This document shows positions 1 to 64,000 of a stretch of DNA of 64,000 bases, one piece after another. Each line of letters begins with the position of its first letter. Within the stretch, counting starts at the first letter, position 1. The notes beneath the pieces were generated by a model. That model had not been told where the DNA came from. It was given only the letters and a program-made list of their open reading frames with translations, and searched no databases. This stretch comes from Cyanocohniella sp. LLY (GTDB taxonomy: Bacteria; Cyanobacteriota; Cyanobacteriia; Cyanobacteriales; Nostocaceae), in the NCBI GenBank assembly GCA_022241785.1, contig JAKOMP010000008.1, positions 1 to 64,000 of the forward strand, in the 5' to 3' direction. The position numbers and the translations under genes are program-made.

Positions 1-37
1 GGGTGGGTTTCGATTGGAGCAACGTGGTGATTTTTAC

Positions 38-60
38 AATAGCCAGGATATCTGGCTATT
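38..60. repeat. Perfect 9-bp inverted repeat, 5-nt loop
   Basis: AATAGCCAG (38-46) is followed by GATAT and the exact complement CTGGCTATT (52-60). There is no T-run on either side, so it is not an obvious terminator. Confidence 0.6.
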
Positions 61-361
61 GAGAAATTCTGCGAAAAATTTTGTCCCCTCAAGCCAGTAG
101 TGAGAAATACTACAAATCAAAGTCAAGGGTAAATGTTTGATTGTCAGACTCTTCCGGGGTTTCGGATATAGATGAAAAGTCTGCTGGTCTTGTTTGTTCT
201 TAGCTGGGGACACGAACAACCTCAAAACCATCAACTAAAAGTTGAGGCTGCCATAACCGTTATCAAAGCCAGCGGGAAAATTTTTTGCAAGGCGTGAATG
301 TTTGACATGGGGGTCAAGAGGGGTACAAAGATGTAAATTGGAAAAAATACCCTAAGCAACA

Positions 362-382
362 CCTATGTGTACCCTACATAGG
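362..382. repeat. Inverted repeat CCTATGT/ACATAGG
   Basis: A 7-bp perfect stem (362-368 with 376-382) around the loop GTACCCT. It lies 35 bp from a second, longer inverted repeat with related TACCC words, which suggests a protein-binding cluster rather than a terminator. Confidence 0.5.
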
Positions 383-417
383 GGCTAAATAGTCATCAAA
401 TTTCTCAAAGTGTTTTA

Positions 418-444
418 GGGTATATATAACCCCCATATATACCC
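418..444. repeat. Inverted repeat GGGTATATAT/ATATATACCC
   Basis: A 10-bp perfect stem (418-427 with 435-444) around the 7-nt loop AACCCCC. Together with the 362-382 repeat it makes a compact palindromic cluster downstream of parB. Role unknown; it could be an operator or a partition site. Confidence 0.5.
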
Positions 445-616
445 CACGGGGAATTTGTAAAATTTTAATTCATGACCAAATTAAGGTTTCACCCCAGAGT
501 GACGGAAGGGAAGCAACGCTCCAAAGTGAGGTGGCTTGGCTGGGGGACTGGGAAAGCAAATACAAGAAACGCCAAATAAAAAGGCGTGTATTTCTTATAC
601 AACAATGATTTGACGG

Positions 617-654
617 TTCGACTGCGCTCACCGTCAACCCTGAGCGCAGTCGAA
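617..654. repeat. 14-bp dispersed inverted repeat
   Basis: TTCGACTGCGCTCA (617-630) and its exact complement (641-654) flank a 10-nt loop. Related TTCGACT-AGCTCA sequence recurs near 26618-26634. Such palindromes are common intergenic repeats in Nostocales. Confidence 0.6.
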
Positions 655-852
655 GGGTTGAGGCATTTAGCTGCCAATTAAAAATATTTTCTTTTCTCCA
701 AGAGCTACTTCCGCTCCCCCTGCTCATTTCACGACGATCTCACTATGAACGCGTTGCTCCCGACGGAAGAGGGTTAGGGACTTCCAGAAATTAAATTATC
801 CAACTTTGAGAGCGAAGACGATAATCAGATTCTTTCTCCCCCAGCCTCCCGA

Positions 853-1131
853 TCTGGCACTGCGCTACTTTCAGAAGCCGCTCCGAGTCTACGCGCAATC
901 ACTATAGCTTTAGTCAACTCAATTTGACCTTCTCCGCTCAAAATTTCAGCAGGCAGATTCAGCAGAGGTAAACAATTAGTATGAAAGGATTCCGCAGAAA
1001 ACCGACCAATGCCAGCCATAACTGATTCAATAGTTTGAAGTTGGAGGAAAACGTTTTCCTCCAATTCTTGACCACGATTTTAGGCATGGTTGACGGGCGT
1101 GATGCAGCAGAAAATTTTCTCTCTGTGTTTA
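853..1131 (-). pseudogene. Degenerate partial parB copy A
   Basis: The minus-strand translation repeats an internal stretch of the parB product at 1679-2614 (MEENVFLQLQTIESVMAGIG and the following LPLLNLPAEILS). It lacks the N-terminal ParB nuclease/CTPase domain and the C-terminus. It is followed 309 bp later by a second, very similar copy, so the two form a diverged tandem duplication. The palindrome GGAGGAAAACGTTTTCCTCC is kept at 1043-1062. This is a gene remnant, or a retained DNA element rather than a protein gene. Confidence 0.7.
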
Positions 1132-1161
1132 ATGCTGCTAATTTTTCTTTGGGCGATTGCC

Positions 1162-1440
1162 TCTGGCACTGCGCTACTTTCAGAAGCCGCTCTGAGTCTA
1201 CACGCAATCGCTATAGCTTTAGTCAACTCAATTTGACCTTCTCCGCTCAAAATTTCAGCAGGCAGATTCAGCAAGGGTAAACAATTGGTATGAAATGATT
1301 CCACAGAAAATCGACCAATACCAGCCATAACTGATTCAATAGTTTCAAGTTGGAGGAAAACGTTTTCCTCCAATTCTTGACCACGATGTTAGGCATGGTT
1401 GACGGGCGTGATGCAACAGAAAATTTATCTCTCTGTTTGA
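1162..1440 (-). pseudogene. Degenerate partial parB copy B
   Basis: Second member of the 309-bp-period tandem duplication. Its palindrome is at 1350-1373 (24 bp, perfect). Copies A and B are closer to each other than to parB: they share left-flank sequence absent from parB and both have GEGQIELTKA where parB has RFGQIEFTKA. They therefore probably arose from one earlier duplication. No complete ParB domain is encoded. Confidence 0.7.
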
Positions 1441-1678
1441 TCAGAAATTCGGGCAATGCAATCTGTTTTATATATGTGAGTGCATATTTTATTATTCTGT
1501 TGATCCTTGTGGGCAATATCTTTGGGTTGCGATTGTATATCGCTATTGCCAGGAGGTCCTTTGCATTTCCCCGTCAGCTAAATCTAGTGGTTGGGGCAGT
1601 AACTTATTATGCAGATGGCATGTACTAATCAGTTTTCTGTTCTAATTTAAAATTTGTTTTTGTCAAAGGCTCAATACC
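1441..1678. other. Short non-coding stretch after parB
   Basis: No gene, repeat or clear terminator was recognised between the second parB fragment and the parB stop codon. Confidence 0.4.
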
Positions 1679-2614
1679 TTACCCATCAGTCTTTTTAACT
1701 AAATCTTCTATTTGAGACAGCAAAGAATCTAACTTTGCTCGTTTATCTGGGTCATGCCAAATATCTGCTTTCTTTAATTGTTGACCAATCTGGGAATACC
1801 TCTGAACATAGCTGGTACTAGGTTGTTCTGTTTCAGCATTATTTAGTTCTTGGATTTTTTGTTTAATTTCGCTCAAACTCAAATTTTTGGATACTGCTAG
1901 CTTCAGTAAAGTTTTTCGCTGTTGCTCATTTTTTACACGCGCGATCGCTCTAGCTTTAGTAAACTCAATCTGACCGAATCGTAGTGCGCTCAAAATTTCA
2001 GCAGGCAGATTCAGCAACGGTAAACGACTGGTACGAAAGGATTCCCCAGAAAACCGACCAATACCAGCCATAACTGATTCAATAGTTTGAAGTTGGAGGA
2101 AAACGTTTTCCTCCAATTCTTGACCACGATTTTTAGCATGGTTGGCACGATGCAAGATAGAAGCCACCTCATCATTACTGATGTTGAGGGTAATGGAAAG
2201 TAGCTCAAGAATAGCCTCAGTTTCTTCAACTGGGTTTAAGTCCTCGCGTTGCAGGTTTTCAATTAGAGCGACTTGGAGAGCTTGTTGTTCGTCAAGCTCC
2301 TTACTGACTATGGGAACATCAGGTAATTTCAATTCTTGTGCTGCTCGATAGCGTCTTTCCCCTGCAACTAGCTCATAATTCCCATTTGCCAATGGGCGAA
2401 CCAGCAAAGGTTCCAAAATCCCATGTTCTTGAATTGATTTGACTAACTGAGCTTGCTTATTGGGGTCAAAGTAACGACGGGGTTGTTGGGCAGGAAGTTG
2501 AATTTGTTCAATTGGTATGGTTTGAGAAAATTGAACACTTGCCGGGTCGGCAATAAATTTTTGGGCAATAGAAGCAGCAAGTCCTTGACTGAGTGGCTGC
2601 CTAGCTTTAGGCAT
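1679..2614 (-). CDS. parB: ParB-family plasmid partition protein
   Basis: ParB binds a centromere site, loads and slides with CTP, and couples the plasmid to ParA. The 311-aa product shows the ParB N-terminal domain with the C-motif GERRYRAA at residues 85-92 and the following box ENLQRED at 119-125. A helix-turn-helix-like stretch follows at about 130-180, and the C-terminus is charged and probably dimerising. The start codon lies inside the 3' end of parA (8-bp overlap), typical of a co-transcribed parAB operon. The codons for residues around 167-174 contain a perfect 24-bp DNA palindrome (2093-2116) that recurs in the two downstream parB fragments. Family assignment is firm; the cognate parS site is not identified. 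Confidence 0.95.
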   Translation of the reverse strand: MPKARQPLSQGLAASIAQKFIADPASVQFSQTIPIEQIQLPAQQPRRYFDPNKQAQLVKSIQEHGILEPLLVRPLANGNYELVAGERRYRAAQELKLPDVPIVSKELDEQQALQVALIENLQREDLNPVEETEAILELLSITLNISNDEVASILHRANHAKNRGQELEENVFLQLQTIESVMAGIGRFSGESFRTSRLPLLNLPAEILSALRFGQIEFTKARAIARVKNEQQRKTLLKLAVSKNLSLSEIKQKIQELNNAETEQPSTSYVQRYSQIGQQLKKADIWHDPDKRAKLDSLLSQIEDLVKKTDG

Positions 2615-3263
2615 TTAAAACCTCCAAAGCTTTTTTAAATATTTGTTCAATTTCACGTCTAGCAATTCCGGCTGTGGAGCCAGATAAATCAAAAACTGTA
2701 GAATTTTGGCCGTAGCAGTCAGCAATAATTTGGCGCTGATGAAGCACATTATCCAGAACCATAACATTTGGCATCAGTCGCAGGACTTCGATGGCTTCAT
2801 CCTTTAATTTAGTTCCTTTGACTGCTCGATTTACAAACATCATTGCTTTCGGCTCTCCACGGCGAATCCTTTGAGCTTGCTGAATCAGTCGTACAGTATC
2901 CGAAGCACTCTCCAGATCAACGCCGGTAGGTTGGCAAGGAACAATCACTAAATCAGCAGTTAAAATCAATGCTCTACTTGTTTCAGATAGTGCGGCTGGC
3001 CCATCAGCAATCACCCAATTGTATTCATCTATCAATTTAGGTAACTCATCCAAAAGTACATCAGGTGCTTGAAGAATCTGGCAAGGAACATCATTTTCTA
3101 ATCGCGCTAGCCATTTGGAAGATGAGCATTGAGCGTCAGCGTCTACAACCAACACAGATTTACCTTGTTTTTGCAACCAACGTGCTAGATGCACGGCAAC
3201 TGTTGACTTGCCGGCTCCTCCTTTTTGATTAATAACTGCAATGATTGGCATAGCTTGGCTCAA
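2607..3263 (-). CDS. parA: ParA-family partition ATPase
   Basis: A Walker-type ATPase that forms dynamic gradients on the nucleoid and moves ParB-bound plasmids. The 218-aa protein opens with the deviant Walker A motif KGGAGKST at residues 14-21, followed by VDADAQ near 41-46 and the IADGPA box, all diagnostic for ParA/MinD ATPases. It lacks the long N-terminal DNA-binding extension of type Ia ParA, so it resembles the small type Ib class. An in-frame alternative start is at Met5. It is the first gene of the parAB operon. A short palindrome, TTTACGGTAAA, sits 16 bp before the start and could be an operator. Confidence 0.95.
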   Translation of the reverse strand: MSQAMPIIAVINQKGGAGKSTVAVHLARWLQKQGKSVLVVDADAQCSSSKWLARLENDVPCQILQAPDVLLDELPKLIDEYNWVIADGPAALSETSRALILTADLVIVPCQPTGVDLESASDTVRLIQQAQRIRRGEPKAMMFVNRAVKGTKLKDEAIEVLRLMPNVMVLDNVLHQRQIIADCYGQNSTVFDLSGSTAGIARREIEQIFKKALEVLNA

Positions 3264-3602
3264 AAATACATAGTACAGTTTACGGTAAATATTCTCTTGT
3301 AAAAGTTGTATTGTATAAAGCTAGCCATGTCGAACTAGCTGCAATATCCAAAAAGAAATAATACTGATACCACTTTTAAAAAAGAATGTGACAGATACCC
3401 ATCACCAAAGCCTTGTTATATATGGCTTTCTTAATTTTGAATTTTGTAAAGCCCTAGCGGGCATGGCTGCGCTTACCGCGTAGCGTGCCTTGGGCTGCTA
3501 TTTTGAATTGGTATGATTATTCCAATTGGTTAAGCAACAAAATCACGGTATGCCAATCTAGGACAAACCCTTCTGTATGAAGTTGAACAGCCAAACCTGG
3601 TT
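3264..3602. promoter_or_regulatory. parAB upstream region with TTTACGGTAAA palindrome
   Basis: No gene in 339 bp. An 11-bp palindrome (TTTAC-G-GTAAA, 3279-3289) lies just before parA and is the best operator candidate. From 3427 to 3500 the sequence is a GC-rich Nostoc-type dispersed repeat (GCCCTAGCGGGC followed by GCTTACCGCGTAGCG). The repeat's edges, with TTTTGAATT, resemble sequence near 26500-26520. Confidence 0.45.
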
Positions 3603-3828
3603 TTAGTTTGCCTGTACTATTTCTAAGGTTAAGATCCCTTGAGATTTATTGACGACCAATTGCATGATGTCCAACCATGCGGAACCCATGAGAGTATCGG
3701 GAACATCATCCCCAACGTGAACGGGAACAGTAAACTCGGTGTCATCAATAATGACCCTGCCCTCATACAAATTGAACTGTCCTTCTCCTCGTGCTGTTGT
3801 CATGGAGATTTGAGCAGCAATTCTTAAC
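3603..3828 (-). pseudogene. C-terminal fragment of a clan AA (retropepsin-like) aspartic protease
   Basis: The minus-strand frame ends with a stretch typical of the C-terminus of bacterial clan AA aspartic proteases: FNLYEGRVIIDDTEFTVPV, then DTLMGSAWLDIMQLVVN. The N-terminal part with the catalytic D-T-G is missing because the IS left end (3829) interrupts the gene. The open frame continues into the IS only by chance, giving it a spurious start at 3908. The missing half is not on the other side of the IS, so a deletion or rearrangement accompanied or followed insertion. Confidence 0.65.
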
Positions 3829-3854
3829 GGAGAGCGATTTTTTTCGGGGGAGAT
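3829..3854. repeat. IS left terminal inverted repeat
   Basis: Begins GGAGAGCGATTTTTTTCG. All 26 bp are complementary to the right end at 6749-6774 and identical, as reverse complement, to the solo copy at 51388-51413. Confidence 0.9.
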
Positions 3855-3882
3855 AGGACTGGCAATGCGGTAAGATGACCCA

Positions 3883-4521
3883 ATGTCAGATTCTGAGCAA
3901 CTTGTCATCTACCAGCTTCATATTTTCATCCTGGGCATCAGTCCAATGATTTGGCGTAGGGTCAAAATCCGCAGCGACAGTACAATCGCCGATTTGCACT
4001 ACATGATCCAGATAGTAATGGGATGGACGGATTCCCACTTACATCGTTTCATAATCCACGGTAAGCATTACGGAATTGCTCAAATTGGGGGAATGTGGTT
4101 TTCTGACGATCCTAAAGTTGTCAAACTATCAGATTTTGGCTGGCGAAGTAGAGAGCGTTTTTTATACGAATATGATTTCGGTGATAACTGGCAGCATCAA
4201 ATTCGGGTCGAAACAATTCTCGCTCCAGAATCAAATTGCTTTTATCCAGTGTGCATTGATGGTAAACGCGCTTGCCCTCCAGAAGACTGTGGTGGCCCGT
4301 GGGAGTTCATGGCACAAAAGCAGGAATACTCAGTAAGATATATAGCTTCTCGGTTAAGTGAAATTGTGGAAGAAGGTGATATGCCTGGCAATATTGAAGA
4401 AATATACGAACTACGTCAATGGTTAATGGTTGAACATTTTGACCGCCAAGAAATAAACCAACGTTTACAGCAATATGCGGCTGGGGATAAAGAAAGGTTA
4501 TTTGAACAGAGGATAGTGTGA
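3883..4521 (+). CDS. Plasmid pRiA4b ORF-3 family protein, IS accessory
   Basis: A 212-aa protein with the pRiA4b ORF-3 domain. Visible hallmarks are the opening IYQLHIFILGISPMIWRRV, the central HRFIIHGKHYG, the DFGDNWQHQI box near residue 100, and CPPEDCGGPW near 140. This family often sits directly before ISKra4-type transposases and is thought to help or regulate transposition; its biochemical role is not established. The start lies 54 bp inside the IS left end, and the stop overlaps the transposase start by 4 bp, indicating translational coupling. Confidence 0.85.
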   Translation: MSDSEQLVIYQLHIFILGISPMIWRRVKIRSDSTIADLHYMIQIVMGWTDSHLHRFIIHGKHYGIAQIGGMWFSDDPKVVKLSDFGWRSRERFLYEYDFGDNWQHQIRVETILAPESNCFYPVCIDGKRACPPEDCGGPWEFMAQKQEYSVRYIASRLSEIVEEGDMPGNIEEIYELRQWLMVEHFDRQEINQRLQQYAAGDKERLFEQRIV

Positions 4522-5936
4522 AAATCAAAATCCAAATTGTTGTGGAGTCAGATAATGGAGATGCCCAAGTTACCCAAGAAATCATGGAGATTTCGCGTGA
4601 TTCCTTACAGCCAGAAAACTTGGGACTAAAACTAGCAGAAGCCAAAACATTACTACAAAGCCTCCAACGCACCCTAGCCGAACAACAGATAGCAGAGTAT
4701 TCTTTTCAACAGGAATCATGTTTGCACTGTAGCAAGAAACTGTTGCATAAAGACAAACGTACAATTGTATACCGCACATTGTTCGGCAAGTTGCATCTCC
4801 AATGCCCTCGACTATTTCACTGCCCATGCCAGGAACAACCAACTCGCAGCTTTAACCCAGTAGCAAACTTACTACCAGAACGTACTTCCAGAGAACTATT
4901 GTATCTGGAGTCCAAGTATGGGTCTTTGATGTCTTACGGATTATCTGTGAAACTATTACAGGAAGTATTACCAATAGAAGGTGAAATAAACACTACAGCA
5001 ATACGGAATAACTTACACACAATTGGTCAACGCTTAGAAGACGAGTTGGGGGAAGAAAAAGGAGGATACATTGAAGGCTGTCCAAGGGATTGGGATGAAT
5101 TGCCCCGACCTGATTTACCGTTGGTATTGGGAATGGATGGCGGATATGTTCGTTCCTACGACAAAAAATCGCTCTCCAAAGGTAATTTTGAAGTTATCGT
5201 TGGAAAGAGTATAAAAGCAGACGGTACATCCAAGCGATTTGGGGGAGTTTATTCTTACGATACCAAACCCCAGCGTCGGATCTTTGAGGTCTTGAAATCT
5301 CAAGGTATGCAGATGAATCAACAAGTAACTTTCCTCTCAGACGGTGATGAGAAGATACGGGAACTACAGCTTTATCTCAATCCCAACGCAGAATATCTCC
5401 TGGATTGGTTTCATATCACCATGAGGCTGACAGTAATGAGTCAGACTGCAAAAGGACTTAGCAAACAAGATACCGAACTAGATACAGACATACCAAAAGA
5501 GTTGGAACGAATTAAGTGGTATCTGTGGCATGGAAATTTGTTCAGAGCCTTGCAACTGATAAAAGACCTTGTGGACGACCTAGAAATCGTCATTTTTGAT
5601 GGTAATAGCCGAATAGAGCTAAAAAAACTGTTTAAAATGGTGCGGGAGTTTGAAACCTACATTGCCAACAATGGGGCTTATATCCCAAACTATGGAGAAC
5701 GTTGGCGAAATGGTGAAGCTATTGCCACTGGGTTCGTAGAATCAACGGTTAATCAAGTTATTAGCAAACGATTTGTCAAAAAACAGCAAATGCGGTGGAC
5801 TCCTAAAGGTGTTCATCTTCTGCTTCAGGTGAGAATGTTGGTTCTCAATGAAGAGTTAGAAAGCAAATTCCAGCAATGGTATCCTGGTTTTAGAGTAGAT
5901 AGCCAGCCTTCCCAAGAAGTACCTTATGTCGCTTGA
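4518..5936 (+). CDS. tnpA: ISKra4-family DDE transposase
   Basis: A 472-aa transposase that cuts and joins the element's ends. The DDE triad is readable: Asp in LGMDGGYVRSYD (about residue 206), Asp in FLSDGDEK (about 273) and Glu in GFVESTVNQVISKR (about 406). Near the N-terminus a C-x2-C pair (CLHCSKK) suggests a zinc-binding DNA-recognition module. It starts at GTG inside the upstream gene's stop (GTGTGA). Length and motifs are complete, so the element could still be active. Confidence 0.92.
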   Translation: MKIKIQIVVESDNGDAQVTQEIMEISRDSLQPENLGLKLAEAKTLLQSLQRTLAEQQIAEYSFQQESCLHCSKKLLHKDKRTIVYRTLFGKLHLQCPRLFHCPCQEQPTRSFNPVANLLPERTSRELLYLESKYGSLMSYGLSVKLLQEVLPIEGEINTTAIRNNLHTIGQRLEDELGEEKGGYIEGCPRDWDELPRPDLPLVLGMDGGYVRSYDKKSLSKGNFEVIVGKSIKADGTSKRFGGVYSYDTKPQRRIFEVLKSQGMQMNQQVTFLSDGDEKIRELQLYLNPNAEYLLDWFHITMRLTVMSQTAKGLSKQDTELDTDIPKELERIKWYLWHGNLFRALQLIKDLVDDLEIVIFDGNSRIELKKLFKMVREFETYIANNGAYIPNYGERWRNGEAIATGFVESTVNQVISKRFVKKQQMRWTPKGVHLLLQVRMLVLNEELESKFQQWYPGFRVDSQPSQEVPYVA

Positions 5937-6086
5937 ATGCTTAGTATGTGAAGTAATTTAAATTACTTTTAAGTGACAATTTTCCGTAAAATGCTGGTCT
6001 GTTTTTATGTCTATGTGCTTACCAACTAAGGAGTGTAAGTTGGTAAAATCGGCTCATACACCCCAATGTTTATAGGGGGTTGAGTC

Positions 6087-6719
6087 ATGACAACACAAAC
6101 CCTCCAACCACCGAAAGTTGGTAAAACCGAAAAACCAGAACGTCAATCGCCTAACTCTCGCAAGTACTCCGAGGTCAGGACTAGGGAACATTTGCTACCA
6201 GAAGAAGTTGAATTGATGCGGTCAGCTATCAAAAAATCTAAGGGTCGTCACGCTCACCGAGATTCAACCATAATTTTGCTTTGCTACCGTCACGGATTGC
6301 GAGTGGCAGAGGTGGCATCTTTGCGGTGGGAGCAAATAGATTGGAATGGTGGCACAATTTACGTGAAGCGAGTCAAAAAAGGTACACCTTCGGTTCAACC
6401 CCTTTCCGGTTTAGAGATTCGCTCTCTCCGTCAGTTGCAACGAGATTATCCTGCTAGTCCCTATATTTTCCAGTCTTCTCGACTTGGCCCGTTGGCATAT
6501 GATACGATTGCCGGCATTGTTGAGCGGGCTGGTAAATTAGCAGGTTTGCCTTTCCCTATTCATGCTCATATGCTGCGGCATGGAACAGGTTATTATCTGG
6601 CTAATCGAGGGATTGATACCCGAACAATTCAGAGTTACTTGGGGCATAACAATATTCAGCACACAGTTCGTTACACCGAACTTGCATCTACCAAGTTTCA
6701 AGGTCTTTGGGATGATTAA
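6087..6719 (+). CDS. FimB/FimE-like tyrosine recombinase
   Basis: A 210-aa site-specific recombinase. The catalytic set is intact: Arg in RHGLRVAEV (about 73), His-x-x-Arg in HMLRHG (about 161-164), His in YLGHNN (about 187) and the nucleophile Tyr in HTVRYTEL (about 197). It lacks the N-terminal core-binding domain of large integrases, as small FimB-type inverting or resolving enzymes do. It lies between the transposase and the right IS end. A hairpin (ACCAACT/AGTTGGT) occurs about 50 bp upstream. It may resolve IS cointegrates or plasmid multimers; its target is unknown. Confidence 0.88.
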   Translation: MTTQTLQPPKVGKTEKPERQSPNSRKYSEVRTREHLLPEEVELMRSAIKKSKGRHAHRDSTIILLCYRHGLRVAEVASLRWEQIDWNGGTIYVKRVKKGTPSVQPLSGLEIRSLRQLQRDYPASPYIFQSSRLGPLAYDTIAGIVERAGKLAGLPFPIHAHMLRHGTGYYLANRGIDTRTIQSYLGHNNIQHTVRYTELASTKFQGLWDD

Positions 6720-6748
6720 TGTTTAAACCTCTTGCTTAATTCTTGCCC

Positions 6749-6774
6749 ATCTCCCCCGAAAAAAATCGCTCTCC
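6749..6774. repeat. IS right terminal inverted repeat
   Basis: Perfect 26-bp complement of 3829-3854. Its last base is directly joined to position 6 of the first CRISPR repeat of array 1. Confidence 0.9.
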
Positions 6775-7717
6775 TTCTATTCAATGAAGTGGAATTAATG
6801 GAAACATCGAACTCGACCCTAAAACAGCGCGCTGGCAAGTGTTGCGAGTCACTTCTATTCAATGAAGTGGAATTAATGGAAACGAGTAATAGATATATAA
6901 TTAAATACTCTATTATAACCTGGTCACTTCTATTCAATGAAGTGGAATTAATGGAAACCTCCAATCTTCAGATTGCTTTCCTAAGAATTCTAGTCACTTC
7001 TATTCAATGAAGTGGAATTAATGGAAACTTTGAAATAAACTAGGAGATGAATTATTTCTACAACAAACAACAGGTCACTTCTATTCAATGAAGTGGAATT
7101 AATGGAAACTCGTAATGAGTATACCGAAACAGGACTGCCAGTACTTGGAATATAGTCACTTCTATTCAATGAAGTGGAATTAATGGAAACCTCTAAAGTT
7201 AAGTTAGGATTCCAATAGTGAGGAGATTGTGTCACTTCTATTCAATGAAGTGGAATTAATGGAAACCTATATAACGCGTTACCTCTTATCGTATCTAGTT
7301 CAACAAGTCACTTCTATTCAATGAAGTGGAATTAATGGAAACTAGAAAAATGTAGATTGTTTAGGAAATATTTAGAGTGTCACTTCTATTCAATGAAGTG
7401 GAATTAATGGAAACCTAAAGTACTGCTGACGAAAGGATCAAAACCTAGTGAGTCTAGTCACTTCTATTCAATGAAGTGGAATTAATGGAAACTACTATTC
7501 TACGTGACATACCCAGCGAACAAGGTAAGTTAGTCACTTCTATTCAATGAAGTGGAATTAATGGAAACTTTCTAACACGGTATTGTTATCAGGGATTGTA
7601 ATTAGTCACTTCTATTCAATGAAGTGGAATTAATGGAAACCAAAGATATTAGCTTAGATTTAGCCCAATTTTTTTTAGAGAGTCACTTCTATTCAATGAA
7701 GTGGAATTAATGGAAAC
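6775..7717 (+). CRISPR. CRISPR array 1, 13 repeats (first truncated), 12 spacers
   Basis: Twelve full 36-nt repeats begin at 6848, 6923, 6993, 7074, 7155, 7231, 7307, 7379, 7457, 7533, 7605 and 7682. The first repeat (6775-6805) lacks its first 5 nt because the IS right end abuts it. Each full repeat begins GTCACTTCTATTC and ends AATTAATGGAAAC, with internal stem CACTTC/GAAGTG. Spacers are 34-45 nt, the loose spacing usual for type III. The 3' end ATGGAAAC resembles the 8-nt 5' handle of type III crRNAs, so transcription is probably rightward. The leader should then lie to the left, where the IS now sits. The last repeat ends 1 nt before the stop codon of the convergent WYL gene. Confidence 0.97.
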
Positions 7718-7718
7718 G

Positions 7719-9794
7719 TTAGTTTTTATAAAGATTAACAATTGCTTCACCTTTAGCCTTGATTTTCTCTATCAAAGCTTGAGGTTTTATGACCTTGACA
7801 TTACCATCAAAACCAATAATCCAGCGTAAGAAATCCACATCATTTAAGCACCATTGAGGTAATGTCACCTGGAAGCGATGCGGAAAATGTTTATCACCTG
7901 TTCCTGCAAGAGAGAAAATAGATTTAGGTAAATTTAATCTTTTACTTGCTGTTGGCAAAGACATTTTCATTTGTTGTGCAGGAAAACGTTTAGTTCCTTC
8001 AGCAACAAACCGAAATATTATGTCATTAAACCATAATTCTACAGTTACGCAAACCTGAGCGCGCTGTAGTTTGTTACCCCTTAAAAATTGTTGCTGCTCT
8101 TGGGTAACATAACCTAAGTGAATACCTGCACTAGCTTGGGATAATTTTTGTAATTTTTTTAAAGCTTCTTCCTGTTCTTGTCGAGAACGTACTTGAAATT
8201 GTGGTTGACCAATAAATAATCTATCTAAACGTTCAAAACGAAACAAACCATTGTATTTACCTGATACACACTCATAACCCAAATACCAAGCCGAGTTAAA
8301 AAACACAATTTGTAAGGGAAAGGCTAAAAAAAACCCTTCTTCATCTAAAACAAACTTACCACCACCAGGAAAGCGGTTTAATTCTAACAGTTGTCCGTTA
8401 ACAATTGCTTCTTCAACACGCTGTACATTTTTCGCTAAAGATTCTGTTGGTAAATACTTGGAATCAATCATACTCCGGTTAGCGATCACTCGTACCGGAT
8501 ACACCCGACTCACACCTAACTTACTTTTTGCCATACGAGTAGCAAATGTTTCATATACTTCCAAAGCTATGGGGTCATCAAGACTTTGCGCTTGAGACTG
8601 GAGAATATCAAAAACCTTAGTTAACTCATGTGCTGATAAAATCGCCGTTCCTGCAAAATAACCATCTCGCATAGAAAAATTTGGTAAAATTTTATATGGT
8701 TTTAGGACTTTTTCTATATCTTTACGTACAGAATCTAAAACATTTCCTTGGTTAATTCCCAGTTCTTGTAATGCAGATACCAGGGTTTTTAAACTGCCTT
8801 GTCCGGTATTGGGTAAAAATGGATAATGCAAAATCAAGCGAATAGTTTGCAACAATCGTTGAAACGTTTGTGAATCAGAGTAAGAATGAGTTACTAAATC
8901 ATCTGAAAAAGTTTCAGAACAAACACCTGGGAATATTGGATAGTCGAAAGGTGCGGAAATAGTATTGATACCCACGAAAGAGTTTTGTTGCAACCAAAGT
9001 AAATCAGTAGCAAGCGCTGACTCATTGGCATAGATTTTGCCACATAATTGGCTCATGCAAGCAGTGATTTCCTCTAAAGAACTGGCAAACTGAGGAACTT
9101 GACCAAAAATGCTTGCTAATAAACTGGGATGAGTGAACTGTAAATTACCAATTCCCGGATAGCGAATAATCAAAGAAATAAGATACATCAACCGTTCAAA
9201 GTCCAGTAGTTGACTGTAAGCATGAAAAGTCATCTGACTATTACGGTTAGTACGATTGATGAGGATACGGGAAAGCTGTTGAATTTGTTGCGGAATTTTT
9301 TGAATCTTGAAGTTTGGAGAAGTAACATCAATTTCTTTGACTGCTGCAAATCCTTCAGCGGAAATGGGTGGAAAGTCTTGCAGCCATGTTTGCATGTTGT
9401 CAATGACTGCTGCTGGAACTTGACGGGTACGTTGTTGATTCCACTTCTGACAAATTGTTAAGGGTGTTTGTAAGTACCACCCCATCCATAACATCGGGGA
9501 ATTAATAGCCAAATCTAACTTTTGCAGCAACTCCATCCGCCATGCACGTCTGGCATTAGTAGCATCATAAATGACAGCATTACCTTGATGAATAGCTGTC
9601 ACAGTTTCGGAAATAACTTTTTCTTCTATCTCTAGCCACTCTCCTTGGATACTTGTATCACCGTAAAGTTGGTGACGAATGGTGTCAGTAGAAACAATGC
9701 GATAATTCCCCAACTTTGCTAATTCGGCGGCGAAGGTGGATTTTCCGCTACCAGGAATACCGATGAGGAAATGGCAGATGGGAGGAATAGACAT
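7719..9794 (-). CDS. P-loop ATPase/WYL-domain fusion, putative CRISPR-linked regulator
   Basis: A 691-aa protein. The N-terminal 150 residues form a polynucleotide-kinase-like P-loop domain: Walker A GIPGSGKS at residues 12-19, then VSTDTIR and a YDATNA box near 77. A long helical middle follows, then a WYL domain at roughly 470-560 (NSAWYLGYECV, RFERLDRLF) and a WCX-like C-terminus. WYL proteins are ligand-sensing regulators often found beside CRISPR-cas loci; in Synechocystis a WYL protein represses a CRISPR system. The gene is divergent from the cmr operon and ends against array 1. It may control the operon or sense a nucleic-acid ligand; the kinase-like domain could also have its own activity. 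Confidence 0.8.
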   Translation of the reverse strand: MSIPPICHFLIGIPGSGKSTFAAELAKLGNYRIVSTDTIRHQLYGDTSIQGEWLEIEEKVISETVTAIHQGNAVIYDATNARRAWRMELLQKLDLAINSPMLWMGWYLQTPLTICQKWNQQRTRQVPAAVIDNMQTWLQDFPPISAEGFAAVKEIDVTSPNFKIQKIPQQIQQLSRILINRTNRNSQMTFHAYSQLLDFERLMYLISLIIRYPGIGNLQFTHPSLLASIFGQVPQFASSLEEITACMSQLCGKIYANESALATDLLWLQQNSFVGINTISAPFDYPIFPGVCSETFSDDLVTHSYSDSQTFQRLLQTIRLILHYPFLPNTGQGSLKTLVSALQELGINQGNVLDSVRKDIEKVLKPYKILPNFSMRDGYFAGTAILSAHELTKVFDILQSQAQSLDDPIALEVYETFATRMAKSKLGVSRVYPVRVIANRSMIDSKYLPTESLAKNVQRVEEAIVNGQLLELNRFPGGGKFVLDEEGFFLAFPLQIVFFNSAWYLGYECVSGKYNGLFRFERLDRLFIGQPQFQVRSRQEQEEALKKLQKLSQASAGIHLGYVTQEQQQFLRGNKLQRAQVCVTVELWFNDIIFRFVAEGTKRFPAQQMKMSLPTASKRLNLPKSIFSLAGTGDKHFPHRFQVTLPQWCLNDVDFLRWIIGFDGNVKVIKPQALIEKIKAKGEAIVNLYKN

Positions 9795-10184
9795 TTTCTT
9801 TTATACTCAAGCAGACTTCTCTTGTATCTTCTTCCTGCTACTAGGCTGCAAGTCTAGTGTTTTCAAGCGAACCACAAATTTATAATCACACCTCTACAGA
9901 AAATTTCCTCATTCGCATGAGCGGTTATTGACATTGCTCTAGTTATAGCTAAGATAAATACACAACATCAAACCGCCAAAGTTCACATAGTGCAAATATA
10001 TAAAAAATTTGTTGTTATATCGCACTATACGTCCATAAAATCGGGATTTTTCTAGATAGATTTTAGTGATTTTACATAAAAAAGTTTAGTTACATCACTA
10101 ATTATTACAAAGTGTTTTATTAAAGGAAATTGCAATTACAGCGTGTATGTTAGAGTCTAAGCGCAATCGGGAGATGCAAAGTAC
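9795..10184. promoter_or_regulatory. Divergent promoter region between WYL gene and cmr operon
   Basis: 390 bp without genes. A sigma70-like rightward promoter is suggested by TTGACA (9928-9933), a 16-bp spacer and TAAGAT (9950-9955). An interrupted inverted repeat, ATAGTGC (9987-9993) with GCACTAT (10022-10028), flanks an AT core that itself has ATATA/TATAT arms; this is a reasonable operator for the WYL regulator. GGGAG 11-12 nt before the cas10 start serves as its ribosome binding site. Confidence 0.5.
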
Positions 10185-11780
10185 ATGAGTAAATATACTG
10201 CTATCACCTTTGCACCAGTTCAAGGATTTATCGAAAAATCACGAAAACTCCGAGACTTATATGGGGCATCTTTGATACTTTCTTATTTGAGCCAACAGCT
10301 AGTAAAGGAGTTTCATAAACCACCAGAACTAGAAGTAATTTCTCCAGCCAGTCATAATTTACAGAAAGGGATGCCTAATCGCATTCTCATTAAAGGGGAT
10401 GTTAGCAAGGAGCAAGCCAAAGCAATTTTAATCTCTGCTTGGAAAGACATTTTAAAAGTTTGTCGCCATTGGATAGAAGAGAAAATACCAGATAAATACC
10501 ATTGGGAAAGAGAATGGACACTTTGGGGTAGTCATACTTGGGAAATATTTCAAGGAAGCGGTGTAAGTATCCAAGCAGCGATGGATGATTTAGAAACCCG
10601 TAAATTGTGCCGTGATTGGAGTGGAGTTAATTGGATTGGAGAGAGTTCTAGCTTAACTGGTACGGATGCGATCGCATTTCCCGGATTGGGTGCAGAAACT
10701 CGCAATCCTAAAAATATGAACTATGGTTTAGAAAATGATCAAGTTAAAGAATTTTATCAAGAACTTGCCAGAAAACTAGATAATTGTCCTGCTGACCAAG
10801 AACCGGAAGGTAAATATATTGCACCTAACGAAAAATTGAGTATTCCCGAATTAGTAAAACGTTTAATTACCTTACCTGAAATAGCTAATTTAATCAGTCA
10901 GGCAAGACCTAATAATGAACCATTAACTAAACTACCACAGACATTTACAGAAATTCAACGTAAACCAACTGAAAATACACCCGGACAATGTACAGGTTGG
11001 TTTATGGGTGACGGTGACGAAGTAGGTAAACATCTGAAAGATTTAGCCAATAAAAATAATAGTGATCTAGAACTGGAAAAATTTAGTTATGCAATGCGAA
11101 ATTGGGGGGAAAATTTTGAGAAAACTTTCCCGGAAGACATAGGTAGAGTCGTTTATGCAGGTGGTGACGATTTTTTAGGCATCATTTACAGTAAAAATCC
11201 TGCTAAACCGATTAAGCCATTACAAGCTTTTGATTGGTTGATGACATTAAACAAGCAATGGCAAGCACATCAACAAGGTATAACTGTGAGTGTGGGTTTT
11301 GTTTGGGTAGCTGGTAGTGTCCCGCAACGAGACGTATTGCAACACTGTCGAGAAGCAGAGAAAGTTGCCAAATCATTAGGACGAAATAGAGTCACTATTC
11401 GAGTAGTGTTTAATAGTGGTCAGTATGTGCAATGGACTTGTCCTTGGGAGTATTTGTATATATTAAATGAATATCAAGATAGAGAAAAACAATCTAATTG
11501 GAGCCATATATATCAAGACTTATCACATTTAGAATCTCGGCGTACATTTAAGATTGAAAATACAAACGAAGCTTATACAGTCCAAAAATCAGCCCTAGAA
11601 TTTTTTGATATTTACTTTCCCGGACAAGGCAAAAAATTACTAGATGACAAAGACAATAAATTAACTCGTCATTTAGTAGGATTTAGCGAAAATGACGATG
11701 CAATAGACAGGGCAAGAGCCACAATAGATTGGATTACTGATTTAATTAAAGTAGGCTGGCATTTATGTTCAAATACCTAA
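10185..11780 (+). CDS. cmr2: Cas10/Cmr2, short form without HD domain
   Basis: Large subunit of the type III-B effector; on target RNA binding its Palm domain makes cyclic oligoadenylate. The 531-aa protein begins directly with the first Palm region (FAPVQGFIEKSRKLRDLYGA). The second Palm carries GDGDEVG near residue 276 and the catalytic GGDD at about 326-329. Canonical Cmr2 is roughly 800-1000 aa with an N-terminal HD nuclease; no HD motif is present, so target-stimulated ssDNA cleavage is unlikely. The intact GGDD and the downstream CARF-HEPN gene point to signalling as the main output. The start has a GGGAG ribosome binding site; the stop overlaps cmr3 by 16 bp. Confidence 0.93.
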   Translation: MSKYTAITFAPVQGFIEKSRKLRDLYGASLILSYLSQQLVKEFHKPPELEVISPASHNLQKGMPNRILIKGDVSKEQAKAILISAWKDILKVCRHWIEEKIPDKYHWEREWTLWGSHTWEIFQGSGVSIQAAMDDLETRKLCRDWSGVNWIGESSSLTGTDAIAFPGLGAETRNPKNMNYGLENDQVKEFYQELARKLDNCPADQEPEGKYIAPNEKLSIPELVKRLITLPEIANLISQARPNNEPLTKLPQTFTEIQRKPTENTPGQCTGWFMGDGDEVGKHLKDLANKNNSDLELEKFSYAMRNWGENFEKTFPEDIGRVVYAGGDDFLGIIYSKNPAKPIKPLQAFDWLMTLNKQWQAHQQGITVSVGFVWVAGSVPQRDVLQHCREAEKVAKSLGRNRVTIRVVFNSGQYVQWTCPWEYLYILNEYQDREKQSNWSHIYQDLSHLESRRTFKIENTNEAYTVQKSALEFFDIYFPGQGKKLLDDKDNKLTRHLVGFSENDDAIDRARATIDWITDLIKVGWHLCSNT

Positions 11781-12751
11781 TTACTATTAATCCTTTAGGA
11801 TTTATGTATGGAAGTGCTGGCGCATTTCTATCACCTGAAAATTTAGTAGGACGTTCTGGTGCTAAATTTCCTCCTGAAGCTTCTACACTATCAGGATTAA
11901 TATTTAGCATTAGCAAAATGACCAAAAACTTTTCTCAAGCTGAATTGAGAGAAAATCTCTATGTTACAGGGCCTTTCTGGGCAAAGTCCGATAATAAGCA
12001 GAATTTCTATGTCCCTATTCCTTGGCATAAAATAATTGCCAAAAAAGGTATAGGAGAATGGAAAATAGAAAATGGTGAATGGCAGTTAGAAAAAGACATA
12101 GAAAAACCAGAAGCAGATTATCGCTGGCAAACTCTTACATCTTGGAAAGATTCACCTAAATCACTCAGAAGTAGCAATAAATCAATTGCAGATAATCCTT
12201 GGAAATTCGTTTCTTTTCTACATCCTAAAATTCAAAACTCAGAACGTTGTGTAGAAAAATCTGACGGACTATTTTTAGAAAATTCTGTACAAATTCCAGA
12301 TGATATCTGTTTAGTTTATTTATCAACCTATCCTATAGATAACGGTTGGTATCGCTTTGGGGGTGAAAATCACATTGTAGAAATATCTTGTGACAAAATT
12401 AATCAAAAAACATTAGATATTTTAAATCAACCAATTAATCAAACTTTCGCCTTAATTACACCAGGAATTTGGGGTTCTAATCGCATATCTCATCGCTGTC
12501 CTCAACATGAAAAATTTCCCGAAACTATGCAAATGTTAACCGATAAACCAGTTCCTTATCGTTATCGTTCCCAAGGAACATTAGGAAGAGGACGTTACGC
12601 TGTTCCACCTGGAAGTGTTTATGTTCTCAAAGAACCTCTAAATAAACCTTGGTGGGAATGGGATGAAGTCTGGTTTCCCAAAGAAGGTTACAGCCTGAAA
12701 AAAGTGGGTTGTGGTTTGTGTTTACCAGTAGAAATTAAAGGAGTTGCATAA
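11765..12751 (+). CDS. cmr3: Cmr3, type III-B RAMP protein (Cas5 group)
   Basis: A 328-aa RAMP subunit that, with Cas10, caps the crRNA 5' handle at the base of the Cmr complex. It opens with LITINPLGFMYGSAGAF and PPEASTLSGLIFSI, the normal Cmr3 N-terminus. A Gly-rich RAMP loop is visible near residue 270-280 (YRSQGTLGRGRYAVPPGSV). It overlaps cas10 by 16 bp and ends 1 nt before the cmr4 ATG, so the operon is tightly coupled. Length is normal for the family. Confidence 0.9.
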   Translation: MFKYLITINPLGFMYGSAGAFLSPENLVGRSGAKFPPEASTLSGLIFSISKMTKNFSQAELRENLYVTGPFWAKSDNKQNFYVPIPWHKIIAKKGIGEWKIENGEWQLEKDIEKPEADYRWQTLTSWKDSPKSLRSSNKSIADNPWKFVSFLHPKIQNSERCVEKSDGLFLENSVQIPDDICLVYLSTYPIDNGWYRFGGENHIVEISCDKINQKTLDILNQPINQTFALITPGIWGSNRISHRCPQHEKFPETMQMLTDKPVPYRYRSQGTLGRGRYAVPPGSVYVLKEPLNKPWWEWDEVWFPKEGYSLKKVGCGLCLPVEIKGVA

Positions 12752-12752
12752 A

Positions 12753-13598
12753 ATGTATAAAAAAGCTTACGGCATCATTGAAACTTTAGCACCACTACAT
12801 GTAGGTGCAACTGCGGGAGAAGAAAGCGGTAATTTAAACCTGATATTCCGTGACCAATTTACTCAAACAGGTATCATTCCTGGTAGTTCCATTCGTGGTC
12901 GGATGCGTGCAGAAATGCGCCTGATGGAAAATGGAGAAGCAGAAGCAAAATATTGGTATGGTAATGAAGCCGCTTCAGAACAATCAGATACTAATAACGA
13001 GTCCATCGTTAAATTTGAGTATGCTTCCATTCTGTGGATTCCCGTTTTTTGTCCTGGTCAACCAATAGTTTGGGTAACTAGTCCTCGTTTACTGCAACGT
13101 TATCAAAGAATTGTTGGGGATATAGTTAAAATTAACGATAAATTTCTCAAAGATATAGATATTCCTGAACCATATACAGGGTCAACTAATGTCAAAGCAA
13201 AACAATTACCAGGTGGTACAAAAACCATATTCTTTAACTTGGGATTTTTAACAATCAAAAAAACCACAGACTTATCTGCTTGGTTCCCCTCAAAAAAAGA
13301 ACAGCCAGCAGTAATTGTAGACGATAGTGATATTGGCATGATTCATGATATGGCCTTATATCGCCAAAGTCGCGTGCGGTTAAAACTAGAACAAAAAGTA
13401 GTAGATGGTGGTGGGTTCTTTAACACTGAAGCTTTACCAGAAGGCACAATTTTAGTATTTCCAATTGCCATCAAAAACAATAAGCAATCTGCTAAAAATT
13501 GGCAGCCTTTTAACGGTAGTCAAAGCACAGATATTTATCTTGGTGGCTTAGAATCTATCGGCTTGGGTCATTGTGAATTAACTTTAAATGGAATCTAA
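12753..13598 (+). CDS. cmr4: Cmr4, type III-B backbone RAMP (Cas7 group)
   Basis: Cmr4 forms the repeating backbone and normally cuts target RNA every 6 nt. I choose the ATG at 12753 (281 aa): AAAGGAG lies 9 nt upstream, and the TTG at 12744 overlaps that site. The N-terminus has APLHVGAT, then a loop, then IPGSSIRGRMRAEMR, as in Cmr4. In that loop the family usually has an Asp (as in G-x-VDLPI); here it reads GNLNLIFRD, so Asn stands at the apparent catalytic position. If the alignment is right, the backbone would bind but not slice target RNA. The C-terminus has GGLESIGLGHCEL, a normal Gly-rich end. Confidence 0.9.
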   Translation: MYKKAYGIIETLAPLHVGATAGEESGNLNLIFRDQFTQTGIIPGSSIRGRMRAEMRLMENGEAEAKYWYGNEAASEQSDTNNESIVKFEYASILWIPVFCPGQPIVWVTSPRLLQRYQRIVGDIVKINDKFLKDIDIPEPYTGSTNVKAKQLPGGTKTIFFNLGFLTIKKTTDLSAWFPSKKEQPAVIVDDSDIGMIHDMALYRQSRVRLKLEQKVVDGGGFFNTEALPEGTILVFPIAIKNNKQSAKNWQPFNGSQSTDIYLGGLESIGLGHCELTLNGI

Positions 13599-14028
13599 AT
13601 ATATGACTTGGAAATCTTACAACTTAGACCAAGAAGCACAAAAACTAGTTCTCAAACATCGAGATAAAAAAGGCGTAATTGGTCAATCTCACAAAATGCG
13701 AACTACTGTAGCTTATGGTTTAGAGCGTTTTTGGGGAGAACAATTACGATTATTAGGTAAAAATGATTCAAAAGAACGAGCCAAAGGCGAATATTGGCGA
13801 GATACTTGGAAGACTTTTATCAAAATTATGAATGATGCAGGAATTAAACTTCCTAAAGAAGATGTGAGTGGCAGTAATACCACAGAAATCCAAAATTTTG
13901 CTGCTAAATTATGGGATTTCCCCATTGAAGACCAAAGAATATGTTTAGCAGTGCTGACACAATTTTGTGACAGCTTAGTTTGGTGGACTCAGCGTTATAA
14001 AACCACAGGAGATATTGATAGTGAATAG
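13588..14028 (+). CDS. cmr5: Cmr5, type III-B small subunit (Cas11)
   Basis: A 146-aa, mostly helical protein of the size and place expected for the small subunit that lines the Cmr filament. Cmr5-like features are the N-terminal basic helix with KSYNLDQEAQKLVLKHRDKK and the SLVWWTQRYK C-terminal helix. The start overlaps the cmr4 3' end by 11 bp; an alternative ATG at 13603 would remove five residues. Assignment rests on position, size and helical content more than on conserved motifs. Confidence 0.8.
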   Translation: MESKYMTWKSYNLDQEAQKLVLKHRDKKGVIGQSHKMRTTVAYGLERFWGEQLRLLGKNDSKERAKGEYWRDTWKTFIKIMNDAGIKLPKEDVSGSNTTEIQNFAAKLWDFPIEDQRICLAVLTQFCDSLVWWTQRYKTTGDIDSE

Positions 14029-15637
14029 TAATGAAGTTCCGTTAATGTTTCAAGCACCAGTCACCGGACGAGGACAAATTCAATATATCCAAGAACCAGA
14101 ACAATCAGAAAGATGGGTTGATGAATGGGTAGAAGCTGCTGCAACCAAAGCACCGCAATTTAACAGTCATGTTAAAACCAAAGAATATAAAATTACTTGG
14201 CGTTTTGTCTCTAATAGTGGACAAGATGAGGATATAATTCGACCTGTTATCGCTGCTAATGGGTTTCCTTATTATCCTGGTGCAAGCATGAAAGGTGCTT
14301 TTTTACGTGCTTGTACTCCCCAGCAGAGACAAAGATACTGCGGTAGTCAAACTTCTAGTAATGAAACCCAGCCGGGAATACTCCGCTTTCATGGTGCATA
14401 TCCTCAAGATCATACTTGGTGTGAACAACCATTAATTGATGTAGTTCACCCCCAAGAAAATTGGCAACTTAAAAATAGTGCTTCTCATGCTGCTTTTTTG
14501 CAAATATCCCTCTATCAACCGACATTAGTCTTTGGTATTTCTAGCATTGTTGAACTAGAAGCAAGTGAATGGGAAACTATTTGGCAGATTTGGGATAAAG
14601 CCATAGAAAGGGGTATTGGTTCTAGAGTCAGTGCTGGTTATGGACAGCCTATTAGCCACCCAGAAACTAAATTAATTACCGCTAAGTTGAAAGGACAAGG
14701 ACTAGCATCACAATTAATTGACAAAAGTGGTGAATTTCGCCCCAATATGTTTAAAGCTGCGTTACGAGGTCATACACTGCGGTTATTTAGTGGTATTACC
14801 GACGAAAACACAGCCGAAGCATTAACCAAAGAACTTTGGGGAGGATTTGCTGGCGCTAATGGTGCAGTAGTTGGTCAATTAGGCATTGCATTTAATCCTA
14901 TCAATTTAGAATTAGATGAATTTCGGTATAACAGAAACGTCATTATGCCTGTTTATGACTTAGAAGCAGGAACTTTAAATATTCTCTGTATGCAAGATTT
15001 TACAGATGAATATAAAAACGAATTGAAAAATTTAGCCAGACAAATTCTAAAGTTTTCGCTACTTTTGGGTGGTTTTGGTAAATCATGGCGACGTATTGAT
15101 CATCGCATATTTTTCCCCGAATATTTAGAAAATGGGGATAAACCAATGATAGGTTCCCATTGGGAATTTCTCAAGCCATCAAATAGTTATTATTTCCCAG
15201 TCAATAAGATTGACCATATAACTAACATCATTGATAGTGTACAAAGAACTGTTAATAATTGGCTGGTACTCAAAGGTAAAAGACCAAGTAATCAGCCTAG
15301 TTCTTGGCGTGAGTCATTTCATCCCCAAAAAGTGCAGGTTTGGGGACGTATTGCCGAAGATGAAGATGATAGTCAGGCTGTAATTTGGTTTCATGATAAT
15401 TATCAAGGTACTCAGTCAATTAAAGGTTCAAGCCTCACGGGAAAAATGGGGAAAATTGGTAGAATTTGGCATCGTATGTACCCTCGTCACATGAAACCCA
15501 GCAATGGAGAAATACACCGTAAAAGCAGGGAATATATAGAATTACTAACTATTTTCCCTGATAAAACTGATGAGAGAACGCAGAACTTTTTGAAATTTTT
15601 ACCAGACAGTGACTTTAGCAAACTTTGGGGTAATTAA
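14021..15637 (+). CDS. cmr6: Cmr6-like double RAMP protein (possible Cmr6-Cmr1 equivalent)
   Basis: I choose the GTG at 14021 (538 aa) because AGGAG lies 9 nt upstream; a TTG at 14015 is also open. The first half is Cmr6-like: YYPGASMKGAFLRAC near 90-105 and the Gly loop GIGSRVSAGYG near 205-215. The second half looks like another RAMP: FRPNMFKAALRGHTLRLFSG near 240-260, then ELWGGFAGANGAVVG, and a Gly loop LLLGGFGKSW near 345. Ordinary Cmr6 proteins are about 300-400 aa. No separate cmr1 gene is present, and the second half resembles the Cmr1 pattern FRxPSxxGxLR, so it may replace Cmr1. That last step is inference. Confidence 0.8.
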   Translation: MNSNEVPLMFQAPVTGRGQIQYIQEPEQSERWVDEWVEAAATKAPQFNSHVKTKEYKITWRFVSNSGQDEDIIRPVIAANGFPYYPGASMKGAFLRACTPQQRQRYCGSQTSSNETQPGILRFHGAYPQDHTWCEQPLIDVVHPQENWQLKNSASHAAFLQISLYQPTLVFGISSIVELEASEWETIWQIWDKAIERGIGSRVSAGYGQPISHPETKLITAKLKGQGLASQLIDKSGEFRPNMFKAALRGHTLRLFSGITDENTAEALTKELWGGFAGANGAVVGQLGIAFNPINLELDEFRYNRNVIMPVYDLEAGTLNILCMQDFTDEYKNELKNLARQILKFSLLLGGFGKSWRRIDHRIFFPEYLENGDKPMIGSHWEFLKPSNSYYFPVNKIDHITNIIDSVQRTVNNWLVLKGKRPSNQPSSWRESFHPQKVQVWGRIAEDEDDSQAVIWFHDNYQGTQSIKGSSLTGKMGKIGRIWHRMYPRHMKPSNGEIHRKSREYIELLTIFPDKTDERTQNFLKFLPDSDFSKLWGN

Positions 15638-15639
15638 AC

Positions 15640-17247
15640 ATGAGTATTTGGATTATTACAACTGGTAATAGTGATGTGATTCTAAAGCATGATCTCAGTT
15701 GGGGAAGATTATATGATGAAGTAAGTGATCATCTAGAATGCTCAGATTTTCGTTCTGCTTCCAGAGTCAACCCCGAAGATAAAGAAGCTGGATATACAGT
15801 ACCACCTAGAGTTTTAGGTTTAGTTTACGAGAATCAACCAGAAGAATATTATAAAGATGATTTACATTTTCCACTACTTGATACATATCTAGAATATTTT
15901 ACAAATAAAAATATTGAACTAGACAGAATAATTATTCTGTTGACAGACCAATCTCAGATATTTATCAGTGAGGAACAAAGACTTTACCAAAAATCTCCCT
16001 ATTGGAAAGATACTTGTACACTTAAACCTCTATTGACGTGGTACTTTCAAGATAAACAATTTACTTGTCAACCAGAATTTGCATATTTAGTTCCCCATGA
16101 ATTAGGTAAAGGTATTGATCATTGGGATGCTACTCTATCACTTGTGGACGAAAAATTACGTCACTTACAAATTGATGTAGACAAGCAAGTTTATGTTAGT
16201 CATCAAGCTGGAACACCAGCAATATCATCTGCGGTACAGTTTATAACTGTAAGTAAGTTCCAGCACGTTGAGTTTTTGGTCAGTAATGAATATATTGATG
16301 AAAACTATCAACTAAAATCTGAGTATGATGCTATAGAAAGTTCTCGTTATCAACGAGGGATGCAAATTCAAAAAGCACAACAGTTACTAAAAAAAGGCTT
16401 ACCTGCTGCTGCTAAAGAAATTTTAGCAGACATAGCTGATGAGAAGACTATTAAAGACATCAACGAAATTACCGATTTGTTCAATATTAATAATTCTTTA
16501 TTTCAAGGTAGAAAGTTTGATATGCAATCAGGAGTTGATAGGATAATTACTGCTCTTGATTTAATAGAAATTTTCTTTCAACAAGAGAATTATATTCAAG
16601 GAATAGCCATTTTAAATGCCACACAGGAAACTTTTTTAAAAATAGCTTTACTATCGCAAGTCAAAAAAATTGATGATTTGACTATAAAATTATCCGATTG
16701 TTTGAGTTGGGATGAAGAAGGATTAAAAATAAAATCACAACAAGATTTACAGAAAAAGTTTAATTCACTTCAGCCAATAGATATGTTAAAGAAAATCAAA
16801 TTCCCTTACCCAGAATCTTCTGAATCTGATTTTAATTACTGGGAAAGTTATAAAAAAAATAACAACAGATATTTTAAGCTGCAAAAAAATAATCAACAGT
16901 TAGAATGGCTAATGGCACTTAGACCAGAATTTAAGTGTTGGAATCTTTTGAATTGGTCATGTAAGTATGAAAGAGAAAGGTCTGATGATTTACGCAATCA
17001 GTTATTACATAATTTATTAGGAGTTACTCAAGACGATGTACTTAAATATTTAGTAGGATATGATGATAAGTTGATTAACTTTGTCAAACAAAATAAAGAA
17101 ATTGAAAATGTAGTTGACCAAGCTTATCAGGAACAGGTAAAAAAATATTTTATCAAGGCTTTAAATCTATTTGGATTATGGAAAGAATCTACAATTGAAA
17201 ATAGATTGCAAAAAAAATTGACTAATATATCTAATTCACTGTTTTAA
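15640..17247 (+). CDS. CARF-HEPN ribonuclease, Csx1/Csm6-like
   Basis: A 535-aa putative cyclic-oligoadenylate-activated RNase. The N-terminal half is a CARF domain: the first strand IWIITTGNSDV and the ligand-loop signature VYVSHQAGTPAISSAVQF near residues 185-203. The C-terminal half is helical and contains RNQLLH at about 452-457, the R-x4-H signature of HEPN RNases. It starts 2 nt after the cmr6 stop and ends the operon. Together with the intact GGDD of Cas10 this predicts collateral RNA degradation on infection. The subfamily (Csx1 versus Csm6) is unclear; the protein is longer and more lysine-rich than typical members. Confidence 0.85.
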   Translation: MSIWIITTGNSDVILKHDLSWGRLYDEVSDHLECSDFRSASRVNPEDKEAGYTVPPRVLGLVYENQPEEYYKDDLHFPLLDTYLEYFTNKNIELDRIIILLTDQSQIFISEEQRLYQKSPYWKDTCTLKPLLTWYFQDKQFTCQPEFAYLVPHELGKGIDHWDATLSLVDEKLRHLQIDVDKQVYVSHQAGTPAISSAVQFITVSKFQHVEFLVSNEYIDENYQLKSEYDAIESSRYQRGMQIQKAQQLLKKGLPAAAKEILADIADEKTIKDINEITDLFNINNSLFQGRKFDMQSGVDRIITALDLIEIFFQQENYIQGIAILNATQETFLKIALLSQVKKIDDLTIKLSDCLSWDEEGLKIKSQQDLQKKFNSLQPIDMLKKIKFPYPESSESDFNYWESYKKNNNRYFKLQKNNQQLEWLMALRPEFKCWNLLNWSCKYERERSDDLRNQLLHNLLGVTQDDVLKYLVGYDDKLINFVKQNKEIENVVDQAYQEQVKKYFIKALNLFGLWKESTIENRLQKKLTNISNSLF

Positions 17248-17639
17248 TCCTGATATTTTGTACGATGATCAATAATCATAGGAGGGGCAATACCAACGAT
17301 ATAAAAATAGGAGCTTGAGTGTATTTTCAGTATTGTCTACCTTAAAAAATTTGTAATAAAACAACTGGTGCAAAATATAATATAAGCAGAGTAATTTTTG
17401 ATTGGAGTTGATGATAGTGGTTTCATGCGAATAACAAATTTATGAGATTCTGTTATTTTTTGCGGCCGGGTCAGCAAAAATTGCTAATGCCTATTTCTTC
17501 GTTGACCCAGCCGATGTCTTTCTCTGTAAGGGTTTTAGCGTTTTTTACCTTAATGATTCATCTGAATATCGCTGTAACTATCTACCCCGTCGCAAATGGC
17601 ATCTGGACATTAAGCGCAATCAGGGTTTAAATAGGAAGG
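17248..17639 (+). promoter_or_regulatory. Likely leader of CRISPR array 2, with a coding-like remnant
   Basis: 392 bp upstream of the first array 2 repeat. The left part (17250-17440) is very AT-rich with short A/T runs, as leaders are. From about 17455 a frame without a start codon reads like protein: AYFFVDPADVFLCKGF and later SSEYRCNYLPRRKWHLDIK. It runs to the first repeat. It may be a decayed gene captured beside the array; no family was recognised. Confidence 0.45.
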
Positions 17640-18090
17640 GTCGCTTCTCTACTGAGAAGTGGAATTAATGGAAACACTATAACCTAAATCAATTACTAAA
17701 GGTTTATTTAGTCGCTTCTCTACTGAGAAGTGGAATTAATGGAAACCCTATTAACCATGCTGAAATATGGGTTTTTGTCACTTGTCGCTTCTCTACTGAG
17801 AAGTGGAATTAATGGAAACAAGTTTAAGTTTTCAGAATACCTCATTTTTAAGAAGTCGCTTCTCTACTGAGAAGTGGAATTAATGGAAACATGGGGAAGA
17901 AGTGGAAGTTGTCAAGGAACTGCATCACGGGGGTCGCTTCTCTACTGAGAAGTGGAATTAATGGAAACAATTCAACAGATGTGTTGTCAGTTAGAAAAAA
18001 GTTGTCGCTTCTCTACTGAGAAGTGGAATTAATGGAAACTCAAGATCATCAGGTTGATATCTAATCCACTTATTTTGTTGTCGCTTCTCT
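17640..18090 (+). CRISPR. CRISPR array 2, 6 full repeats plus truncated terminal repeat, 6 spacers
   Basis: Full 36-nt repeats begin at 17640, 17711, 17784, 17855, 17933 and 18004. An 11-nt piece of a seventh (18080-18090) ends the array and is followed by unrelated sequence. Repeats begin GTCGCTTCTCTACTG and end with the same 20 nt as array 1, including the ATGGAAAC handle. The stem is extended relative to array 1 (CTTCTC/GAGAAG plus a G-U and a C-G pair). Decay at the right end fits a leader on the left and rightward transcription. Spacers are 35-42 nt. Confidence 0.97.
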
Positions 18091-18281
18091 AATTTGGACT
18101 TTGGACAAAATTGGTAACATTGCATGTATCTACGTATCGATGGTTGTAATGCTTGCTAAGTAGAGGAAGTACGCTTTTAGAAGAAATGGAAAACAGCTTT
18201 TACCGCCTTAATAGACTTCTTGTAGGGAGAAGGGATGGAATTTTACTTTACCCTTTTGGCGACTGGTGCAATCGCTATTTT

Positions 18282-18488
18282 TCAGGCTGTAAAACCTTCG
18301 AGGGCGAATATTCTGATTGCTTCAGAAGATAGTAGAGTTTGTGACTGAAGTTCGATTAAAGCCTGTTCCGCATCCCCTAGAGTCACATCGGGGTGATATT
18401 TTAATGTTTTGAAATCTGGATGCTTGCGGATTTGTGCAAGTAGCTCTTGGGCTTGATTAATCAATTCTGGTAGTGGTTGATTTGGCAT
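18282..18488 (-). CDS. Small protein of unknown function, 68 aa
   Basis: Acidic, helical 68-aa protein (ELINQAQELLAQIRKHPDF near the start). Last member of a minus-strand run of three or four small genes spaced by 8-31 nt. No family was recognised. The consistent direction, close spacing and coding-like composition support a real gene. Confidence 0.5.
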   Translation of the reverse strand: MPNQPLPELINQAQELLAQIRKHPDFKTLKYHPDVTLGDAEQALIELQSQTLLSSEAIRIFALEGFTA

Positions 18489-18496
18489 AATTTACC

Positions 18497-18772
18497 TCAA
18501 AAAATCGACAGTTGCAATGATGATTGACTGAGTACAGAAGCATTAGTAGACATACCTTGCACTTCGTAACAACGAGTCAATAAGCTGTTTCTGTTGATGG
18601 TCAAGTCTTTCTTTTTTCGCTGTCCAGCCATTGGTCTAAAAGTGTATTTAGGTGCGTTAATTGTGCCGTTTTTATGCCTGTATCGATACAGAGTTAGGTC
18701 AATTTGGTACACTTTTGATTGAGTCAGTAGCGTGGCATCATTGACTAGTGAAAGATTCATTATTCTCCTCAA
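18497..18772 (-). CDS. Small basic protein of unknown function, 91 aa
   Basis: A 91-aa protein with a Lys/Arg-rich middle (QRKKKDLTINRNSLLTRCYE). It lies 8 nt upstream of the 68-aa gene and is probably co-transcribed. A second Met (MNLSLV) is 4 codons in, and a GAGGAGAAT-like site precedes the two candidate starts. No family was recognised. Confidence 0.5.
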   Translation of the reverse strand: MRRIMNLSLVNDATLLTQSKVYQIDLTLYRYRHKNGTINAPKYTFRPMAGQRKKKDLTINRNSLLTRCYEVQGMSTNASVLSQSSLQLSIF

Positions 18773-18803
18773 ATGTCAAGGGCAATTATGTTGAATGACG
18801 GCA

Positions 18804-19028
18804 TCAAATACCGTTATTTTCTGCCTGAGTATATTGAAAATTTTCAATGCCTTCTTGAACTTCACCTAACGCATGAATTACATCAAGTAAATTAAAATCA
18901 TTCGCTCTAGTAAATTCTTCAGTAGCTTCTATTTCTCTGTATTCTGATTTGGCTTGCAGCATTCTCAATGTTTCTTCTATGCCTTTAAGAATGCTCTGAA
19001 TTTGCTCTGTAGTTAAAATTTGAGTCAT
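18804..19028 (-). CDS. Small acidic protein of unknown function, 74 aa
   Basis: A 74-aa protein, predicted helical (TTEQIQSILKGIEETLRMLQ), preceded by the ribosome binding site GAGGAAG. First clearly supported gene of the small-protein operon between array 2 and the divergent RHH-Uma2 operon. No family was recognised. Confidence 0.55.
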   Translation of the reverse strand: MTQILTTEQIQSILKGIEETLRMLQAKSEYREIEATEEFTRANDFNLLDVIHALGEVQEGIENFQYTQAENNGI

Positions 19029-19051
19029 TGCTTCTTCCTCACAACAATTAT

Positions 19052-19162
19052 TTAACTAATTACAGTTTGAGGCTGAAACAATGAGACTTTGTAGGACTCA
19101 TCAAGAAGTGAATCGCCTATCTCTGCTTTCGGCGCTTGTGATTCTAGCTGTTGATTTACCAT
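19052..19162 (-). CDS. Possible 36-aa peptide gene
   Basis: An open frame with ATG start (complement of 19160-19162) encoding MVNQQLESQAPKAEIGDSLL and a hydrophilic tail, ending 24 nt before the 74-aa gene. Position and composition fit the small-gene operon, but no strong ribosome binding site is seen. It may be a short leader peptide or chance. Confidence 0.3.
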   Translation of the reverse strand: MVNQQLESQAPKAEIGDSLLDESYKVSLFQPQTVIS

Positions 19163-19397
19163 TGGTTTAATACTTACTCTTATGACTGTCAGGGGGAGAG
19201 GACGTGTTTACTTACTGCCTCACAGTTATAAGCGTACATCGAAAGTAAATCAAAAGCAACACTATAGATATAAGGATTGGCTATCTAAAGTGTTACTATT
19301 GATTTGCAATTTATATACAAGAGCATATCAATTGCAACACTATAGAGGTATGCTATAAGTCAAATGCACACCAAATGTGTTAAAGGAGGGATAATGA
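19163..19397. promoter_or_regulatory. Divergent control region with repeated GCAACACTATAG
   Basis: The 12-mer GCAACACTATAG occurs at 19256-19267 and 19334-19345 in the same direction, 78 bp apart. Between them AAGTGTTACTAT (about 19288-19299) is an imperfect inverted copy. The region separates the small-gene operon from the RHH-like gene at 19398, so these repeats are candidate operators. AAAGGAGG (19382-19389) is the strong ribosome binding site of the rightward operon. Confidence 0.55.
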
Positions 19398-19649
19398 ATG
19401 ATTGCAGTATTTGAGTTAGATATGGACAGGGTTAGAAAAACTCGAACATTTAGATTAGATGAAATTGTAATAAATGGATTAAACGAGCTTGCTAAACGTA
19501 AAAATTCAAGTGCTAATAGGTTACTTGAAAACTTTTTATTTGAAATACTTAAGAACGAAGAGATTATCAACAACGAAATCGAGCCACTAGGAGAGACAAG
19601 AGGTGGTGATCAAAAGAGCGACAAATTAAAAGAGGATAAAGATGACTAA
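19398..19649 (+). CDS. Small ribbon-helix-helix-like DNA-binding protein
   Basis: An 83-aa protein. A strand-helix-helix pattern is visible: RTFRLDEIVINGLNELAKRK, then SSANRLLENFLFEIL, as in Arc/CopG repressors. The tail is charged. The start at 19398 follows AAAGGAGG with proper spacing; the ATG four nt earlier stops after six codons. First gene of a tightly overlapping operon ending in a Uma2 nuclease. It is a probable autorepressor acting on the repeats upstream. Confidence 0.65.
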   Translation: MIAVFELDMDRVRKTRTFRLDEIVINGLNELAKRKNSSANRLLENFLFEILKNEEIINNEIEPLGETRGGDQKSDKLKEDKDD

Positions 19650-19785
19650 CGGACAGCCCGATGAGCTTACGGCCCGACTAGAGTCCGTTGAGCAGAAATT
19701 AGACGATTTGGGGGACGAGCTTGACATAATTCGTACCATACAAACAGGCAAAGGAAGCAATGGCAACGGAGGCAACCGCTTATGA
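19642..19785 (+). CDS. 47-aa coiled-coil protein
   Basis: ATG at 19642 overlaps the RHH-like gene by 8 bp, and the TGA at 19783-19785 overlaps the Uma2 ATG (ATGA). The product has a heptad-like acidic helix (LTARLESVEQKLDDLGDELD) and a Gly/Asn-rich tail. Overlaps on both sides strongly suggest a translated, coupled gene despite its size. It may bridge the two neighbours or serve as an oligomerisation peptide; function unknown. Confidence 0.6.
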   Translation: MTNGQPDELTARLESVEQKLDDLGDELDIIRTIQTGKGSNGNGGNRL

Positions 19786-20408
19786 CTCAAGCCTTACGTA
19801 AACCAGTATCATTCAATGAATTTATTCTTTGGTATCCAGAACACCCACAGAGACGCTATGAGCTACACGACAGAGTAATCATTGAAATGCCACCCCCAAC
19901 AGGCGACCATGAAGAAATCATTGGATTTTTAGTGGGAGAAATAGTTACAGAATATAAACGTTTAAAGCTGCCTTATTTTATACCCAAAACAGCATTCATT
20001 AAGCCGGGTGAAAGCGAATCAGCTTATTCACCAGATATTCTGCTCTTAAATAGCCCTAATTTAGCCAATGAACCTCTGTGGAAACAAGAATCCACTGTCA
20101 GCCTTGCAGGGTCAATTCCGTTGGTTATTGAAGTAGTCAGTACGAACTGGAGAGACGACTATTTCACGAAACTGGGTAAATATGAAGAGGTGGGAATCCG
20201 CGAATATTGGATTGTCGATTATCTTGCCCTCGGTGGACGTAAGTTTATTGGCAACCCCAAAAAACCAACTATTTCCATCTACTACTTAGTGGAAGGCGAA
20301 TATCAAGTTAAACAGTTCAGGGATAGCGATCGCATCCAATCACCAACTTTCCCCGAACTAAATTTAACCGCCGAGCAAACTTTTCAGGCAGGGAAACCAC
20401 TAACTTAG
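19782..20408 (+). CDS. Uma2-family putative endonuclease
   Basis: A 208-aa PD-(D/E)XK-fold protein of the Uma2 (DUF820) family, very abundant in cyanobacteria. Visible motifs are RRYELHDRVIIEMPP near the N-terminus, YSPDILLLNS (the PD of the core) near 85, and LVIEVVSTNWRDDYFTKLGKYEEVGIREYWIVD near 110-145, which supplies E-x-V and the Lys. All core residues seem present. Substrate and role are unknown for the family; transposon or defence functions have been suggested. Third gene of the RHH-coiled-coil-Uma2 operon. Confidence 0.88.
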   Translation: MTQALRKPVSFNEFILWYPEHPQRRYELHDRVIIEMPPPTGDHEEIIGFLVGEIVTEYKRLKLPYFIPKTAFIKPGESESAYSPDILLLNSPNLANEPLWKQESTVSLAGSIPLVIEVVSTNWRDDYFTKLGKYEEVGIREYWIVDYLALGGRKFIGNPKKPTISIYYLVEGEYQVKQFRDSDRIQSPTFPELNLTAEQTFQAGKPLT

Positions 20409-20453
20409 CCATGATGAGGCCGGAAGTTATTAAAATTTATCTTTGAGAGAGGA

Positions 20454-20758
20454 ATGAGGAATGTTATTCTAACTACAGCTATTGTCAATCAAGCTCAAAC
20501 CACCCTTGCATCTACAGGAGGAAAAGCCACAAAGCAGTATATTAAGAAAATAGAAATATCAAAGGTGAGCCGTTAGACGACAGATTGGTGTCCCAGATCT
20601 TGGGGAAGGTCAAAACACCTAATCTTACTAAGCTAACCGAGACTCACGACTCAACCCTTGTGGCAATATTAGCACACAAGGGCGGGTATGGTATGCCTTT
20701 TTTTTCAGAAAAATTCTGGAAGGTATCTAGCGCTACAATTTCTCCCGACCCTAAATAG
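20454..20758 (+). pseudogene. Possible frameshifted small gene
   Basis: ATG 20454 after GAGAGAGG opens a 40-codon frame (MRNVILTTAIVNQAQTTLAS and so on) that stops at 20576. A different frame continues with protein-like sequence, KGEPLDDRLVSQILGKVKT, then LVAILAHKGGYGMPFFSEKF, to a TAG at 20756. A +1 shift near 20562 would join them into about 100 residues. It could be a decayed gene or a real frameshift; no family was recognised. An 8-bp hairpin (CCCTTGTG/CACAAGGG, 20655-20682) followed by a T-run lies within it. Confidence 0.35.
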
Positions 20759-21690
20759 ACAGAAACGTAGGCTGAGGTCGAGTTTCACAATTACAACTAT
20801 CTAAAGGAGGAATTTCACGACTAGATACCTCATAAATGAGGAGAACTTCGTGATTACTTCCATTTTTCAAGTTAATAAATTTTTATCAAGAAAGGCAGAG
20901 GGCAGAAGGCAGGAGGCAGAAGGAACACTGTCACAAAAATTGCTCCACCTGGAGAAACCACAAAACCGCATTGTCTCCTCTATTCTGTGCTGCAACCACA
21001 AGGAGCAAGGGTTTAAGACCTCCACTGTTGCGTCATCTGACCGCAGGGTACAAGAGTTTAGTGGATCTAAATCAGGAGGAGTTGAATTACCTTCTGACTT
21101 GTTCCTTCTGCCCTCTGCCTCCTGCCTTCTGCCTTCTTCAATTACTAAATTCTGCTGGCAAAGCTATCTACAAGCTACTGGCCTCATCAATGAGCTAAAA
21201 AGCGCATCAGAACTACTGCAACTAAAGTCCAGAGAGTTTCCAGCATGGTGTGTCAGACTTCAAGCCGAAATCTCTGACAACGCAGCAAATCCGCCACCAG
21301 TAAAAAGACACCAGCTGATGACCGATTTTTCTTAAGAATGTACCAAAAATAGGAAATCGGCTAGCTACCCACAGAACAGACATTGTATTGGCATTCTACA
21401 AACATTTTGTAGCTGCTCACTCACAGACTGACTGCTGCTGCCAAGCAACCAACCGGAAAAAACGTAATTTTACTTTAACAATGTCTGCACCATTATGGTG
21501 AAACTAGTTTAGTTGAGACCAAGTAGGATGAATTGTTTGAAAGCAAGACATTATGAGCATTTCAGAAAAAACACTTCATACATTCAGTTAATAATTTTTA
21601 GCTGTGATAGAGAACTGGTTTCAGCACTACTAGTTTCACCTTAACTGTGGGTAGCTCCGATAGACGCAATTATTATCGGGGGCTACAAAA
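20759..21690. other. Long non-coding region before the replication gene; candidate origin and control region
   Basis: About 930 bp. Two copies of a GGCAGAAGGCAG-type low-complexity repeat lie in opposite directions (about 20893-20927 and 21101-21139), so the open frame through them at 20850-21335 is not credible as a gene. Further right are nested 12-bp inverted repeats: AGCTACCCACAG (21363-21374) with CTGTGGGTAGCT (21645-21656), and inside them GGTGAAACTAGT (21497-21508) with ACTAGTTTCACC (21629-21640). In the related plasmid pSYSA the region before the CyRepA1 gene controls replication through an antisense RNA, so a similar role is plausible here. Confidence 0.5.
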
Positions 21691-24600
21691 GTGTTACAAA
21701 TCAATACAATTGACATTCAAGGGTCTATCTTTGAAGCTCAACACCTTCAAGAATGGCTGAATAGCGGAATAGATCAAGAAATCTTCGCTCTCAATGCCAA
21801 ATCACTTTCCGGCACAGTACCTTATGAATTTCTCATTTACAGCCCGAATATCTCACGCCGTAACGATGGACGACTCAGGGATGGCGACTTAAGAAGATAT
21901 AGCCACTTGGAGTATGGGGGGTGGTGGTGCAATGGCATTGATCCCCTGAACGATTACAAGTTAATGATTTGGGGTTGCTTCAAACCCAACCAACCCAGGC
22001 GTGACCAGAAAAAAATTCATAAATTTCTCAAGTACGAGCATCCCCCCAAAGAACAGACACGAGCATTCTTCCTGCAAATTACAAAACAGCATTGGGCGAA
22101 AATCTCAGACCGATGCAGCATTCCCATTACAAAAGAAGATTTGCAGCATCCTGGCGGTTTCTGGCATTGGGTTTGGCTACATAATGTCCCTGTGACGATT
22201 GTTGAGGGGGTCAAGAAAGCAGCTGCATTACTGTCAGCTGGTTATGCGGCGATTGCGCTACCTGGGGTGAACGCTGGTTATCGGACTCCCCAAGATGAAT
22301 ACAGCATCGCTATTGGCAAACCTTTCCTCATCCCTGACCTGAAACATTTCGCCACTGTGGATAGGCAGATGAACATTTGCTTTGACCAAGATTCCAAGCC
22401 AGAAACAGTGCAACGAGTAAAAACCGCTATCAATCGCATGGGGCGTTTACTCATGGCAGAGGGTTGCGAAGTCAAAGTCATTGAATTGCCGCCGGGAGGG
22501 GAGAAGGGCGTTGATGATTTTATCGTGGCTGAAGGTCGAGAGGCGTTTCACGCTCTTTACAATACCGCCGAAGTCTTGCAGATGTGGGAAATCAAGCTGT
22601 TTACCATCCTCACTTACCCGCCGGCGATCGCACTCAACCAGCGTTTTCTAGGTCAAATTCTTGTACCAGAAGGCGAAAAGCTGATTGTTTTGAAGGCTCC
22701 CAAAGGCACAGGAAAAACCGAATGGCTAGCTGGTGAGGTGGCGAAAGCACACGATCAAGGACGGAGAGTGCTAATTGTCACTCATCGCATCCAACTAGGA
22801 GAAGCGTTATGTAATCGTTTTGGTGTCAACTATGTTACTGAAATTTATGGCTCAGAAACAGGTGATTTACTCGGCTATGGCGTGTGTATTGATTCACTGC
22901 ATTCTGAAAGCCAAGCTAAATTTAACCCCAATGACTGGTCTAATGATGTGATTATCATCGATGAATGCGACCAGGTGTTCTGGCATCTGCTCAACTCTAA
23001 AACCGAGATAGCTAAACGCCGGGTAGCGGTACTCAATAACCTCAAGCAATTAGTTCAAAATGTTCTCAGTAGCCAGCATGGTAAAATTTACCTGTCTTCG
23101 GCAGATGTCTCAGATACAGACGTTAAATATATACTGTCTCTGGCTGGTGAATACCGCGTTAACCCCTTTGTAATTGTCAATAACTATCGTCCTGATTCCG
23201 GCAAATGTTACAACTACAGTGGCAACGATCCCCGAAAATTAGTCGCGGCGATGGATAAAGCCTTGGCCACGGGAGGCCATCACATACTTTGTTGCTCTGC
23301 TCAAAAAGCCAAATCACGATGGGGGACTAAGACATTAGAAGAACGGTTTCGCCGGAAATTCCCAAACTTGCGAATTTTGCGAATTGATAGCGAGTCAGTA
23401 GCCGACCCGACACATCCAGCTTACGGCTGCATTGGGCATCTGAATGAAATTTTGACACAATATGATTTAGTGATTGCCTCGCCTAGTTTAGAAACCGGGG
23501 TTTCTATCGATATCGTTGGCTACTTTTCTACCGTATGGGGCATTTTTCAGGGAGTGCAGCCAACTAACTCGGTGCGCCAAATGTTAGCCAGATTACGAGA
23601 AACTGCCGACCGTCACATTTGGGTGAGAAAACGCGGTTTCGGCAGAATTGGTAACGGGATGACTGCAATCGGGGCGTTATTGCGAAGCCAACACTCAGCA
23701 ACTCGCGCTAATATTGCCCTCTTGTCCGCAGCTGATAATGAGGATTACAGCTACATTGACCAGAATTTTCAACCAGAGTCGTTACAGACTTGGGGAAAAC
23801 GTGCTTGTGTCATTAATGCCGACATGAAATGTTATCGTGATGCTGTGCTGAAAGGTTTGCTAGCTGATGGCTACAAGATTTTAGATGCCGCCGATATAGA
23901 TGACGATGAAGGTAAAAAAATTCTAGAATCGGTCAAGGCAGTATCCCTTAGTGTGTACACAAACGAGTGTGAAGAAACTGCTGCTGTGGAAATTCCCACA
24001 GATACTGAACTCAAGAAAATTAAAGAAAAACGTGCGAAAACTCGTACCGAACGCCAGCAAGAACGCAAAGCAGATTTAGCCCATCGTTACGGTATTGAAG
24101 TCACAGCTGACTTAATCCAGAAAGATGATGACGGCTGGTATCCCCAACTGCGGATGCAATATTATCTGACACTGGGGCGAGAATTTCTCACAAAGCGTGA
24201 TGCCAAAAGAGCTAAGGCACAAGCAGAGGCGGGTAATGGTGCAATTTGGAAGCCCGATTTTAATCAGCAACAGCTGATGCCTGCGGTGATGCTCATAGAA
24301 GAACTCAAAATCCTTGAACTTCTTACCCCAGGGGTGAAACTTCGGGGTTCTCATCCTGAATTACTGGCATTGAAAGCAATAGCAGTCCAGCATCGGTATA
24401 CTATCCAAAATTACTTGAGGATTACGATTTCTGATAAACAGACCCCCATTGCGATCGCCCAAAAATTATTAGGCTGTATGGGGCTAAGTTTAACCTATGT
24501 CGGTCGGTTAGGTTCTAGAAAAAATCGTGAGCAAGTTTACGAGTTTATTTCCCCCGATGATCAGCGCGATTTAATTTTCCACCAATGGCTAGAGCGAGAT

Positions 24601-24726
24601 GAATCAGCTCATAAGTTGAGTGAGCAAAAAGAAGCAAATTCTTATTTGGTGTCACCCACTAGTAATAAAGAAATGATCACTCAACTAAGTGACACGACAC
24701 CAACAACCCCCCAAACGGTTATTTAA
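21691..24726 (+). CDS. CyRepA1-like plasmid replication protein (DUF3854/TOPRIM-like plus helicase)
   Basis: A 1011-aa protein with a GTG start. Residues about 60-300 form the DUF3854 region (GGWWCNGIDPL, KFLKYEHPPKE, VPVTIVEGVKKAAALLSAGY, then KGVDDFIV), a primase/TOPRIM-like module. A superfamily 2 helicase follows, with Walker A KAPKGTGKTE near 335, DEAD-type IIIDECDQVF near 421 and motif VI-like ASPSLETGVSIDI near 595. The C-terminal third is charged. This architecture matches CyRepA1, the replication initiator of Synechocystis plasmids such as pSYSA. It is probably the initiator of this replicon. The 3' end is duplicated in tandem just downstream. Confidence 0.82.
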   Translation: MLQINTIDIQGSIFEAQHLQEWLNSGIDQEIFALNAKSLSGTVPYEFLIYSPNISRRNDGRLRDGDLRRYSHLEYGGWWCNGIDPLNDYKLMIWGCFKPNQPRRDQKKIHKFLKYEHPPKEQTRAFFLQITKQHWAKISDRCSIPITKEDLQHPGGFWHWVWLHNVPVTIVEGVKKAAALLSAGYAAIALPGVNAGYRTPQDEYSIAIGKPFLIPDLKHFATVDRQMNICFDQDSKPETVQRVKTAINRMGRLLMAEGCEVKVIELPPGGEKGVDDFIVAEGREAFHALYNTAEVLQMWEIKLFTILTYPPAIALNQRFLGQILVPEGEKLIVLKAPKGTGKTEWLAGEVAKAHDQGRRVLIVTHRIQLGEALCNRFGVNYVTEIYGSETGDLLGYGVCIDSLHSESQAKFNPNDWSNDVIIIDECDQVFWHLLNSKTEIAKRRVAVLNNLKQLVQNVLSSQHGKIYLSSADVSDTDVKYILSLAGEYRVNPFVIVNNYRPDSGKCYNYSGNDPRKLVAAMDKALATGGHHILCCSAQKAKSRWGTKTLEERFRRKFPNLRILRIDSESVADPTHPAYGCIGHLNEILTQYDLVIASPSLETGVSIDIVGYFSTVWGIFQGVQPTNSVRQMLARLRETADRHIWVRKRGFGRIGNGMTAIGALLRSQHSATRANIALLSAADNEDYSYIDQNFQPESLQTWGKRACVINADMKCYRDAVLKGLLADGYKILDAADIDDDEGKKILESVKAVSLSVYTNECEETAAVEIPTDTELKKIKEKRAKTRTERQQERKADLAHRYGIEVTADLIQKDDDGWYPQLRMQYYLTLGREFLTKRDAKRAKAQAEAGNGAIWKPDFNQQQLMPAVMLIEELKILELLTPGVKLRGSHPELLALKAIAVQHRYTIQNYLRITISDKQTPIAIAQKLLGCMGLSLTYVGRLGSRKNREQVYEFISPDDQRDLIFHQWLERDESAHKLSEQKEANSYLVSPTSNKEMITQLSDTTPTTPQTVI

Positions 24727-24838
24727 GGGGAGCAATGTTCCCATTTGGTGTCACCTACTAGTAATAAAGAAATGATCACTCAACTAAGTGACACGACACC
24801 AACAATCCCCCAAACGGTTATTTAAGGGGAGTAACGCT
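24644..24838 (+). repeat. Tandem 99-bp duplication covering the end of the replication gene
   Basis: Copy 1 starts at 24644 (last codons and stop of the gene) and copy 2 at 24743, period 99 bp, with only a few mismatches. Each copy contains TTGGTGTCACC and the near-inverted GTGACACGACACCAA, ending in GGTTATTTAAGGGGAG. Copy 2 is outside the gene. The internal dyad makes it a possible hairpin terminator or protein-binding repeat. Confidence 0.8.
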
Positions 24839-24963
24839 TCAATTAAAAATTCAAAAAAGGTCAGTGGATGATCCCCATTCATTTTGCCAATGGTTGTAAA
24901 TTGCTTGCTTGTGATTGGTTAGTTGTAGCATTTAACTAGCTTATGAGCGAGAAAATAGGTAGC

Positions 24964-25203
24964 TTAAGCAAAGAAAACGTGATTGCAAAAGGTACACTGC
25001 AACTGAAGCTTTTGTAGTTCATTATTCCTAAAAAGCTTCAGTTTATTGCAAGTACACTTAGGGCAATTGATAGAAGAGAGAGCATCGATTTCAATTTGAG
25101 CCTGAGTTTGTTGTGCGATCGGGGAAGGTTGGGAAAGTTGGGGAACCGATGCTTCTGTTCTCAGGCTACCAATTTTGGGGAAGACTGTGACTCCTCCTCC
25201 CAA
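24964..25203 (-). CDS. Small zinc-ribbon protein, 79 aa
   Basis: A 79-aa protein with a C-terminal zinc ribbon: C-x2-C (CPKC) and a second pair (CTFC) 26 residues later. The N-terminal half is Pro/Gln-rich and disordered. It overlaps the upstream 60-aa gene by 43 bp in another frame, suggesting coupling. It may be a transcription or replication accessory protein; function unknown. Confidence 0.6.
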   Translation of the reverse strand: MGGGVTVFPKIGSLRTEASVPQLSQPSPIAQQTQAQIEIDALSSINCPKCTCNKLKLFRNNELQKLQLQCTFCNHVFFA

Positions 25204-25343
25204 GCGTGGATTAATAATTCTCGATGAAAATCAGTGCCTTTATCTCTGAGCCATTTACGAACTTCTGTCGGGAGCTTAACGCAAACAGGTTTAGGGTCTA
25301 AACTATCTGGTTGACTAGCAAATTTTCCGTCTTCGCCTCTCAT
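25161..25343 (-). CDS. Small putative DNA-binding protein, 60 aa
   Basis: A 60-aa protein with PVCVKLPTEVRKWLRDKG, a short strand followed by a helix as in ribbon-helix-helix or plasmid copy-control proteins, then an acidic helix. First gene of a two-gene minus-strand operon. Four GTTTAC/GTAAAC boxes at 10-bp spacing lie 120-160 bp upstream and may be its operator. Family assignment is tentative. Confidence 0.55.
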   Translation of the reverse strand: MRGEDGKFASQPDSLDPKPVCVKLPTEVRKWLRDKGTDFHRELLIHAWEEESQSSPKLVA

Positions 25344-25946
25344 GGGAAATTACCAACGCGATGAAAGCAGTATGCAACAAAAAACCGCCGTATACAACGA
25401 TTAAATTATAGATAATATTCCTCTTAATCTTGATTAGATATAGAGAAAGCTTATTAAAACCAGGGTTTACCGTGGTTTACCGCCGTTTACCACCGTAAAC
25501 TACGGCTAAAGGTAGAGAAAATCAGCAAAAATTTTGATTAGGCATAAAAGTTTTAAATAATCAACTACTGAAAGTAAAGTCATTAACGTAAATTTATACG
25601 TAGAAATATCAAGTTCTATTTAATTGGTATTGCTTTCTTTTGCAGATTTAGTTTAGAGTCATGCTACAAAGCATTCACTAACTGTTTGGAGAGTAATTAT
25701 AAATTTGAGATAACCACCTAAAGCAGGGAAACCCTCTACCTGTGGTCGTTTCTCAAATAAATGTTTGGGCTTTCAGACACATATTATCATGTTTTCCCAC
25801 TTTCCCTTTTCAAAAGGGGACAAATACGCTTTTTGCTGGCTATCAGCAGAAAAACGCGTGCAAATTCTCAATCAGTTGTTTGGTTAATTTACCAATTTCT
25901 AGATGAGAAAGTCTAGTCAAGAAAAATTAGAAGTTCTGAGCATGAG
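25344..25946. promoter_or_regulatory. Regulatory region with phased GTTTAC boxes
   Basis: No gene in 603 bp. GTTTAC occurs at 25465, 25475 and 25485 and the inverted GTAAAC at 25495, exactly 10 bp apart, so all lie on one DNA face. This is an operator, iteron or centromere pattern. ACCACCT (25712-25718) and a G/C-complementary stretch to 25747 form a possible imperfect hairpin around GGGAAACCC. The rest is AT-rich without recognised elements. Confidence 0.55.
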
Positions 25947-26291
25947 ATGGAGGCACTACAAGTCAGAGAATTAACCAGACCAGAAGTTGCAGCAATGATG
26001 AAGCCAAAGGTTTCAGCAAGGCAACTCCAGGAATACTTGAATATTGCTCGTAAGTATGTACCAGAATTTAACAAATTTAACGATCCCAATACAGGACGTT
26101 TAAAAGGAATGGCCAAACTATACGAGTGTCATGTTCCAGTACTTCAAGAAATTCGCTCCCTAGCGAGGGAACATACCCTAGCAGATATAGAGAGTGTATT
26201 TCAACAAAGAGCGTCATCGAAGATAACAGGGGGAGCCGGGGGAGAGGAAAGTGCTGGGGGAGTAATACGAATGGCACGCTCGTTTAGCTGA
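25947..26291 (+). CDS. Possible small DNA-binding protein, 114 aa
   Basis: The N-terminus (VRELTRPEVAAMMKPKVSARQLQEYLN) has a helix-turn-helix look with a MerR-like spacing; the C-terminal 25 residues are Gly/Ser-rich and may be read into repeat sequence. Last gene before the secretion operon, so it could regulate transfer. No ribosome binding site is obvious and the family is not recognised. Confidence 0.5.
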   Translation: MEALQVRELTRPEVAAMMKPKVSARQLQEYLNIARKYVPEFNKFNDPNTGRLKGMAKLYECHVPVLQEIRSLAREHTLADIESVFQQRASSKITGGAGGEESAGGVIRMARSFS

Positions 26292-26679
26292 AAGGTAGAT
26301 AGCGTAAGGATTGCAGAGGGGCAGAGGGGAATTTCTAAATATTCGTTCTTCGTATGTCTAAAACTTCTTCTTTCTCCCCTGCTCCTTCAACGATTTTCCC
26401 TTTTCTTAGTGCCATTCGGAGTAATACCAATTCATCAAAATTCTGTAACAGATCCCAACCTAAAAACCCTTGTCAAATCAGACTGTCTTCATGAGCGAAT
26501 TTTGAATTTTGAATTGGTATAAACCCCAAACATAAACTAGTACAGCACGGCGTAAATAGGCATACCATTTGAAATCGTCAAACAGCCTGTTTGATAAGCT
26601 TTTTGATTTTTGACCCTTCGACTAAGCTCAGGGTAAACTTTTGACTTCCGCGCAGCGGTACTAGGGGCTTGAAAGAAAA
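26292..26679. other. Non-coding, repeat-rich region before the T4SS operon
   Basis: Contains a GCAGAGGGGCAGAGGGG low-complexity repeat (26312-26330), a TTTTGAATT dispersed repeat (about 26500-26520) and a TTCGACTAAGCTCAGGG repeat (about 26618). The promoter of the transfer operon should lie here, but no strong -35/-10 pair was identified. Confidence 0.4.
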
Positions 26680-27150
26680 ATGCCTTCAAAAAAAATGAAA
26701 AAAGGAGCTATTGTTTTGATTAACGAACGCTTACCACGAAAACCCAAATCTAATAGCCAGAAAGTTGCCAAAGTTATAGGCAAGTATGGACGTAAATATC
26801 AGCATCATATTTATGCTGTGGGTACAACTTTGATTATTGTTAGCCAAATAATGCCAGCACAAGCATTTGGCTTGTTCGACCCAACCCAACAAGCATTGAC
26901 ATGTATGTTCGGTACTACTGGTGCTTTGGGTAATGCTGCTATCAATGCATTACCTGGAGTCATAAATGCTGCAATAACGGTCATGCTATTTATTTATTTC
27001 GTAGCATCTGGCGTAAAAGTTGCAAATGCTCTAGGTGATGGGCAAGAAGTTACACAGATGGTGCAGCAACCAGTAGGAATTTTCTTTATAACTCTTGTGT
27101 TATTCATTGCCCAAAATATTCTGTTTGCTGGTATTACTGCGGCTTGTTAA
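26680..27150 (+). CDS. VirB2/TrbC-like pilin
   Basis: A 156-aa pilin precursor. A long basic N-terminus is followed by a hydrophobic signal segment (about 44-60) and a signal-peptidase-like site IMPAQA at about 62. The mature part has two hydrophobic helices (about 90-112 and 128-152) separated by a short polar loop (DGQEVTQMVQQP), as VirB2/TrbC pilins have. First gene of the transfer operon. A strong hairpin follows it, which may set its expression apart from the downstream genes. Confidence 0.75.
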   Translation: MPSKKMKKGAIVLINERLPRKPKSNSQKVAKVIGKYGRKYQHHIYAVGTTLIIVSQIMPAQAFGLFDPTQQALTCMFGTTGALGNAAINALPGVINAAITVMLFIYFVASGVKVANALGDGQEVTQMVQQPVGIFFITLVLFIAQNILFAGITAAC

Positions 27151-27163
27151 GTTATTCCCATCC

Positions 27164-27192
27164 AAGGATTAATGTTCATAACATTAATCCTT
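27164..27192 (+). repeat. Perfect 13-bp hairpin after the pilin gene
   Basis: AAGGATTAATGTT (27164-27176) and its exact complement (27180-27192) with a 3-nt loop CAT. No T-run follows, so it is more likely an mRNA-stabilising or processing stem, or an attenuator, than a classic terminator. It lies 14 nt after the pilin stop codon. Confidence 0.75.
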
Positions 27193-27239
27193 GACTATCT
27201 TGTCAATTCCCATCCACAAAGGGATGTGGTTTCCCGGTG

Positions 27240-27578
27240 ATGCTTATGAAAGATAAACAATCAATCAAACCAGTCAATCAATCTCTGGGTAAAAGTGCAT
27301 CAATTGGCATCTTTACAGGATTTCAATTTGCTGTTTCTCTTGTGTCATTTGGAGTAGGTTTTTTCATTGCTTTTTTCTTTCGCTTAGGGATGATATGGAG
27401 CATATTAATTGGTCTTTGGTTTAGTGCGACGACAATAACTTTGTCTGGAAAAAAACCTTATTTGTTTTGGTCAAAAATTTTCCCAGGGGTTCCCATGTGG
27501 ACGCGTGGTTATGTCCGATATTCTTCCCCTCAAGAGAAGAAAAAAGCCGGCTTGAAAAAACTTCCTAAATCATGGTGA
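27240..27578 (+). CDS. VirB3-like inner-membrane protein
   Basis: A 112-aa protein with two adjacent hydrophobic helices (about 27-48 and 50-68 from the chosen ATG) and a basic cytoplasmic tail. Position between pilin and VirB4 ATPase, size and two-helix topology match VirB3/TrbD. Start choices are GTG 27237, ATG 27240 or ATG 27246. It overlaps the VirB4 gene by 7 bp. Confidence 0.65.
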   Translation: MLMKDKQSIKPVNQSLGKSASIGIFTGFQFAVSLVSFGVGFFIAFFFRLGMIWSILIGLWFSATTITLSGKKPYLFWSKIFPGVPMWTRGYVRYSSPQEKKKAGLKKLPKSW

Positions 27579-30313
27579 AAACAACATCTAAGAACAAAAC
27601 TAAAAAACTCAGCCCTTTCGAGGATGTATTAGACTTGACAACGCTTGTAAGGCTAAGGAAGGGAGGATATACTATTGGTGCTTATTTACTGAGTAAAAAG
27701 CAAGTAGGCGATACTAATAATACTTTGCAATTGGTTTTCGGCTATGCTTGTACAGGCTTTAATCCTTTATTTAATTCAGACGAACAAGTAGAAGCGATTT
27801 CCCATGCTTTTGAGAATGGGTGCAAAGAAATACCACCCGGTGAAAAATTCACATTCCGGTGGAGTTCATTGTGTGATGAAGAGGAAGCTGTTGAACGTTT
27901 TCGCCATCGTTTAAACAATCCTGTCAATGATGAAAGCGAGTTTTTAGACTGGGGTCAACTAGCCCGAATTCAAGAGTTAACCAGAGAAAAACAACGGAAA
28001 AATATCACTCTCAATATTTATACTACTTTTACCATTAAACCAGGAGGAACAGAAGCAGGCGATTCAGTTGATAGAGCCATAGTTAAGCTATCCAATTTCT
28101 TACAGCGTAGATTTACACCCACGGGCGCAACTGAGTTAACAAGAAAAGCGATTATTCAAATTCTGGAAAAAGCCATAAAGGTTTCACTCAGACATCAACA
28201 AATATTGTCGGAAATGGGTTTATTTCCCTCTCCTAAATCCGAAAAGCAACTTTGGAGAGATTTAACTTACAATGTGGGAGGCAAATTAGTAAAACTCCCT
28301 CACACCCTGGTTTTTGATGAATCTGGTTTGAGAGAGGAATTTAACGAAACTGAACCAGAAGACTCACAACATATTGATCAGGCTCATGCAACCTCTGTAC
28401 TTTTGAACAATGGTATACCCTACGCAGATCGGCAGTGGGTATGTCTGCCGACTCCAAACAATGGTAAAAAGTATGTAGGGGTAATGACGCTAACCCAAAA
28501 GCCAGAAGCATTTGCTGACACAGCAAATCAAGTGCGTTTTTTGTGGAATATATTCGCCCGTGATACCATTCACGATATCGAGATAATTACAGAGATTAGC
28601 CCTGCGGATCAAAAGCTGACTAGGCTAACTCAGCAAATGATTACCAGGCGATCGCGCAATGCTGAGATCAATGCTAGCAAAAAAACCATTGACGTAGCAT
28701 CGCAGATTAACACTGAATGGTCTGTAAATGCCCAAAAGCAACTCTATACGGGTGATGTACCGGAAAATTTAGCTCTGATTGTCTTAATTTACCGCGACAC
28801 ACCAGAAAAAATTGACGATGCTTGCAGGCTGATTTCTGGCTACGTCAACCAACCAGCAGAACTAACCCGTGAAACTCAATACGCTTGGTTAATTTGGCTA
28901 GAAACGTTGTTACTAAAACAAAAACCACAACTAACCAGCCCTTACAACCGACGAGTAACATTTTTTGCTAGTGAAGTAATCGGCTTAACTGCTGCTGTAC
29001 AGAATGCTAAGGCCGACACGCAGGGGTTTGAATTGATTGCTGATGAGGGACACTCACCAGTCAAAATTGACTTGACCAAAACCAAAAATATGATGGTCAT
29101 TGGTACTACTGGAAGTGGGAAATCAGTTTTAGTCTCATCTATTATTGCTGAGTGTTTGGCTGTGGGTATGTCAATACTAATGATTGACTTGCCTAACGAT
29201 GATGGTTCAGGTACGTTTGGAGATTTCACACCGTACTACAAAGGATTTTACTTTGATATTTCCAAGCAATCGAACAACCTTGTACAACCTTTAGACTTGT
29301 CAAAAATCCCGTTAGAGCAAAGAGAAGATAGGGTAAAAGCGCATCGCAACGATGTCAACCTGATAGTCTTACAGTTGGTTTTGGGTTCACAGCAGTTTGA
29401 TGGCTTCCTCGCTCAAACAATCGAGTCATTGATTCCCTTGGGGACAAAAACTTTCTACGAAAATCCCGATATTCAACGACGATTTGAGTCGGCTAAAAAA
29501 CAGGGGCTGGGGTCTGCTGCTTGGGCAAACACTCCTACTTTAGTTGATATGGAGCAGTTTTTTGCCGCAGACTGCATTGATTTGGGTTATGAAGATGAAA
29601 ATGTTGATAGAGCATTGAATTATATTCGCTTGCGACTCCAGTATTGGAAATCTAGCTCCATAGGTGATGCCATTTGCAAACCTTCTACCTTTGAAACAGA
29701 CAGTCAACTAATCACATTTGCATTAACTAACTTGCAATCGGGTAAAGATGCTGAGGTATTCGGGATGTCTGCTTATATTGCAGCATCACGGCAATCATTA
29801 TCCTCGCCTAATAGTGTGTTCTTTATGGATGAGGCAAGTGTTTTGTTACGCTTTCCTGCTTTATCTCGGCTAGTAGGTCGTAAATGCGCTACTGCCCGTA
29901 AGTCAGGATGCCGCATTATTCTAGCGGCTCAAGATGTTATCTCTATCGCCAAGTCGGAGGCAGGAGAGCAAATATTACAGAATATGCCTTTACGGTTGAT
30001 TGGTCGCATTGTCCCAGGGGCTGCGAAAAGCTTTTCTGAATTACTCGGCATTCCCAGGGAAATTATTGACAAAAACGAGACTTTCACCCCAAACATCCAA
30101 CAGCTATATACATTGTGGCTGCTGGACTATAACAACAAATACATTAGGTGTCGCTATTACCCGTCTTATCCCCTCCTTGCCCTGGTCGCCAACAGCCGAG
30201 AAGAACAAGCCACACGAGATAAGTTTAAAAAAATTTACAGCGATAAATTTACATGGGTGGCAGAATTTTCTAAGCATTATGTTGAGTGCATTAGGCAAGG
30301 TAAACCACTATGA
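27572..30313 (+). CDS. VirB4/TraC-like T4SS ATPase
   Basis: A 913-aa hexameric ATPase that drives pilus assembly and substrate transfer. The N-terminal 480 residues form the membrane-interacting VirB4 domain. The motor domain has Walker A GTTGSGKS near 511, Walker B SVFFMDEASVLL near 750, and the downstream LAAQDVISI box near 790. Length and motifs are complete. Because no VirB11 gene is seen, this protein and the coupling protein may supply all ATPase power. Confidence 0.92.
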   Translation: MVKTTSKNKTKKLSPFEDVLDLTTLVRLRKGGYTIGAYLLSKKQVGDTNNTLQLVFGYACTGFNPLFNSDEQVEAISHAFENGCKEIPPGEKFTFRWSSLCDEEEAVERFRHRLNNPVNDESEFLDWGQLARIQELTREKQRKNITLNIYTTFTIKPGGTEAGDSVDRAIVKLSNFLQRRFTPTGATELTRKAIIQILEKAIKVSLRHQQILSEMGLFPSPKSEKQLWRDLTYNVGGKLVKLPHTLVFDESGLREEFNETEPEDSQHIDQAHATSVLLNNGIPYADRQWVCLPTPNNGKKYVGVMTLTQKPEAFADTANQVRFLWNIFARDTIHDIEIITEISPADQKLTRLTQQMITRRSRNAEINASKKTIDVASQINTEWSVNAQKQLYTGDVPENLALIVLIYRDTPEKIDDACRLISGYVNQPAELTRETQYAWLIWLETLLLKQKPQLTSPYNRRVTFFASEVIGLTAAVQNAKADTQGFELIADEGHSPVKIDLTKTKNMMVIGTTGSGKSVLVSSIIAECLAVGMSILMIDLPNDDGSGTFGDFTPYYKGFYFDISKQSNNLVQPLDLSKIPLEQREDRVKAHRNDVNLIVLQLVLGSQQFDGFLAQTIESLIPLGTKTFYENPDIQRRFESAKKQGLGSAAWANTPTLVDMEQFFAADCIDLGYEDENVDRALNYIRLRLQYWKSSSIGDAICKPSTFETDSQLITFALTNLQSGKDAEVFGMSAYIAASRQSLSSPNSVFFMDEASVLLRFPALSRLVGRKCATARKSGCRIILAAQDVISIAKSEAGEQILQNMPLRLIGRIVPGAAKSFSELLGIPREIIDKNETFTPNIQQLYTLWLLDYNNKYIRCRYYPSYPLLALVANSREEQATRDKFKKIYSDKFTWVAEFSKHYVECIRQGKPL

Positions 30314-30831
30314 AGAATTTATTACCCTTAGTAATTCAAAACAAAATCCTGTTAGCAATATTGGCAGGAGTTGTTTCAATAGGCAGCTTTCAAGTATGGC
30401 AATACAACCAGCAAAAACATGAAGAATTTATAGCTGGAAAAGAAAAAGAATGTAAATTCGATTTAGAAACAGGGGAAATTACTGTAAAACAAAGTCGTAA
30501 TCTGAGAAATTTAAAATACAATGACATAAAAAATTCAGAACTAGAACAGCCAGGAATTAATTCTGAATTTAAAGCGGGTGAATCTTACGTACTTATTAAC
30601 ACTAAATCTGGTTCTATAATTCCTGCAAATACATCTAATTACGATAGTCTCTTTTTTAGAACTCTAGCTACTTCTTATGATTATCCGCCACCACCATTAA
30701 TAGTAAGAGGTGTATCTATAGACCTCCAAAACAAACAGGCTTTAGTATCTTCTTACTGCTCATCTAAACCTTTTGTAATACCATTGGAAAATTTGTATGA
30801 AACTTTTCAAACAATCGATATTAGTTTCTAG
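30310..30831 (+). CDS. Membrane-anchored protein of unknown function in the T4SS operon
   Basis: A 173-aa protein with one N-terminal hydrophobic helix (about 8-26, NKILLAILAGVVSIGSF) and a soluble C-terminal domain, probably periplasmic. It overlaps the VirB4 gene by 4 bp and the next gene by 35 bp, so it is part of the operon. No family was recognised. Confidence 0.6.
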   Translation: MKNLLPLVIQNKILLAILAGVVSIGSFQVWQYNQQKHEEFIAGKEKECKFDLETGEITVKQSRNLRNLKYNDIKNSELEQPGINSEFKAGESYVLINTKSGSIIPANTSNYDSLFFRTLATSYDYPPPPLIVRGVSIDLQNKQALVSSYCSSKPFVIPLENLYETFQTIDISF

Positions 30832-31531
30832 CTTGGCATTTTATATAGCTTTAGTTACTTTACCTGCTAATGCTCAAACTAACGAACCATCTAAATCTTT
30901 TTTAACCCAATTTGAGCAAATGTATAACAGTTTGCAGGTGTACATAAATAGCTATAGAGATGAATTTAGTCAAGGTTGGGGTGAGTTAAATAATGAAATA
31001 AACAAAGCAATTCAATCCACTGTAGGAAATTTGGGAATACCAGACCCTTTAAATGCTGGTAAAAAGATTGAAGAAGTTTTTGCAAAGCAGTCAGGCGATT
31101 TATTAGAAATAGATCCCCGGACTCAAGCCGAAAATGCTGTAAGAGATTGGAATCAAAAGTATACCCGTGGTCAATCCCAATCGACTTTAGGCGTTGAAGG
31201 ACAAAAAGTACAAGCCCAAGAAGCGCAAATATCTAACGAAGCTGTAGCGACTTCTTCAAATAATGCTGAAGCGGCTCAAGAGGATATTGTGACTCAAGAT
31301 ATCCTCAAAAAAATTGCCATTCAAAATTTACAAGGCTCAATAATTACAAAATCTATACACGCTGAAGCACAAAAACAATCTCGTGCTTTGGCTGCTGCAA
31401 ACATCAATTTAACTGATATGTCCAGTCGTATGGATGAGCAGTCAAGAAAAGAGGAGGCTGAAGCGATGACAACAGCTAGAGAGATATTGAAATCGGCTGC
31501 TGCTTTAGATGCATTCTGGGAAAATCAATAA
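30797..31531 (+). CDS. VirB5/TrbJ-like periplasmic protein
   Basis: A 244-aa protein with a clear signal peptide (SILVSSLAFYIALVTLPANA, cleavage before QTNEP). The mature part is helical and Gln/Ala-rich with coiled-coil stretches, including an Arg/Glu-rich C-terminal helix, as VirB5/TrbJ pilus-tip proteins have. It is placed between VirB4 and VirB6, as expected for VirB5. Confidence 0.65.
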   Translation: MKLFKQSILVSSLAFYIALVTLPANAQTNEPSKSFLTQFEQMYNSLQVYINSYRDEFSQGWGELNNEINKAIQSTVGNLGIPDPLNAGKKIEEVFAKQSGDLLEIDPRTQAENAVRDWNQKYTRGQSQSTLGVEGQKVQAQEAQISNEAVATSSNNAEAAQEDIVTQDILKKIAIQNLQGSIITKSIHAEAQKQSRALAAANINLTDMSSRMDEQSRKEEAEAMTTAREILKSAAALDAFWENQ

Positions 31532-31615
31532 TTTGATTAAGTTCAGTAACTTAATTTATTTGTATTAAGTTACGTCACTAAAAACTTTTATTTTTTAACC
31601 AAGTGACTTAGCAAA

Positions 31616-32674
31616 ATGTTTATACCTCTTATTTTGGCTCAATCTAGCGGTCAACAACCTGGTCAAAATACAGGAGTAACAATTTCTGGTGAAATCATAG
31701 AAGCTGCCATGAATGGCTCAGATATGATTGTCAAATCTTTTGAACAAGACTGGCAAGATTTTGCGACTGGGCAAAGTCCTGTTTATATTGCCATTGTATC
31801 AATTTCAATGCTGATCGCTGTTGTTCTAGTAAGTTTTTGGTCTTTGGGTTGGTACTCTCAATTTAGTGAGGAAGGTTTCTCCTCTGGTGTTGTAAATGAG
31901 ATGGTGTTTCCGCTTTTAGTAATTTTGATGCTGTCTAATAATGGCACAATGTTAGCTGGCTCAACATTGGCTCTTAGAAATGTGACTGTTAACTTAAACA
32001 GCCAACTTTTATCTATTACTAGAAATGGAGTTACCTTAAAGGATGCAATTCGTATTACGAATCTAGACCAAGGTTTTGTAATCGCTACACAAGCTGCTCT
32101 TGCTAAGTGTGAAAAATTGGAAGAATCAAAAATCGATACTCAAGGAAATGAAATCAAACCACGTAATCAATGTATTGATAATACAATTCAGCAAGCTAAA
32201 ACAGAATCTCAAAAAATTAGACAAAAAAAAGGCTTAGGTTCAGGGACTGGAAGCTGGAATCCTTTGGATGTTGGTGGAGAATTAATTAATAACTTGGTAC
32301 AAGGGTTTGCTTTTCTCATTTTTAGTGGGTTATCAGCAGGGTTTCAATACATAGTCCAGTTATCATTCTTGCTAACAGCATATGTCGCTCCAATATTTCT
32401 CGTGCTTAGTTTACTGCCAGTAGGTGCAAAACCTATTTATGCTTGGATATCAGGATGGCTAGCATTAACATTAGTGCTAATTTCATATTCAATCATTGTT
32501 GGAATAGCTGCCAGTTCAATTGTTAATGCACCTGCTAATAATCCTTTGTTAACGCAATTAATACAAGCTATTTTTTCACCTTTGCTTGCTGTAGCAATAG
32601 GTACTGGTGCTGGAATGGCTGTATTTACAGCTTTTTCTAGTGGTGTTAAATTTTCTGTAGGGTTAAGAAGATAA
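31616..32674 (+). CDS. VirB6/TrbL-like polytopic membrane protein
   Basis: A 352-aa protein with at least five hydrophobic helices: about 60-82, 100-120, 235-258, 262-285 and 285-310, plus a Gly/Ala-rich C-terminal one. A central loop contains several Cys residues (AKCEKLEE, RNQCIDN). Topology and place match VirB6/TrbL, the inner-membrane channel component. The stop shares one base with the next start. Confidence 0.78.
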   Translation: MFIPLILAQSSGQQPGQNTGVTISGEIIEAAMNGSDMIVKSFEQDWQDFATGQSPVYIAIVSISMLIAVVLVSFWSLGWYSQFSEEGFSSGVVNEMVFPLLVILMLSNNGTMLAGSTLALRNVTVNLNSQLLSITRNGVTLKDAIRITNLDQGFVIATQAALAKCEKLEESKIDTQGNEIKPRNQCIDNTIQQAKTESQKIRQKKGLGSGTGSWNPLDVGGELINNLVQGFAFLIFSGLSAGFQYIVQLSFLLTAYVAPIFLVLSLLPVGAKPIYAWISGWLALTLVLISYSIIVGIAASSIVNAPANNPLLTQLIQAIFSPLLAVAIGTGAGMAVFTAFSSGVKFSVGLRR

Positions 32675-33399
32675 TGCGATTACTTGAAAGAAAAGAACTA
32701 AATCTTACCCCAATATTTCTCATGGGTAACGCAGTCTTACTTACTCTTTTACTGTTGATAGAGATCATAAATTTTTCCCGGATAGGAAAAGTTGCTACCT
32801 CAAAAATACCTACATTAGTAGAATTAAATGACGGTGAATCTATTAGAGTATCTTCCATAAGTAATGATGAGCGCTCCCCACAAGCCATTACGCATTTTGT
32901 AGGTCAAACAATGATGGGTTTACTTAGCTGGAATACAGTACCTCAAATAAGTAATGATTACAATGTAGAACCCACTAAAAACCTGAAATTAGATTCTGGT
33001 GTGCAAGCAGGCGACAATAAAATTACTACGACAGTATGGGCTACAGGATTTGCTCTATCTGAAGATTTCCGCGCTCCTTTTCTTAAAGAAATAGGTAATC
33101 TGACTCCTCCCAATGTTTTTAATGGTTCCACTCAGTCTATTTTAAAAATCAGTTGGCTTAGTGAACCTAAAAAACTCAGAAAAGGTGAATGGTCTATAAA
33201 TATGATTGCGGAAGTTATTGTGTTTCAGGCTAGCAATATGATAGGAACACCAATAGCATTTAACAAAACTATTTTTGTAAGAGCAATAGACACACCCGCT
33301 TTACCGAATATTTCATCTGATTTTCAGCAAACTGCTTATCGTGTTCGGAAAGCTGGGCTAGAAATTTATAAAATTCAAGATTTAGAGCTAAGTAATTAA
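32674..33399 (+). CDS. VirB8-like assembly factor
   Basis: A 241-aa protein with a short cytoplasmic N-terminus, one transmembrane helix (about 14-34, FLMGNAVLLTLLLLIEIINF) and a periplasmic domain of about 200 residues, the VirB8 layout. Helix AITHFVGQTMMGLLSWN near 70 and the later strands fit an NTF2-like fold, but sequence identity to known VirB8 is not obvious. It lies between VirB6 and VirB10. Confidence 0.6.
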   Translation: MRLLERKELNLTPIFLMGNAVLLTLLLLIEIINFSRIGKVATSKIPTLVELNDGESIRVSSISNDERSPQAITHFVGQTMMGLLSWNTVPQISNDYNVEPTKNLKLDSGVQAGDNKITTTVWATGFALSEDFRAPFLKEIGNLTPPNVFNGSTQSILKISWLSEPKKLRKGEWSINMIAEVIVFQASNMIGTPIAFNKTIFVRAIDTPALPNISSDFQQTAYRVRKAGLEIYKIQDLELSN

Positions 33400-33400
33400 C

Positions 33401-34888
33401 ATGACGCAAATACAAGAATCTCCACAAATAGAAGTACAGGATATAGTACAAAAGCCAGGCGAAATACCCGATACACTACCAACGCCAGAAGAGATACAAG
33501 ATAAAAATAACTTTGCCGCCATGAATGGGGTAAAAGCTCAAATAAAAGAAAGTAAATCCCCAGAAATACCTCAACCTGAAGAAATTGTCACTACTCGTAC
33601 AGTCTCACAAAACCCCATTTTAAAAATGGGTGTTATTGGTGGAGGAATACTGCTTTTTATCATGCTCATTGGTGGTGTAATCAATGGTTCCATGAATGCA
33701 TTGAATTTGACTACCACTAAAGAAATTGAACCTGCAAAGAACTCTCAAGAAGTGTTAGAAGAACCAGAAATTAAGGACGAGACAGGCGAAACCAAGACAG
33801 CTTTAGCTCTAACTAGTCAAAACTTAGAATTTAAAAAGATTCGTGACCAGAAGGCTCAAGTAGAAGCTACGCCCACGGCCACGCCTACACCTGTGGCTGT
33901 CGCGCCACCACCACCCCCATCTCCACCGCCAGTTCAAGCTACTAGGACTGTTTCTACTCAACCAGTACCACCGCCGCACAGATATACCACACCGCCCCCC
34001 GCGCCTGTTCCTACTCCTACAGTACCGCCAGTTTCTAGCACGGCAACACAAGCAAAAGCTCCGCCTGTAGATCCCATGCAGCAGTGGTTAGCAGTTTCTA
34101 ATATTGGTCATTATGGAACTTCAGAGCCAACAGATTTTACATCTTTGGCATCTGATGAATTGGAAAATCTTGAAGGTATTCAAGGTGGTTCAGGTAATCA
34201 ATTGGTTGATCAACAAGTTTCAAATCAGAACCTTAATTTAAATCCTGACCACAATGGGAAACGAGTTTTGGTAGGAAGCCGTGTAGAAGGTAGCTTAGAA
34301 ACTCCCATTGCCTGGAGTCGAAATACTCCACAACAAGAAAATCAAAATTATTTAATTCGATTAACTAAACCGTTACAAGCATTTGACAGCACAGAAGTAT
34401 TACCAGTAGGTTCTTATATTGTGGCTCGGCTCAATAGTTCTAATGAATCAGGATATGTGCAAATGCACGCTGTTTCTGCCTTAATTAACACAGATGGTAA
34501 AACAGAAGAAAAAAGTATTCCAGAGAACTCGGTTTTGATACTTGGTAAAAATGGCAATCTTCTGAAAGCCAAATCCCAAAAGGGTAGTGAATTAGGTGGT
34601 TCTTTGATGGCATCAGTATTATCTGGAGTAGCAAAGGCGGCGGAAATTCAAAATCGTCCTACTAGTCAATCAACTATTAACTCAATAGGTGTTTCAACTG
34701 TTACTACTAGTAATGATGATAAAAATTTAGTAGCAGGATTTGCTGAGGGCAGCATAAATGAGATGGTACGAAGAATGCAAACCGCAAATCAACAGCGATT
34801 ACAACAAATGCAGTCAGAAACCACAGTATTTGTTCTGGAATCAGGAACGTTTGTTCAGTTGTTTGTTAATCAAACTATCTTATTATGA
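33401..34888 (+). CDS. VirB10/TrbI-like core-complex protein
   Basis: A 495-aa protein that links inner and outer membranes. It has a cytoplasmic N-terminus, one transmembrane helix near 73-92 ([20 protein letters not shown]) and a Pro/Thr-rich periplasmic spacer (about 155-225) with PPPPPSPPP. The C-terminal beta domain has [25 protein letters not shown] and the final [10 protein letters not shown]. All features fit VirB10/TrbI. It overlaps the next gene by 4 bp (ATGA). Confidence 0.85.
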
Positions 34889-35793
34889 AACGATTTATTC
34901 AACAAGGGCATAAACCCAAAATAGTACTTATCTCTGCCTTTTGCCTGCTCAATTTAGTAGTTTTTAATTCTGCTAAAGCCTTAGCTAGTTCAACTAGAGT
35001 AGTATATTCACAAGATGCTCAAGGTATAACCGCTTCGGGAATTGATTTAAAAGTTTGGAGTGGGTACGGATTAACTATCAATTTTATTCCGTCTGGTGAA
35101 ATCATTAAACAAGTGTGGATTGGTGACCCAACTCGTATTTCCTTCACTTCTAATGGTGGGTTATGCCAAAAGATGGAATCAAATCAAGAATGTACAAATG
35201 CTGGAGCGACAGTTTTATTTCTGCGGCATATTCAACCAATTAAATTTCCACATCTCACATCTAGTAGTGATGGGAGTACACAACTTACAATTCTCACTAG
35301 TGGTGCTGAAGGACAAAAACAATATCAATTTAAATTAACACCGTCCACAGGACAGCCATCATACACAAGTTTAATCATCAAACCTGATTCAGAAAGACCC
35401 AAACCCTTATTAGTGGCTGAGGAAACACCACCAGTAATAACTGAGCCAGTATCCGCTAAAGAAACAGTTGCTGCTAGGAATAATCAAAATACTAACCCTC
35501 AGATTACATCTCCTAACCATCAGAATAGTAATGTTCAAATTACATCTTCTAATCTTTCTACTATAACTTTGATTCCAGGTAGAACGATTCAACGAAATGA
35601 TGCTAATGCTATAGCTTACGGGTTAGCAATTGCTGGACGTAATGGGGAAATTAAACAAGGCTCTCCTATATGGAAGAAACTCCAGGATACTATTAGATTG
35701 CTCAGACGAGGTAAGAGCAGAGAAGAAGCTATCGCTCTCTCTGGTATTGATGCTGAAATTTTTAATCAATTAATTGAGTTGGGAAAACTTTAA
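34885..35793 (+). CDS. VirB9/TraK-like secretion protein
   Basis: A 302-aa protein with a signal peptide ending near ALASSTRV (about residue 36). A beta-rich domain follows ([20 protein letters not shown], then DPTRISF), like the N-terminal VirB9/TraK domain. The C-terminal 90 residues have a Gln/Asn-rich linker and a helical domain. It comes after VirB10 rather than before it, a swap relative to the classical order. Assignment rests on fold-like pattern, signal peptide and place. Confidence 0.65.
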
Positions 35794-35796
35794 TTA

Positions 35797-37041
35797 ATGC
35801 AATTCATCTGGAAAATTTCAAAACCCAGCAATGTTTTTATTCCGAATCAAATGAAATTTAAAAAATATTTGTTAGCTACCACTGCTTTAATTTCGGTAGC
35901 TTTACAACCACAACCATCTCTAGCTCAACCGCCAACAATTACCTATTCTGTAGGTAAATATCAAGTCCAAGCGCCTGACTGGGCAAAGATAACTTGGGGA
36001 ACCCTGCCACCAGTCCCAGAATCTGGTTATCTCAGCATCCCTAAAAATTTAATTCCCCAGTTTGGCTATGACCCCTCTCGTTCATGGTCAGCAGGACAAC
36101 AAGTAGATTCTATAGTCATGCTGGGAGATGTGGAAGATGCTTTCAGGCTTGATTCATTTACCCTCAACCAGATATCTGCAATTACTCCAGCCAACAGTGC
36201 GAAACTGACACTTAAAGACTTTGGGTTGATGGAATGGCAAACCCCTAAATCTTTAGTGAAAGCCATACCGAGTTTGGGAAACCTCAATGTCAATCAGGTT
36301 CAACCCATCCGGGATTTATTTATTAAAGCGGGTGTTTCTGGTGGTGGTAAAATTGGTCAAATTATTAATTACAATCCCAAAGCTGCCAATCTGACTTTAG
36401 GTAACCTTGATTTAAGTAAGTATTCTCTGAACTCAATTCCCCGCTTGAATATAACTCAAATTAATAAATTCTCAGGTTGGCAACGTAGTTTTATTAATCA
36501 AGTTCCCAACCTGGATCAAGTACCCTTTGATAAAATGCCACTGCCAATTCAATCTGGGACTGGGGTAGTTGGCGTGGCCTCGGTTGTACTGGGGAAGGCG
36601 GAACGCGGGGACGCAAAAGTAGGCGCTAACTACTTTGTTTCTGGCAGTGTTAACAGTCGCAGTGCAACTATTCCCGTAGCCTGTGAAGCTGGTAAGGAAT
36701 GCGCCTACATGGAATTAGGTGATTTAGTAGGGCAAGGGGGATCACTTTATGGTAAGCGTTGGGCATCCGGTTTATCCCAACAGGTAAAAGGAGGGTTCGG
36801 CTTTTTAAGTGTTGTCAATGGTGGAAAGGAGCCTACAGGCAGACTTGTTTATGGACCTGGGTTCAAGGTGGCTTTGACTGGGGTAAACGAATCAAAGGGT
36901 ACGGCTGACTTTGGCTTGTTTTTTAGGATTTGTGTTCGACCGCCTTTGGGCCCCCGAACTTGCACCCCCTATTTTATCGGACCCATTCCTTGGATACCTG
37001 TTAGTGAGAATAACCTTGTGATACTGGGGGCGGGAGGATGA
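35797..37041 (+). CDS. Secreted protein of unknown function in the transfer operon
   Basis: A 414-aa protein. A typical signal peptide begins at the internal Met19 (MKFKKYLLATTALISVAL, cleavage near SLAQ). The ATG at 35851 may therefore be the true start, although GGAAAA precedes 35797. The mature part has helical repeats rich in Leu/Asn and a C-terminal domain with paired Cys (CEAGKEC, CVRPPLGPRTC). It lies between the VirB9-like and coupling-protein genes and overlaps the latter by 4 bp. It may be a cyanobacteria-specific envelope component of the channel; no family was recognised. Confidence 0.65.
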   Translation: MQFIWKISKPSNVFIPNQMKFKKYLLATTALISVALQPQPSLAQPPTITYSVGKYQVQAPDWAKITWGTLPPVPESGYLSIPKNLIPQFGYDPSRSWSAGQQVDSIVMLGDVEDAFRLDSFTLNQISAITPANSAKLTLKDFGLMEWQTPKSLVKAIPSLGNLNVNQVQPIRDLFIKAGVSGGGKIGQIINYNPKAANLTLGNLDLSKYSLNSIPRLNITQINKFSGWQRSFINQVPNLDQVPFDKMPLPIQSGTGVVGVASVVLGKAERGDAKVGANYFVSGSVNSRSATIPVACEAGKECAYMELGDLVGQGGSLYGKRWASGLSQQVKGGFGFLSVVNGGKEPTGRLVYGPGFKVALTGVNESKGTADFGLFFRICVRPPLGPRTCTPYFIGPIPWIPVSENNLVILGAGG

Positions 37042-38900
37042 CAACATCTCAAGAAGTTAGTATTGACCAATTTATTCCACCGGAGATGCAATCCTCATTT
37101 TTGTCTCCCGCCGGACTAGGATTGCTTGCCTGTGGGGTAGTAATTGTCATCGCCAAATATATTGATAGTCAAGGGGGAAAAGCTAAACTAGCTACAGCTA
37201 GATGGGGTGGTAGCGCTGAAAAAAAAGCGGCTCGAAAATTAGCTTGCAAGCAAATTCAGCAACGCAAGCATAACCGAGTATCTTTATTTATTGGCACTCC
37301 CAAAAATACTAAAGCTCTGATCGTCAATAACAAAAGAATTACCCAAATTCCTGAAGATACTTCCACGCTTTATTTACCAGACGCACAACGGGGGATTTTA
37401 GTTTGCGGTGGCCCTGGTTGTGGTAAGTCATTCTCAATGTTGAATCCCTTGGTACGGTCTGCGATTAACCAGGGGCTGCCGGTGATTTTGTATGACTTCA
37501 AATATAGCGAACAAGAATCAGCCACAGCTTCAGCTAAAGGACAAGCCCCAATCCTCGCCGGGTACGCTTTGGAACGAGGTTATGATGTCACTGTTCTTGC
37601 ACCAGGATTTAAAGAATCAGCGATCGCTAACCCGATAGACTTTCTTCGTAATAATGAAGACTCTGAGATGGCTAGACAACTTGCCATCACCCTTAACCGC
37701 AACTTTAAGCTAGGTTCAGATGAAGGAGGTAACAGTTTTTTCTCTAACGCTGGGGATCAGCTAGTGCAAGCAGTCTTTATGTTTGTAAAAGGGACTAAAT
37801 ACCCCGACATCATGATGTGCCAAGCTATTTTGGGACTGCCTAAATTAGTCAAGCGAATTGAAGAAGCGGAAAACCTAAATTTTATGGTCAGAGAAGCTTT
37901 CGCGCAATTTGTTTCTGTTGCTGGTAGTCCCGAAACAGCTGCTTCGATAGTGGGAACAGCCAGTGGTTTGTTTAGCAGATTTATGGTTCCCTCTGCCCTC
38001 GCCGCTTTTTGTGGTCAAACTAATATTCCACTGGACTTAAAGGGACGGCAGATGGTGATTTTCGGGATGAATAAAGAAAAGCGTGATGTTATTGCGCCTT
38101 TATTAGTTTCAATTTTGCATCTTTTAGTTAGTAGAAATGTAGCAACAAAACGCTCTTGTCCTCTGGTACTTGCTTTAGATGAATTACCTACTTTATATTT
38201 GCCTGCTTTGGTAGATTGGCTCAACCAAAATAGAGAGGATGGCTTGGTATCAATTTTAGGATTGCAAAACCTTTCAATGCTTGAGGAGGCTTACGGCGAA
38301 AACACAACTAATGCCATATTTGGGGGCTGTGCTACGAAAGCCTTTTTTAATCCCCAAGATGATATTGCTGCCGAGCGATTTAGTAATTTTCTGGGTGAGG
38401 AAGAAATCAAATATAAACAGCGTTCTCGTAGTTCTGGAGGCAAGGGCGGGGCAAGTATTTCTAATTCAGACCAAAACAGTACACGGAAATTATTCGATAT
38501 CAATCAATTTAATACTTTACCGGAGGGAAAGGCAGTAATTATTAACCCAGGGTTTCGCGCTCGTGGGCAAATAAGTATACCTGTATTACAACAAATTCGT
38601 ATTCCTAAGCATGAAATAAAATCTGAAGGTTTCAGTGTAAAAGCTTGGTACGAATTTCAAAAAGACTTAGCTTCTAAATCATCTCTTCATATACCTGCTT
38701 CTGAAGAAATGAATCTCCGACGCATGGAAGCTGAAAAACTGTTACCATTAACAGAAAATACAGCTAAATCTTCAGAAAAAGAAGCTCAGTTATTAGCTAA
38801 AAAAGCAGAACTAGAGTCTAGAAAATCACAAGTAAAAGCTCGACAAACACAAGCTAAATCTGCAACAGTTCAAGCAGTTAAAAAAGCTCACGACCTTTAG
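37038..38900 (+). CDS. VirD4/TraD-type coupling protein
   Basis: A 620-aa ATPase that docks the relaxase-DNA complex onto the channel. An N-terminal hydrophobic helix (about 24-42) is followed by the motor with Walker A GGPGCGKS near 123 and Walker B VLALDELPT near 378. The ILGLQNLSMLEEAYG box follows near 403. The C-terminal 60 residues are a Lys/Gln-rich coiled coil. Motifs and length fit VirD4/TraG. Confidence 0.9.
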   Translation: MTTSQEVSIDQFIPPEMQSSFLSPAGLGLLACGVVIVIAKYIDSQGGKAKLATARWGGSAEKKAARKLACKQIQQRKHNRVSLFIGTPKNTKALIVNNKRITQIPEDTSTLYLPDAQRGILVCGGPGCGKSFSMLNPLVRSAINQGLPVILYDFKYSEQESATASAKGQAPILAGYALERGYDVTVLAPGFKESAIANPIDFLRNNEDSEMARQLAITLNRNFKLGSDEGGNSFFSNAGDQLVQAVFMFVKGTKYPDIMMCQAILGLPKLVKRIEEAENLNFMVREAFAQFVSVAGSPETAASIVGTASGLFSRFMVPSALAAFCGQTNIPLDLKGRQMVIFGMNKEKRDVIAPLLVSILHLLVSRNVATKRSCPLVLALDELPTLYLPALVDWLNQNREDGLVSILGLQNLSMLEEAYGENTTNAIFGGCATKAFFNPQDDIAAERFSNFLGEEEIKYKQRSRSSGGKGGASISNSDQNSTRKLFDINQFNTLPEGKAVIINPGFRARGQISIPVLQQIRIPKHEIKSEGFSVKAWYEFQKDLASKSSLHIPASEEMNLRRMEAEKLLPLTENTAKSSEKEAQLLAKKAELESRKSQVKARQTQAKSATVQAVKKAHDL

Positions 38901-38909
38901 GAAAAAATT

Positions 38910-39341
38910 ATGAATGATAAACAAAAAGCATATTTACAGCACTATCAAGATGAGTGTGCTAAACTTCCATCTGATATAGCAACTTTTGCTAATAAGTATT
39001 TTATCCAGTATTTTAATGAATTTGTAAATACTATCGATTCTTGGAATGATGAGCCATTGCCTGATGGTTATATTCCACATTCATTTGAAATTTACTATAG
39101 GACATCACATAGTCCTCATATCCATATAATTGATGGTGTTTTGGAAGAATATACCTTACCAAATGTAGAGAAAAATAGCCCTTCTGTAACATTAATTATT
39201 GACAGTAATTTTGTCTATATCGAAGTTGAAGGGAAAGAAATTCTCAATAAAATCGGTGGGGCTATCTTACCAAAAATAATTACCAATCCTTCCCTGCTGT
39301 TAAGTAGTTTAACTAACAAGAGTCAGTATTCTGAATCCTAA
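38910..39341 (+). CDS. Protein of unknown function, 143 aa
   Basis: A soluble, acidic 143-aa protein starting 9 nt after the coupling-protein stop, so probably in the same transcript. Aromatic-rich middle (FEIYYRTSHSPHIHIIDG). No signal peptide, membrane segment or known motif seen. Confidence 0.5.
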   Translation: MNDKQKAYLQHYQDECAKLPSDIATFANKYFIQYFNEFVNTIDSWNDEPLPDGYIPHSFEIYYRTSHSPHIHIIDGVLEEYTLPNVEKNSPSVTLIIDSNFVYIEVEGKEILNKIGGAILPKIITNPSLLLSSLTNKSQYSES

Positions 39342-39412
39342 ATATTGAATCTTGAATACTCTATATCTAGAAAGATAGAGGTTTAATTTATACTCATAAA
39401 TGGAGACGTAAC

Positions 39413-40720
39413 ATGATTGAACCATCAGATGCCAAAGAAATTAAAAATGATTATCTTGATACTTTAGAAACATTACTAAAAACTATTTTTCAAAAAGCTA
39501 AAGAAAAAGAGTTTAACCCTGATAGAGAAATATTAATCAAGGTTGGTAATGAAAGAATTTATAAAGGTCTAGCTGATGAAAATCTCAAAAATATTAATCC
39601 TTTTATTTCCCAGGATTTAGTTAATAAGTTAGAAAAAGCTTTCAATCATCCTGAAGAACTTAATAATGTAGTATCAATCAAGATTGGTAAGGAAGAAGTC
39701 TTTCGTGTAGATAAGGGTGAAACAAAAATAGATAAATTAGGTTTATCAAATGTCATAAGCCAAACTCAAAAGAATGTTAAACCTGAACGTATCTATAGCG
39801 TTGAAGCGTTACAGAAGCAAGTTGATGTTTTGCATAAACAGATGCAAGAACAACAGAAGCTTGTAGATGAACTTAAAACACAGCCTCAGTCAGAAGAATC
39901 AATCAAAAAGCTGTTTGCTCAAGTAGAAGAAATGTCTAATTCACTGGAGAAACAGCAAAAAGCAATTGAGAAAACACAGCAATCATTAGCAGCTTTTAGT
40001 GAACGTTCTTTACCTGTCATTCAAAATACTAAGCTGCAAAACTGGGTGGGTTCAATTGAGAATAAAGTTAAACAGACATCAAAAAGTTTGCTTGAGCGAG
40101 TTAAAGATGCTTTGACACCTGAAGTTGTAAAATTACGTAATTCTGTTGACAAACAAATATCTGAAATTAAATCCCAGATAGACCAGCAAGTTTCTACTCT
40201 CAGAAATGAGCTACAAACGCAAGTAGATGGTGTTAAAGCTCAAGTCAAAACTAGCATTAATGATGTTCGGGAAAATGTTGATAATAAAATAGCAACTGTT
40301 CAAGGAGTAATTCAAGATACTCGTCAAGAAATTGCTCAAACTGTTTCCCAAATTAAACAAAAAGCTATTGAGGATAGTGTCAAAACTCTGCTCAATTATC
40401 TAGGAGAGAAACAACCTGATGGTTCGATAAGTTTCAAAAGTACAAACTTCAGTTTTCAACAACAAGGTGATACTGTAAGTGTTAAGGCTAATAATGGCAC
40501 TGAAGTCATTAAAAATGGAGTTCTTACCCATGAGGTTACACCAGAACAAATTACCCAACTTGAAAAAGTTCAACCTGTAGTTGATGAGTATTTGAGCGCT
40601 CTAGCCGATTTAGAATATGCTGATGCTGAGTCTGAATACTTAAAAGCTGAAGAACAATATTTAAGTGATCCTGAAAGTATTGAGGAGGAAGAAAATTTAT
40701 CTAGAGGTTTGAGCCGTTGA
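39413..40720 (+). CDS. Long coiled-coil protein of unknown function, 435 aa
   Basis: The first 110 residues look globular; from about 120 to 330 the protein is a nearly continuous Gln/Lys/Glu-rich coiled coil (QKQVDVLHKQMQEQQKLVDE). The C-terminus is very acidic. The start follows GGAGACGTAAC. Position after the coupling protein suggests a scaffold in transfer, but no family was recognised. Confidence 0.6.
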   Translation: MIEPSDAKEIKNDYLDTLETLLKTIFQKAKEKEFNPDREILIKVGNERIYKGLADENLKNINPFISQDLVNKLEKAFNHPEELNNVVSIKIGKEEVFRVDKGETKIDKLGLSNVISQTQKNVKPERIYSVEALQKQVDVLHKQMQEQQKLVDELKTQPQSEESIKKLFAQVEEMSNSLEKQQKAIEKTQQSLAAFSERSLPVIQNTKLQNWVGSIENKVKQTSKSLLERVKDALTPEVVKLRNSVDKQISEIKSQIDQQVSTLRNELQTQVDGVKAQVKTSINDVRENVDNKIATVQGVIQDTRQEIAQTVSQIKQKAIEDSVKTLLNYLGEKQPDGSISFKSTNFSFQQQGDTVSVKANNGTEVIKNGVLTHEVTPEQITQLEKVQPVVDEYLSALADLEYADAESEYLKAEEQYLSDPESIEEEENLSRGLSR

Positions 40721-40884
40721 TGTCTCAATGGGTATTAATGCACTTGGAATCATAATTTGAGAAAAATTCTGAAGCATAATCTGAGAAAGAGCGTTACTTA
40801 AAGGATAAAGTGAGCGTTTTTAAAGCAAAAAGTGGCGCAGATAAAAACACCTCCCAAAAAATGGCTCTTGTTGTTACGACATCG

Positions 40885-41523
40885 CTAAATCTTCTCCAAC
40901 TTGTATAGAAGTTTATCAGAAACAACTGTTTCTACTCTGCCTACTCCTTTGTCAATAACACTAAGATATACCTCAATCTGAAAAGGTATATTGTTCAAAT
41001 CTGCTAGTTTAGGTGCTTGTAATTTACCAGCCATTTGAACACGATGACTTCCTATTTCTGCTGGCAACCTTTGTATGACTTTTGAATTGAGTAAAGGATA
41101 ATCATTAGGTCGCAATTGTGTTGAGTTTAAGTATTGAAAATCGAGTGATGGAGACGTTGAATTCCCTGGTAAGTAGTATTGAACCACTGCAACAACCAAT
41201 TGCTCTTCATTTTCTTTAAAGCTCTTCTCTTCAGGAGATGGATTTATCTCTAGTATCTGAATAGATGCACCGGCAACCTTTAGTTCGTCAGCAGACATCA
41301 ACTTTCGAGACTGTTCGGCTTCTCCTTGAGGTGATGCTATTTGCAAGAAGGCTACTAAGATAATCAGTGGCAGAAAGGCAACTACCGTAATTACAAGTTT
41401 TTTTGTATTTGGTTTGTCTGGAAATACCCCCCTTTGTTTAAGTAAATCGTAGAACCAATTAGAAAGGGTTCCGAGTAAAAGCCCTACAACTATGCTGACT
41501 AGAACTAGTAAAAACTGACTCAC
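40885..41523 (-). CDS. Membrane protein of unknown function, 212 aa
   Basis: Two hydrophobic helices (about 4-26 and 44-64) flank a short basic loop; the C-terminal 140 residues form a soluble domain, probably extracytoplasmic. It is convergent with the transfer operon. No family was recognised. Confidence 0.55.
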   Translation of the reverse strand: MSQFLLVLVSIVVGLLLGTLSNWFYDLLKQRGVFPDKPNTKKLVITVVAFLPLIILVAFLQIASPQGEAEQSRKLMSADELKVAGASIQILEINPSPEEKSFKENEEQLVVAVVQYYLPGNSTSPSLDFQYLNSTQLRPNDYPLLNSKVIQRLPAEIGSHRVQMAGKLQAPKLADLNNIPFQIEVYLSVIDKGVGRVETVVSDKLLYKLEKI

Positions 41524-42017
41524 TTAAAAACTCTTCTTCTGGAAGTACTTTCATTAACTTTATACTTTACAGACCATTAGATATGCAATTACCTTAACAT
41601 GGTGTTAGAGCGTGTTTGAAAAGTGATTGGCTGTCATTTTAAACACTCGCAGATCCCCCCTGTCCCCCTAAACCCCTTCGGGGATGCGCCTTCGGCGTAG
41701 AAAAAGGGGGGAAATGAATCAAAGTCCACGGCAGTCGCTTCAAGCCGGGAAACCCGTCCAACGCGCTGCCTCCCCTTTTCAAGGGGGATTTAGGGGGATC
41801 TAAAAGTATTTGTCATTACTTACTTGGGCGTGACCAAACTCTTTCTTAGAGTCGTTTCCGTGAGGGTAAGGGGTGTGAATCCCTTAGCGGCGTAGGTTCC
41901 GCGTTCTAATCGACCAGTTCAGGTCGCACTTACTCATTTGACCCCAAATATATAATTTGGCAAATTACACCTAACGAGTAGGGCGGATACCCAGGTATCG
42001 TTAAGCGAAATGTCTCG
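41524..42017. other. Intergenic region with hairpins next to the relaxase gene; possible oriT
   Basis: 494 bp. The first half (41650-41810) is the CCCCCTAAA/AAGGGGG low-complexity repeat of Nostocales. The second half carries three inverted repeats: TAAGGG (41867-41872)/CCCTTA (41881-41886), CGACC (41911-41915)/GGTCG (41922-41926), and CTAACGAG (41971-41978)/CTCGTTAG (42014-42021). The last repeat reaches into the relaxase stop codon. A clustered set of small dyads beside a relaxase gene is typical of oriT, but the nic site is not recognised and terminator function is an alternative. Confidence 0.4.
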
Positions 42018-45000
42018 TTAGCGTCTAAAGCGGATTGATTGATTTTCTACATGTGACTCTAACAATGCAATTTCTTCCAATAACTCAATTTCTGTTGTCA
42101 ACTCCTGAATTTCTGTTTCTAGCGAAGACTCACTAGTGCTATTGAGCTTTTCTATCAGTTGAGGCTTATTCTCTCTAAGTACTTGACGAACGATTTTCAT
42201 CTTAGATAACTGGGGGTCATTCTTTTGCTGTGGCTGTTCAAAGTAGTCTGACACTTCTAAGACTAAATCTGCTAATTCATCCTGGTTTAAACCAAATATC
42301 ATCTCCCTGATTTGCAACTTTAGTCGTTGTTGGCGTTCTTCAGAACTCAACTTTTTAGGTGGTGCGGGTGGCGAATGTCGTTGTTTATTGTTGTGATTCC
42401 GCCACTCCTTCAAGGTTAATGCTTCACCATACACCGAATGGTATGCCAAAGCCCCCTGAGCCACAATTAAATCATCAACACCTTTATCTGGCCCTGGTAA
42501 TGTCACTACATTGACCAAAGCTCCTCGCTCCTCCAGTAGTCCACCGGTGCGCGAGATGGCAATATCTATATTTCGCTTTGTTTCTGGTCGCGTCTCATAG
42601 TCAAAGCAAAATGTCATCTCTCGTCCTGGCGTGGCGAAAACAGCTAACTCATCCATCAGCCTGGCTTTCACCCGTTCGCCAAACTCATCTTTACTGCGAT
42701 AACCAGCATATATCCCTGGCAGTCCAATTGCTGCATGACCTTGGCTTAACAAACTAGCGGCTTTCTTTGCTCCCTCAGTGATTGTCACTGGGAGGTTGTG
42801 CTGACAAACACAATACCAAAAACCACTCTTCTTATCGCTTTCAGTAGGCTTTACACCGGCTTTGTCATAGATACGCTCGGCAATTTCATCAGGTACATCT
42901 AACAAGAAAATACTTAATTCAGTTTTAGGTGGATGCTCATATTTAATGAACTTACCGGGTTTATCCACTTTTTCTCGTGGATTATTGGGTTTGTAGCATC
43001 CCCACAGTTTTCTGTCAGGTTCAACACCTGGTTGAAGGTCAGCAAAGGATTTTGGATTAACACCAGCATCACACCACCAGCCACCTGATTCAATATGAGC
43101 ATACTTACTCATAAATCCTGATGAAAGCCTGCCTGTATTGGTGCGGGGCAATTTGTCACTGTACATCAGGTATTCCCAAGCCTCATGCTCCCATTCCCTG
43201 GTTTGATGCAGACTTTTGAAGTTACGACTGGCAATTTCCGGGTGAATGGCGCTGTCTCTGACTAATTCTTGCCAGTGCTTTTCGTCAAGCCTTTCCGGTG
43301 CTTCACTAATATCACCAGGAGTCCAAAAAGCAACCTTTGGCTGTGGAGTTTTGGGAATTGGTTTTTTGATAACTGGTTTAGGAATAGCAATAGAAGGCAG
43401 AGGGACAGAGGGGCTGGGGGAAGAATTTGGCAGAGGGGCAGAGGTGCAGAGGGGCGGAGGGGAAGAATTTGCTAGGGGTGCAGAAGTTGGCAGAACAGAG
43501 GACGAGGACACATTGTAAAATTGCTCCTCGGCTCCCCTGCTTCCCCGCTCCTCCGCTTTTTTACTTCGCTGCTTCGCTAATTCCTGCTGCCGCAGTAGAG
43601 CCAGAGCATTTTCCTTAGCTTTACTAGACTGCGCCTGGGCTAGTAAATTATCTTTGTCCTCCGTGTACAGCTTCAATTCATACCTAGCACGGCTAACTGC
43701 TACATAAAAGCTTTCTTGTCCAATCGTGTTATCAGCAGCAATCAACACTCGGTCAGCTGTCTTACCCTGACTACTATATGTAGTGCTGACAATGGCATAA
43801 TCCAAGTGTTGCGCTTGTTGTAGATTGATAAATTCAGTTTGACCGCTATCCAAATACTCAATTTGTGCGTTAGACCCAGCAATGGCTGTAACTACAAATT
43901 CCTGACCGTTGCGCCGTCCTAATTGTCGGTCATTCTTCGTCCAGCGTAGGCGATCGCCCACGGCTATTTCAATGCTTTGTCTTTGGTAAACTGCTTGCTC
44001 AAATCCCGTATCTAAGAGAAATTCTCTGCCATCCTCAGCTTTCAGGGTTAAACGGTCATTATCCTTACCCACCACTTCATACAGTTTGCCCTTCTCCAAT
44101 CCCCGAAGCTTATAACTGCGGGTGGGCATGACTACATCCCCCAATTCAAAATTATGGGTGTAGCGCCTTTGTACTCTTGTCAAATCTTTGGCTTTTAACT
44201 GAGTAATGTTAATCCCAGTACCTAAACTTCCCTCAGCTTTCAGTTTTTCCCGAATGGCTTGGGTGATATCCAGTCTTTCAATATTGGTTCCTGCCAGTAC
44301 CAAGGTTCTGCCTCGTTGTTCTGGTGTAGCTGTTATGTAATCACGGGCAATTGCCTCAATCTTCAGTTCAGATGAAACGCTATGAATACAACCGTTTTCA
44401 TCTAACCGTGTAAATCCGTCCTGAATTCTCCCTTCAGCAATTAAATCTACTGCTAGTTTTAGCTCTGGGGCGCGTTGCCTTAAAGATTCATTCAGATAGC
44501 TAGTTTTGATTCCTGCCTGTTGCAGTGATTTAAATGGGTTGCCTGCTTCTACGGCTGATAACTGCTTTGTGTCTCCTACTAACAACACTCTGGCTTGTTC
44601 TTGAGTAGCTCGTTCTAACAGAGCGATCGCATCTTTGGCACTGAGTAACCCGGCTTCATCTACAATCCAGATTTGCTGAGGTTCAATCTCTTGGGATGGT
44701 TCAGAAACCAATAGTCTAGCAACAGTCTCGGCTTGAATATCCAACTCTTGACTCAGGACTTTGGCGGCCATCGAACTGGGAGCAAAGCCTTTGATGGTAT
44801 ACCCAGCATCGGTGGCGATTTTCTTTAATTCCTTGAGGGCGAAAGTTTTACCAGCACCAGCTACCCCTTGCCATGCAATAATCTGGTCTGTTGTGGTGGC
44901 TGCTGTTTCTACTGCGCGGCGTTGTCCTAAGTTTAAGGTGGTTTGCTCTAGATGGCTGGTAATTACTTCTGGGTGGGTGAGTGGGCTAACCTTGGACTGC

Positions 45001-46121
45001 CCATCTTGCATGAGTTTAATGGTTGCCAGTTCGCGGTTAACTGCTGCCAGGGTTGTATAGTCACGGGTTTGTGGGGATAGGCTCAGTAATTCGGGATTGG
45101 CTTTAATTAATGGTTCTATCTGGCTGACATCTGTGGCTAATCCTTGATTGAGGATGAATTTCTCTAATTCTTCTTGGGTGAAAGCGACATTTCTTTCTGA
45201 ACAGTGAGCGATGGCATCTTCTAATAGGTCATAGCTTACCCGCCTCGGCTGTAGTTCCGGTTGCGCCTCCCCAGGCTGAACAAATTTAATCCCCAGCGCT
45301 GCGGCTTCTTCTCTCCACTTGGCTTTTAATTCCTCTGGGTCAATTTTCTGTTTGATGCTCCTGGTGGTAGTCCACGCTTTTTCTCGTTCTGCCCAAGTTG
45401 CGTTTTCACCTACTGCTTCTAATATTTGTTGTCTGCGTTTGGAAAATTCTTGTAAATCTTCTGGTTGAAATCCTTTAATCTCAAACTGTCCATGATTCCT
45501 GGCTTCGACCTCGTACCCCAGTTTTTGTACTTCTACTGCGAGGTAGTTTTGATACACCATGCCGAGAAATTTCTTGTTTTTGAAGATTTCATCATTGAGG
45601 AGACTGTACCATTGCCCGTTCTCTAGCCGGGTCATATTCATGACTAGGGCGTGAGTATGTAGATGTGGGTCTAGTTTCCTGGTTTCAACATGGTCAAACT
45701 CTGCAACTACCAAATTATTGGTTTTCATAAGTTGTTGCCCGGCTTCAGTAGTTGCTCTGGTGTAGCTGTAGCGTTGTTCTATCAGTTCTAAGGTTTTTTG
45801 TACCGCTAACTGATGGGCTTGAATTAAACGCTCATCCCCACCCACTAACGCTTGTAAGCTAACGCTTTTCGGTGCAGAGAAAGTAAAATCCGTCGCTGCC
45901 CTGCGTTTTGATGAGTTTAATTTTCTAGCGCATAGATGTTGACTGCCATCTGGCGATAGTCCATTAACAATATTTGAAAAGACTTCTTGGTTATCAACTG
46001 CTCCTGATAGTCCTAACTTTTCTGCACCTTTCCCAGACCAGCGTGAAGTTCCTTCCTGGTAATAACCCTCCAGAAAATAATGTACTGCTTGCTGTGGTAG
46101 AGAGTTTTTACCTGTTAACAC
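42018..46121 (-). CDS. MobF relaxase-helicase fused to a DUF3854/TOPRIM-like domain
   Basis: A 1367-aa protein that nicks oriT, pilots the strand and unwinds DNA. The N-terminal TrwC-type relaxase has catalytic tyrosine candidates in YFLEGYYQEG near 15-21 and the metal-binding triad DPHLHTHALVMN near 155-166. A RecD-like helicase follows, with Walker A GVAGAGKT near 415 and Walker B WIVDEAGLL near 485. A Ser/Pro-rich linker (about 860-930) of low-complexity-repeat origin leads to residues 933-1232, which closely resemble the N-terminal DUF3854 region of the CyRepA1-like protein (ESGGWWCDAG, KFIKYEHPPK, LPVTITEGAKKAASLLSQGH, KGVDDLIV). The C-terminus is coiled coil. It overlaps the upstream small gene by 14 bp. 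Confidence 0.9.
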   Translation of the reverse strand: MLTGKNSLPQQAVHYFLEGYYQEGTSRWSGKGAEKLGLSGAVDNQEVFSNIVNGLSPDGSQHLCARKLNSSKRRAATDFTFSAPKSVSLQALVGGDERLIQAHQLAVQKTLELIEQRYSYTRATTEAGQQLMKTNNLVVAEFDHVETRKLDPHLHTHALVMNMTRLENGQWYSLLNDEIFKNKKFLGMVYQNYLAVEVQKLGYEVEARNHGQFEIKGFQPEDLQEFSKRRQQILEAVGENATWAEREKAWTTTRSIKQKIDPEELKAKWREEAAALGIKFVQPGEAQPELQPRRVSYDLLEDAIAHCSERNVAFTQEELEKFILNQGLATDVSQIEPLIKANPELLSLSPQTRDYTTLAAVNRELATIKLMQDGQSKVSPLTHPEVITSHLEQTTLNLGQRRAVETAATTTDQIIAWQGVAGAGKTFALKELKKIATDAGYTIKGFAPSSMAAKVLSQELDIQAETVARLLVSEPSQEIEPQQIWIVDEAGLLSAKDAIALLERATQEQARVLLVGDTKQLSAVEAGNPFKSLQQAGIKTSYLNESLRQRAPELKLAVDLIAEGRIQDGFTRLDENGCIHSVSSELKIEAIARDYITATPEQRGRTLVLAGTNIERLDITQAIREKLKAEGSLGTGINITQLKAKDLTRVQRRYTHNFELGDVVMPTRSYKLRGLEKGKLYEVVGKDNDRLTLKAEDGREFLLDTGFEQAVYQRQSIEIAVGDRLRWTKNDRQLGRRNGQEFVVTAIAGSNAQIEYLDSGQTEFINLQQAQHLDYAIVSTTYSSQGKTADRVLIAADNTIGQESFYVAVSRARYELKLYTEDKDNLLAQAQSSKAKENALALLRQQELAKQRSKKAEERGSRGAEEQFYNVSSSSVLPTSAPLANSSPPPLCTSAPLPNSSPSPSVPLPSIAIPKPVIKKPIPKTPQPKVAFWTPGDISEAPERLDEKHWQELVRDSAIHPEIASRNFKSLHQTREWEHEAWEYLMYSDKLPRTNTGRLSSGFMSKYAHIESGGWWCDAGVNPKSFADLQPGVEPDRKLWGCYKPNNPREKVDKPGKFIKYEHPPKTELSIFLLDVPDEIAERIYDKAGVKPTESDKKSGFWYCVCQHNLPVTITEGAKKAASLLSQGHAAIGLPGIYAGYRSKDEFGERVKARLMDELAVFATPGREMTFCFDYETRPETKRNIDIAISRTGGLLEERGALVNVVTLPGPDKGVDDLIVAQGALAYHSVYGEALTLKEWRNHNNKQRHSPPAPPKKLSSEERQQRLKLQIREMIFGLNQDELADLVLEVSDYFEQPQQKNDPQLSKMKIVRQVLRENKPQLIEKLNSTSESSLETEIQELTTEIELLEEIALLESHVENQSIRFRR

Positions 46122-46590
46122 TGACTGTTTCTCTGCTCCTCCGCTTCCTCTGTTCTTTTTCAGAGAATGTTAGATTAAGCGGTTGAAAAATTTTAGGTAT
46201 TTGATTAGGGCTACTAACGATAAATTTCAAGTCAATGCCTGCACAATGATTGAGTTCATCAATGACATTTGCAAAATGCTGGCTATCAATACACCACACT
46301 GGGAATTTTGTATAACAATTGGGCTGAACCTCATAAAAGAATCTTTCATTTTTGGGCAGTTGTTGAAATATCCTGATTCCCTGGGCGTGGTATTTACAAA
46401 AATTAAACCCCACCCAATTAACCGTTTGAAAATAAACTACTCGAATCACTACATGGGCAGAATCTTTTGTTGTGGGTAATGGTTGACTACTCCAGTGATG
46501 ACTATTTTTCCAGAAGCACATCGCCATCATTTGACGCGCTTCTGTCTGTAATAGCGAAAGTGTTACCGCTTGTAGTGTTGAGTGCTTCAC
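46108..46590 (-). CDS. Protein of unknown function coupled to the relaxase gene
   Basis: A 160-aa Cys/His- and aromatic-containing protein (CFWKNSHHWSSQ, GFNFCKYHAQGIRIF). It ends 14 bp inside the relaxase gene, implying translational coupling. It might be a relaxosome accessory protein, but no DNA-binding fold was recognised. Confidence 0.5.
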   Translation of the reverse strand: MKHSTLQAVTLSLLQTEARQMMAMCFWKNSHHWSSQPLPTTKDSAHVVIRVVYFQTVNWVGFNFCKYHAQGIRIFQQLPKNERFFYEVQPNCYTKFPVWCIDSQHFANVIDELNHCAGIDLKFIVSSPNQIPKIFQPLNLTFSEKEQRKRRSRETVSVNR

Positions 46591-46937
46591 ATTTTAATAT
46601 TTCTTTACACAAGTTCTTTCTGCATATTTTTATTCTAATTTTAGTGGTTTTTTCTGTCAAAACTTTTTTGCGTACTGTGCGTAGTCAACGAATTTTGGGA
46701 ATACCATAAATTAGCCACAAAATTATCACAAATCTTTCATTAATTCACCACATAAATATCACAGAATCATTCTAGGAACTGCTTAGAACTACTTCTAATT
46801 TACACAAATTTATCACATATTTTTGTTATTTAGCCTTAGAATTAACCAATAAATCACACAATAGTTGCAAAGCTGTACTGATGTAATTTATTACCGAAAA
46901 TTACTCATACTGAAAATGATTTTTCGAGGCAAGTTTC
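46591..46937. promoter_or_regulatory. Region with TATCACA repeats before the ParM-like operon; candidate centromere
   Basis: 347 bp of AT-rich DNA between divergent genes. TATCACA occurs at 46724, 46757 and 46811 (spacings 33 and 54 bp), with a related AATCACACA near 46852 and CACCACA near 46746. In ParM-type systems, direct repeats in front of the operon form the centromere and operator, so these are good candidates. Confidence 0.5.
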
Positions 46938-48062
46938 ATGAGTTTACTGAGATTAGGTGTAGACCCTGGTGGTTCTTTTCTCAAGGGATTTTACACTTTA
47001 GATTCGTTTAAACCAGAATTGATTTTAATGGAGCCGGAAGTAGCAACAGTTCCATTAGAAAGTTTGGCAGCTTACGAACAGAGCAAGATAGGTCAATCTA
47101 ATCCTGAGAATAGTGCTTGGATTGAATATCAAGGTAAGTGTCAGGCGGTGGGCTTCTTGGCTAGAAAACGCTTCAACGCTGATTTACAACTGCAACGCCG
47201 CAAGTTTGAGTTAGCACTACCTAAAGTTTTGGCGATGGTAGGAGCCATCGCCGACAAACACGATTTACCCAATGGCTCGTCTATTCATTTGGGAATTTTA
47301 CTGCCTTGGGGAGAATATCAAGACCGGGCTTTATTTCAACAGTTGATCACGCCTGCTCTTGCTAATTACACATTCAAAGGGCGTGAAAAATCGTTTTCTT
47401 TGGATCTGTTTGTTTGTCTTCCTGAAGGTGGGGGAGTTTTAACTAGGGGACGCGCTCCTGGCTCTACCCTCAAAGAACAAACCATTGGTGTGGTTATGCT
47501 GGGTTATCGAGATACTTCTATCCTGCTGATTGAGCGGGGAGAAATGAGTAGAGGTAAAACAGAACCTTTGGGATTCTCAAAAATGGTTGAATCCGTGAAA
47601 AACCAAACATCCGGCTTAAATTTGGAACGCCTGACTACTGCCATCTGTAAAGCCGGTAAAAACGTTTCTCAAAAAGCTTTAGAAGAATTAGCTTCATCTT
47701 TAGAGCCAGATTACAGAGAGCATGAAATCACCACAATTCGCAAGGCTATTACCAATAGTAGGCAGGAGTATTGGATGATGTTGTCCAATTGGCTGAAGTT
47801 GCAAGTTCCCCGTGATGTGAACGAAGTAATTCTCAGTGGGGGTACTGCTCACTACTTCCGTTCCCAGTTAAATAAATTGTTTTCGTTTTCTCATGTCAAC
47901 TGGTGTGAAACTTTGGAAGCACAAATCAATAACAATTTCTCGCAAGTTGATTCTAAATCTCTCAATTATCGCTTGACTGATGTTTATGGGTTATTTTTCT
48001 TTCTCTGTGGTAGTGGACTGAGACAAAACAAAAGTCAAACTGTAGGTGCAACACATGGCTAA
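46938..48062 (+). CDS. ParM/StbA-like actin-fold segregation ATPase
   Basis: A 374-aa actin-like protein. Phosphate-1 motif LGVDPGGSFLKG sits at the N-terminus, a GYRDTSILL phosphate-2-like stretch near 188, and the adenosine motif ILSGGTAHYF near 300. Such proteins polymerise into filaments that push plasmid copies apart. A small gene follows with an 8-bp overlap, in the position of the adaptor ParR. The nearest named relatives (ParM, StbA, Alp) cannot be told apart by eye. Confidence 0.75.
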   Translation: MSLLRLGVDPGGSFLKGFYTLDSFKPELILMEPEVATVPLESLAAYEQSKIGQSNPENSAWIEYQGKCQAVGFLARKRFNADLQLQRRKFELALPKVLAMVGAIADKHDLPNGSSIHLGILLPWGEYQDRALFQQLITPALANYTFKGREKSFSLDLFVCLPEGGGVLTRGRAPGSTLKEQTIGVVMLGYRDTSILLIERGEMSRGKTEPLGFSKMVESVKNQTSGLNLERLTTAICKAGKNVSQKALEELASSLEPDYREHEITTIRKAITNSRQEYWMMLSNWLKLQVPRDVNEVILSGGTAHYFRSQLNKLFSFSHVNWCETLEAQINNNFSQVDSKSLNYRLTDVYGLFFFLCGSGLRQNKSQTVGATHG

Positions 48063-48492
48063 TCGCGTTGAGTATCGTTGTCGCATTGCTTTAGAACAAG
48101 AGTTAATTAATGTGGCTTTGATTAACTTTCTCAAACAAAAAGTAAATCTAAGTGAAAAAGACAAGGTAATATCTGCTCTGTCTGCTTACTGGTTGCCTTT
48201 CGCTTTAAAAGCAGATGGTAACTACTCTGATTCGGAATTAAAGTACTATGCTAAAACTGCTATCTATAAGTTGAAGTTACACATAGCATTTCTGTGTGAA
48301 GCATTTGCTTTGGAAGATTTTTCTCTCATTCATCCCACAAATACTAACTCGAAAAAGAAAGTACAACAGACAGTATCAATCTCGCCTGAATCTAGGGTGA
48401 ACAATGAAAATTCGAGTCAAGCAGAAAGACTCAATTCCCTAGAGTTTGTCCATCATCAAGATGACAACACTTTTGAAGAAATGTTTGATTAG
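48055..48492 (+). CDS. Possible ParR-like adaptor of the ParM system
   Basis: A 145-aa protein from ATG 48055 (GTG 48046 is also open). The N-terminal half is compact and basic (VEYRCRIALEQELINVAL), while the C-terminus is a flexible acidic tail ending TFEEMFD, which could contact the filament. Overlap with parM and size suit ParR, but a ribbon-helix-helix fold is not obvious. Confidence 0.5.
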   Translation: MANRVEYRCRIALEQELINVALINFLKQKVNLSEKDKVISALSAYWLPFALKADGNYSDSELKYYAKTAIYKLKLHIAFLCEAFALEDFSLIHPTNTNSKKKVQQTVSISPESRVNNENSSQAERLNSLEFVHHQDDNTFEEMFD

Positions 48493-48507
48493 AAGGATTA
48501 ATTAAGT

Positions 48508-49392
48508 ATGCCTTACACCAAAGAAGCTTTACAGAATATGTATTCTCTGTCATTAGAGGATATCTTAGCAACATTGACAGCTTGTGGACTTTCTCATGAC
48601 ACACAGGAATATTCTGATGCAGAGATTGAGTCTGGGTTTGATGTGGTGCGCCAGTTGTTCACCAGTGGACAAGCCTCTGATTACCAGCAGGCGACAACGC
48701 TGTTTCAACAAAGTTTAGAAAATAGTTCTTCAGAATCTAGTACAGAATCGAATTCACAATCAGGAACCGAACCCAAGAATGGCAGAAAAAAATCACGCAA
48801 GAAAATCCAATTTCCCATAGATGTTACTGAATTACTAGTTATTGTTCGTGACCAAGGCTTTAAACTTGCACTTTCTCAAGCTTTAATAATTCTCCAAGCC
48901 TGTGGGCTATCTGAGCAAGATGAGTATAGCTCAGATGAGTGCGATCGCTTTCTGGAAACTTGTAAATCAATTAAACAGCAAGACAAATCTTTTGAAGAAG
49001 TTATAGCTGACTTAACTGTTCAACAAACAAATGAAAGCTCTGAACAACTCGAATTAGAAGCAGTCATTGAGAGTGTGAGCGAAAAAGCTGTAGCAGCAAG
49101 AGTTGATTTATCTAGTCTGGTTGACAAAATTACTGCTGTTCAAGCTCAAGATGTTCCAGAGTTGGTGCAATCACTTTATTTAAAAAATGTAGCGTTGAAG
49201 TTGCAACAAAGTGGTTCTGAAAATAATCTGTTTGCTCAACTAGAAGAACGAATTATGGCTCGAATTGAGGAAAAAAAGCAACAGAGACAAGAATTATCTG
49301 GCATGACATGGGAGACGAAACCCTTGCAACCTTCTTCAGAGAAGCTGATGCTATCGCCCAACGTATCCGAGAATGGAACGAATACCGATTAG
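48508..49392 (+). CDS. Protein of unknown function with internal repeat, 294 aa
   Basis: Two similar units are visible: residues about 10-65 (LEDILATLTACGLS, then EYSDAEIESGF) and about 125-175 (LSQALIILQACGLS, then EYSSDECDRF). They are separated by a Ser/Glu-rich linker and a basic KNGRKKSRKKIQF stretch. The C-terminus is helical. The duplication and basic linker suggest a DNA- or partner-binding adaptor within the segregation operon. No family was recognised. Confidence 0.55.
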   Translation: MPYTKEALQNMYSLSLEDILATLTACGLSHDTQEYSDAEIESGFDVVRQLFTSGQASDYQQATTLFQQSLENSSSESSTESNSQSGTEPKNGRKKSRKKIQFPIDVTELLVIVRDQGFKLALSQALIILQACGLSEQDEYSSDECDRFLETCKSIKQQDKSFEEVIADLTVQQTNESSEQLELEAVIESVSEKAVAARVDLSSLVDKITAVQAQDVPELVQSLYLKNVALKLQQSGSENNLFAQLEERIMARIEEKKQQRQELSGMTWETKPLQPSSEKLMLSPNVSENGTNTD

Positions 49393-49808
49393 AACAGGAA
49401 ATCGCCGCCAAAAAACGCACCCTCGACATCCAAGTAGAAAAGACTTCTGATGCTAAGGCTGTGAAATTAGCTTATCAAAAGCTGGAAAAACTGCAAGCAT
49501 GGAACGAAGCTCAAAAGACACGAAAACAGCTACTTGAACAACGCTCTGAACAATTTAAATCTAATGTGTTTTGGTTTGGTCAGTGGCTAGGTTCAGGGCT
49601 TTCTGGGGTCTTTGTTTATTTAACCACTGCGGCGATGGCTGCTGTTGCTAGTCTAGCATTAGGTATTAATTTGCCTAATATTATCGCCTGTAAAAATGAC
49701 ACAGGTATTTGCTATCAACTGCGTTTAAATAAATCTAGTGTGGTTCTTCCTCACCAAGTTGAGCAGGTTTTGAAAGAGTACGAACGCTCTAAAAAACGTA
49801 ATCGCTAG
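49308..49808 (+). CDS. Coiled-coil plus membrane-anchor protein, 166 aa
   Basis: Begins 85 bp inside the previous gene in another frame. Residues about 15-85 are a charged coiled coil (KLAYQKLEKLQAWNEAQKTR); residues about 92-122 form one or two hydrophobic helices (GSGLSGVFVYLTTAAMAAVA). The long overlap is unusual, but the coding-like composition beyond it supports a real gene. Last gene of the segregation operon, followed by a terminator. Confidence 0.55.
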   Translation: MGDETLATFFREADAIAQRIREWNEYRLEQEIAAKKRTLDIQVEKTSDAKAVKLAYQKLEKLQAWNEAQKTRKQLLEQRSEQFKSNVFWFGQWLGSGLSGVFVYLTTAAMAAVASLALGINLPNIIACKNDTGICYQLRLNKSSVVLPHQVEQVLKEYERSKKRNR

Positions 49809-49855
49809 TGATGCAAAAGTTTATTTTGGTTATCCTTGATAGTTTAGCCATTTTT

Positions 49856-49890
49856 AAAAGAGAGGAAGTTGTGAAACTCCCCCTCTTTTT
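49856..49890. terminator. Bidirectional rho-independent terminator
   Basis: A 15-bp stem with two mismatches (49856-49870 with 49875-49889) around the loop GTGA, with A4 on the left and T5 on the right. It lies between the convergent segregation operon and ardA. Confidence 0.75.
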
Positions 49891-49896
49891 CATTAA

Positions 49897-50649
49897 TTAG
49901 TGACGGCTAAAAACGTAGACTTTGTTGTAACTTTCTTCTACTGAATAGTAAGAATCAATAAACCAATCACGGGCTATTGCTTCCCAGTTGATGTATATGC
50001 TAGAAACACCCATCTCTTCTAACTTTTCAATGAATCCCTGTTTTTCCAGTTGGTCATAAACAAAATCCTCTTCGCTTTTGTACTCTCCCCAGTAATGCTC
50101 TTGAAAATTTTCTACATTAGCATCAGTACTGTCATATTCATAATAAGCGGCGTAAGCTTCACCATGCTCTGATAATATTTGAGCAAGTTCCGCGAGTTTT
50201 TCTATGCTTTCGCATTCATCAAGATGAATACCATGCCAATTCTGAAAATCGTGAATTGCCCATTCTTCACAAGCTTCATAGTTGCGACAAGGCGACCAAG
50301 ATAACATCCATTCAATGTCTTCTTGAATTTCGTCTGCTTCTTGTGTGCAATCTATCCACATACCGTGTAAAAAGCCATTGTTGTATGCAGATAGACAAGC
50401 CACATAAATCTGTGGTGCATCATCATCAAGACATTCGCGCTCACGTTTGGGGAATGGTAGCAAGCAGCTAGCGCCTTCTACTAGTGGGAAGTCAACACCA
50501 GCTAGACTGATTGCTAAATCTACTGCTTGTTGTTCATGTCTGGGAAAGGTTAAAACATTACCTTCAAGGTGGCAGTTGTAAAGCTGTTCTGCAACTAATT
50601 GAGCTTCTAGTTCTGATTTGAAGATTAGGGTGTTAGAAAACAAATTCAT
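49897..50649 (-). CDS. ardA: ArdA-family antirestriction protein
   Basis: ArdA proteins mimic DNA and block type I restriction enzymes, protecting a plasmid entering a new host. The 250-aa product has the ArdA core from about residue 78: QIYVACLSAYNNGFLHGMWI, then EEWAIHDFQNW near 130. It is strongly acidic, as a DNA mimic should be. The N-terminal 75 residues are an extension not found in short ArdA. GAGGA precedes the start by about 12 nt. The large hairpin at 50679-50719 lies just upstream. Confidence 0.9.
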   Translation of the reverse strand: MNLFSNTLIFKSELEAQLVAEQLYNCHLEGNVLTFPRHEQQAVDLAISLAGVDFPLVEGASCLLPFPKRERECLDDDAPQIYVACLSAYNNGFLHGMWIDCTQEADEIQEDIEWMLSWSPCRNYEACEEWAIHDFQNWHGIHLDECESIEKLAELAQILSEHGEAYAAYYEYDSTDANVENFQEHYWGEYKSEEDFVYDQLEKQGFIEKLEEMGVSSIYINWEAIARDWFIDSYYSVEESYNKVYVFSRH

Positions 50650-50678
50650 GTGTTACAATCCTCATAGTATTTGAACTT

Positions 50679-50719
50679 AAAAAGAGCGCTTAAGATTGGT
50701 AGTCAGCAGCGCTCTTTTT
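50679..50719. promoter_or_regulatory. 12-bp hairpin upstream of ardA; terminator, attenuator or single-strand promoter
   Basis: AAAAAGAGCGCT (50679-50690) and its perfect complement (50708-50719) flank a 17-nt loop. A and T runs on both sides give a bidirectional terminator shape. It lies 30 bp before the ardA start. A TACTAT box follows it in the ardA direction, so it could also act as a folded single-strand promoter like those of plasmid leading regions. Confidence 0.55.
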
Positions 50720-50952
50720 GTTTTCTAAGGTTTTAGGTTATTGGCGCTACATCTTAAACTTCACGCTTCGGTTCGATTCCGTTACCGGGAGTCTTTTTGG
50801 CGCTCCTTTTCCTATTTCCTTATGTTAGTATTATCCCGCATATATGCGTATTTAGCAAGCTTTTTACGAGTATTGGTCGATAAAAATAACTAATATATTG
50901 CCGCATATATGCGGGTATGATAAATTAGTGTTAGACGAATGAGTTTAAAAAT
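50720..50952. promoter_or_regulatory. Control region with two CGCATATATGCG palindromes
   Basis: The perfect 12-bp palindrome occurs at 50837-50848 and 50902-50913; the second extends to 14 bp (50901-50914). The spacing is 65 bp and both lie just before the small gene at 50953, so they are probably its operators. A T-arm-like sequence near 50770-50790 was judged not to be a tRNA. Confidence 0.65.
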
Positions 50953-51147
50953 ATGAGAAAAGATTATGAAACTCGCTTCCAACCGAAAGGAGTAGGAGTA
51001 AAGCATGATACAAAACCTATTTCCGTGATGCTTCCACAAGATTTAGATACTTATGTGCGTAACAAATCTAACCGTTCCGAGTGGTTGCGGCGGGTTATTG
51101 CTGAGGCTGTGGCTAAGGAACAAGCTGAAGCTTCCCAGGAAGGTTGA
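50953..51147 (+). CDS. Small ribbon-helix-helix-like regulator, 64 aa
   Basis: A 64-aa protein with KPISVMLPQDLDTYVRNKSN and RSEWLRRVIAEAV: a strand, helix, turn (SNRSEW) and second helix, the ribbon-helix-helix layout of plasmid repressors and antitoxins. Two perfect palindromes upstream fit a dimeric autorepressor. No toxin-like gene follows directly. Confidence 0.7.
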   Translation: MRKDYETRFQPKGVGVKHDTKPISVMLPQDLDTYVRNKSNRSEWLRRVIAEAVAKEQAEASQEG

Positions 51148-51659
51148 TTGTGAATTTTACCCAAGCGATCCGATCGCTGCACTTGTATATTTGTAATTCC
51201 TTCGTGAGCCAATGCGGTGTAGCAGGATTGCTCAATTGCATTTTGATACATCATAATAACAGTGGTTAAGTCCAAAGCTGAAATTGGTTTAATATTGCAT
51301 GAGAGTACCTTGCTGAATTAAACATTTAATATGCTCTAGCACTTGAGTAGCTAATGGGGGTAAATGAGCATCCATATTCCCAGTGCCATCTCCCCCGAAA
51401 AAAATCGCTCTCCTAGTTCTGCAAATCTTCTGCTACGAAAAATTACAGATTTTCTAGTTATAAAGTATTGCGTACAATTTTTGTAATATCTTTAACATTT
51501 ATGCCTATAATATTACTTAATCAATACTTCTCTCTATCTCATGCACCAAAGAAATTTCCAGAAGGGCAAATTTCTTATTCAGGATAGCAAGCAGAGCAAG
51601 AAGCATTAGACTGTGATGTACAATCACTTCCACGTTTAGGTTAAAAAGACTAGGCTGAT
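51148..51659. other. Intergenic region with an IS remnant, before the DISARM-like operon
   Basis: No clear gene in 512 bp. The minus strand has short protein-like pieces (LPPLATQVLEHIKCLIQQGT near 51300-51370, then MMYQNAIEQSCYTALAHEG near 51200-51255), probably gene debris. A solo IS end lies at 51388-51413. The 51420-51560 part is AT-rich and may hold the promoter of the operon that starts at 51660. Confidence 0.45.
51388..51413. repeat. Solo copy of the 26-bp IS end
   Basis: Identical to the right end at 6749-6774. The inner flank (TTCCCAGTGCC) is closer to the left end of the complete element (TTGCCAGTCCT, reverse complement). No transposase gene is attached, so this is a trace of a former insertion. 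Confidence 0.8.
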
Positions 51660-54527
51660 ATGGAAACGCTTGCCCCTGGTGCGCGGATTGTTGCTAGAGA
51701 TGCAGAGTGGCTTGTAAAATCCACTTCAAGAACACCTAATGGTTCTGTGGTAATCGAAGTTGTAGGTGTAAGTGATTTTATTAAAGGTCGCACTGCACGG
51801 TTTGTCAAAGAATTAGAACAAGACCTAGAGGTTTTAGACCCGGAAAACACTAATTTAGTACCAGATAATACTTCTGGCTATAGGAATTCGCTGCTTTTTC
51901 TCGAAGCTCATCTCCGGCAGACTGCCCCCACTGATACTAATCTTTACATTGGTCATGAAGCAGCAATGGATGTGCTGCCTTACCAATTAGACCCAACGCT
52001 CAAAGCCCTTTCGATGCCGCGACAACGTTTGTTAATTGCAGATGCTGTTGGCTTGGGTAAAACTTTGGAAGCAGGAATTTTGGTTGCTGAGTTGATGCGT
52101 CGGGGACGAGCAAAACGCATTTTGGTTGTAACAACTAAAAGTATGCTGACTCAGTTCCAGAAAGAATTTTGGGTGCGTTTTACTATACCTCTGGTACGCC
52201 TTGATTCTGTCGGTATCCAACGCATTCGCTCTCGTATCCCCACAAACCATAACCCTTTCCACTACTACGATAAAGCCATTGTCTCGGTTGATACCCTCAA
52301 ACAAGACCGGGAGTATCGTACTTACATCGAGCAAGCTGAATGGGATGTAATAGTCATTGATGAGGCACACAACGTTGCTCGTCGGGGGCGTGGTAGCAGT
52401 GCTTCGTTGCGTTCTAAGTTGGCTGATCGTTTAGCAAGCCGTTCCGATAGTTTAATTATGCTATCAGCCACACCCCATGATGGGCGTGCGGAAAGCTTTG
52501 CTAGCTTGATGAATATGCTCGACCCAACAGCGATCGCTAACGAGTCGAACTACACTAAGGAAGATATTCGAGATTTGTACGTCCGGCGGTTTAAGAAAGA
52601 TGTTGTTGGGCAACTTCTCAAAAAATTCCCTGAACGTCAGGTTTTAGCACTGGAAACAAATGCTTCTGTAGAAGAAGAGGAAGCATTTGAAATTCTTAAT
52701 AACTTAAAGCTGGCTGGGATTGATGCGAAAGCTTCCACAGGTAAGTTGTTTAAAACTACTTTGTTAAAAGCGATGCTGTCCAGCCCAATGGCTTGTTTGG
52801 AGACAGTACGTAATCGCATCAAGCGAGTAAAAAACACTGATGATCAGCATTTAAATACTGATGTTGCCGAGTTAAGGGCTTTAGAATCAGCTTTGGAAAC
52901 TATTAATGATAGAAATTTTTCAAAGTATCAAAAGTTATTACAACTAATCAGTACAACCGAAGCTGGGGGGTTTGGTTGGAAGGGTACAGACCCAAAAGAC
53001 CGAATTGTAATCTTTACCGAACGTTTAGAGACGATGCGCTTTCTTAGGGAGAGTTTAAAGCGCGACTTAAAGCTGAAAGAGGAAGCGATCGCTACTCTTG
53101 ATGGGGGAATGCCAGATGTTGAGTTGATGGATGTTATCGAAGAATTTGGTAATGAAAAATCTCCGTTGCGGTTGGTGGTTGCTACGGATGTCGCATCGGA
53201 AGGGATTAATTTACATTATTTTTCGCACCGTCTCATACATTTTGATATCCCTTGGTCATTAATGGCTTTGCAGCAGCGTAATGGACGGGTTGACCGTTAC
53301 GGACAAGAGCAACAACCGCAAATTCGTTATCTTTTGACTCGCTCAAATAACAAAAAAGTGGATGAAGCAGAGCGTATTGTTAGCGTTTTAGTTAGGAAAG
53401 ACGAGCAAGCAATTAAAAATATTGGCGACCCTTCTGTTTTTATGGGGGTGTTTGATGTCGATAAAGAGGTGGAAGTGACATCAGCCGCCATAGAAGCAAT
53501 TGAGCAGGGGGAAACCGCAGAAAGTTTTGATGCACGGCTGCAACCGGATAAGAAGACAGAGGATGATGATAACTGGTTTGCCAATGTCTTTGGGGATGAG
53601 CCAGAAGTGAGTGAGGAACCCCAAGCACAAGCTGCTATGCAGAAAATGCCAAGTTTATTTTCCGATGATTATCATTACACGTTAGATGCATTGAAGGCAG
53701 TTAATGAGGAAAATCCTTTGCAATTACGTAGTTTTGAGGAAGAGTTGTTAATCGAATTAACAATGCCCAACGAACTGCGATCGCGTTTTGAGCGTTTACC
53801 AAGAGAAATTCAACCTGCATCGAATCAGGCATTGCGTTTGTCTGGCGATCGCAACAAAGTGATGCGCGAACTAGAGGAATCACGAAAATCTGAGGAACGC
53901 TGGCCCTCTATTCAGTATCTTTGGGAACTGCATCCGATAGTTGATTGGTTAAATGACCGTGGTATAACGCTTTTCGGCAGGCATCAAGCCCCCGTTATTG
54001 TTTTACCCCAACTACTGGCAAATGAGGTTGTATTTGTTATGTTAGGTATAATTCCTAACCGTCGTGGGCAACCTCTAGTCAACAAGTGGGTAAGTGTAGT
54101 GTTTCAAAATCAAAAAGTTAAGCATATAGAAGACTTTGAGGAAACGCTGCGCCGTACCGAATTTGATCGGGAGTCGATTCCCAATAAAATGTTGCCTGTA
54201 GATGAAAAACTTTTGAATTTGCGCGGGTTGGCAGTCACCGAAGCAGAAAAGAAAATGCTGGAGGAACTGAAGAAATTTGAGAATGCAATTAACATTCAAT
54301 TACAGGAACAATATGACCGTTTGGAAAAACTCAAGAGTCAACACTATCAACAATTAATATTGCGCTTTGCAGATGGTACTCCTTTAGTTGAACAGAAAAA
54401 ATCAAAAGAAGAACGCAGGATTGAGCAAATTTTTAATGACTATTGGCATTGGGTGGAGGATAGCATGACTACCGAACCTGCTCCATATATCAAAATTATT
54501 GCTGTGTTACAGGGGGGTACTGTATGA
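51660..54527 (+). CDS. SNF2-type helicase, DrmD-like, of a DISARM-like operon
   Basis: A 955-aa superfamily 2 helicase. Walker A ADAVGLGKTLEAG is near 127, DEAH in VIVIDEAHNVARRG near 233 and motif III LSATPHDGRAES near 270. Motif V/VI ATDVASEGINLHY and QQRNGRVDRYGQ lie near 510-545. The last 300 residues are charged and helical. In class 1 DISARM a DrmD helicase of this kind is followed by an adenine methyltransferase, as here (4-bp ATGA overlap). Function as helicase or translocase is firm; the DISARM label rests on operon context. Confidence 0.8.
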   Translation: METLAPGARIVARDAEWLVKSTSRTPNGSVVIEVVGVSDFIKGRTARFVKELEQDLEVLDPENTNLVPDNTSGYRNSLLFLEAHLRQTAPTDTNLYIGHEAAMDVLPYQLDPTLKALSMPRQRLLIADAVGLGKTLEAGILVAELMRRGRAKRILVVTTKSMLTQFQKEFWVRFTIPLVRLDSVGIQRIRSRIPTNHNPFHYYDKAIVSVDTLKQDREYRTYIEQAEWDVIVIDEAHNVARRGRGSSASLRSKLADRLASRSDSLIMLSATPHDGRAESFASLMNMLDPTAIANESNYTKEDIRDLYVRRFKKDVVGQLLKKFPERQVLALETNASVEEEEAFEILNNLKLAGIDAKASTGKLFKTTLLKAMLSSPMACLETVRNRIKRVKNTDDQHLNTDVAELRALESALETINDRNFSKYQKLLQLISTTEAGGFGWKGTDPKDRIVIFTERLETMRFLRESLKRDLKLKEEAIATLDGGMPDVELMDVIEEFGNEKSPLRLVVATDVASEGINLHYFSHRLIHFDIPWSLMALQQRNGRVDRYGQEQQPQIRYLLTRSNNKKVDEAERIVSVLVRKDEQAIKNIGDPSVFMGVFDVDKEVEVTSAAIEAIEQGETAESFDARLQPDKKTEDDDNWFANVFGDEPEVSEEPQAQAAMQKMPSLFSDDYHYTLDALKAVNEENPLQLRSFEEELLIELTMPNELRSRFERLPREIQPASNQALRLSGDRNKVMRELEESRKSEERWPSIQYLWELHPIVDWLNDRGITLFGRHQAPVIVLPQLLANEVVFVMLGIIPNRRGQPLVNKWVSVVFQNQKVKHIEDFEETLRRTEFDRESIPNKMLPVDEKLLNLRGLAVTEAEKKMLEELKKFENAINIQLQEQYDRLEKLKSQHYQQLILRFADGTPLVEQKKSKEERRIEQIFNDYWHWVEDSMTTEPAPYIKIIAVLQGGTV

Positions 54528-57500
54528 GCAAATTAATAGGAATTACTAACGAAAATGAGTTTTATTCCAATCACTATATTGATGCTATTCTCAAAGATGA
54601 TATTAAAGGAATTGCTCAACGCTGGCGAGAAGCTGCGGCTGAAAATGAAACAAAATCTCCCCCCGAATTATTAGGAAGTTTAGCTGCATCTTATTTTAGA
54701 TTCATAAATAATTTTAGCAAAGAAAAGGAGATTGCGGAACGTCTAACTTTTCAACAGCAATGGTTTTCGGAAATTTTTGGCGCTTTAGGTTATCAGGTTG
54801 AACCTACTCAGCGCATTCTTGATGAAGGGCAATTACTCCCAATACTGTGTGAAGTCAAAAAAAGTAATGGAGTGCCGTTGCTTTGGATTATAGAAGCTTT
54901 ACCAGAAGGCGATGAAGTTATTGATATTTTAGATTTAAATTTAAATACAGCACAAATTACTGAAAAAGAAAATAATCAAAATAATATAAGTGCAGAATTA
55001 GTTTCGTCTGACTTTACTATAGAAGATATTGTCTCTGATTATATTTTCGCTCAAGATGAGCCACCCCGGTGGTTATTACTTGCTAGCATTCATCAAATTA
55101 TTCTCATTGACCGTTTTAAGTGGAATGCATCACGGTTATTGCGGTTTGATTTATCAGAAATTTTATCGCGCAAGGAATCGGATACAATCCTTGCAACGGC
55201 GACATTACTGCATAAAGAAAATACCTGTCCTAGCGAGGGTACAGCCTTACTAGATGAATTAGATGAAAATTCTCATCGTCATGCTTTTTCTGTTTCCGAT
55301 GATTTGAAATATGCCCTCAGAAAGTCAATTGAAATTTTGGGTAATGAAGCAGTTTGGTATATACGAAATAAGCTGAAAACAGGGGTATTTTCTGGACAAT
55401 TAGATGCAGGACAATTATCAATTGAATGTCTGCGTTATATGTACCGCTTGCTGTTTCTTTTTTACATCGAAGCACGACGGGATTTAGGTTATGCGCCGAT
55501 GAATGCTGATATTTATCGGGAAGGTTACAGTTTAGAATCGCTGCGGGAACTAGAACAAGTAGAATTGCGGACAGAAGAAGATAAAAATGGTTATTTTATT
55601 AATGCTTCTCTTACCAAACTATTTGAAATAATTTGGCAAGGGTATGCACCAAGTAATGTGGGAACTCTATATTTACCTGAAGAGAAAATTTATGACAACA
55701 CTTTTGAACTTGCACCATTAAAAAGTCATTTATTTGACCCAGAACGCACTAAGCTACTGAATCGTGTCAAGTTCCGCAATAGTGTACTGCGAGACGTGAT
55801 TGAATTAATGTCCCTGTCACGGGAGGGTAAAGGTAAGCGTCGGGGACGTATTTCTTATGCACAATTGGGAATTATCCAGTTGGGTGCTGTGTATGAATCT
55901 TTACTGTGCTTCCGGGGCTTTTTTGCTGAGACTGATTTGTACGAGGTGCAGCGTGCAGCGAAAAATAGTAAAGGATCAACTGGGGAAGATGACGAGGAGG
56001 AAGTAGAAGAGGAAACCCCCAAACGTGGAAAAAACAACTATGACGAATTGGATGTTGCTTACTTCGTCAAGTTGGAAGATTTAGAAAATTATACGACGGC
56101 GGAGCGGGTATTTAATGATGACGGTACGGCGAAAATGTGCCGCAAGGGTGAGTTTATCTATCGGTTAGCAGGAAGAGATCGCCAAAATTCTGCTTCTTAT
56201 TATACGCCGGAATCGTTAACGCGCTGTTTGGTTAAGTATGCGTTGAAGGAATTGCTCAAGGATAAAACAGCAGATGATATTCTCAAGCTGAAGATTTGCG
56301 AACCGGCAATGGGAAGTGCAGCGTTTTTGAATGAAGCTGTTAATCAATTAGCAGAGAAATATTTGGAGTTAAAGCAGGACGAGTTAGAGAAACGTATTCC
56401 CCACGACGAGTATTTGCAGGAAAAGCAGAAAGTTAAGATGTTTTTGGCTGACCGTAACGTGTTCGGAATTGACTTAAACCCGGTTGCTGTGGAGTTAGCA
56501 GAAGTGTCCTTGTGGTTGAATTGTATTTACAAACCCGAAAATAGAAAGGCTTTTGTACCTTGGTTTGGAATACAACTGCACTGCGGTAATTCGCTAATTG
56601 GTGCGCGTCGTCAGGTGTACAGCACTACGTTAATTCCGCGTGAGAAAAAACAACCATATTGGTTTGACCACGAACCCAAACGGGTGATGGTAGGGGATAA
56701 GTTACATGATGGGGTGGTATTTCACTTTTTGTTACCCGACCCAGGAATGGCCAATTATACGGATAAAGTTATCAAGTCTCTAGCACCAAACGAAATTGAA
56801 ACTATTAATAATTGGCGTAAGGACTTTTGTAAAGCCACTTATGATGATTTTGATGTTGACCGTTTAGTAACATTATCTCAACGCATAGATGAACTTTGGC
56901 AACGTCACACTGATGAATTGCGGATGATGCGACAACGCACTACTGATCCGTTGCGTATTTTTGGTTGTGAAGAAGATGCACATCAAAGCAGTAGTTTGGA
57001 AATAAAAGATAAGATTTTAGCGCAAGAGAAATTATCTGAAGGTGTAGGTAATTCTAGCTCTTACCGACGGTTGAAATTTGTCATGGACTATTGGTGTGCT
57101 TTGTGGTTTTGGCAAATCGAAACAGCTGATTTATTGCCGTCAAGGTATGAGTATTTTATGGAGTTGGCGGTAATTTTGGGTGAAACAGAAATGACGTTTG
57201 AACCTGAACCAGAGTTACCATTATTTCCTGAAACTGCACTCCAAAATGAAGTTCAAAAATTTGTTGATGATTATAAGTTTGTAAATGTTGCTAAGTTAGC
57301 GGAACGGTTTCCCAGGTTGGGGTTAGTTGCGAAGATTGCAGAGGAGAAGCGTTTTTTTCATTGGGAGTTAGAATTTGCAGATATTTTTGCTGATAATGGT
57401 GGTTTTGATTTATTTTTAGGGAATCCGCCTTGGATTAAGGTGGAGTGGCAAGAAGGTAATATTTTAGGTGATGCAGAACCATTGCTGGACTTACGGAATT

Positions 57501-59383
57501 TTTCAGCAAACCAATTAAGTAATTTGCGAGAGAAAACTTTTTCAAAACATTCTCATTTAAAGTCCGATTACCTTAGATTTTATGAAGATTTTGATGGTTG
57601 TCAAAATTTTATAAATGGTTATCAAAATTATTCAATTCTCAAAGGAGTTCAAACTAATTTATTTAAATGCTTTATTCCTCAAAGTTGGTTGTTTTCTAAA
57701 TATGATGGAATACAAGCTTTTGTACATCCAGAGGGTGTTTATAATGACCCCAATGGTGGTTTATTAAGAGAAACATTATATAAATATTTAGAAGTTCATT
57801 TTCAATTCGATGAAATTAGAAGATTTTTTAGTGGTACAGATAATAGAAAGCCCTTTAGCATCAATATATATAGGAAAAAAAATCAAGATATCAGTTCACA
57901 ATATCAATTTTTAACAATTGCGAATTTATTTTCTGTAAAAACTATATATGATTGTTTTGATTCTTGTATAAACGATACTATTCCTAGTATTAAGAATGAA
58001 CAAAATCAATGGGAAGTTAGGGGACATCCTTTAAGAATTATTCATATAAATTTAAAAACTTTGAACCTTTTTGCTAAATTATATGATGCTGAGTCTACAC
58101 CAGCATCACAAGCTAGACTACCTACTTTGCATTCTCAACAATTGCTAACTGTATTAGAAAAGTTTGCTGGGCAATCGCAAAGATTAGAAGATTTACAAAG
58201 AGATTACTATCCTCATCAAATGTGGAATGAAACAGGTGCCCAAAGAAGTAAAACAATTGAACCTAATACTTCTTTTCTAGATTCATCTTCAAGATGGGTT
58301 TTATCTGGGCCACATTTTTTCGTAGCGAATCCTTTTAATAAAACTCCTAGAGAAACTTGTAAATCAAATAGCCATTACGATGTTATTGATTTAACGAATA
58401 TTTCTGATAACTATCTACCTCGTACTAATTATGTGCCTGCCTGTGAATTTGAACAATATCAAAACCGTATTCCTAGAGTTGATTGGATTGAAAATGAAGA
58501 AATAGAACCTAGAAAAATTACAGATTTCTATAGATTATTCTTCAGAAGACAATTAAGTCAGACTGGAGAAAGAACATTAATACCTACACTTATACCAAAA
58601 GAAGTTGCACATATTGATACAGTTTTTAGCATAACTACAAGAAAAGTTATGCTGATGCTTAATTTGATGTCTTATTGCTGTTCTATTCCTTACGATTTTT
58701 TCATTAAAACAACAGGAAAAGGTGATTTTAGAAATGATTTAGCTAAACAATTGCCCATTTTTGATTCTAATTATAAGAATGCACAAAAGTTAAATATAAG
58801 GGCTTTATCGCTAACGTGTTTGACTACCCACTATGCTGAACTTTGGGAAACCTGTTATCAACAAAAATTCAACCAAGACACCTGGACAAAAACTGACCCT
58901 CGCCTCAACAATAACTTTTTCAAAAACCTTACCCCTCACTGGCAGCGCAATATTGCTCTCCGCACGGACTACGAACGCCGTCAAGCCCTAGTAGAAATTG
59001 ATGTACTTGCAGCAATGGCACTAGGGCTAACCCTAGACGAACTTATAACCATTTATCGCGTTCAATTCCCTGTTATGCGCCAATACGAAAAAGATACTTG
59101 GTACGACCAAAACGGGCGCATTGTATTTACCATCAGCAAAGGACTTGTAGGTGTTGGCTTCCCTCGCAAAGGTAAAAAAGGCGAACTGGGATGGGAAGAC
59201 ATCAAAGATATGAAAACAGGTACAATCGAACGCACAATCATCGACGACACCATGCCAGGTGGCCCCATCGAACGCACCATCATCTACCAAGCCCCCTTCG
59301 ACCGTTGCGACAGGGAGGAGGACTACCACATCGCCTGGGAAGCCTTTGAAAAAAGCTTTGCCGAACGGGAGGTTAAATCATGA
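54524..59383 (+). CDS. Giant adenine-specific DNA methyltransferase, DrmMI/Eco57I-like
   Basis: A 1619-aa N6-adenine methyltransferase. Motif I for S-adenosylmethionine is CEPAMGSAAFLNEA near 590, and the catalytic motif IV is GNPPW near 966. A long N-terminal region (about 1-500) and a C-terminal target-recognition-like region surround the core; an acidic linker (DDEEEVEEE) lies near 490. No PD-(D/E)XK nuclease motif was recognised, unlike type IIG enzymes. Class 1 DISARM uses such an enzyme to mark host DNA. The GC content seems lower in the 57500-58850 part, around the putative recognition domain, which may be an exchanged segment. Confidence 0.85.
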   Translation: MSKLIGITNENEFYSNHYIDAILKDDIKGIAQRWREAAAENETKSPPELLGSLAASYFRFINNFSKEKEIAERLTFQQQWFSEIFGALGYQVEPTQRILDEGQLLPILCEVKKSNGVPLLWIIEALPEGDEVIDILDLNLNTAQITEKENNQNNISAELVSSDFTIEDIVSDYIFAQDEPPRWLLLASIHQIILIDRFKWNASRLLRFDLSEILSRKESDTILATATLLHKENTCPSEGTALLDELDENSHRHAFSVSDDLKYALRKSIEILGNEAVWYIRNKLKTGVFSGQLDAGQLSIECLRYMYRLLFLFYIEARRDLGYAPMNADIYREGYSLESLRELEQVELRTEEDKNGYFINASLTKLFEIIWQGYAPSNVGTLYLPEEKIYDNTFELAPLKSHLFDPERTKLLNRVKFRNSVLRDVIELMSLSREGKGKRRGRISYAQLGIIQLGAVYESLLCFRGFFAETDLYEVQRAAKNSKGSTGEDDEEEVEEETPKRGKNNYDELDVAYFVKLEDLENYTTAERVFNDDGTAKMCRKGEFIYRLAGRDRQNSASYYTPESLTRCLVKYALKELLKDKTADDILKLKICEPAMGSAAFLNEAVNQLAEKYLELKQDELEKRIPHDEYLQEKQKVKMFLADRNVFGIDLNPVAVELAEVSLWLNCIYKPENRKAFVPWFGIQLHCGNSLIGARRQVYSTTLIPREKKQPYWFDHEPKRVMVGDKLHDGVVFHFLLPDPGMANYTDKVIKSLAPNEIETINNWRKDFCKATYDDFDVDRLVTLSQRIDELWQRHTDELRMMRQRTTDPLRIFGCEEDAHQSSSLEIKDKILAQEKLSEGVGNSSSYRRLKFVMDYWCALWFWQIETADLLPSRYEYFMELAVILGETEMTFEPEPELPLFPETALQNEVQKFVDDYKFVNVAKLAERFPRLGLVAKIAEEKRFFHWELEFADIFADNGGFDLFLGNPPWIKVEWQEGNILGDAEPLLDLRNFSANQLSNLREKTFSKHSHLKSDYLRFYEDFDGCQNFINGYQNYSILKGVQTNLFKCFIPQSWLFSKYDGIQAFVHPEGVYNDPNGGLLRETLYKYLEVHFQFDEIRRFFSGTDNRKPFSINIYRKKNQDISSQYQFLTIANLFSVKTIYDCFDSCINDTIPSIKNEQNQWEVRGHPLRIIHINLKTLNLFAKLYDAESTPASQARLPTLHSQQLLTVLEKFAGQSQRLEDLQRDYYPHQMWNETGAQRSKTIEPNTSFLDSSSRWVLSGPHFFVANPFNKTPRETCKSNSHYDVIDLTNISDNYLPRTNYVPACEFEQYQNRIPRVDWIENEEIEPRKITDFYRLFFRRQLSQTGERTLIPTLIPKEVAHIDTVFSITTRKVMLMLNLMSYCCSIPYDFFIKTTGKGDFRNDLAKQLPIFDSNYKNAQKLNIRALSLTCLTTHYAELWETCYQQKFNQDTWTKTDPRLNNNFFKNLTPHWQRNIALRTDYERRQALVEIDVLAAMALGLTLDELITIYRVQFPVMRQYEKDTWYDQNGRIVFTISKGLVGVGFPRKGKKGELGWEDIKDMKTGTIERTIIDDTMPGGPIERTIIYQAPFDRCDREEDYHIAWEAFEKSFAEREVKS

Positions 59384-62300
59384 TCCCGTCAGTAGTCGCC
59401 TCAGAAGTTCGCGCCAGTATTGAAGATTTCCTCAAAACCGAATTTCGCCCTGCCTCCCCAGGGTTTGAAGGGCTGATGCAACGCTTCTTAGCAACACCGG
59501 AAGCTGTATTTAAAGGCCCTTACCTCTCTGTTGGTTTACCATTTCGCCCCGGTTCTACAGGTGCAGACTATTTCCCCGACGTGCCAATGGCATTTCCCCC
59601 ACACCGCCACCAGGAACAAGCCTTCGCCCGATTAAAATCACCCTACTACCAATCAACCCTCGTCGCTACGGGAACCGGTTCGGGTAAAACAGAGTGTTTT
59701 ATGTTACCCATCCTCAACCACTGCTATCAGCATGAAAGCGAACCGGGTATTAAAGCACTGCTAATTTACCCCATGAACGCCCTCGCTACCGACCAAGCAA
59801 AGCGGTTAGCAAGTCTCATTTGGCACAACCCAAAACTAAAAGGTAAGGTAACTGCTGGGTTATTTGTGGGCGAGTCGGAACGAGATCCAAAGGCGATGAT
59901 GGGTGAAGATCATATCATCACCGACAAAAATATCCTGCGCCAATGTCCCCCCGACATTTTGCTAACTAACTATAAAATGCTGGACTATCTGCTGATTCGT
60001 CCTGGCGACCAACCATTATGGGTAGGAAATGCACCAGAAACCCTACGTTATTTAATAGTTGACGAAATTCACACCTTTGATGGCGCACAGGGGACAGATT
60101 TAGCTTGTTTAATCCGCCGCCTCAAAGCTAGGTTGCAAACTCCCAAACGTCATTTAGGCTGTGTTGGTACATCAGCAACCTTGGGTGGTAGCGGTAACAA
60201 AGGGGATATGTTGAATTATGCAACTACGGTTTTTGACGAACCCTTTGACGAAAATGCCCTAGTTGAAGAAGATAGACTTGCTTGCGGGGAATTTCTCTTT
60301 GATGCTTACATCAACCCCCTCCCCATTCCCGAACCCGATGAATTAGAAATTCTGAAAGCTGCTAACTACCAAACTATTGAGGAATATATTCGCGCCCAAT
60401 ATCAGTTATGGTTTGAGGAAGCAATTAGCGAACTATTTAATAGTAACGAATGGCGGGTTGAACTTGGCGATCGCTTAAAATCTCTACCTATTGTCCACAA
60501 TCTACTCAAAGTTTTAGATCAAGGAGCAATTTCTCTAACCGAACTCTGGCAAAAACTCAGCCGGAAAATGCGCTTGCCAGATAGCGATGACCCGATTTAT
60601 CAAGCGTCCTTATTTGATAGTTTAATCGCTTTATGCGCCACTGCCCGCCGTCAATTGCACACTGCCCTTGCCCCTTGGGTTAATATTCGTTTGCAATTTT
60701 GGCTGCGAGAACTGCGCCGCATGGTGGGGACTATAGAGCAAGAACCCCAATTAGTCTTTGCTGACGACCAAGCATCAGAAGAAAAAGGGCGTGTCCTGCC
60801 AGTGATACACTGTCGAGACTGTGGTAGTACAGGATGGGGAGGATTAAGGCAGCAAGCAACAAACCATAAAATAGCTTGTGACCTGCGGGACTTTTATAAA
60901 GCTTACTTCTCAAACGACCCATTAATTACGTATGTTTTTCCCAACCTAGATAAAAATAACGATAGAGGTTGGTTATCTTGGCAACTTTGTACCGAATGTC
61001 TAACCCTTAACCGCACAGATGTCCACAGTTGTTATAGGTGCGCTAGCCAGGAATTTATTCCAGTTATCGAACCAGACCAAGATACGATTGTTCGCACGAT
61101 AAAAACCAAAAACGGGAATTCCCGGCGCATTTCTAACCATGATTGCCCCTTCTGTGGTAGTAAAAATGGTTTAGCAATTCTTGGTTCTCGTGCTGCAAGT
61201 TTAGCTAGTGCTGCAATTGGTACTTTATTTTCATCAGCTTACAACGACGATCGCAAACTAATTACTTTTTCCGACTCTGTACAAGACGCAGCACACCGTG
61301 CAGGCTTTTTTGAAACTCGCACTTTCCGCACTACCTTGAGAACGGCCCTACGCCAGCACCTTGATCATAAAGCAACAGCATGGAATTTAGCGGATATTCG
61401 GGCTGATTTTTATCAATATTGGCGGAATCAAATTGGTAACGATGGTGATTATATTGCCACCTTTATGCCCTCAGATTTGCAATGGCTGCGGGAATGGGAA
61501 GAATTACAACAAGCAGGAACAGCAAAACCCAGCCTTGTTGACTTAATTAATAGACGACTGGATTGGGAAGTAGTTGCAGAAATTGGTTTGCGGACAAATT
61601 TGGGAGCTTCGCTAGAACGCACAGATACTTGTGCAGTTTTTCTCGATAGTAATTTGCTTAACCCTGCTTGCTTAAGCCTACTCGAACAACTTCGTAACGA
61701 AATCGGCGGGCTGGAAAACCTTGACCAAGACACCTTACACCGTTTCCTTTTGGGTTTAATTTCCCATCTACGGCTACAAGGCGGTATTTTGCATTCGATG
61801 GCAGAAAACTATATTGAAAGTGGCGGTCAAACCTTCCGATTGCAGCAACCATTATTTATGCCTGGTTTTGGCCCTTCCTCACTTGCACCCGTTTATTTTG
61901 TCCAAAATGGTAGTGTTCCCCGCTTTGAAACCTTAGTCCGACCATCAGGAAAAGTAACTTGGTGTGAAAATTGGGCTTTTAAGCTGTTTTCTAGCTACAC
62001 GCCATTGATTGTCGCCCAGGTAGAAAACCTCTACAACCTAGTTTTAAATCAATTGGTGGCTGGTCATATTTTTGGAGTGAGGGAAACACGTAATAACGCA
62101 AAGGTCTGGGGTATTGAACAAACAGCATTATACTTAGATACTACAGCCCATCACCTCGAATGTGACAAATGCGGCCACAGTATTACGGCTTCCCCTGAAG
62201 AATTAAGGCTATGGACGGATACACCCTGTATGCGTCCCAAGTGTACCGGGAAATATCAACCATCTGAACGAAAAACCCGCGATTTTTACCGTAATTTATA

Positions 62301-64000
62301 TTCTAAAGGTCGAGTGTGGCGCATTTTTGCTAGAGAACACACCGGGCTACTAGAAAGAGATGTCCGCGAAGAATTAGAAAATCGCTTTATCACAGGTCGC
62401 CACCGCTACGACCCAAATCTTCTTTCTGCTACTTCAACACTGGAAATGGGGATTGATATTGGTACGCTTTCCTCTGTTTTATTATGTTCCGTTCCTCCCG
62501 CCCAAGCAAACTACCAGCAGCGTATTGGTCGTGCGGGTCGTCGAGATGGGAATGCTTTTATCGCCGCGATCGCCAATGGTACTCCCCATGACTTGTATTT
62601 TTGGGCTGATCCAATGTTAATGATTGCAGGCGGGGTGGATACTCCCGGTTCTTACCTCGATGCTTCAGCAATTTTACAACGCCAACTCACTGCTTACTGT
62701 CTCGACCGTTGGGTGTCCCAAGGTGTTACTCCAGAGCAACTCCCCGAACGATTTGGGACTGTTTTAGATAGCGTGCAGCAACGTGATCTAACTCGCTTTC
62801 CTTATACGTGGCTGAGTTTTATTGAAAGCCAACAGTTAGAACTGCTGCAAGATTTTCTCGACCTCTTCCAAAATCAAATATCCACCCGCAGCGCCGAACA
62901 GTTAAAAATATTTATTGAGAAAGGCGAGAACGATGAAGGGGGACTGCGTTGGCACATTGTCAACCGCTTGCAGGAAGTAGTGGAAGAACGTCGTCGCTTG
63001 AAAAACCAGAGTGATACTTTACGGCGACGGATCAAAGATAAAGAAAAAGCTGCCAAGAGTGAAAATCATGAAGAAGAACTAGCCGAACTCCACCGCGAAC
63101 GAGGGGGGTTGATGGAGTTAGCCAAAAATATCAGCGATAAAAACACCTTCAACTTTTTTACTGATGAAGGGTTGCTACCCAATTATGCCTTCCCCGAACC
63201 CGGCGTAATCCTGAAGTCAATTATTTGGCGACAAAAAAATATTAAAGGGGATGGTGCATCTGGGAAGTATGAAACCTTTACCTTTGAGTACGAACGTCCT
63301 AGTGCGATCGCGTTGCGAGAACTTGCTCCTTCTGGTGTATTTTACGCTGAGGGGAACCGCGTCAAAATTGACCAAATCGACTTAAACATTTCCAAAATTG
63401 AAGAGTGGCGGTTGTGTAGAAACTGTTCTTACGCTGCTGCCACTATTTTAGATGCAGCCAAAGAACCCGCTTGTCCGCGCTGTGGGGACAGAATGTGGTT
63501 GGATGCAGGACGCAAGCGCAAAATGATTCGTCTGCGCCAAGTTATAGCGACCACTAACGCCAGAGAAAGCCGTATTGGTGATGATAAAGATGAGCGCCAA
63601 CCAGCATTTTTCACTCAACAAATGCTGGTAGATTTTGAACCAGAAGCACGGGAAAAAACCTTTGTAATTAAAAATGATGAATTTCCCTTTGGTTTTGAAT
63701 TTATTTCACGAGTCACCTTCCGAGAAGTAAATTTTGGGGAGGGTAATTCCCAATCTGAAAACTTTGAAGTCGCTGGTGTTAACCGTCCCCGTCCAGGTTT
63801 TCGGATTTGTCGCCATTGCGGTAAAGTTCAAACTGACCCGGAAAAACCAGAACACGCCTTGACTTGTTCCCGTCGTGAAAGTAGCAATGAAAACGATTTT
63901 ACCGATATTTTATACTTGTTTAGACAATTTGAATCAGAAGCAATCAGGATATTGCTACCTGTAGATACTTTAACTTCTGATAAAAAATTACATTCATTTA
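59380..64000 (+). CDS. Giant DEAD/DEAH helicase with zinc clusters and DUF1998-like C-terminus, partial
   Basis: Starts at ATG 59380, overlapping the methyltransferase stop by 4 bp, and runs off the window with at least 1540 codons. Walker A ATGTGSGKTE is near 97, LIYPMNALATDQAKRLA near 127 and DEIHTFDGAQGTDLA near 227. Helicase C has ATSTLEMGIDIG near 1020 and QQRIGRAGRRDG near 1045. Several C-x2-C pairs occur (CRDCG, CTEC, CYRC, CPFCG, CDKCG, CRNC, CPRCG, CRHCG). The end resembles DUF1998 (YLFRQFESEAIRILLPV). This combines features that DISARM splits between DrmA (helicase) and DrmB (DUF1998). Further genes of the operon are outside the window. Confidence 0.8.
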   Translation, partial: MIPSVVASEVRASIEDFLKTEFRPASPGFEGLMQRFLATPEAVFKGPYLSVGLPFRPGSTGADYFPDVPMAFPPHRHQEQAFARLKSPYYQSTLVATGTGSGKTECFMLPILNHCYQHESEPGIKALLIYPMNALATDQAKRLASLIWHNPKLKGKVTAGLFVGESERDPKAMMGEDHIITDKNILRQCPPDILLTNYKMLDYLLIRPGDQPLWVGNAPETLRYLIVDEIHTFDGAQGTDLACLIRRLKARLQTPKRHLGCVGTSATLGGSGNKGDMLNYATTVFDEPFDENALVEEDRLACGEFLFDAYINPLPIPEPDELEILKAANYQTIEEYIRAQYQLWFEEAISELFNSNEWRVELGDRLKSLPIVHNLLKVLDQGAISLTELWQKLSRKMRLPDSDDPIYQASLFDSLIALCATARRQLHTALAPWVNIRLQFWLRELRRMVGTIEQEPQLVFADDQASEEKGRVLPVIHCRDCGSTGWGGLRQQATNHKIACDLRDFYKAYFSNDPLITYVFPNLDKNNDRGWLSWQLCTECLTLNRTDVHSCYRCASQEFIPVIEPDQDTIVRTIKTKNGNSRRISNHDCPFCGSKNGLAILGSRAASLASAAIGTLFSSAYNDDRKLITFSDSVQDAAHRAGFFETRTFRTTLRTALRQHLDHKATAWNLADIRADFYQYWRNQIGNDGDYIATFMPSDLQWLREWEELQQAGTAKPSLVDLINRRLDWEVVAEIGLRTNLGASLERTDTCAVFLDSNLLNPACLSLLEQLRNEIGGLENLDQDTLHRFLLGLISHLRLQGGILHSMAENYIESGGQTFRLQQPLFMPGFGPSSLAPVYFVQNGSVPRFETLVRPSGKVTWCENWAFKLFSSYTPLIVAQVENLYNLVLNQLVAGHIFGVRETRNNAKVWGIEQTALYLDTTAHHLECDKCGHSITASPEELRLWTDTPCMRPKCTGKYQPSERKTRDFYRNLYSKGRVWRIFAREHTGLLERDVREELENRFITGRHRYDPNLLSATSTLEMGIDIGTLSSVLLCSVPPAQANYQQRIGRAGRRDGNAFIAAIANGTPHDLYFWADPMLMIAGGVDTPGSYLDASAILQRQLTAYCLDRWVSQGVTPEQLPERFGTVLDSVQQRDLTRFPYTWLSFIESQQLELLQDFLDLFQNQISTRSAEQLKIFIEKGENDEGGLRWHIVNRLQEVVEERRRLKNQSDTLRRRIKDKEKAAKSENHEEELAELHRERGGLMELAKNISDKNTFNFFTDEGLLPNYAFPEPGVILKSIIWRQKNIKGDGASGKYETFTFEYERPSAIALRELAPSGVFYAEGNRVKIDQIDLNISKIEEWRLCRNCSYAAATILDAAKEPACPRCGDRMWLDAGRKRKMIRLRQVIATTNARESRIGDDKDERQPAFFTQQMLVDFEPEAREKTFVIKNDEFPFGFEFISRVTFREVNFGEGNSQSENFEVAGVNRPRPGFRICRHCGKVQTDPEKPEHALTCSRRESSNENDFTDILYLFRQFESEAIRILLPVDTLTSDKKLHSF

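Follow-up and report, generated by a model that had tools for sequence, protein, structure and literature searches.

A cyanobacterial MobF relaxase carrying a module with the predicted fold of a DnaG-type primase core

The window, the whole 64,000-nucleotide stretch of DNA that was analysed, encodes a MobF relaxase that is fused, beyond its helicase, to a module with the predicted fold of the primase core of DnaG (Table 1). In the reading that we consider probable, three parts make up a conjugation enzyme: a MobF relaxase and an SF1 helicase are joined to a DnaG-type primase core that primes the transferred strand. MobF relaxases, such as those of F and R388, are textbook models of conjugation, and the DUF3854-bearing CyRepA replication proteins are used in cyanobacterial vectors. 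If the proposal is true, a MobF relaxase with a primase core of its own would be a one-protein answer to priming and could widen the host range, and the protein that leads the strand may also start the copying of that strand in the new cell. DUF3854 gains a concrete biochemical prediction, that of an RNA-polymerase-type primase core.

Table 1. Coordinates of the relaxase, its parts and the neighbouring genes in the window.
Feature	Position	Strand	Evidence
MobF relaxase-helicase-primase-like protein, 1,367 aa	42018..46121	-	single open reading frame, GTG start, Pfam, NCBIfam
TrwC (HUH) relaxase domain, residues 10-275; YY 20-21, HLHTH 153	45297..46094	-	Pfam and motifs
SF1 helicase AAA_30 core, residues 396-583	44373..44936	-	Pfam, Walker A
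Ser/Pro-rich linker, residues about 851-941	43299..43571	-	sequence, dN/dS
DnaG-type primase-core module (predicted), residues about 942-1255	42357..43298	-	predicted fold, homology, conservation, dN/dS
Pfam DUF3854, TOPRIM part of module, residues 1101-1224	42450..42821	-	Pfam
TOPRIM Glu E1116	42774..42776	-	64/64 MobF rows, 32/32 CyRepA-type rows
D1174-Y-E1176, at the place of the TOPRIM DxD motif, Glu third	42594..42602	-	residue conservation
KGVDD, residues 1213-1217	42471..42485	-	residue conservation
C-terminal tail, residues 1256-1367, last residues RFRR	42021..42356	-	sequence
CyRepA1 plasmid replication protein	21691..24726	+	NCBIfam NF042913, 1.4e-133
Homologous module in CyRepA1, residues 14-299	21730..22587	+	BLASTP, predicted fold
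HerA/TraG-type ATPase of transfer region, VirB4-like (inferred)	27572..30313	+	
TrbL/VirB6-like T4SS gene	31616-32674	+	24.7 bits, just below cut-off 25.9
TrbI/VirB10-like T4SS gene (T4SS pair 31616..34888)	33401-34888	+	
VirD4/TraG-type coupling protein (T4CP)	37038..38900	+	

Results

The relaxase and its setting

By its sequence the protein is a relaxase of the MOBF (TrwC/TraI) class, for which nicking and transfer are predicted. The TrwC HUH domain (Pfam E 1.8e-86) retains the paired tyrosines and the 3H motif intact, the SF1 helicase lies C-terminal to it (AAA_30, E 4.2e-57) with an intact Walker A motif at residue 419, and the NCBIfam MobF model is passed with 331.8 bits against a cut-off of 100. 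The order of relaxase and SF1 helicase, and the YY and 3H motifs, are those of TrwC of R388 and TraI of F and R1. The non-cyanobacterial MobF proteins among the matches listed (H51-H60), rows in which R388, F and R1 were not identified, align to query residue 844-857 only and stop short of the module. A search for oriT upstream of the relaxase gene returned weak inverted repeats only, and no oriT is claimed. The 107,026-base contig is called a plasmid from its gene content only, because its ends share no exact overlap that would point to circularity.

A module shared with CyRepA1

Pfam places DUF3854 (PF12965) in the C-terminal region with E 1.8e-43 (148 bits against a curated cut-off of 23). 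The initial annotation had proposed that this region repeats, box by box, a domain of the CyRepA1-like replication protein encoded in the same window, and in this it was right: the sequence boxes that it named are present in both proteins, and relaxase residues 945-1240 align with CyRepA1 residues 14-299 at 130 identities in 301 positions (43%; BLASTP E 4e-69), far past chance. DUF3854 of CyRepA1 lies at 157-284 (E 4.4e-48), and the homologous unit of the relaxase is broader than the Pfam family. CyRepA1 and CyRepA2, which combine DUF3854 with a DEXDc helicase, have the same N-terminal module and the same predicted fold as the relaxase; in contrast, the helicase part of CyRepA1 (NF042913 in NCBIfam) was not found in the relaxase, and the modules of the two proteins group apart. 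The DUF3854-type domain of CyRepA has been related to Toprim, its function being called unknown (PMC10079941).

The predicted fold is that of the DnaG core

The AlphaFold2 model of relaxase residues 930-1262 has a pLDDT of 90.8. A Foldseek search of the PDB gave 11 matches at E <= 0.001, all of them DnaG structures. DnaG structures align over 218-235 residues at Z 12.6-14.6, with B. subtilis DnaG (5guj) at the top of this range (Z 14.6, 228 aligned residues, 3.6 A, model residues 13-326). The CyRepA1 module, modelled separately, reached the same pLDDT of 90.8 and matched DnaG at Z 14.3. The best matches of the module among viral structure models were likewise phage primases or TOPRIM proteins. 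The initial annotation had suggested a primase or TOPRIM-like unit, and the homology that it saw with CyRepA1 holds; its extent and nature have to be revised, as the model points to the whole RNA-polymerase-domain fold of DnaG, N-terminal part and TOPRIM together. A TOPRIM domain alone is rejected: outside the primase-like group, TOPRIM proteins align over shorter lengths (about 98-144 residues) and at lower Z (9.0 or less) than DnaG does. The other option raised there, an archaeo-eukaryotic primase, gave way to DnaG-type cores in the fold search, and no such family is among the Pfam matches of the relaxase, although absence from these lists excludes nothing.

The acids of TOPRIM are common to TOPRIM nucleases and topoisomerase-like enzymes of the OLD and RNase M5 type, and RNase M5 and topoisomerases match the module at Z 6.4 to 8.4. 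That the module is a domain of this type, processing the transferred DNA, is nevertheless very improbable, as Z values above 11 over 175-235 residues, including the N-terminal half, were reached only by DnaG, by phage primases or primase-helicases and by the relative Twinkle.

The link to DnaG is visible at the sequence level in the C-terminal half. Aligned by hhalign to a profile of 26 cyanobacterial DnaG cores, which excludes the loci L190 and L197, the module scored a probability of 95.7% (E 1e-8, 75 columns), and FDYE was placed on FDAD and KGVDD on KDADE. The 30-locus profile, which includes the misframed L190 and L197, gave 94.9% (E 4e-8, 78 columns); the DAD/DGD motif is seen in 24 of these 30 cyanobacterial DnaG frames, and two of the six without it are read in the wrong frame. 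The N-terminal half had no significant match to DnaG by hhalign (probability 0.2%), and its DnaG likeness therefore rests on the predicted fold; a correspondence of KYEHPPKT with KYLNSPET of DnaG is a suggestion, seen in a permissive realignment only. A sequence search of the PDB placed B. subtilis DnaG first, weakly (E 0.12 and 0.028). The relaxase had no match to the CHC2 zinc-binding domain in the Pfam listing (up to E 1), and we therefore do not class it as an orthologue of DnaG.

Conservation and selection

Conservation was read from 64 distinct MobF module sequences, each aligned over more than 280 residues, a set that lies outside the incomplete or interrupted modules of L079, L099, L102, L117 and L141, and from 32 CyRepA-type rows, so called from the length of the frame and the absence of TrwC alone. 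The loci L004, L005 and L006 were omitted from this comparison, as were L082 and L138, in which the relaxase gene is split and which stand among 37 "others" in one alignment. E1116, D1174, K1213, G1214, D1216 and D1217 are each present in all 64 MobF copies, and 31 of the 305 columns are invariant over the 64 MobF and 32 CyRepA-type rows, E1116, D1174, K1213 and D1216 among them. The acidic residues are thus kept in the homologues, one of them as Glu in place of Asp: at position 1176, that of the third TOPRIM acid, 61 of the 64 MobF copies have Glu and 3 have Asp. With a DnaG match predicted and the acids conserved, neither a lack of primase or TOPRIM likeness nor a loss of the acids, either of which would have spoken against the initial proposal, is seen.

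The module is under purifying selection at the level of the relaxase domain. Over 30 pairs, from which segments lacking a usable ratio were dropped, the median dN/dS was 0.104 for the module, 0.099 for the relaxase, 0.134 for the helicase and 0.43 for linker and tail; the linker segments (22 usable pairs) had a median of 0.43.

These data bear on the reading that the module keeps the primase-core fold without making primers, as a part of the relaxosome that holds single-stranded DNA or docks a protein. The change of the third acid in most MobF copies, the lack of a detected zinc domain and the existence of certain MobF relaxases without the module would all suit it. We nonetheless hold it to be unlikely, as the acid swap preserves charge and occurs in 10 of the 32 CyRepA-type rows as well, and both the invariant columns and a dN/dS equal to that of the relaxase domain argue against it.

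Proposed role and known systems

In the mechanism that we favour, the TrwC/TraI-type relaxase would nick oriT and remain on the 5' end while the SF1 helicase unwinds the donor plasmid. Piloted with the single strand through the type IV channel, the relaxase would bring the primase core to the recipient, where the core may lay primers for the complementary strand; alternatively, it may prime the replacement strand in the donor. Priming would then be independent of the host primase or of a dedicated single-strand origin. We infer that primers are made, that the protein is transferred intact and that the template is chosen without a zinc domain.

The first priming of an incoming strand varies by plasmid, being attributed to the host RNA polymerase, the host primase or a primase encoded by the plasmid (PMC4595007). 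Plasmid primases act on strands that have been transferred, and there are MOBQ relaxases whose primase domain is needed for transfer (PMC4595007, PMC12857230, PMC5862659). RepB' primases with a relaxase domain ahead of them have been described, whereas RSF1010 itself encodes MobA in a gene of its own (PMC5862659). R1162 MobA and its relatives, MOBQ relaxases to which a RepB'-type primase is linked, have relaxase and primase on one chain, as here; they differ in that a MOBQ relaxase is joined to an archaeo-eukaryotic-type primase unrelated to DnaG, and here a MobF relaxase-helicase is joined to a DnaG-type core. Fusion of relaxase and primase is thus already known, and the combination of MobF with a DnaG-type core was not found in print: our search of the openly licensed literature returned no description of a MobF-DUF3854 fusion, in agreement with the initial annotation, which knew of none. 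TraC1 of RP4 and Sog of ColIb/R64 are Toprim primases of conjugative plasmids and are transferred in conjugation (PMC5512222, PMC4595007). By description they resemble the separate-gene form of the module, which is treated below; they stand apart from the relaxase, whereas the module here is fused to it. The polyvalent proteins of conjugative elements likewise unite many domains, a Toprim primase and other early functions among them; the main text of the paper on these proteins contains neither DUF3854 nor TrwC and notes their paucity in cyanobacteria (PMC5512222).

Distribution of fused and separate modules

The fusion recurs in other cyanobacterial plasmids, as the initial annotation had proposed to check. 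It was found in 67 of the 97 TrwC loci examined (fragmentary TrwC rows in G101, G374, G397:C10, G466 and G552:C4 were left out), and module-bearing relaxases span plasmids from Nostoc to Picosynechococcus and Acaryochloris. One of them, L152, has in addition a Toprim unit of another kind (DUF3991 and Toprim_2). The module is not strictly required, because MobF relaxases without it exist, for instance L073 and L107, which are intact to the typical tail. Such module-free relatives would fit a fusion without function, in which a domain of a replication protein was copied by chance and is carried along neutrally; this is hardly credible, being contradicted by the low dN/dS and the strict conservation, and the breadth of the spread also counts against it.

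The module has a second life as a gene of transfer operons. At 19 loci it is a separate gene of a T4SS operon, where genes for a T4CP and a VirD2-like protein precede it; these modules are 53-69% identical to the relaxase module of the window or to the fused modules closest to it. The 80 loci examined for the cis or trans state were the best 80 of 186, picked by similarity to the fused module, and their ratio is therefore not a census. On a tree of 27 fused and 19 separate rows, with the divergent Picosynechococcus relaxases left out, the two forms are intermingled and at least three cis/trans changes are needed. Placing the separate-gene modules in one clade gave p 0.058 in the AU test (LG+G4; a long-branch warning was issued), and repeated switching is therefore favoured, not proven.

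On unrooted trees with long branches, the 64 MobF modules group together with 3 relatives (99/93), and 5 CyRepA-type rows are set apart from the MobF and separate-gene modules (100/100). The CyRepA1 of this contig is not among the MobF modules, and the earlier wording, which named the domain as that of the replication protein and so suggests descent from this plasmid's Rep, is not supported; derivation from a CyRepA-like protein at an earlier date may apply, the trees being unrooted and long-branched. We see an even chance that these modules form a conjugation-specific lineage of DnaG-type cores in cyanobacterial plasmids, moving between a cis form fused to MobF, in which one covalently DNA-bound protein would nick, unwind, pilot and prime the strand, and a trans form encoded next to a VirD2-like gene in T4SS operons, with a related unit heading the CyRepA proteins of many cyanobacterial plasmids and with DUF3854 plus its extension making up the whole DnaG core.

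The same data bear on the suggestion of a coupling between transfer and vegetative replication, in which the module would recruit CyRepA1 at the plasmid origin or take its place there. One type of module does occur in both proteins of the contig, but 10 of the 14 draft contigs with an intact fusion have no other DUF3854 among the matches listed, the MobF and separate-gene modules lie apart from the CyRepA-type rows, and T4SS operons are where the separate-gene form is found. Such coupling, which the initial annotation had offered as one role, is left unsupported and is quite improbable; priming of the transferred strand appears the better reading.

Relatives also occur in viral data. The A2 set of 77 rows combines a hand-picked share of the module rows with 5 viral ones. 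Three of 50,697 phage records matched, over 36% of the query only, and are annotated "primase", and in IMG/VR 5 loci encode relatives.

Domain organization and genomic surroundings

The relaxase encoded at the minus-strand locus (Table) is assigned to MobF with 331.8 bits, against an NCBIfam cut-off of 100. Besides the coupling protein and the ATPase, VirB6-like and VirB10-like genes surround it. The initial annotation had proposed that its C-terminal region repeats the N-terminus of the plasmid replication protein CyRepA1, and this was borne out: relaxase residues 945-1240 align with CyRepA1 residues 14-299, with 130 of 301 aligned positions identical (E 4e-69), so the homology is real and far beyond chance. 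We refer to relaxase residues about 942-1255, DUF3854 plus its N-terminal extension, as the module. The window covers positions 1-64000 of a 107,026-base contig, between whose ends no exact overlap was found, in a 6.8 Mb draft genome of 244 contigs. Type III CRISPR genes share the contig (10185-15637), as does a SNF2/DEAD-type helicase gene followed by an Eco57I-type methylase gene (1,619 aa; 51660-59383), a pair that is probably an anti-phage or restriction system.

Table. Features of the relaxase, CyRepA1 and their surroundings (window coordinates, or protein residues where stated)
Feature	Position	Strand	Details
MobF relaxase ORF	42018-46121	minus	GTG start, 1,367 residues
TrwC relaxase domain	residues 10-275		Pfam 1.8e-86
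AAA_30 helicase	residues 396-583		Pfam 4.2e-57
DUF3854 in relaxase	residues 1101-1224		Pfam 1.8e-43
C-terminal tail of relaxase	42021-42356
CyRepA1	21691-24726	plus	NF042913, 1.4e-133; DUF3854 at residues 157-284
T4SS coupling protein	37038-38900		near relaxase
HerA/TraG-type ATPase	27572-30313		near relaxase
Cas10/Cmr2 gene	10185-11780
RAMP-like gene	14015-15637		score under cut-off

Predicted fold of the module

Relaxase residues 930-1262 were modeled from 77 aligned rows (mean pLDDT 90.8, pTM 0.88). All 11 PDB matches at E <= 0.001 in Foldseek were DnaG structures (best E 1.4e-6), and among viral models those of phage primases and of TOPRIM proteins matched best (E down to 1.8e-11). The top VIA-align match was B. 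subtilis DnaG (5guj; Z 14.6, 228 residues, 3.6 Å). Other DnaG cores, T7 gp4, T4 primase and Twinkle scored Z 11.3 to 14.0, with RecR (9.0), RNase M5 (8.4) and topoisomerases (7.6 or less) lower. Since the 5guj alignment covers model residues 13-326, the N-terminal subdomain is matched as well as the TOPRIM part; the likeness to primase or TOPRIM folds suspected in the initial annotation thus extends, in the predicted structure, to the whole DnaG core. A separate model of CyRepA1 residues 1-320 agreed, its match to S. aureus DnaG reaching Z 14.3. When a profile was built from 26 cyanobacterial DnaG cores, the TOPRIM half aligned with it (hhalign probability 95.7%, 75 columns; E 1e-8, the value for a single comparison), pairing FDYE with FDAD and KGVDD with KDADE; the N-terminal half alone gave no sequence match to this profile (0.2%). 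Given the predicted-fold matches and the TOPRIM-half alignment, the best reading of DUF3854 plus its N-terminal extension is that of a DnaG-type RNA-polymerase domain in which no CHC2 zinc domain was found.

Conserved residues and selection

Conservation was assessed in 96 sequences: 64 distinct MobF modules and 32 CyRepA-type rows (37 earlier "other" rows minus five set aside), the latter classed by frame length and absence of TrwC rather than row by row. The acidic residues were kept in the MobF modules, one of them mostly as Glu instead of Asp. E1116, D1174, K1213 and D1216 occur in 64/64 MobF modules and 32/32 CyRepA-type rows; D1217 is likewise present in every MobF module, while 29 of the CyRepA-type rows have Asp there, 2 have Glu and 1 has Asn. 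At position 1176, 61 MobF modules carry Glu and 3 carry Asp; of the CyRepA-type rows 22 carry Asp and 10 Glu. K1060-Y1061-E1062 is invariant (96/96). The FD-x-D motif is also found in the annotated CyRepA1 of pAQ1 and of pSYSA, the latter being Slr7037 according to PMC10079941.

Among 30 pairs of fused relaxases, with usable pairs differing per segment, median dN/dS was 0.099 for the relaxase domain (28 pairs), 0.134 for the helicase (25), 0.428 for the linker (22), 0.104 for the module (28) and 0.433 for the tail (25). The module is therefore kept as strictly as the relaxase domain. Within some pairs dS varies several-fold between domains (for example L161/L078: relaxase 1.57, module 0.40), a contrast that suggests recombination swapping domains between relaxases.

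Spread of the fusion

Among genomes sampled across the phylum, 16 of 386 had TrwC; within the family the figure was 60 of 217. From these samples 97 TrwC-bearing loci were fetched, the window's own counted in, and the module was scored present when more than 190 residues aligned in the same open frame. The fusion, sought in other cyanobacterial plasmids, recurred widely: the module lay in TrwC's own frame at 67/97 loci and in following frames at 4; one locus was cut inside the module by the contig end, 6 ran off the contig end, and 19 showed no module. These 19 include five weakly similar TrwC (L147, L148, L150, L151, L160), as well as several genes that have clearly been shortened; L073 and L107 likewise show no module yet are intact up to a typical tail.

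From a PLSDB search with the whole relaxase, the best 60 records, out of at least 5,000, were examined. The top 50 all came from cyanobacteria (Nostoc, Tolypothrix, Aulosira, Calothrix, Microchaete, Picosynechococcus, a Synechococcus and Acaryochloris) and extended into the module except for three (H34-H36), which end at residue 846-873; the next 10, non-cyanobacterial, end at residue 844-857. The two PLSDB records whose annotation was examined read "MobF family relaxase", with primase unmentioned. A divergent version resides on pAQ6 of Picosynechococcus PCC 7002.

The module as a separate gene

Module searches also yielded genes without TrwC. On three named plasmids (Nostoc NIES-3756 pNOS3756_1, Halotia branconii CENA392 and Nostoc ATCC 53789 pNsp_a) the order is a VirD4-type gene, a small gene and then the DUF3854 gene, whose length ranges from 859 to 1,177 codons. 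Two of the small genes are annotated "relaxase/mobilization nuclease" and the third hypothetical; 4 of 5 small proteins tested pass Pfam Relaxase (MobA/VirD2-like), the fifth scoring 12.9 bits against a cut-off of 24.6. Motif III, a histidine motif, is a feature of active relaxases. Most of the expected histidines are missing from this region in the small proteins (L204-L206, L233 and other separate-type loci), so these proteins may, judging from sequence, be degenerate. Two of the three plasmids carry, or are typed for, a MOBV relaxase.

We compared 83 loci, namely the 80 best of 186, picked by similarity to the fused module and hence no census, plus the three named plasmids. Forty-three were fused, in 3 MobF and the module lay in consecutive frames, 19 were of separate type with the small gene immediately upstream, and 18 were cut or other. 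A frame resembling a coupling protein accompanied 19/19 separate-type loci (at L263 a single short frame contains both it and the small gene) and 20/43 fused loci, in equally limited stretches. The same primase-like unit thus serves conjugation systems both attached to and detached from the relaxase, and of the contextual evidence this double use argues most strongly for a role in DNA transfer.

In a 51-module tree, for which the program warned of long branches, 46 conjugation-associated modules split from 5 CyRepA-type rows (support 100/100). Separate forms were scattered, the pair L206 and L270 lying within a MobF clade (100/97), and this tree requires at least three changes between the fused and separate states, but a single clade of separate forms was not quite rejected (AU test, p 0.058). 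In a wider, unrooted tree 64 MobF modules clustered with 3 relatives (99/93). CyRepA1 of this plasmid fell outside the cluster, yet on the MobF side of the best-supported deep split; given this position and the lack of a root, the MobF module may have an older CyRepA-like origin.

The whole genome holds 8 DUF3854 matches. Additional genes lie on other contigs (L162-L164), L164 (the same gene as L004) clustering with the separate-type module L233; others are short or partial.

A proposed role in transfer

In these families it is established that relaxases cross with the strand, covalently attached to its 5' end, that plasmid primases such as TraC1 and Sog, themselves transferred, prime that strand, and that some MOBQ relaxases have a primase domain needed for transfer (PMC5512222, PMC12857230, PMC4595007). 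By analogy, the primase core would enter the recipient as part of the MobF protein and could there prime the strand that MobF had just delivered and circularised. The low-complexity, fast-evolving linker is presumably flexible and would allow the core to move along the strand. Of the 65 fused proteins whose frame closes at a true stop, 49 have a tail ending in Arg-Arg (for example RFRR or GLRR), as do L073, L107 and L145, in which no module was detected. Some known type IV secretion signals consist of arginines at the C-terminus, which makes this ending a possible translocation signal.

A relaxase-primase fusion is already known in MOBQ, but its primase is unrelated to the one here, where a MobF relaxase-helicase bears a DnaG-type core. 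The initial annotation knew of no described relaxase with this fusion; the open-licence literature likewise yielded no description of a MobF/DnaG-type-core fusion, and DUF3854 and relaxase are mentioned together, without connection, in a single paper there. The combination and its cis/trans pair thus appear undescribed; the domain order is open to anyone running Pfam on the protein.

In L152:898-8265, from a genome of the same order (G308), a MobF relaxase of 2,456 aa with DUF3854 also bears DUF3991 and Toprim_2 near its C-terminus, so that this single relaxase has two distinct Toprim units. Since Toprim_2-type domains are regarded as active mobile-element primases (PMC5512222), this would be a second primase capture by a MobF relaxase. 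Many fused relaxases (L065, L069, L076, L097, L122) carry long tails after the module, in open frames of up to 2,464 aa; these tails are fast-evolving, in some visibly repetitive, and probably helical.
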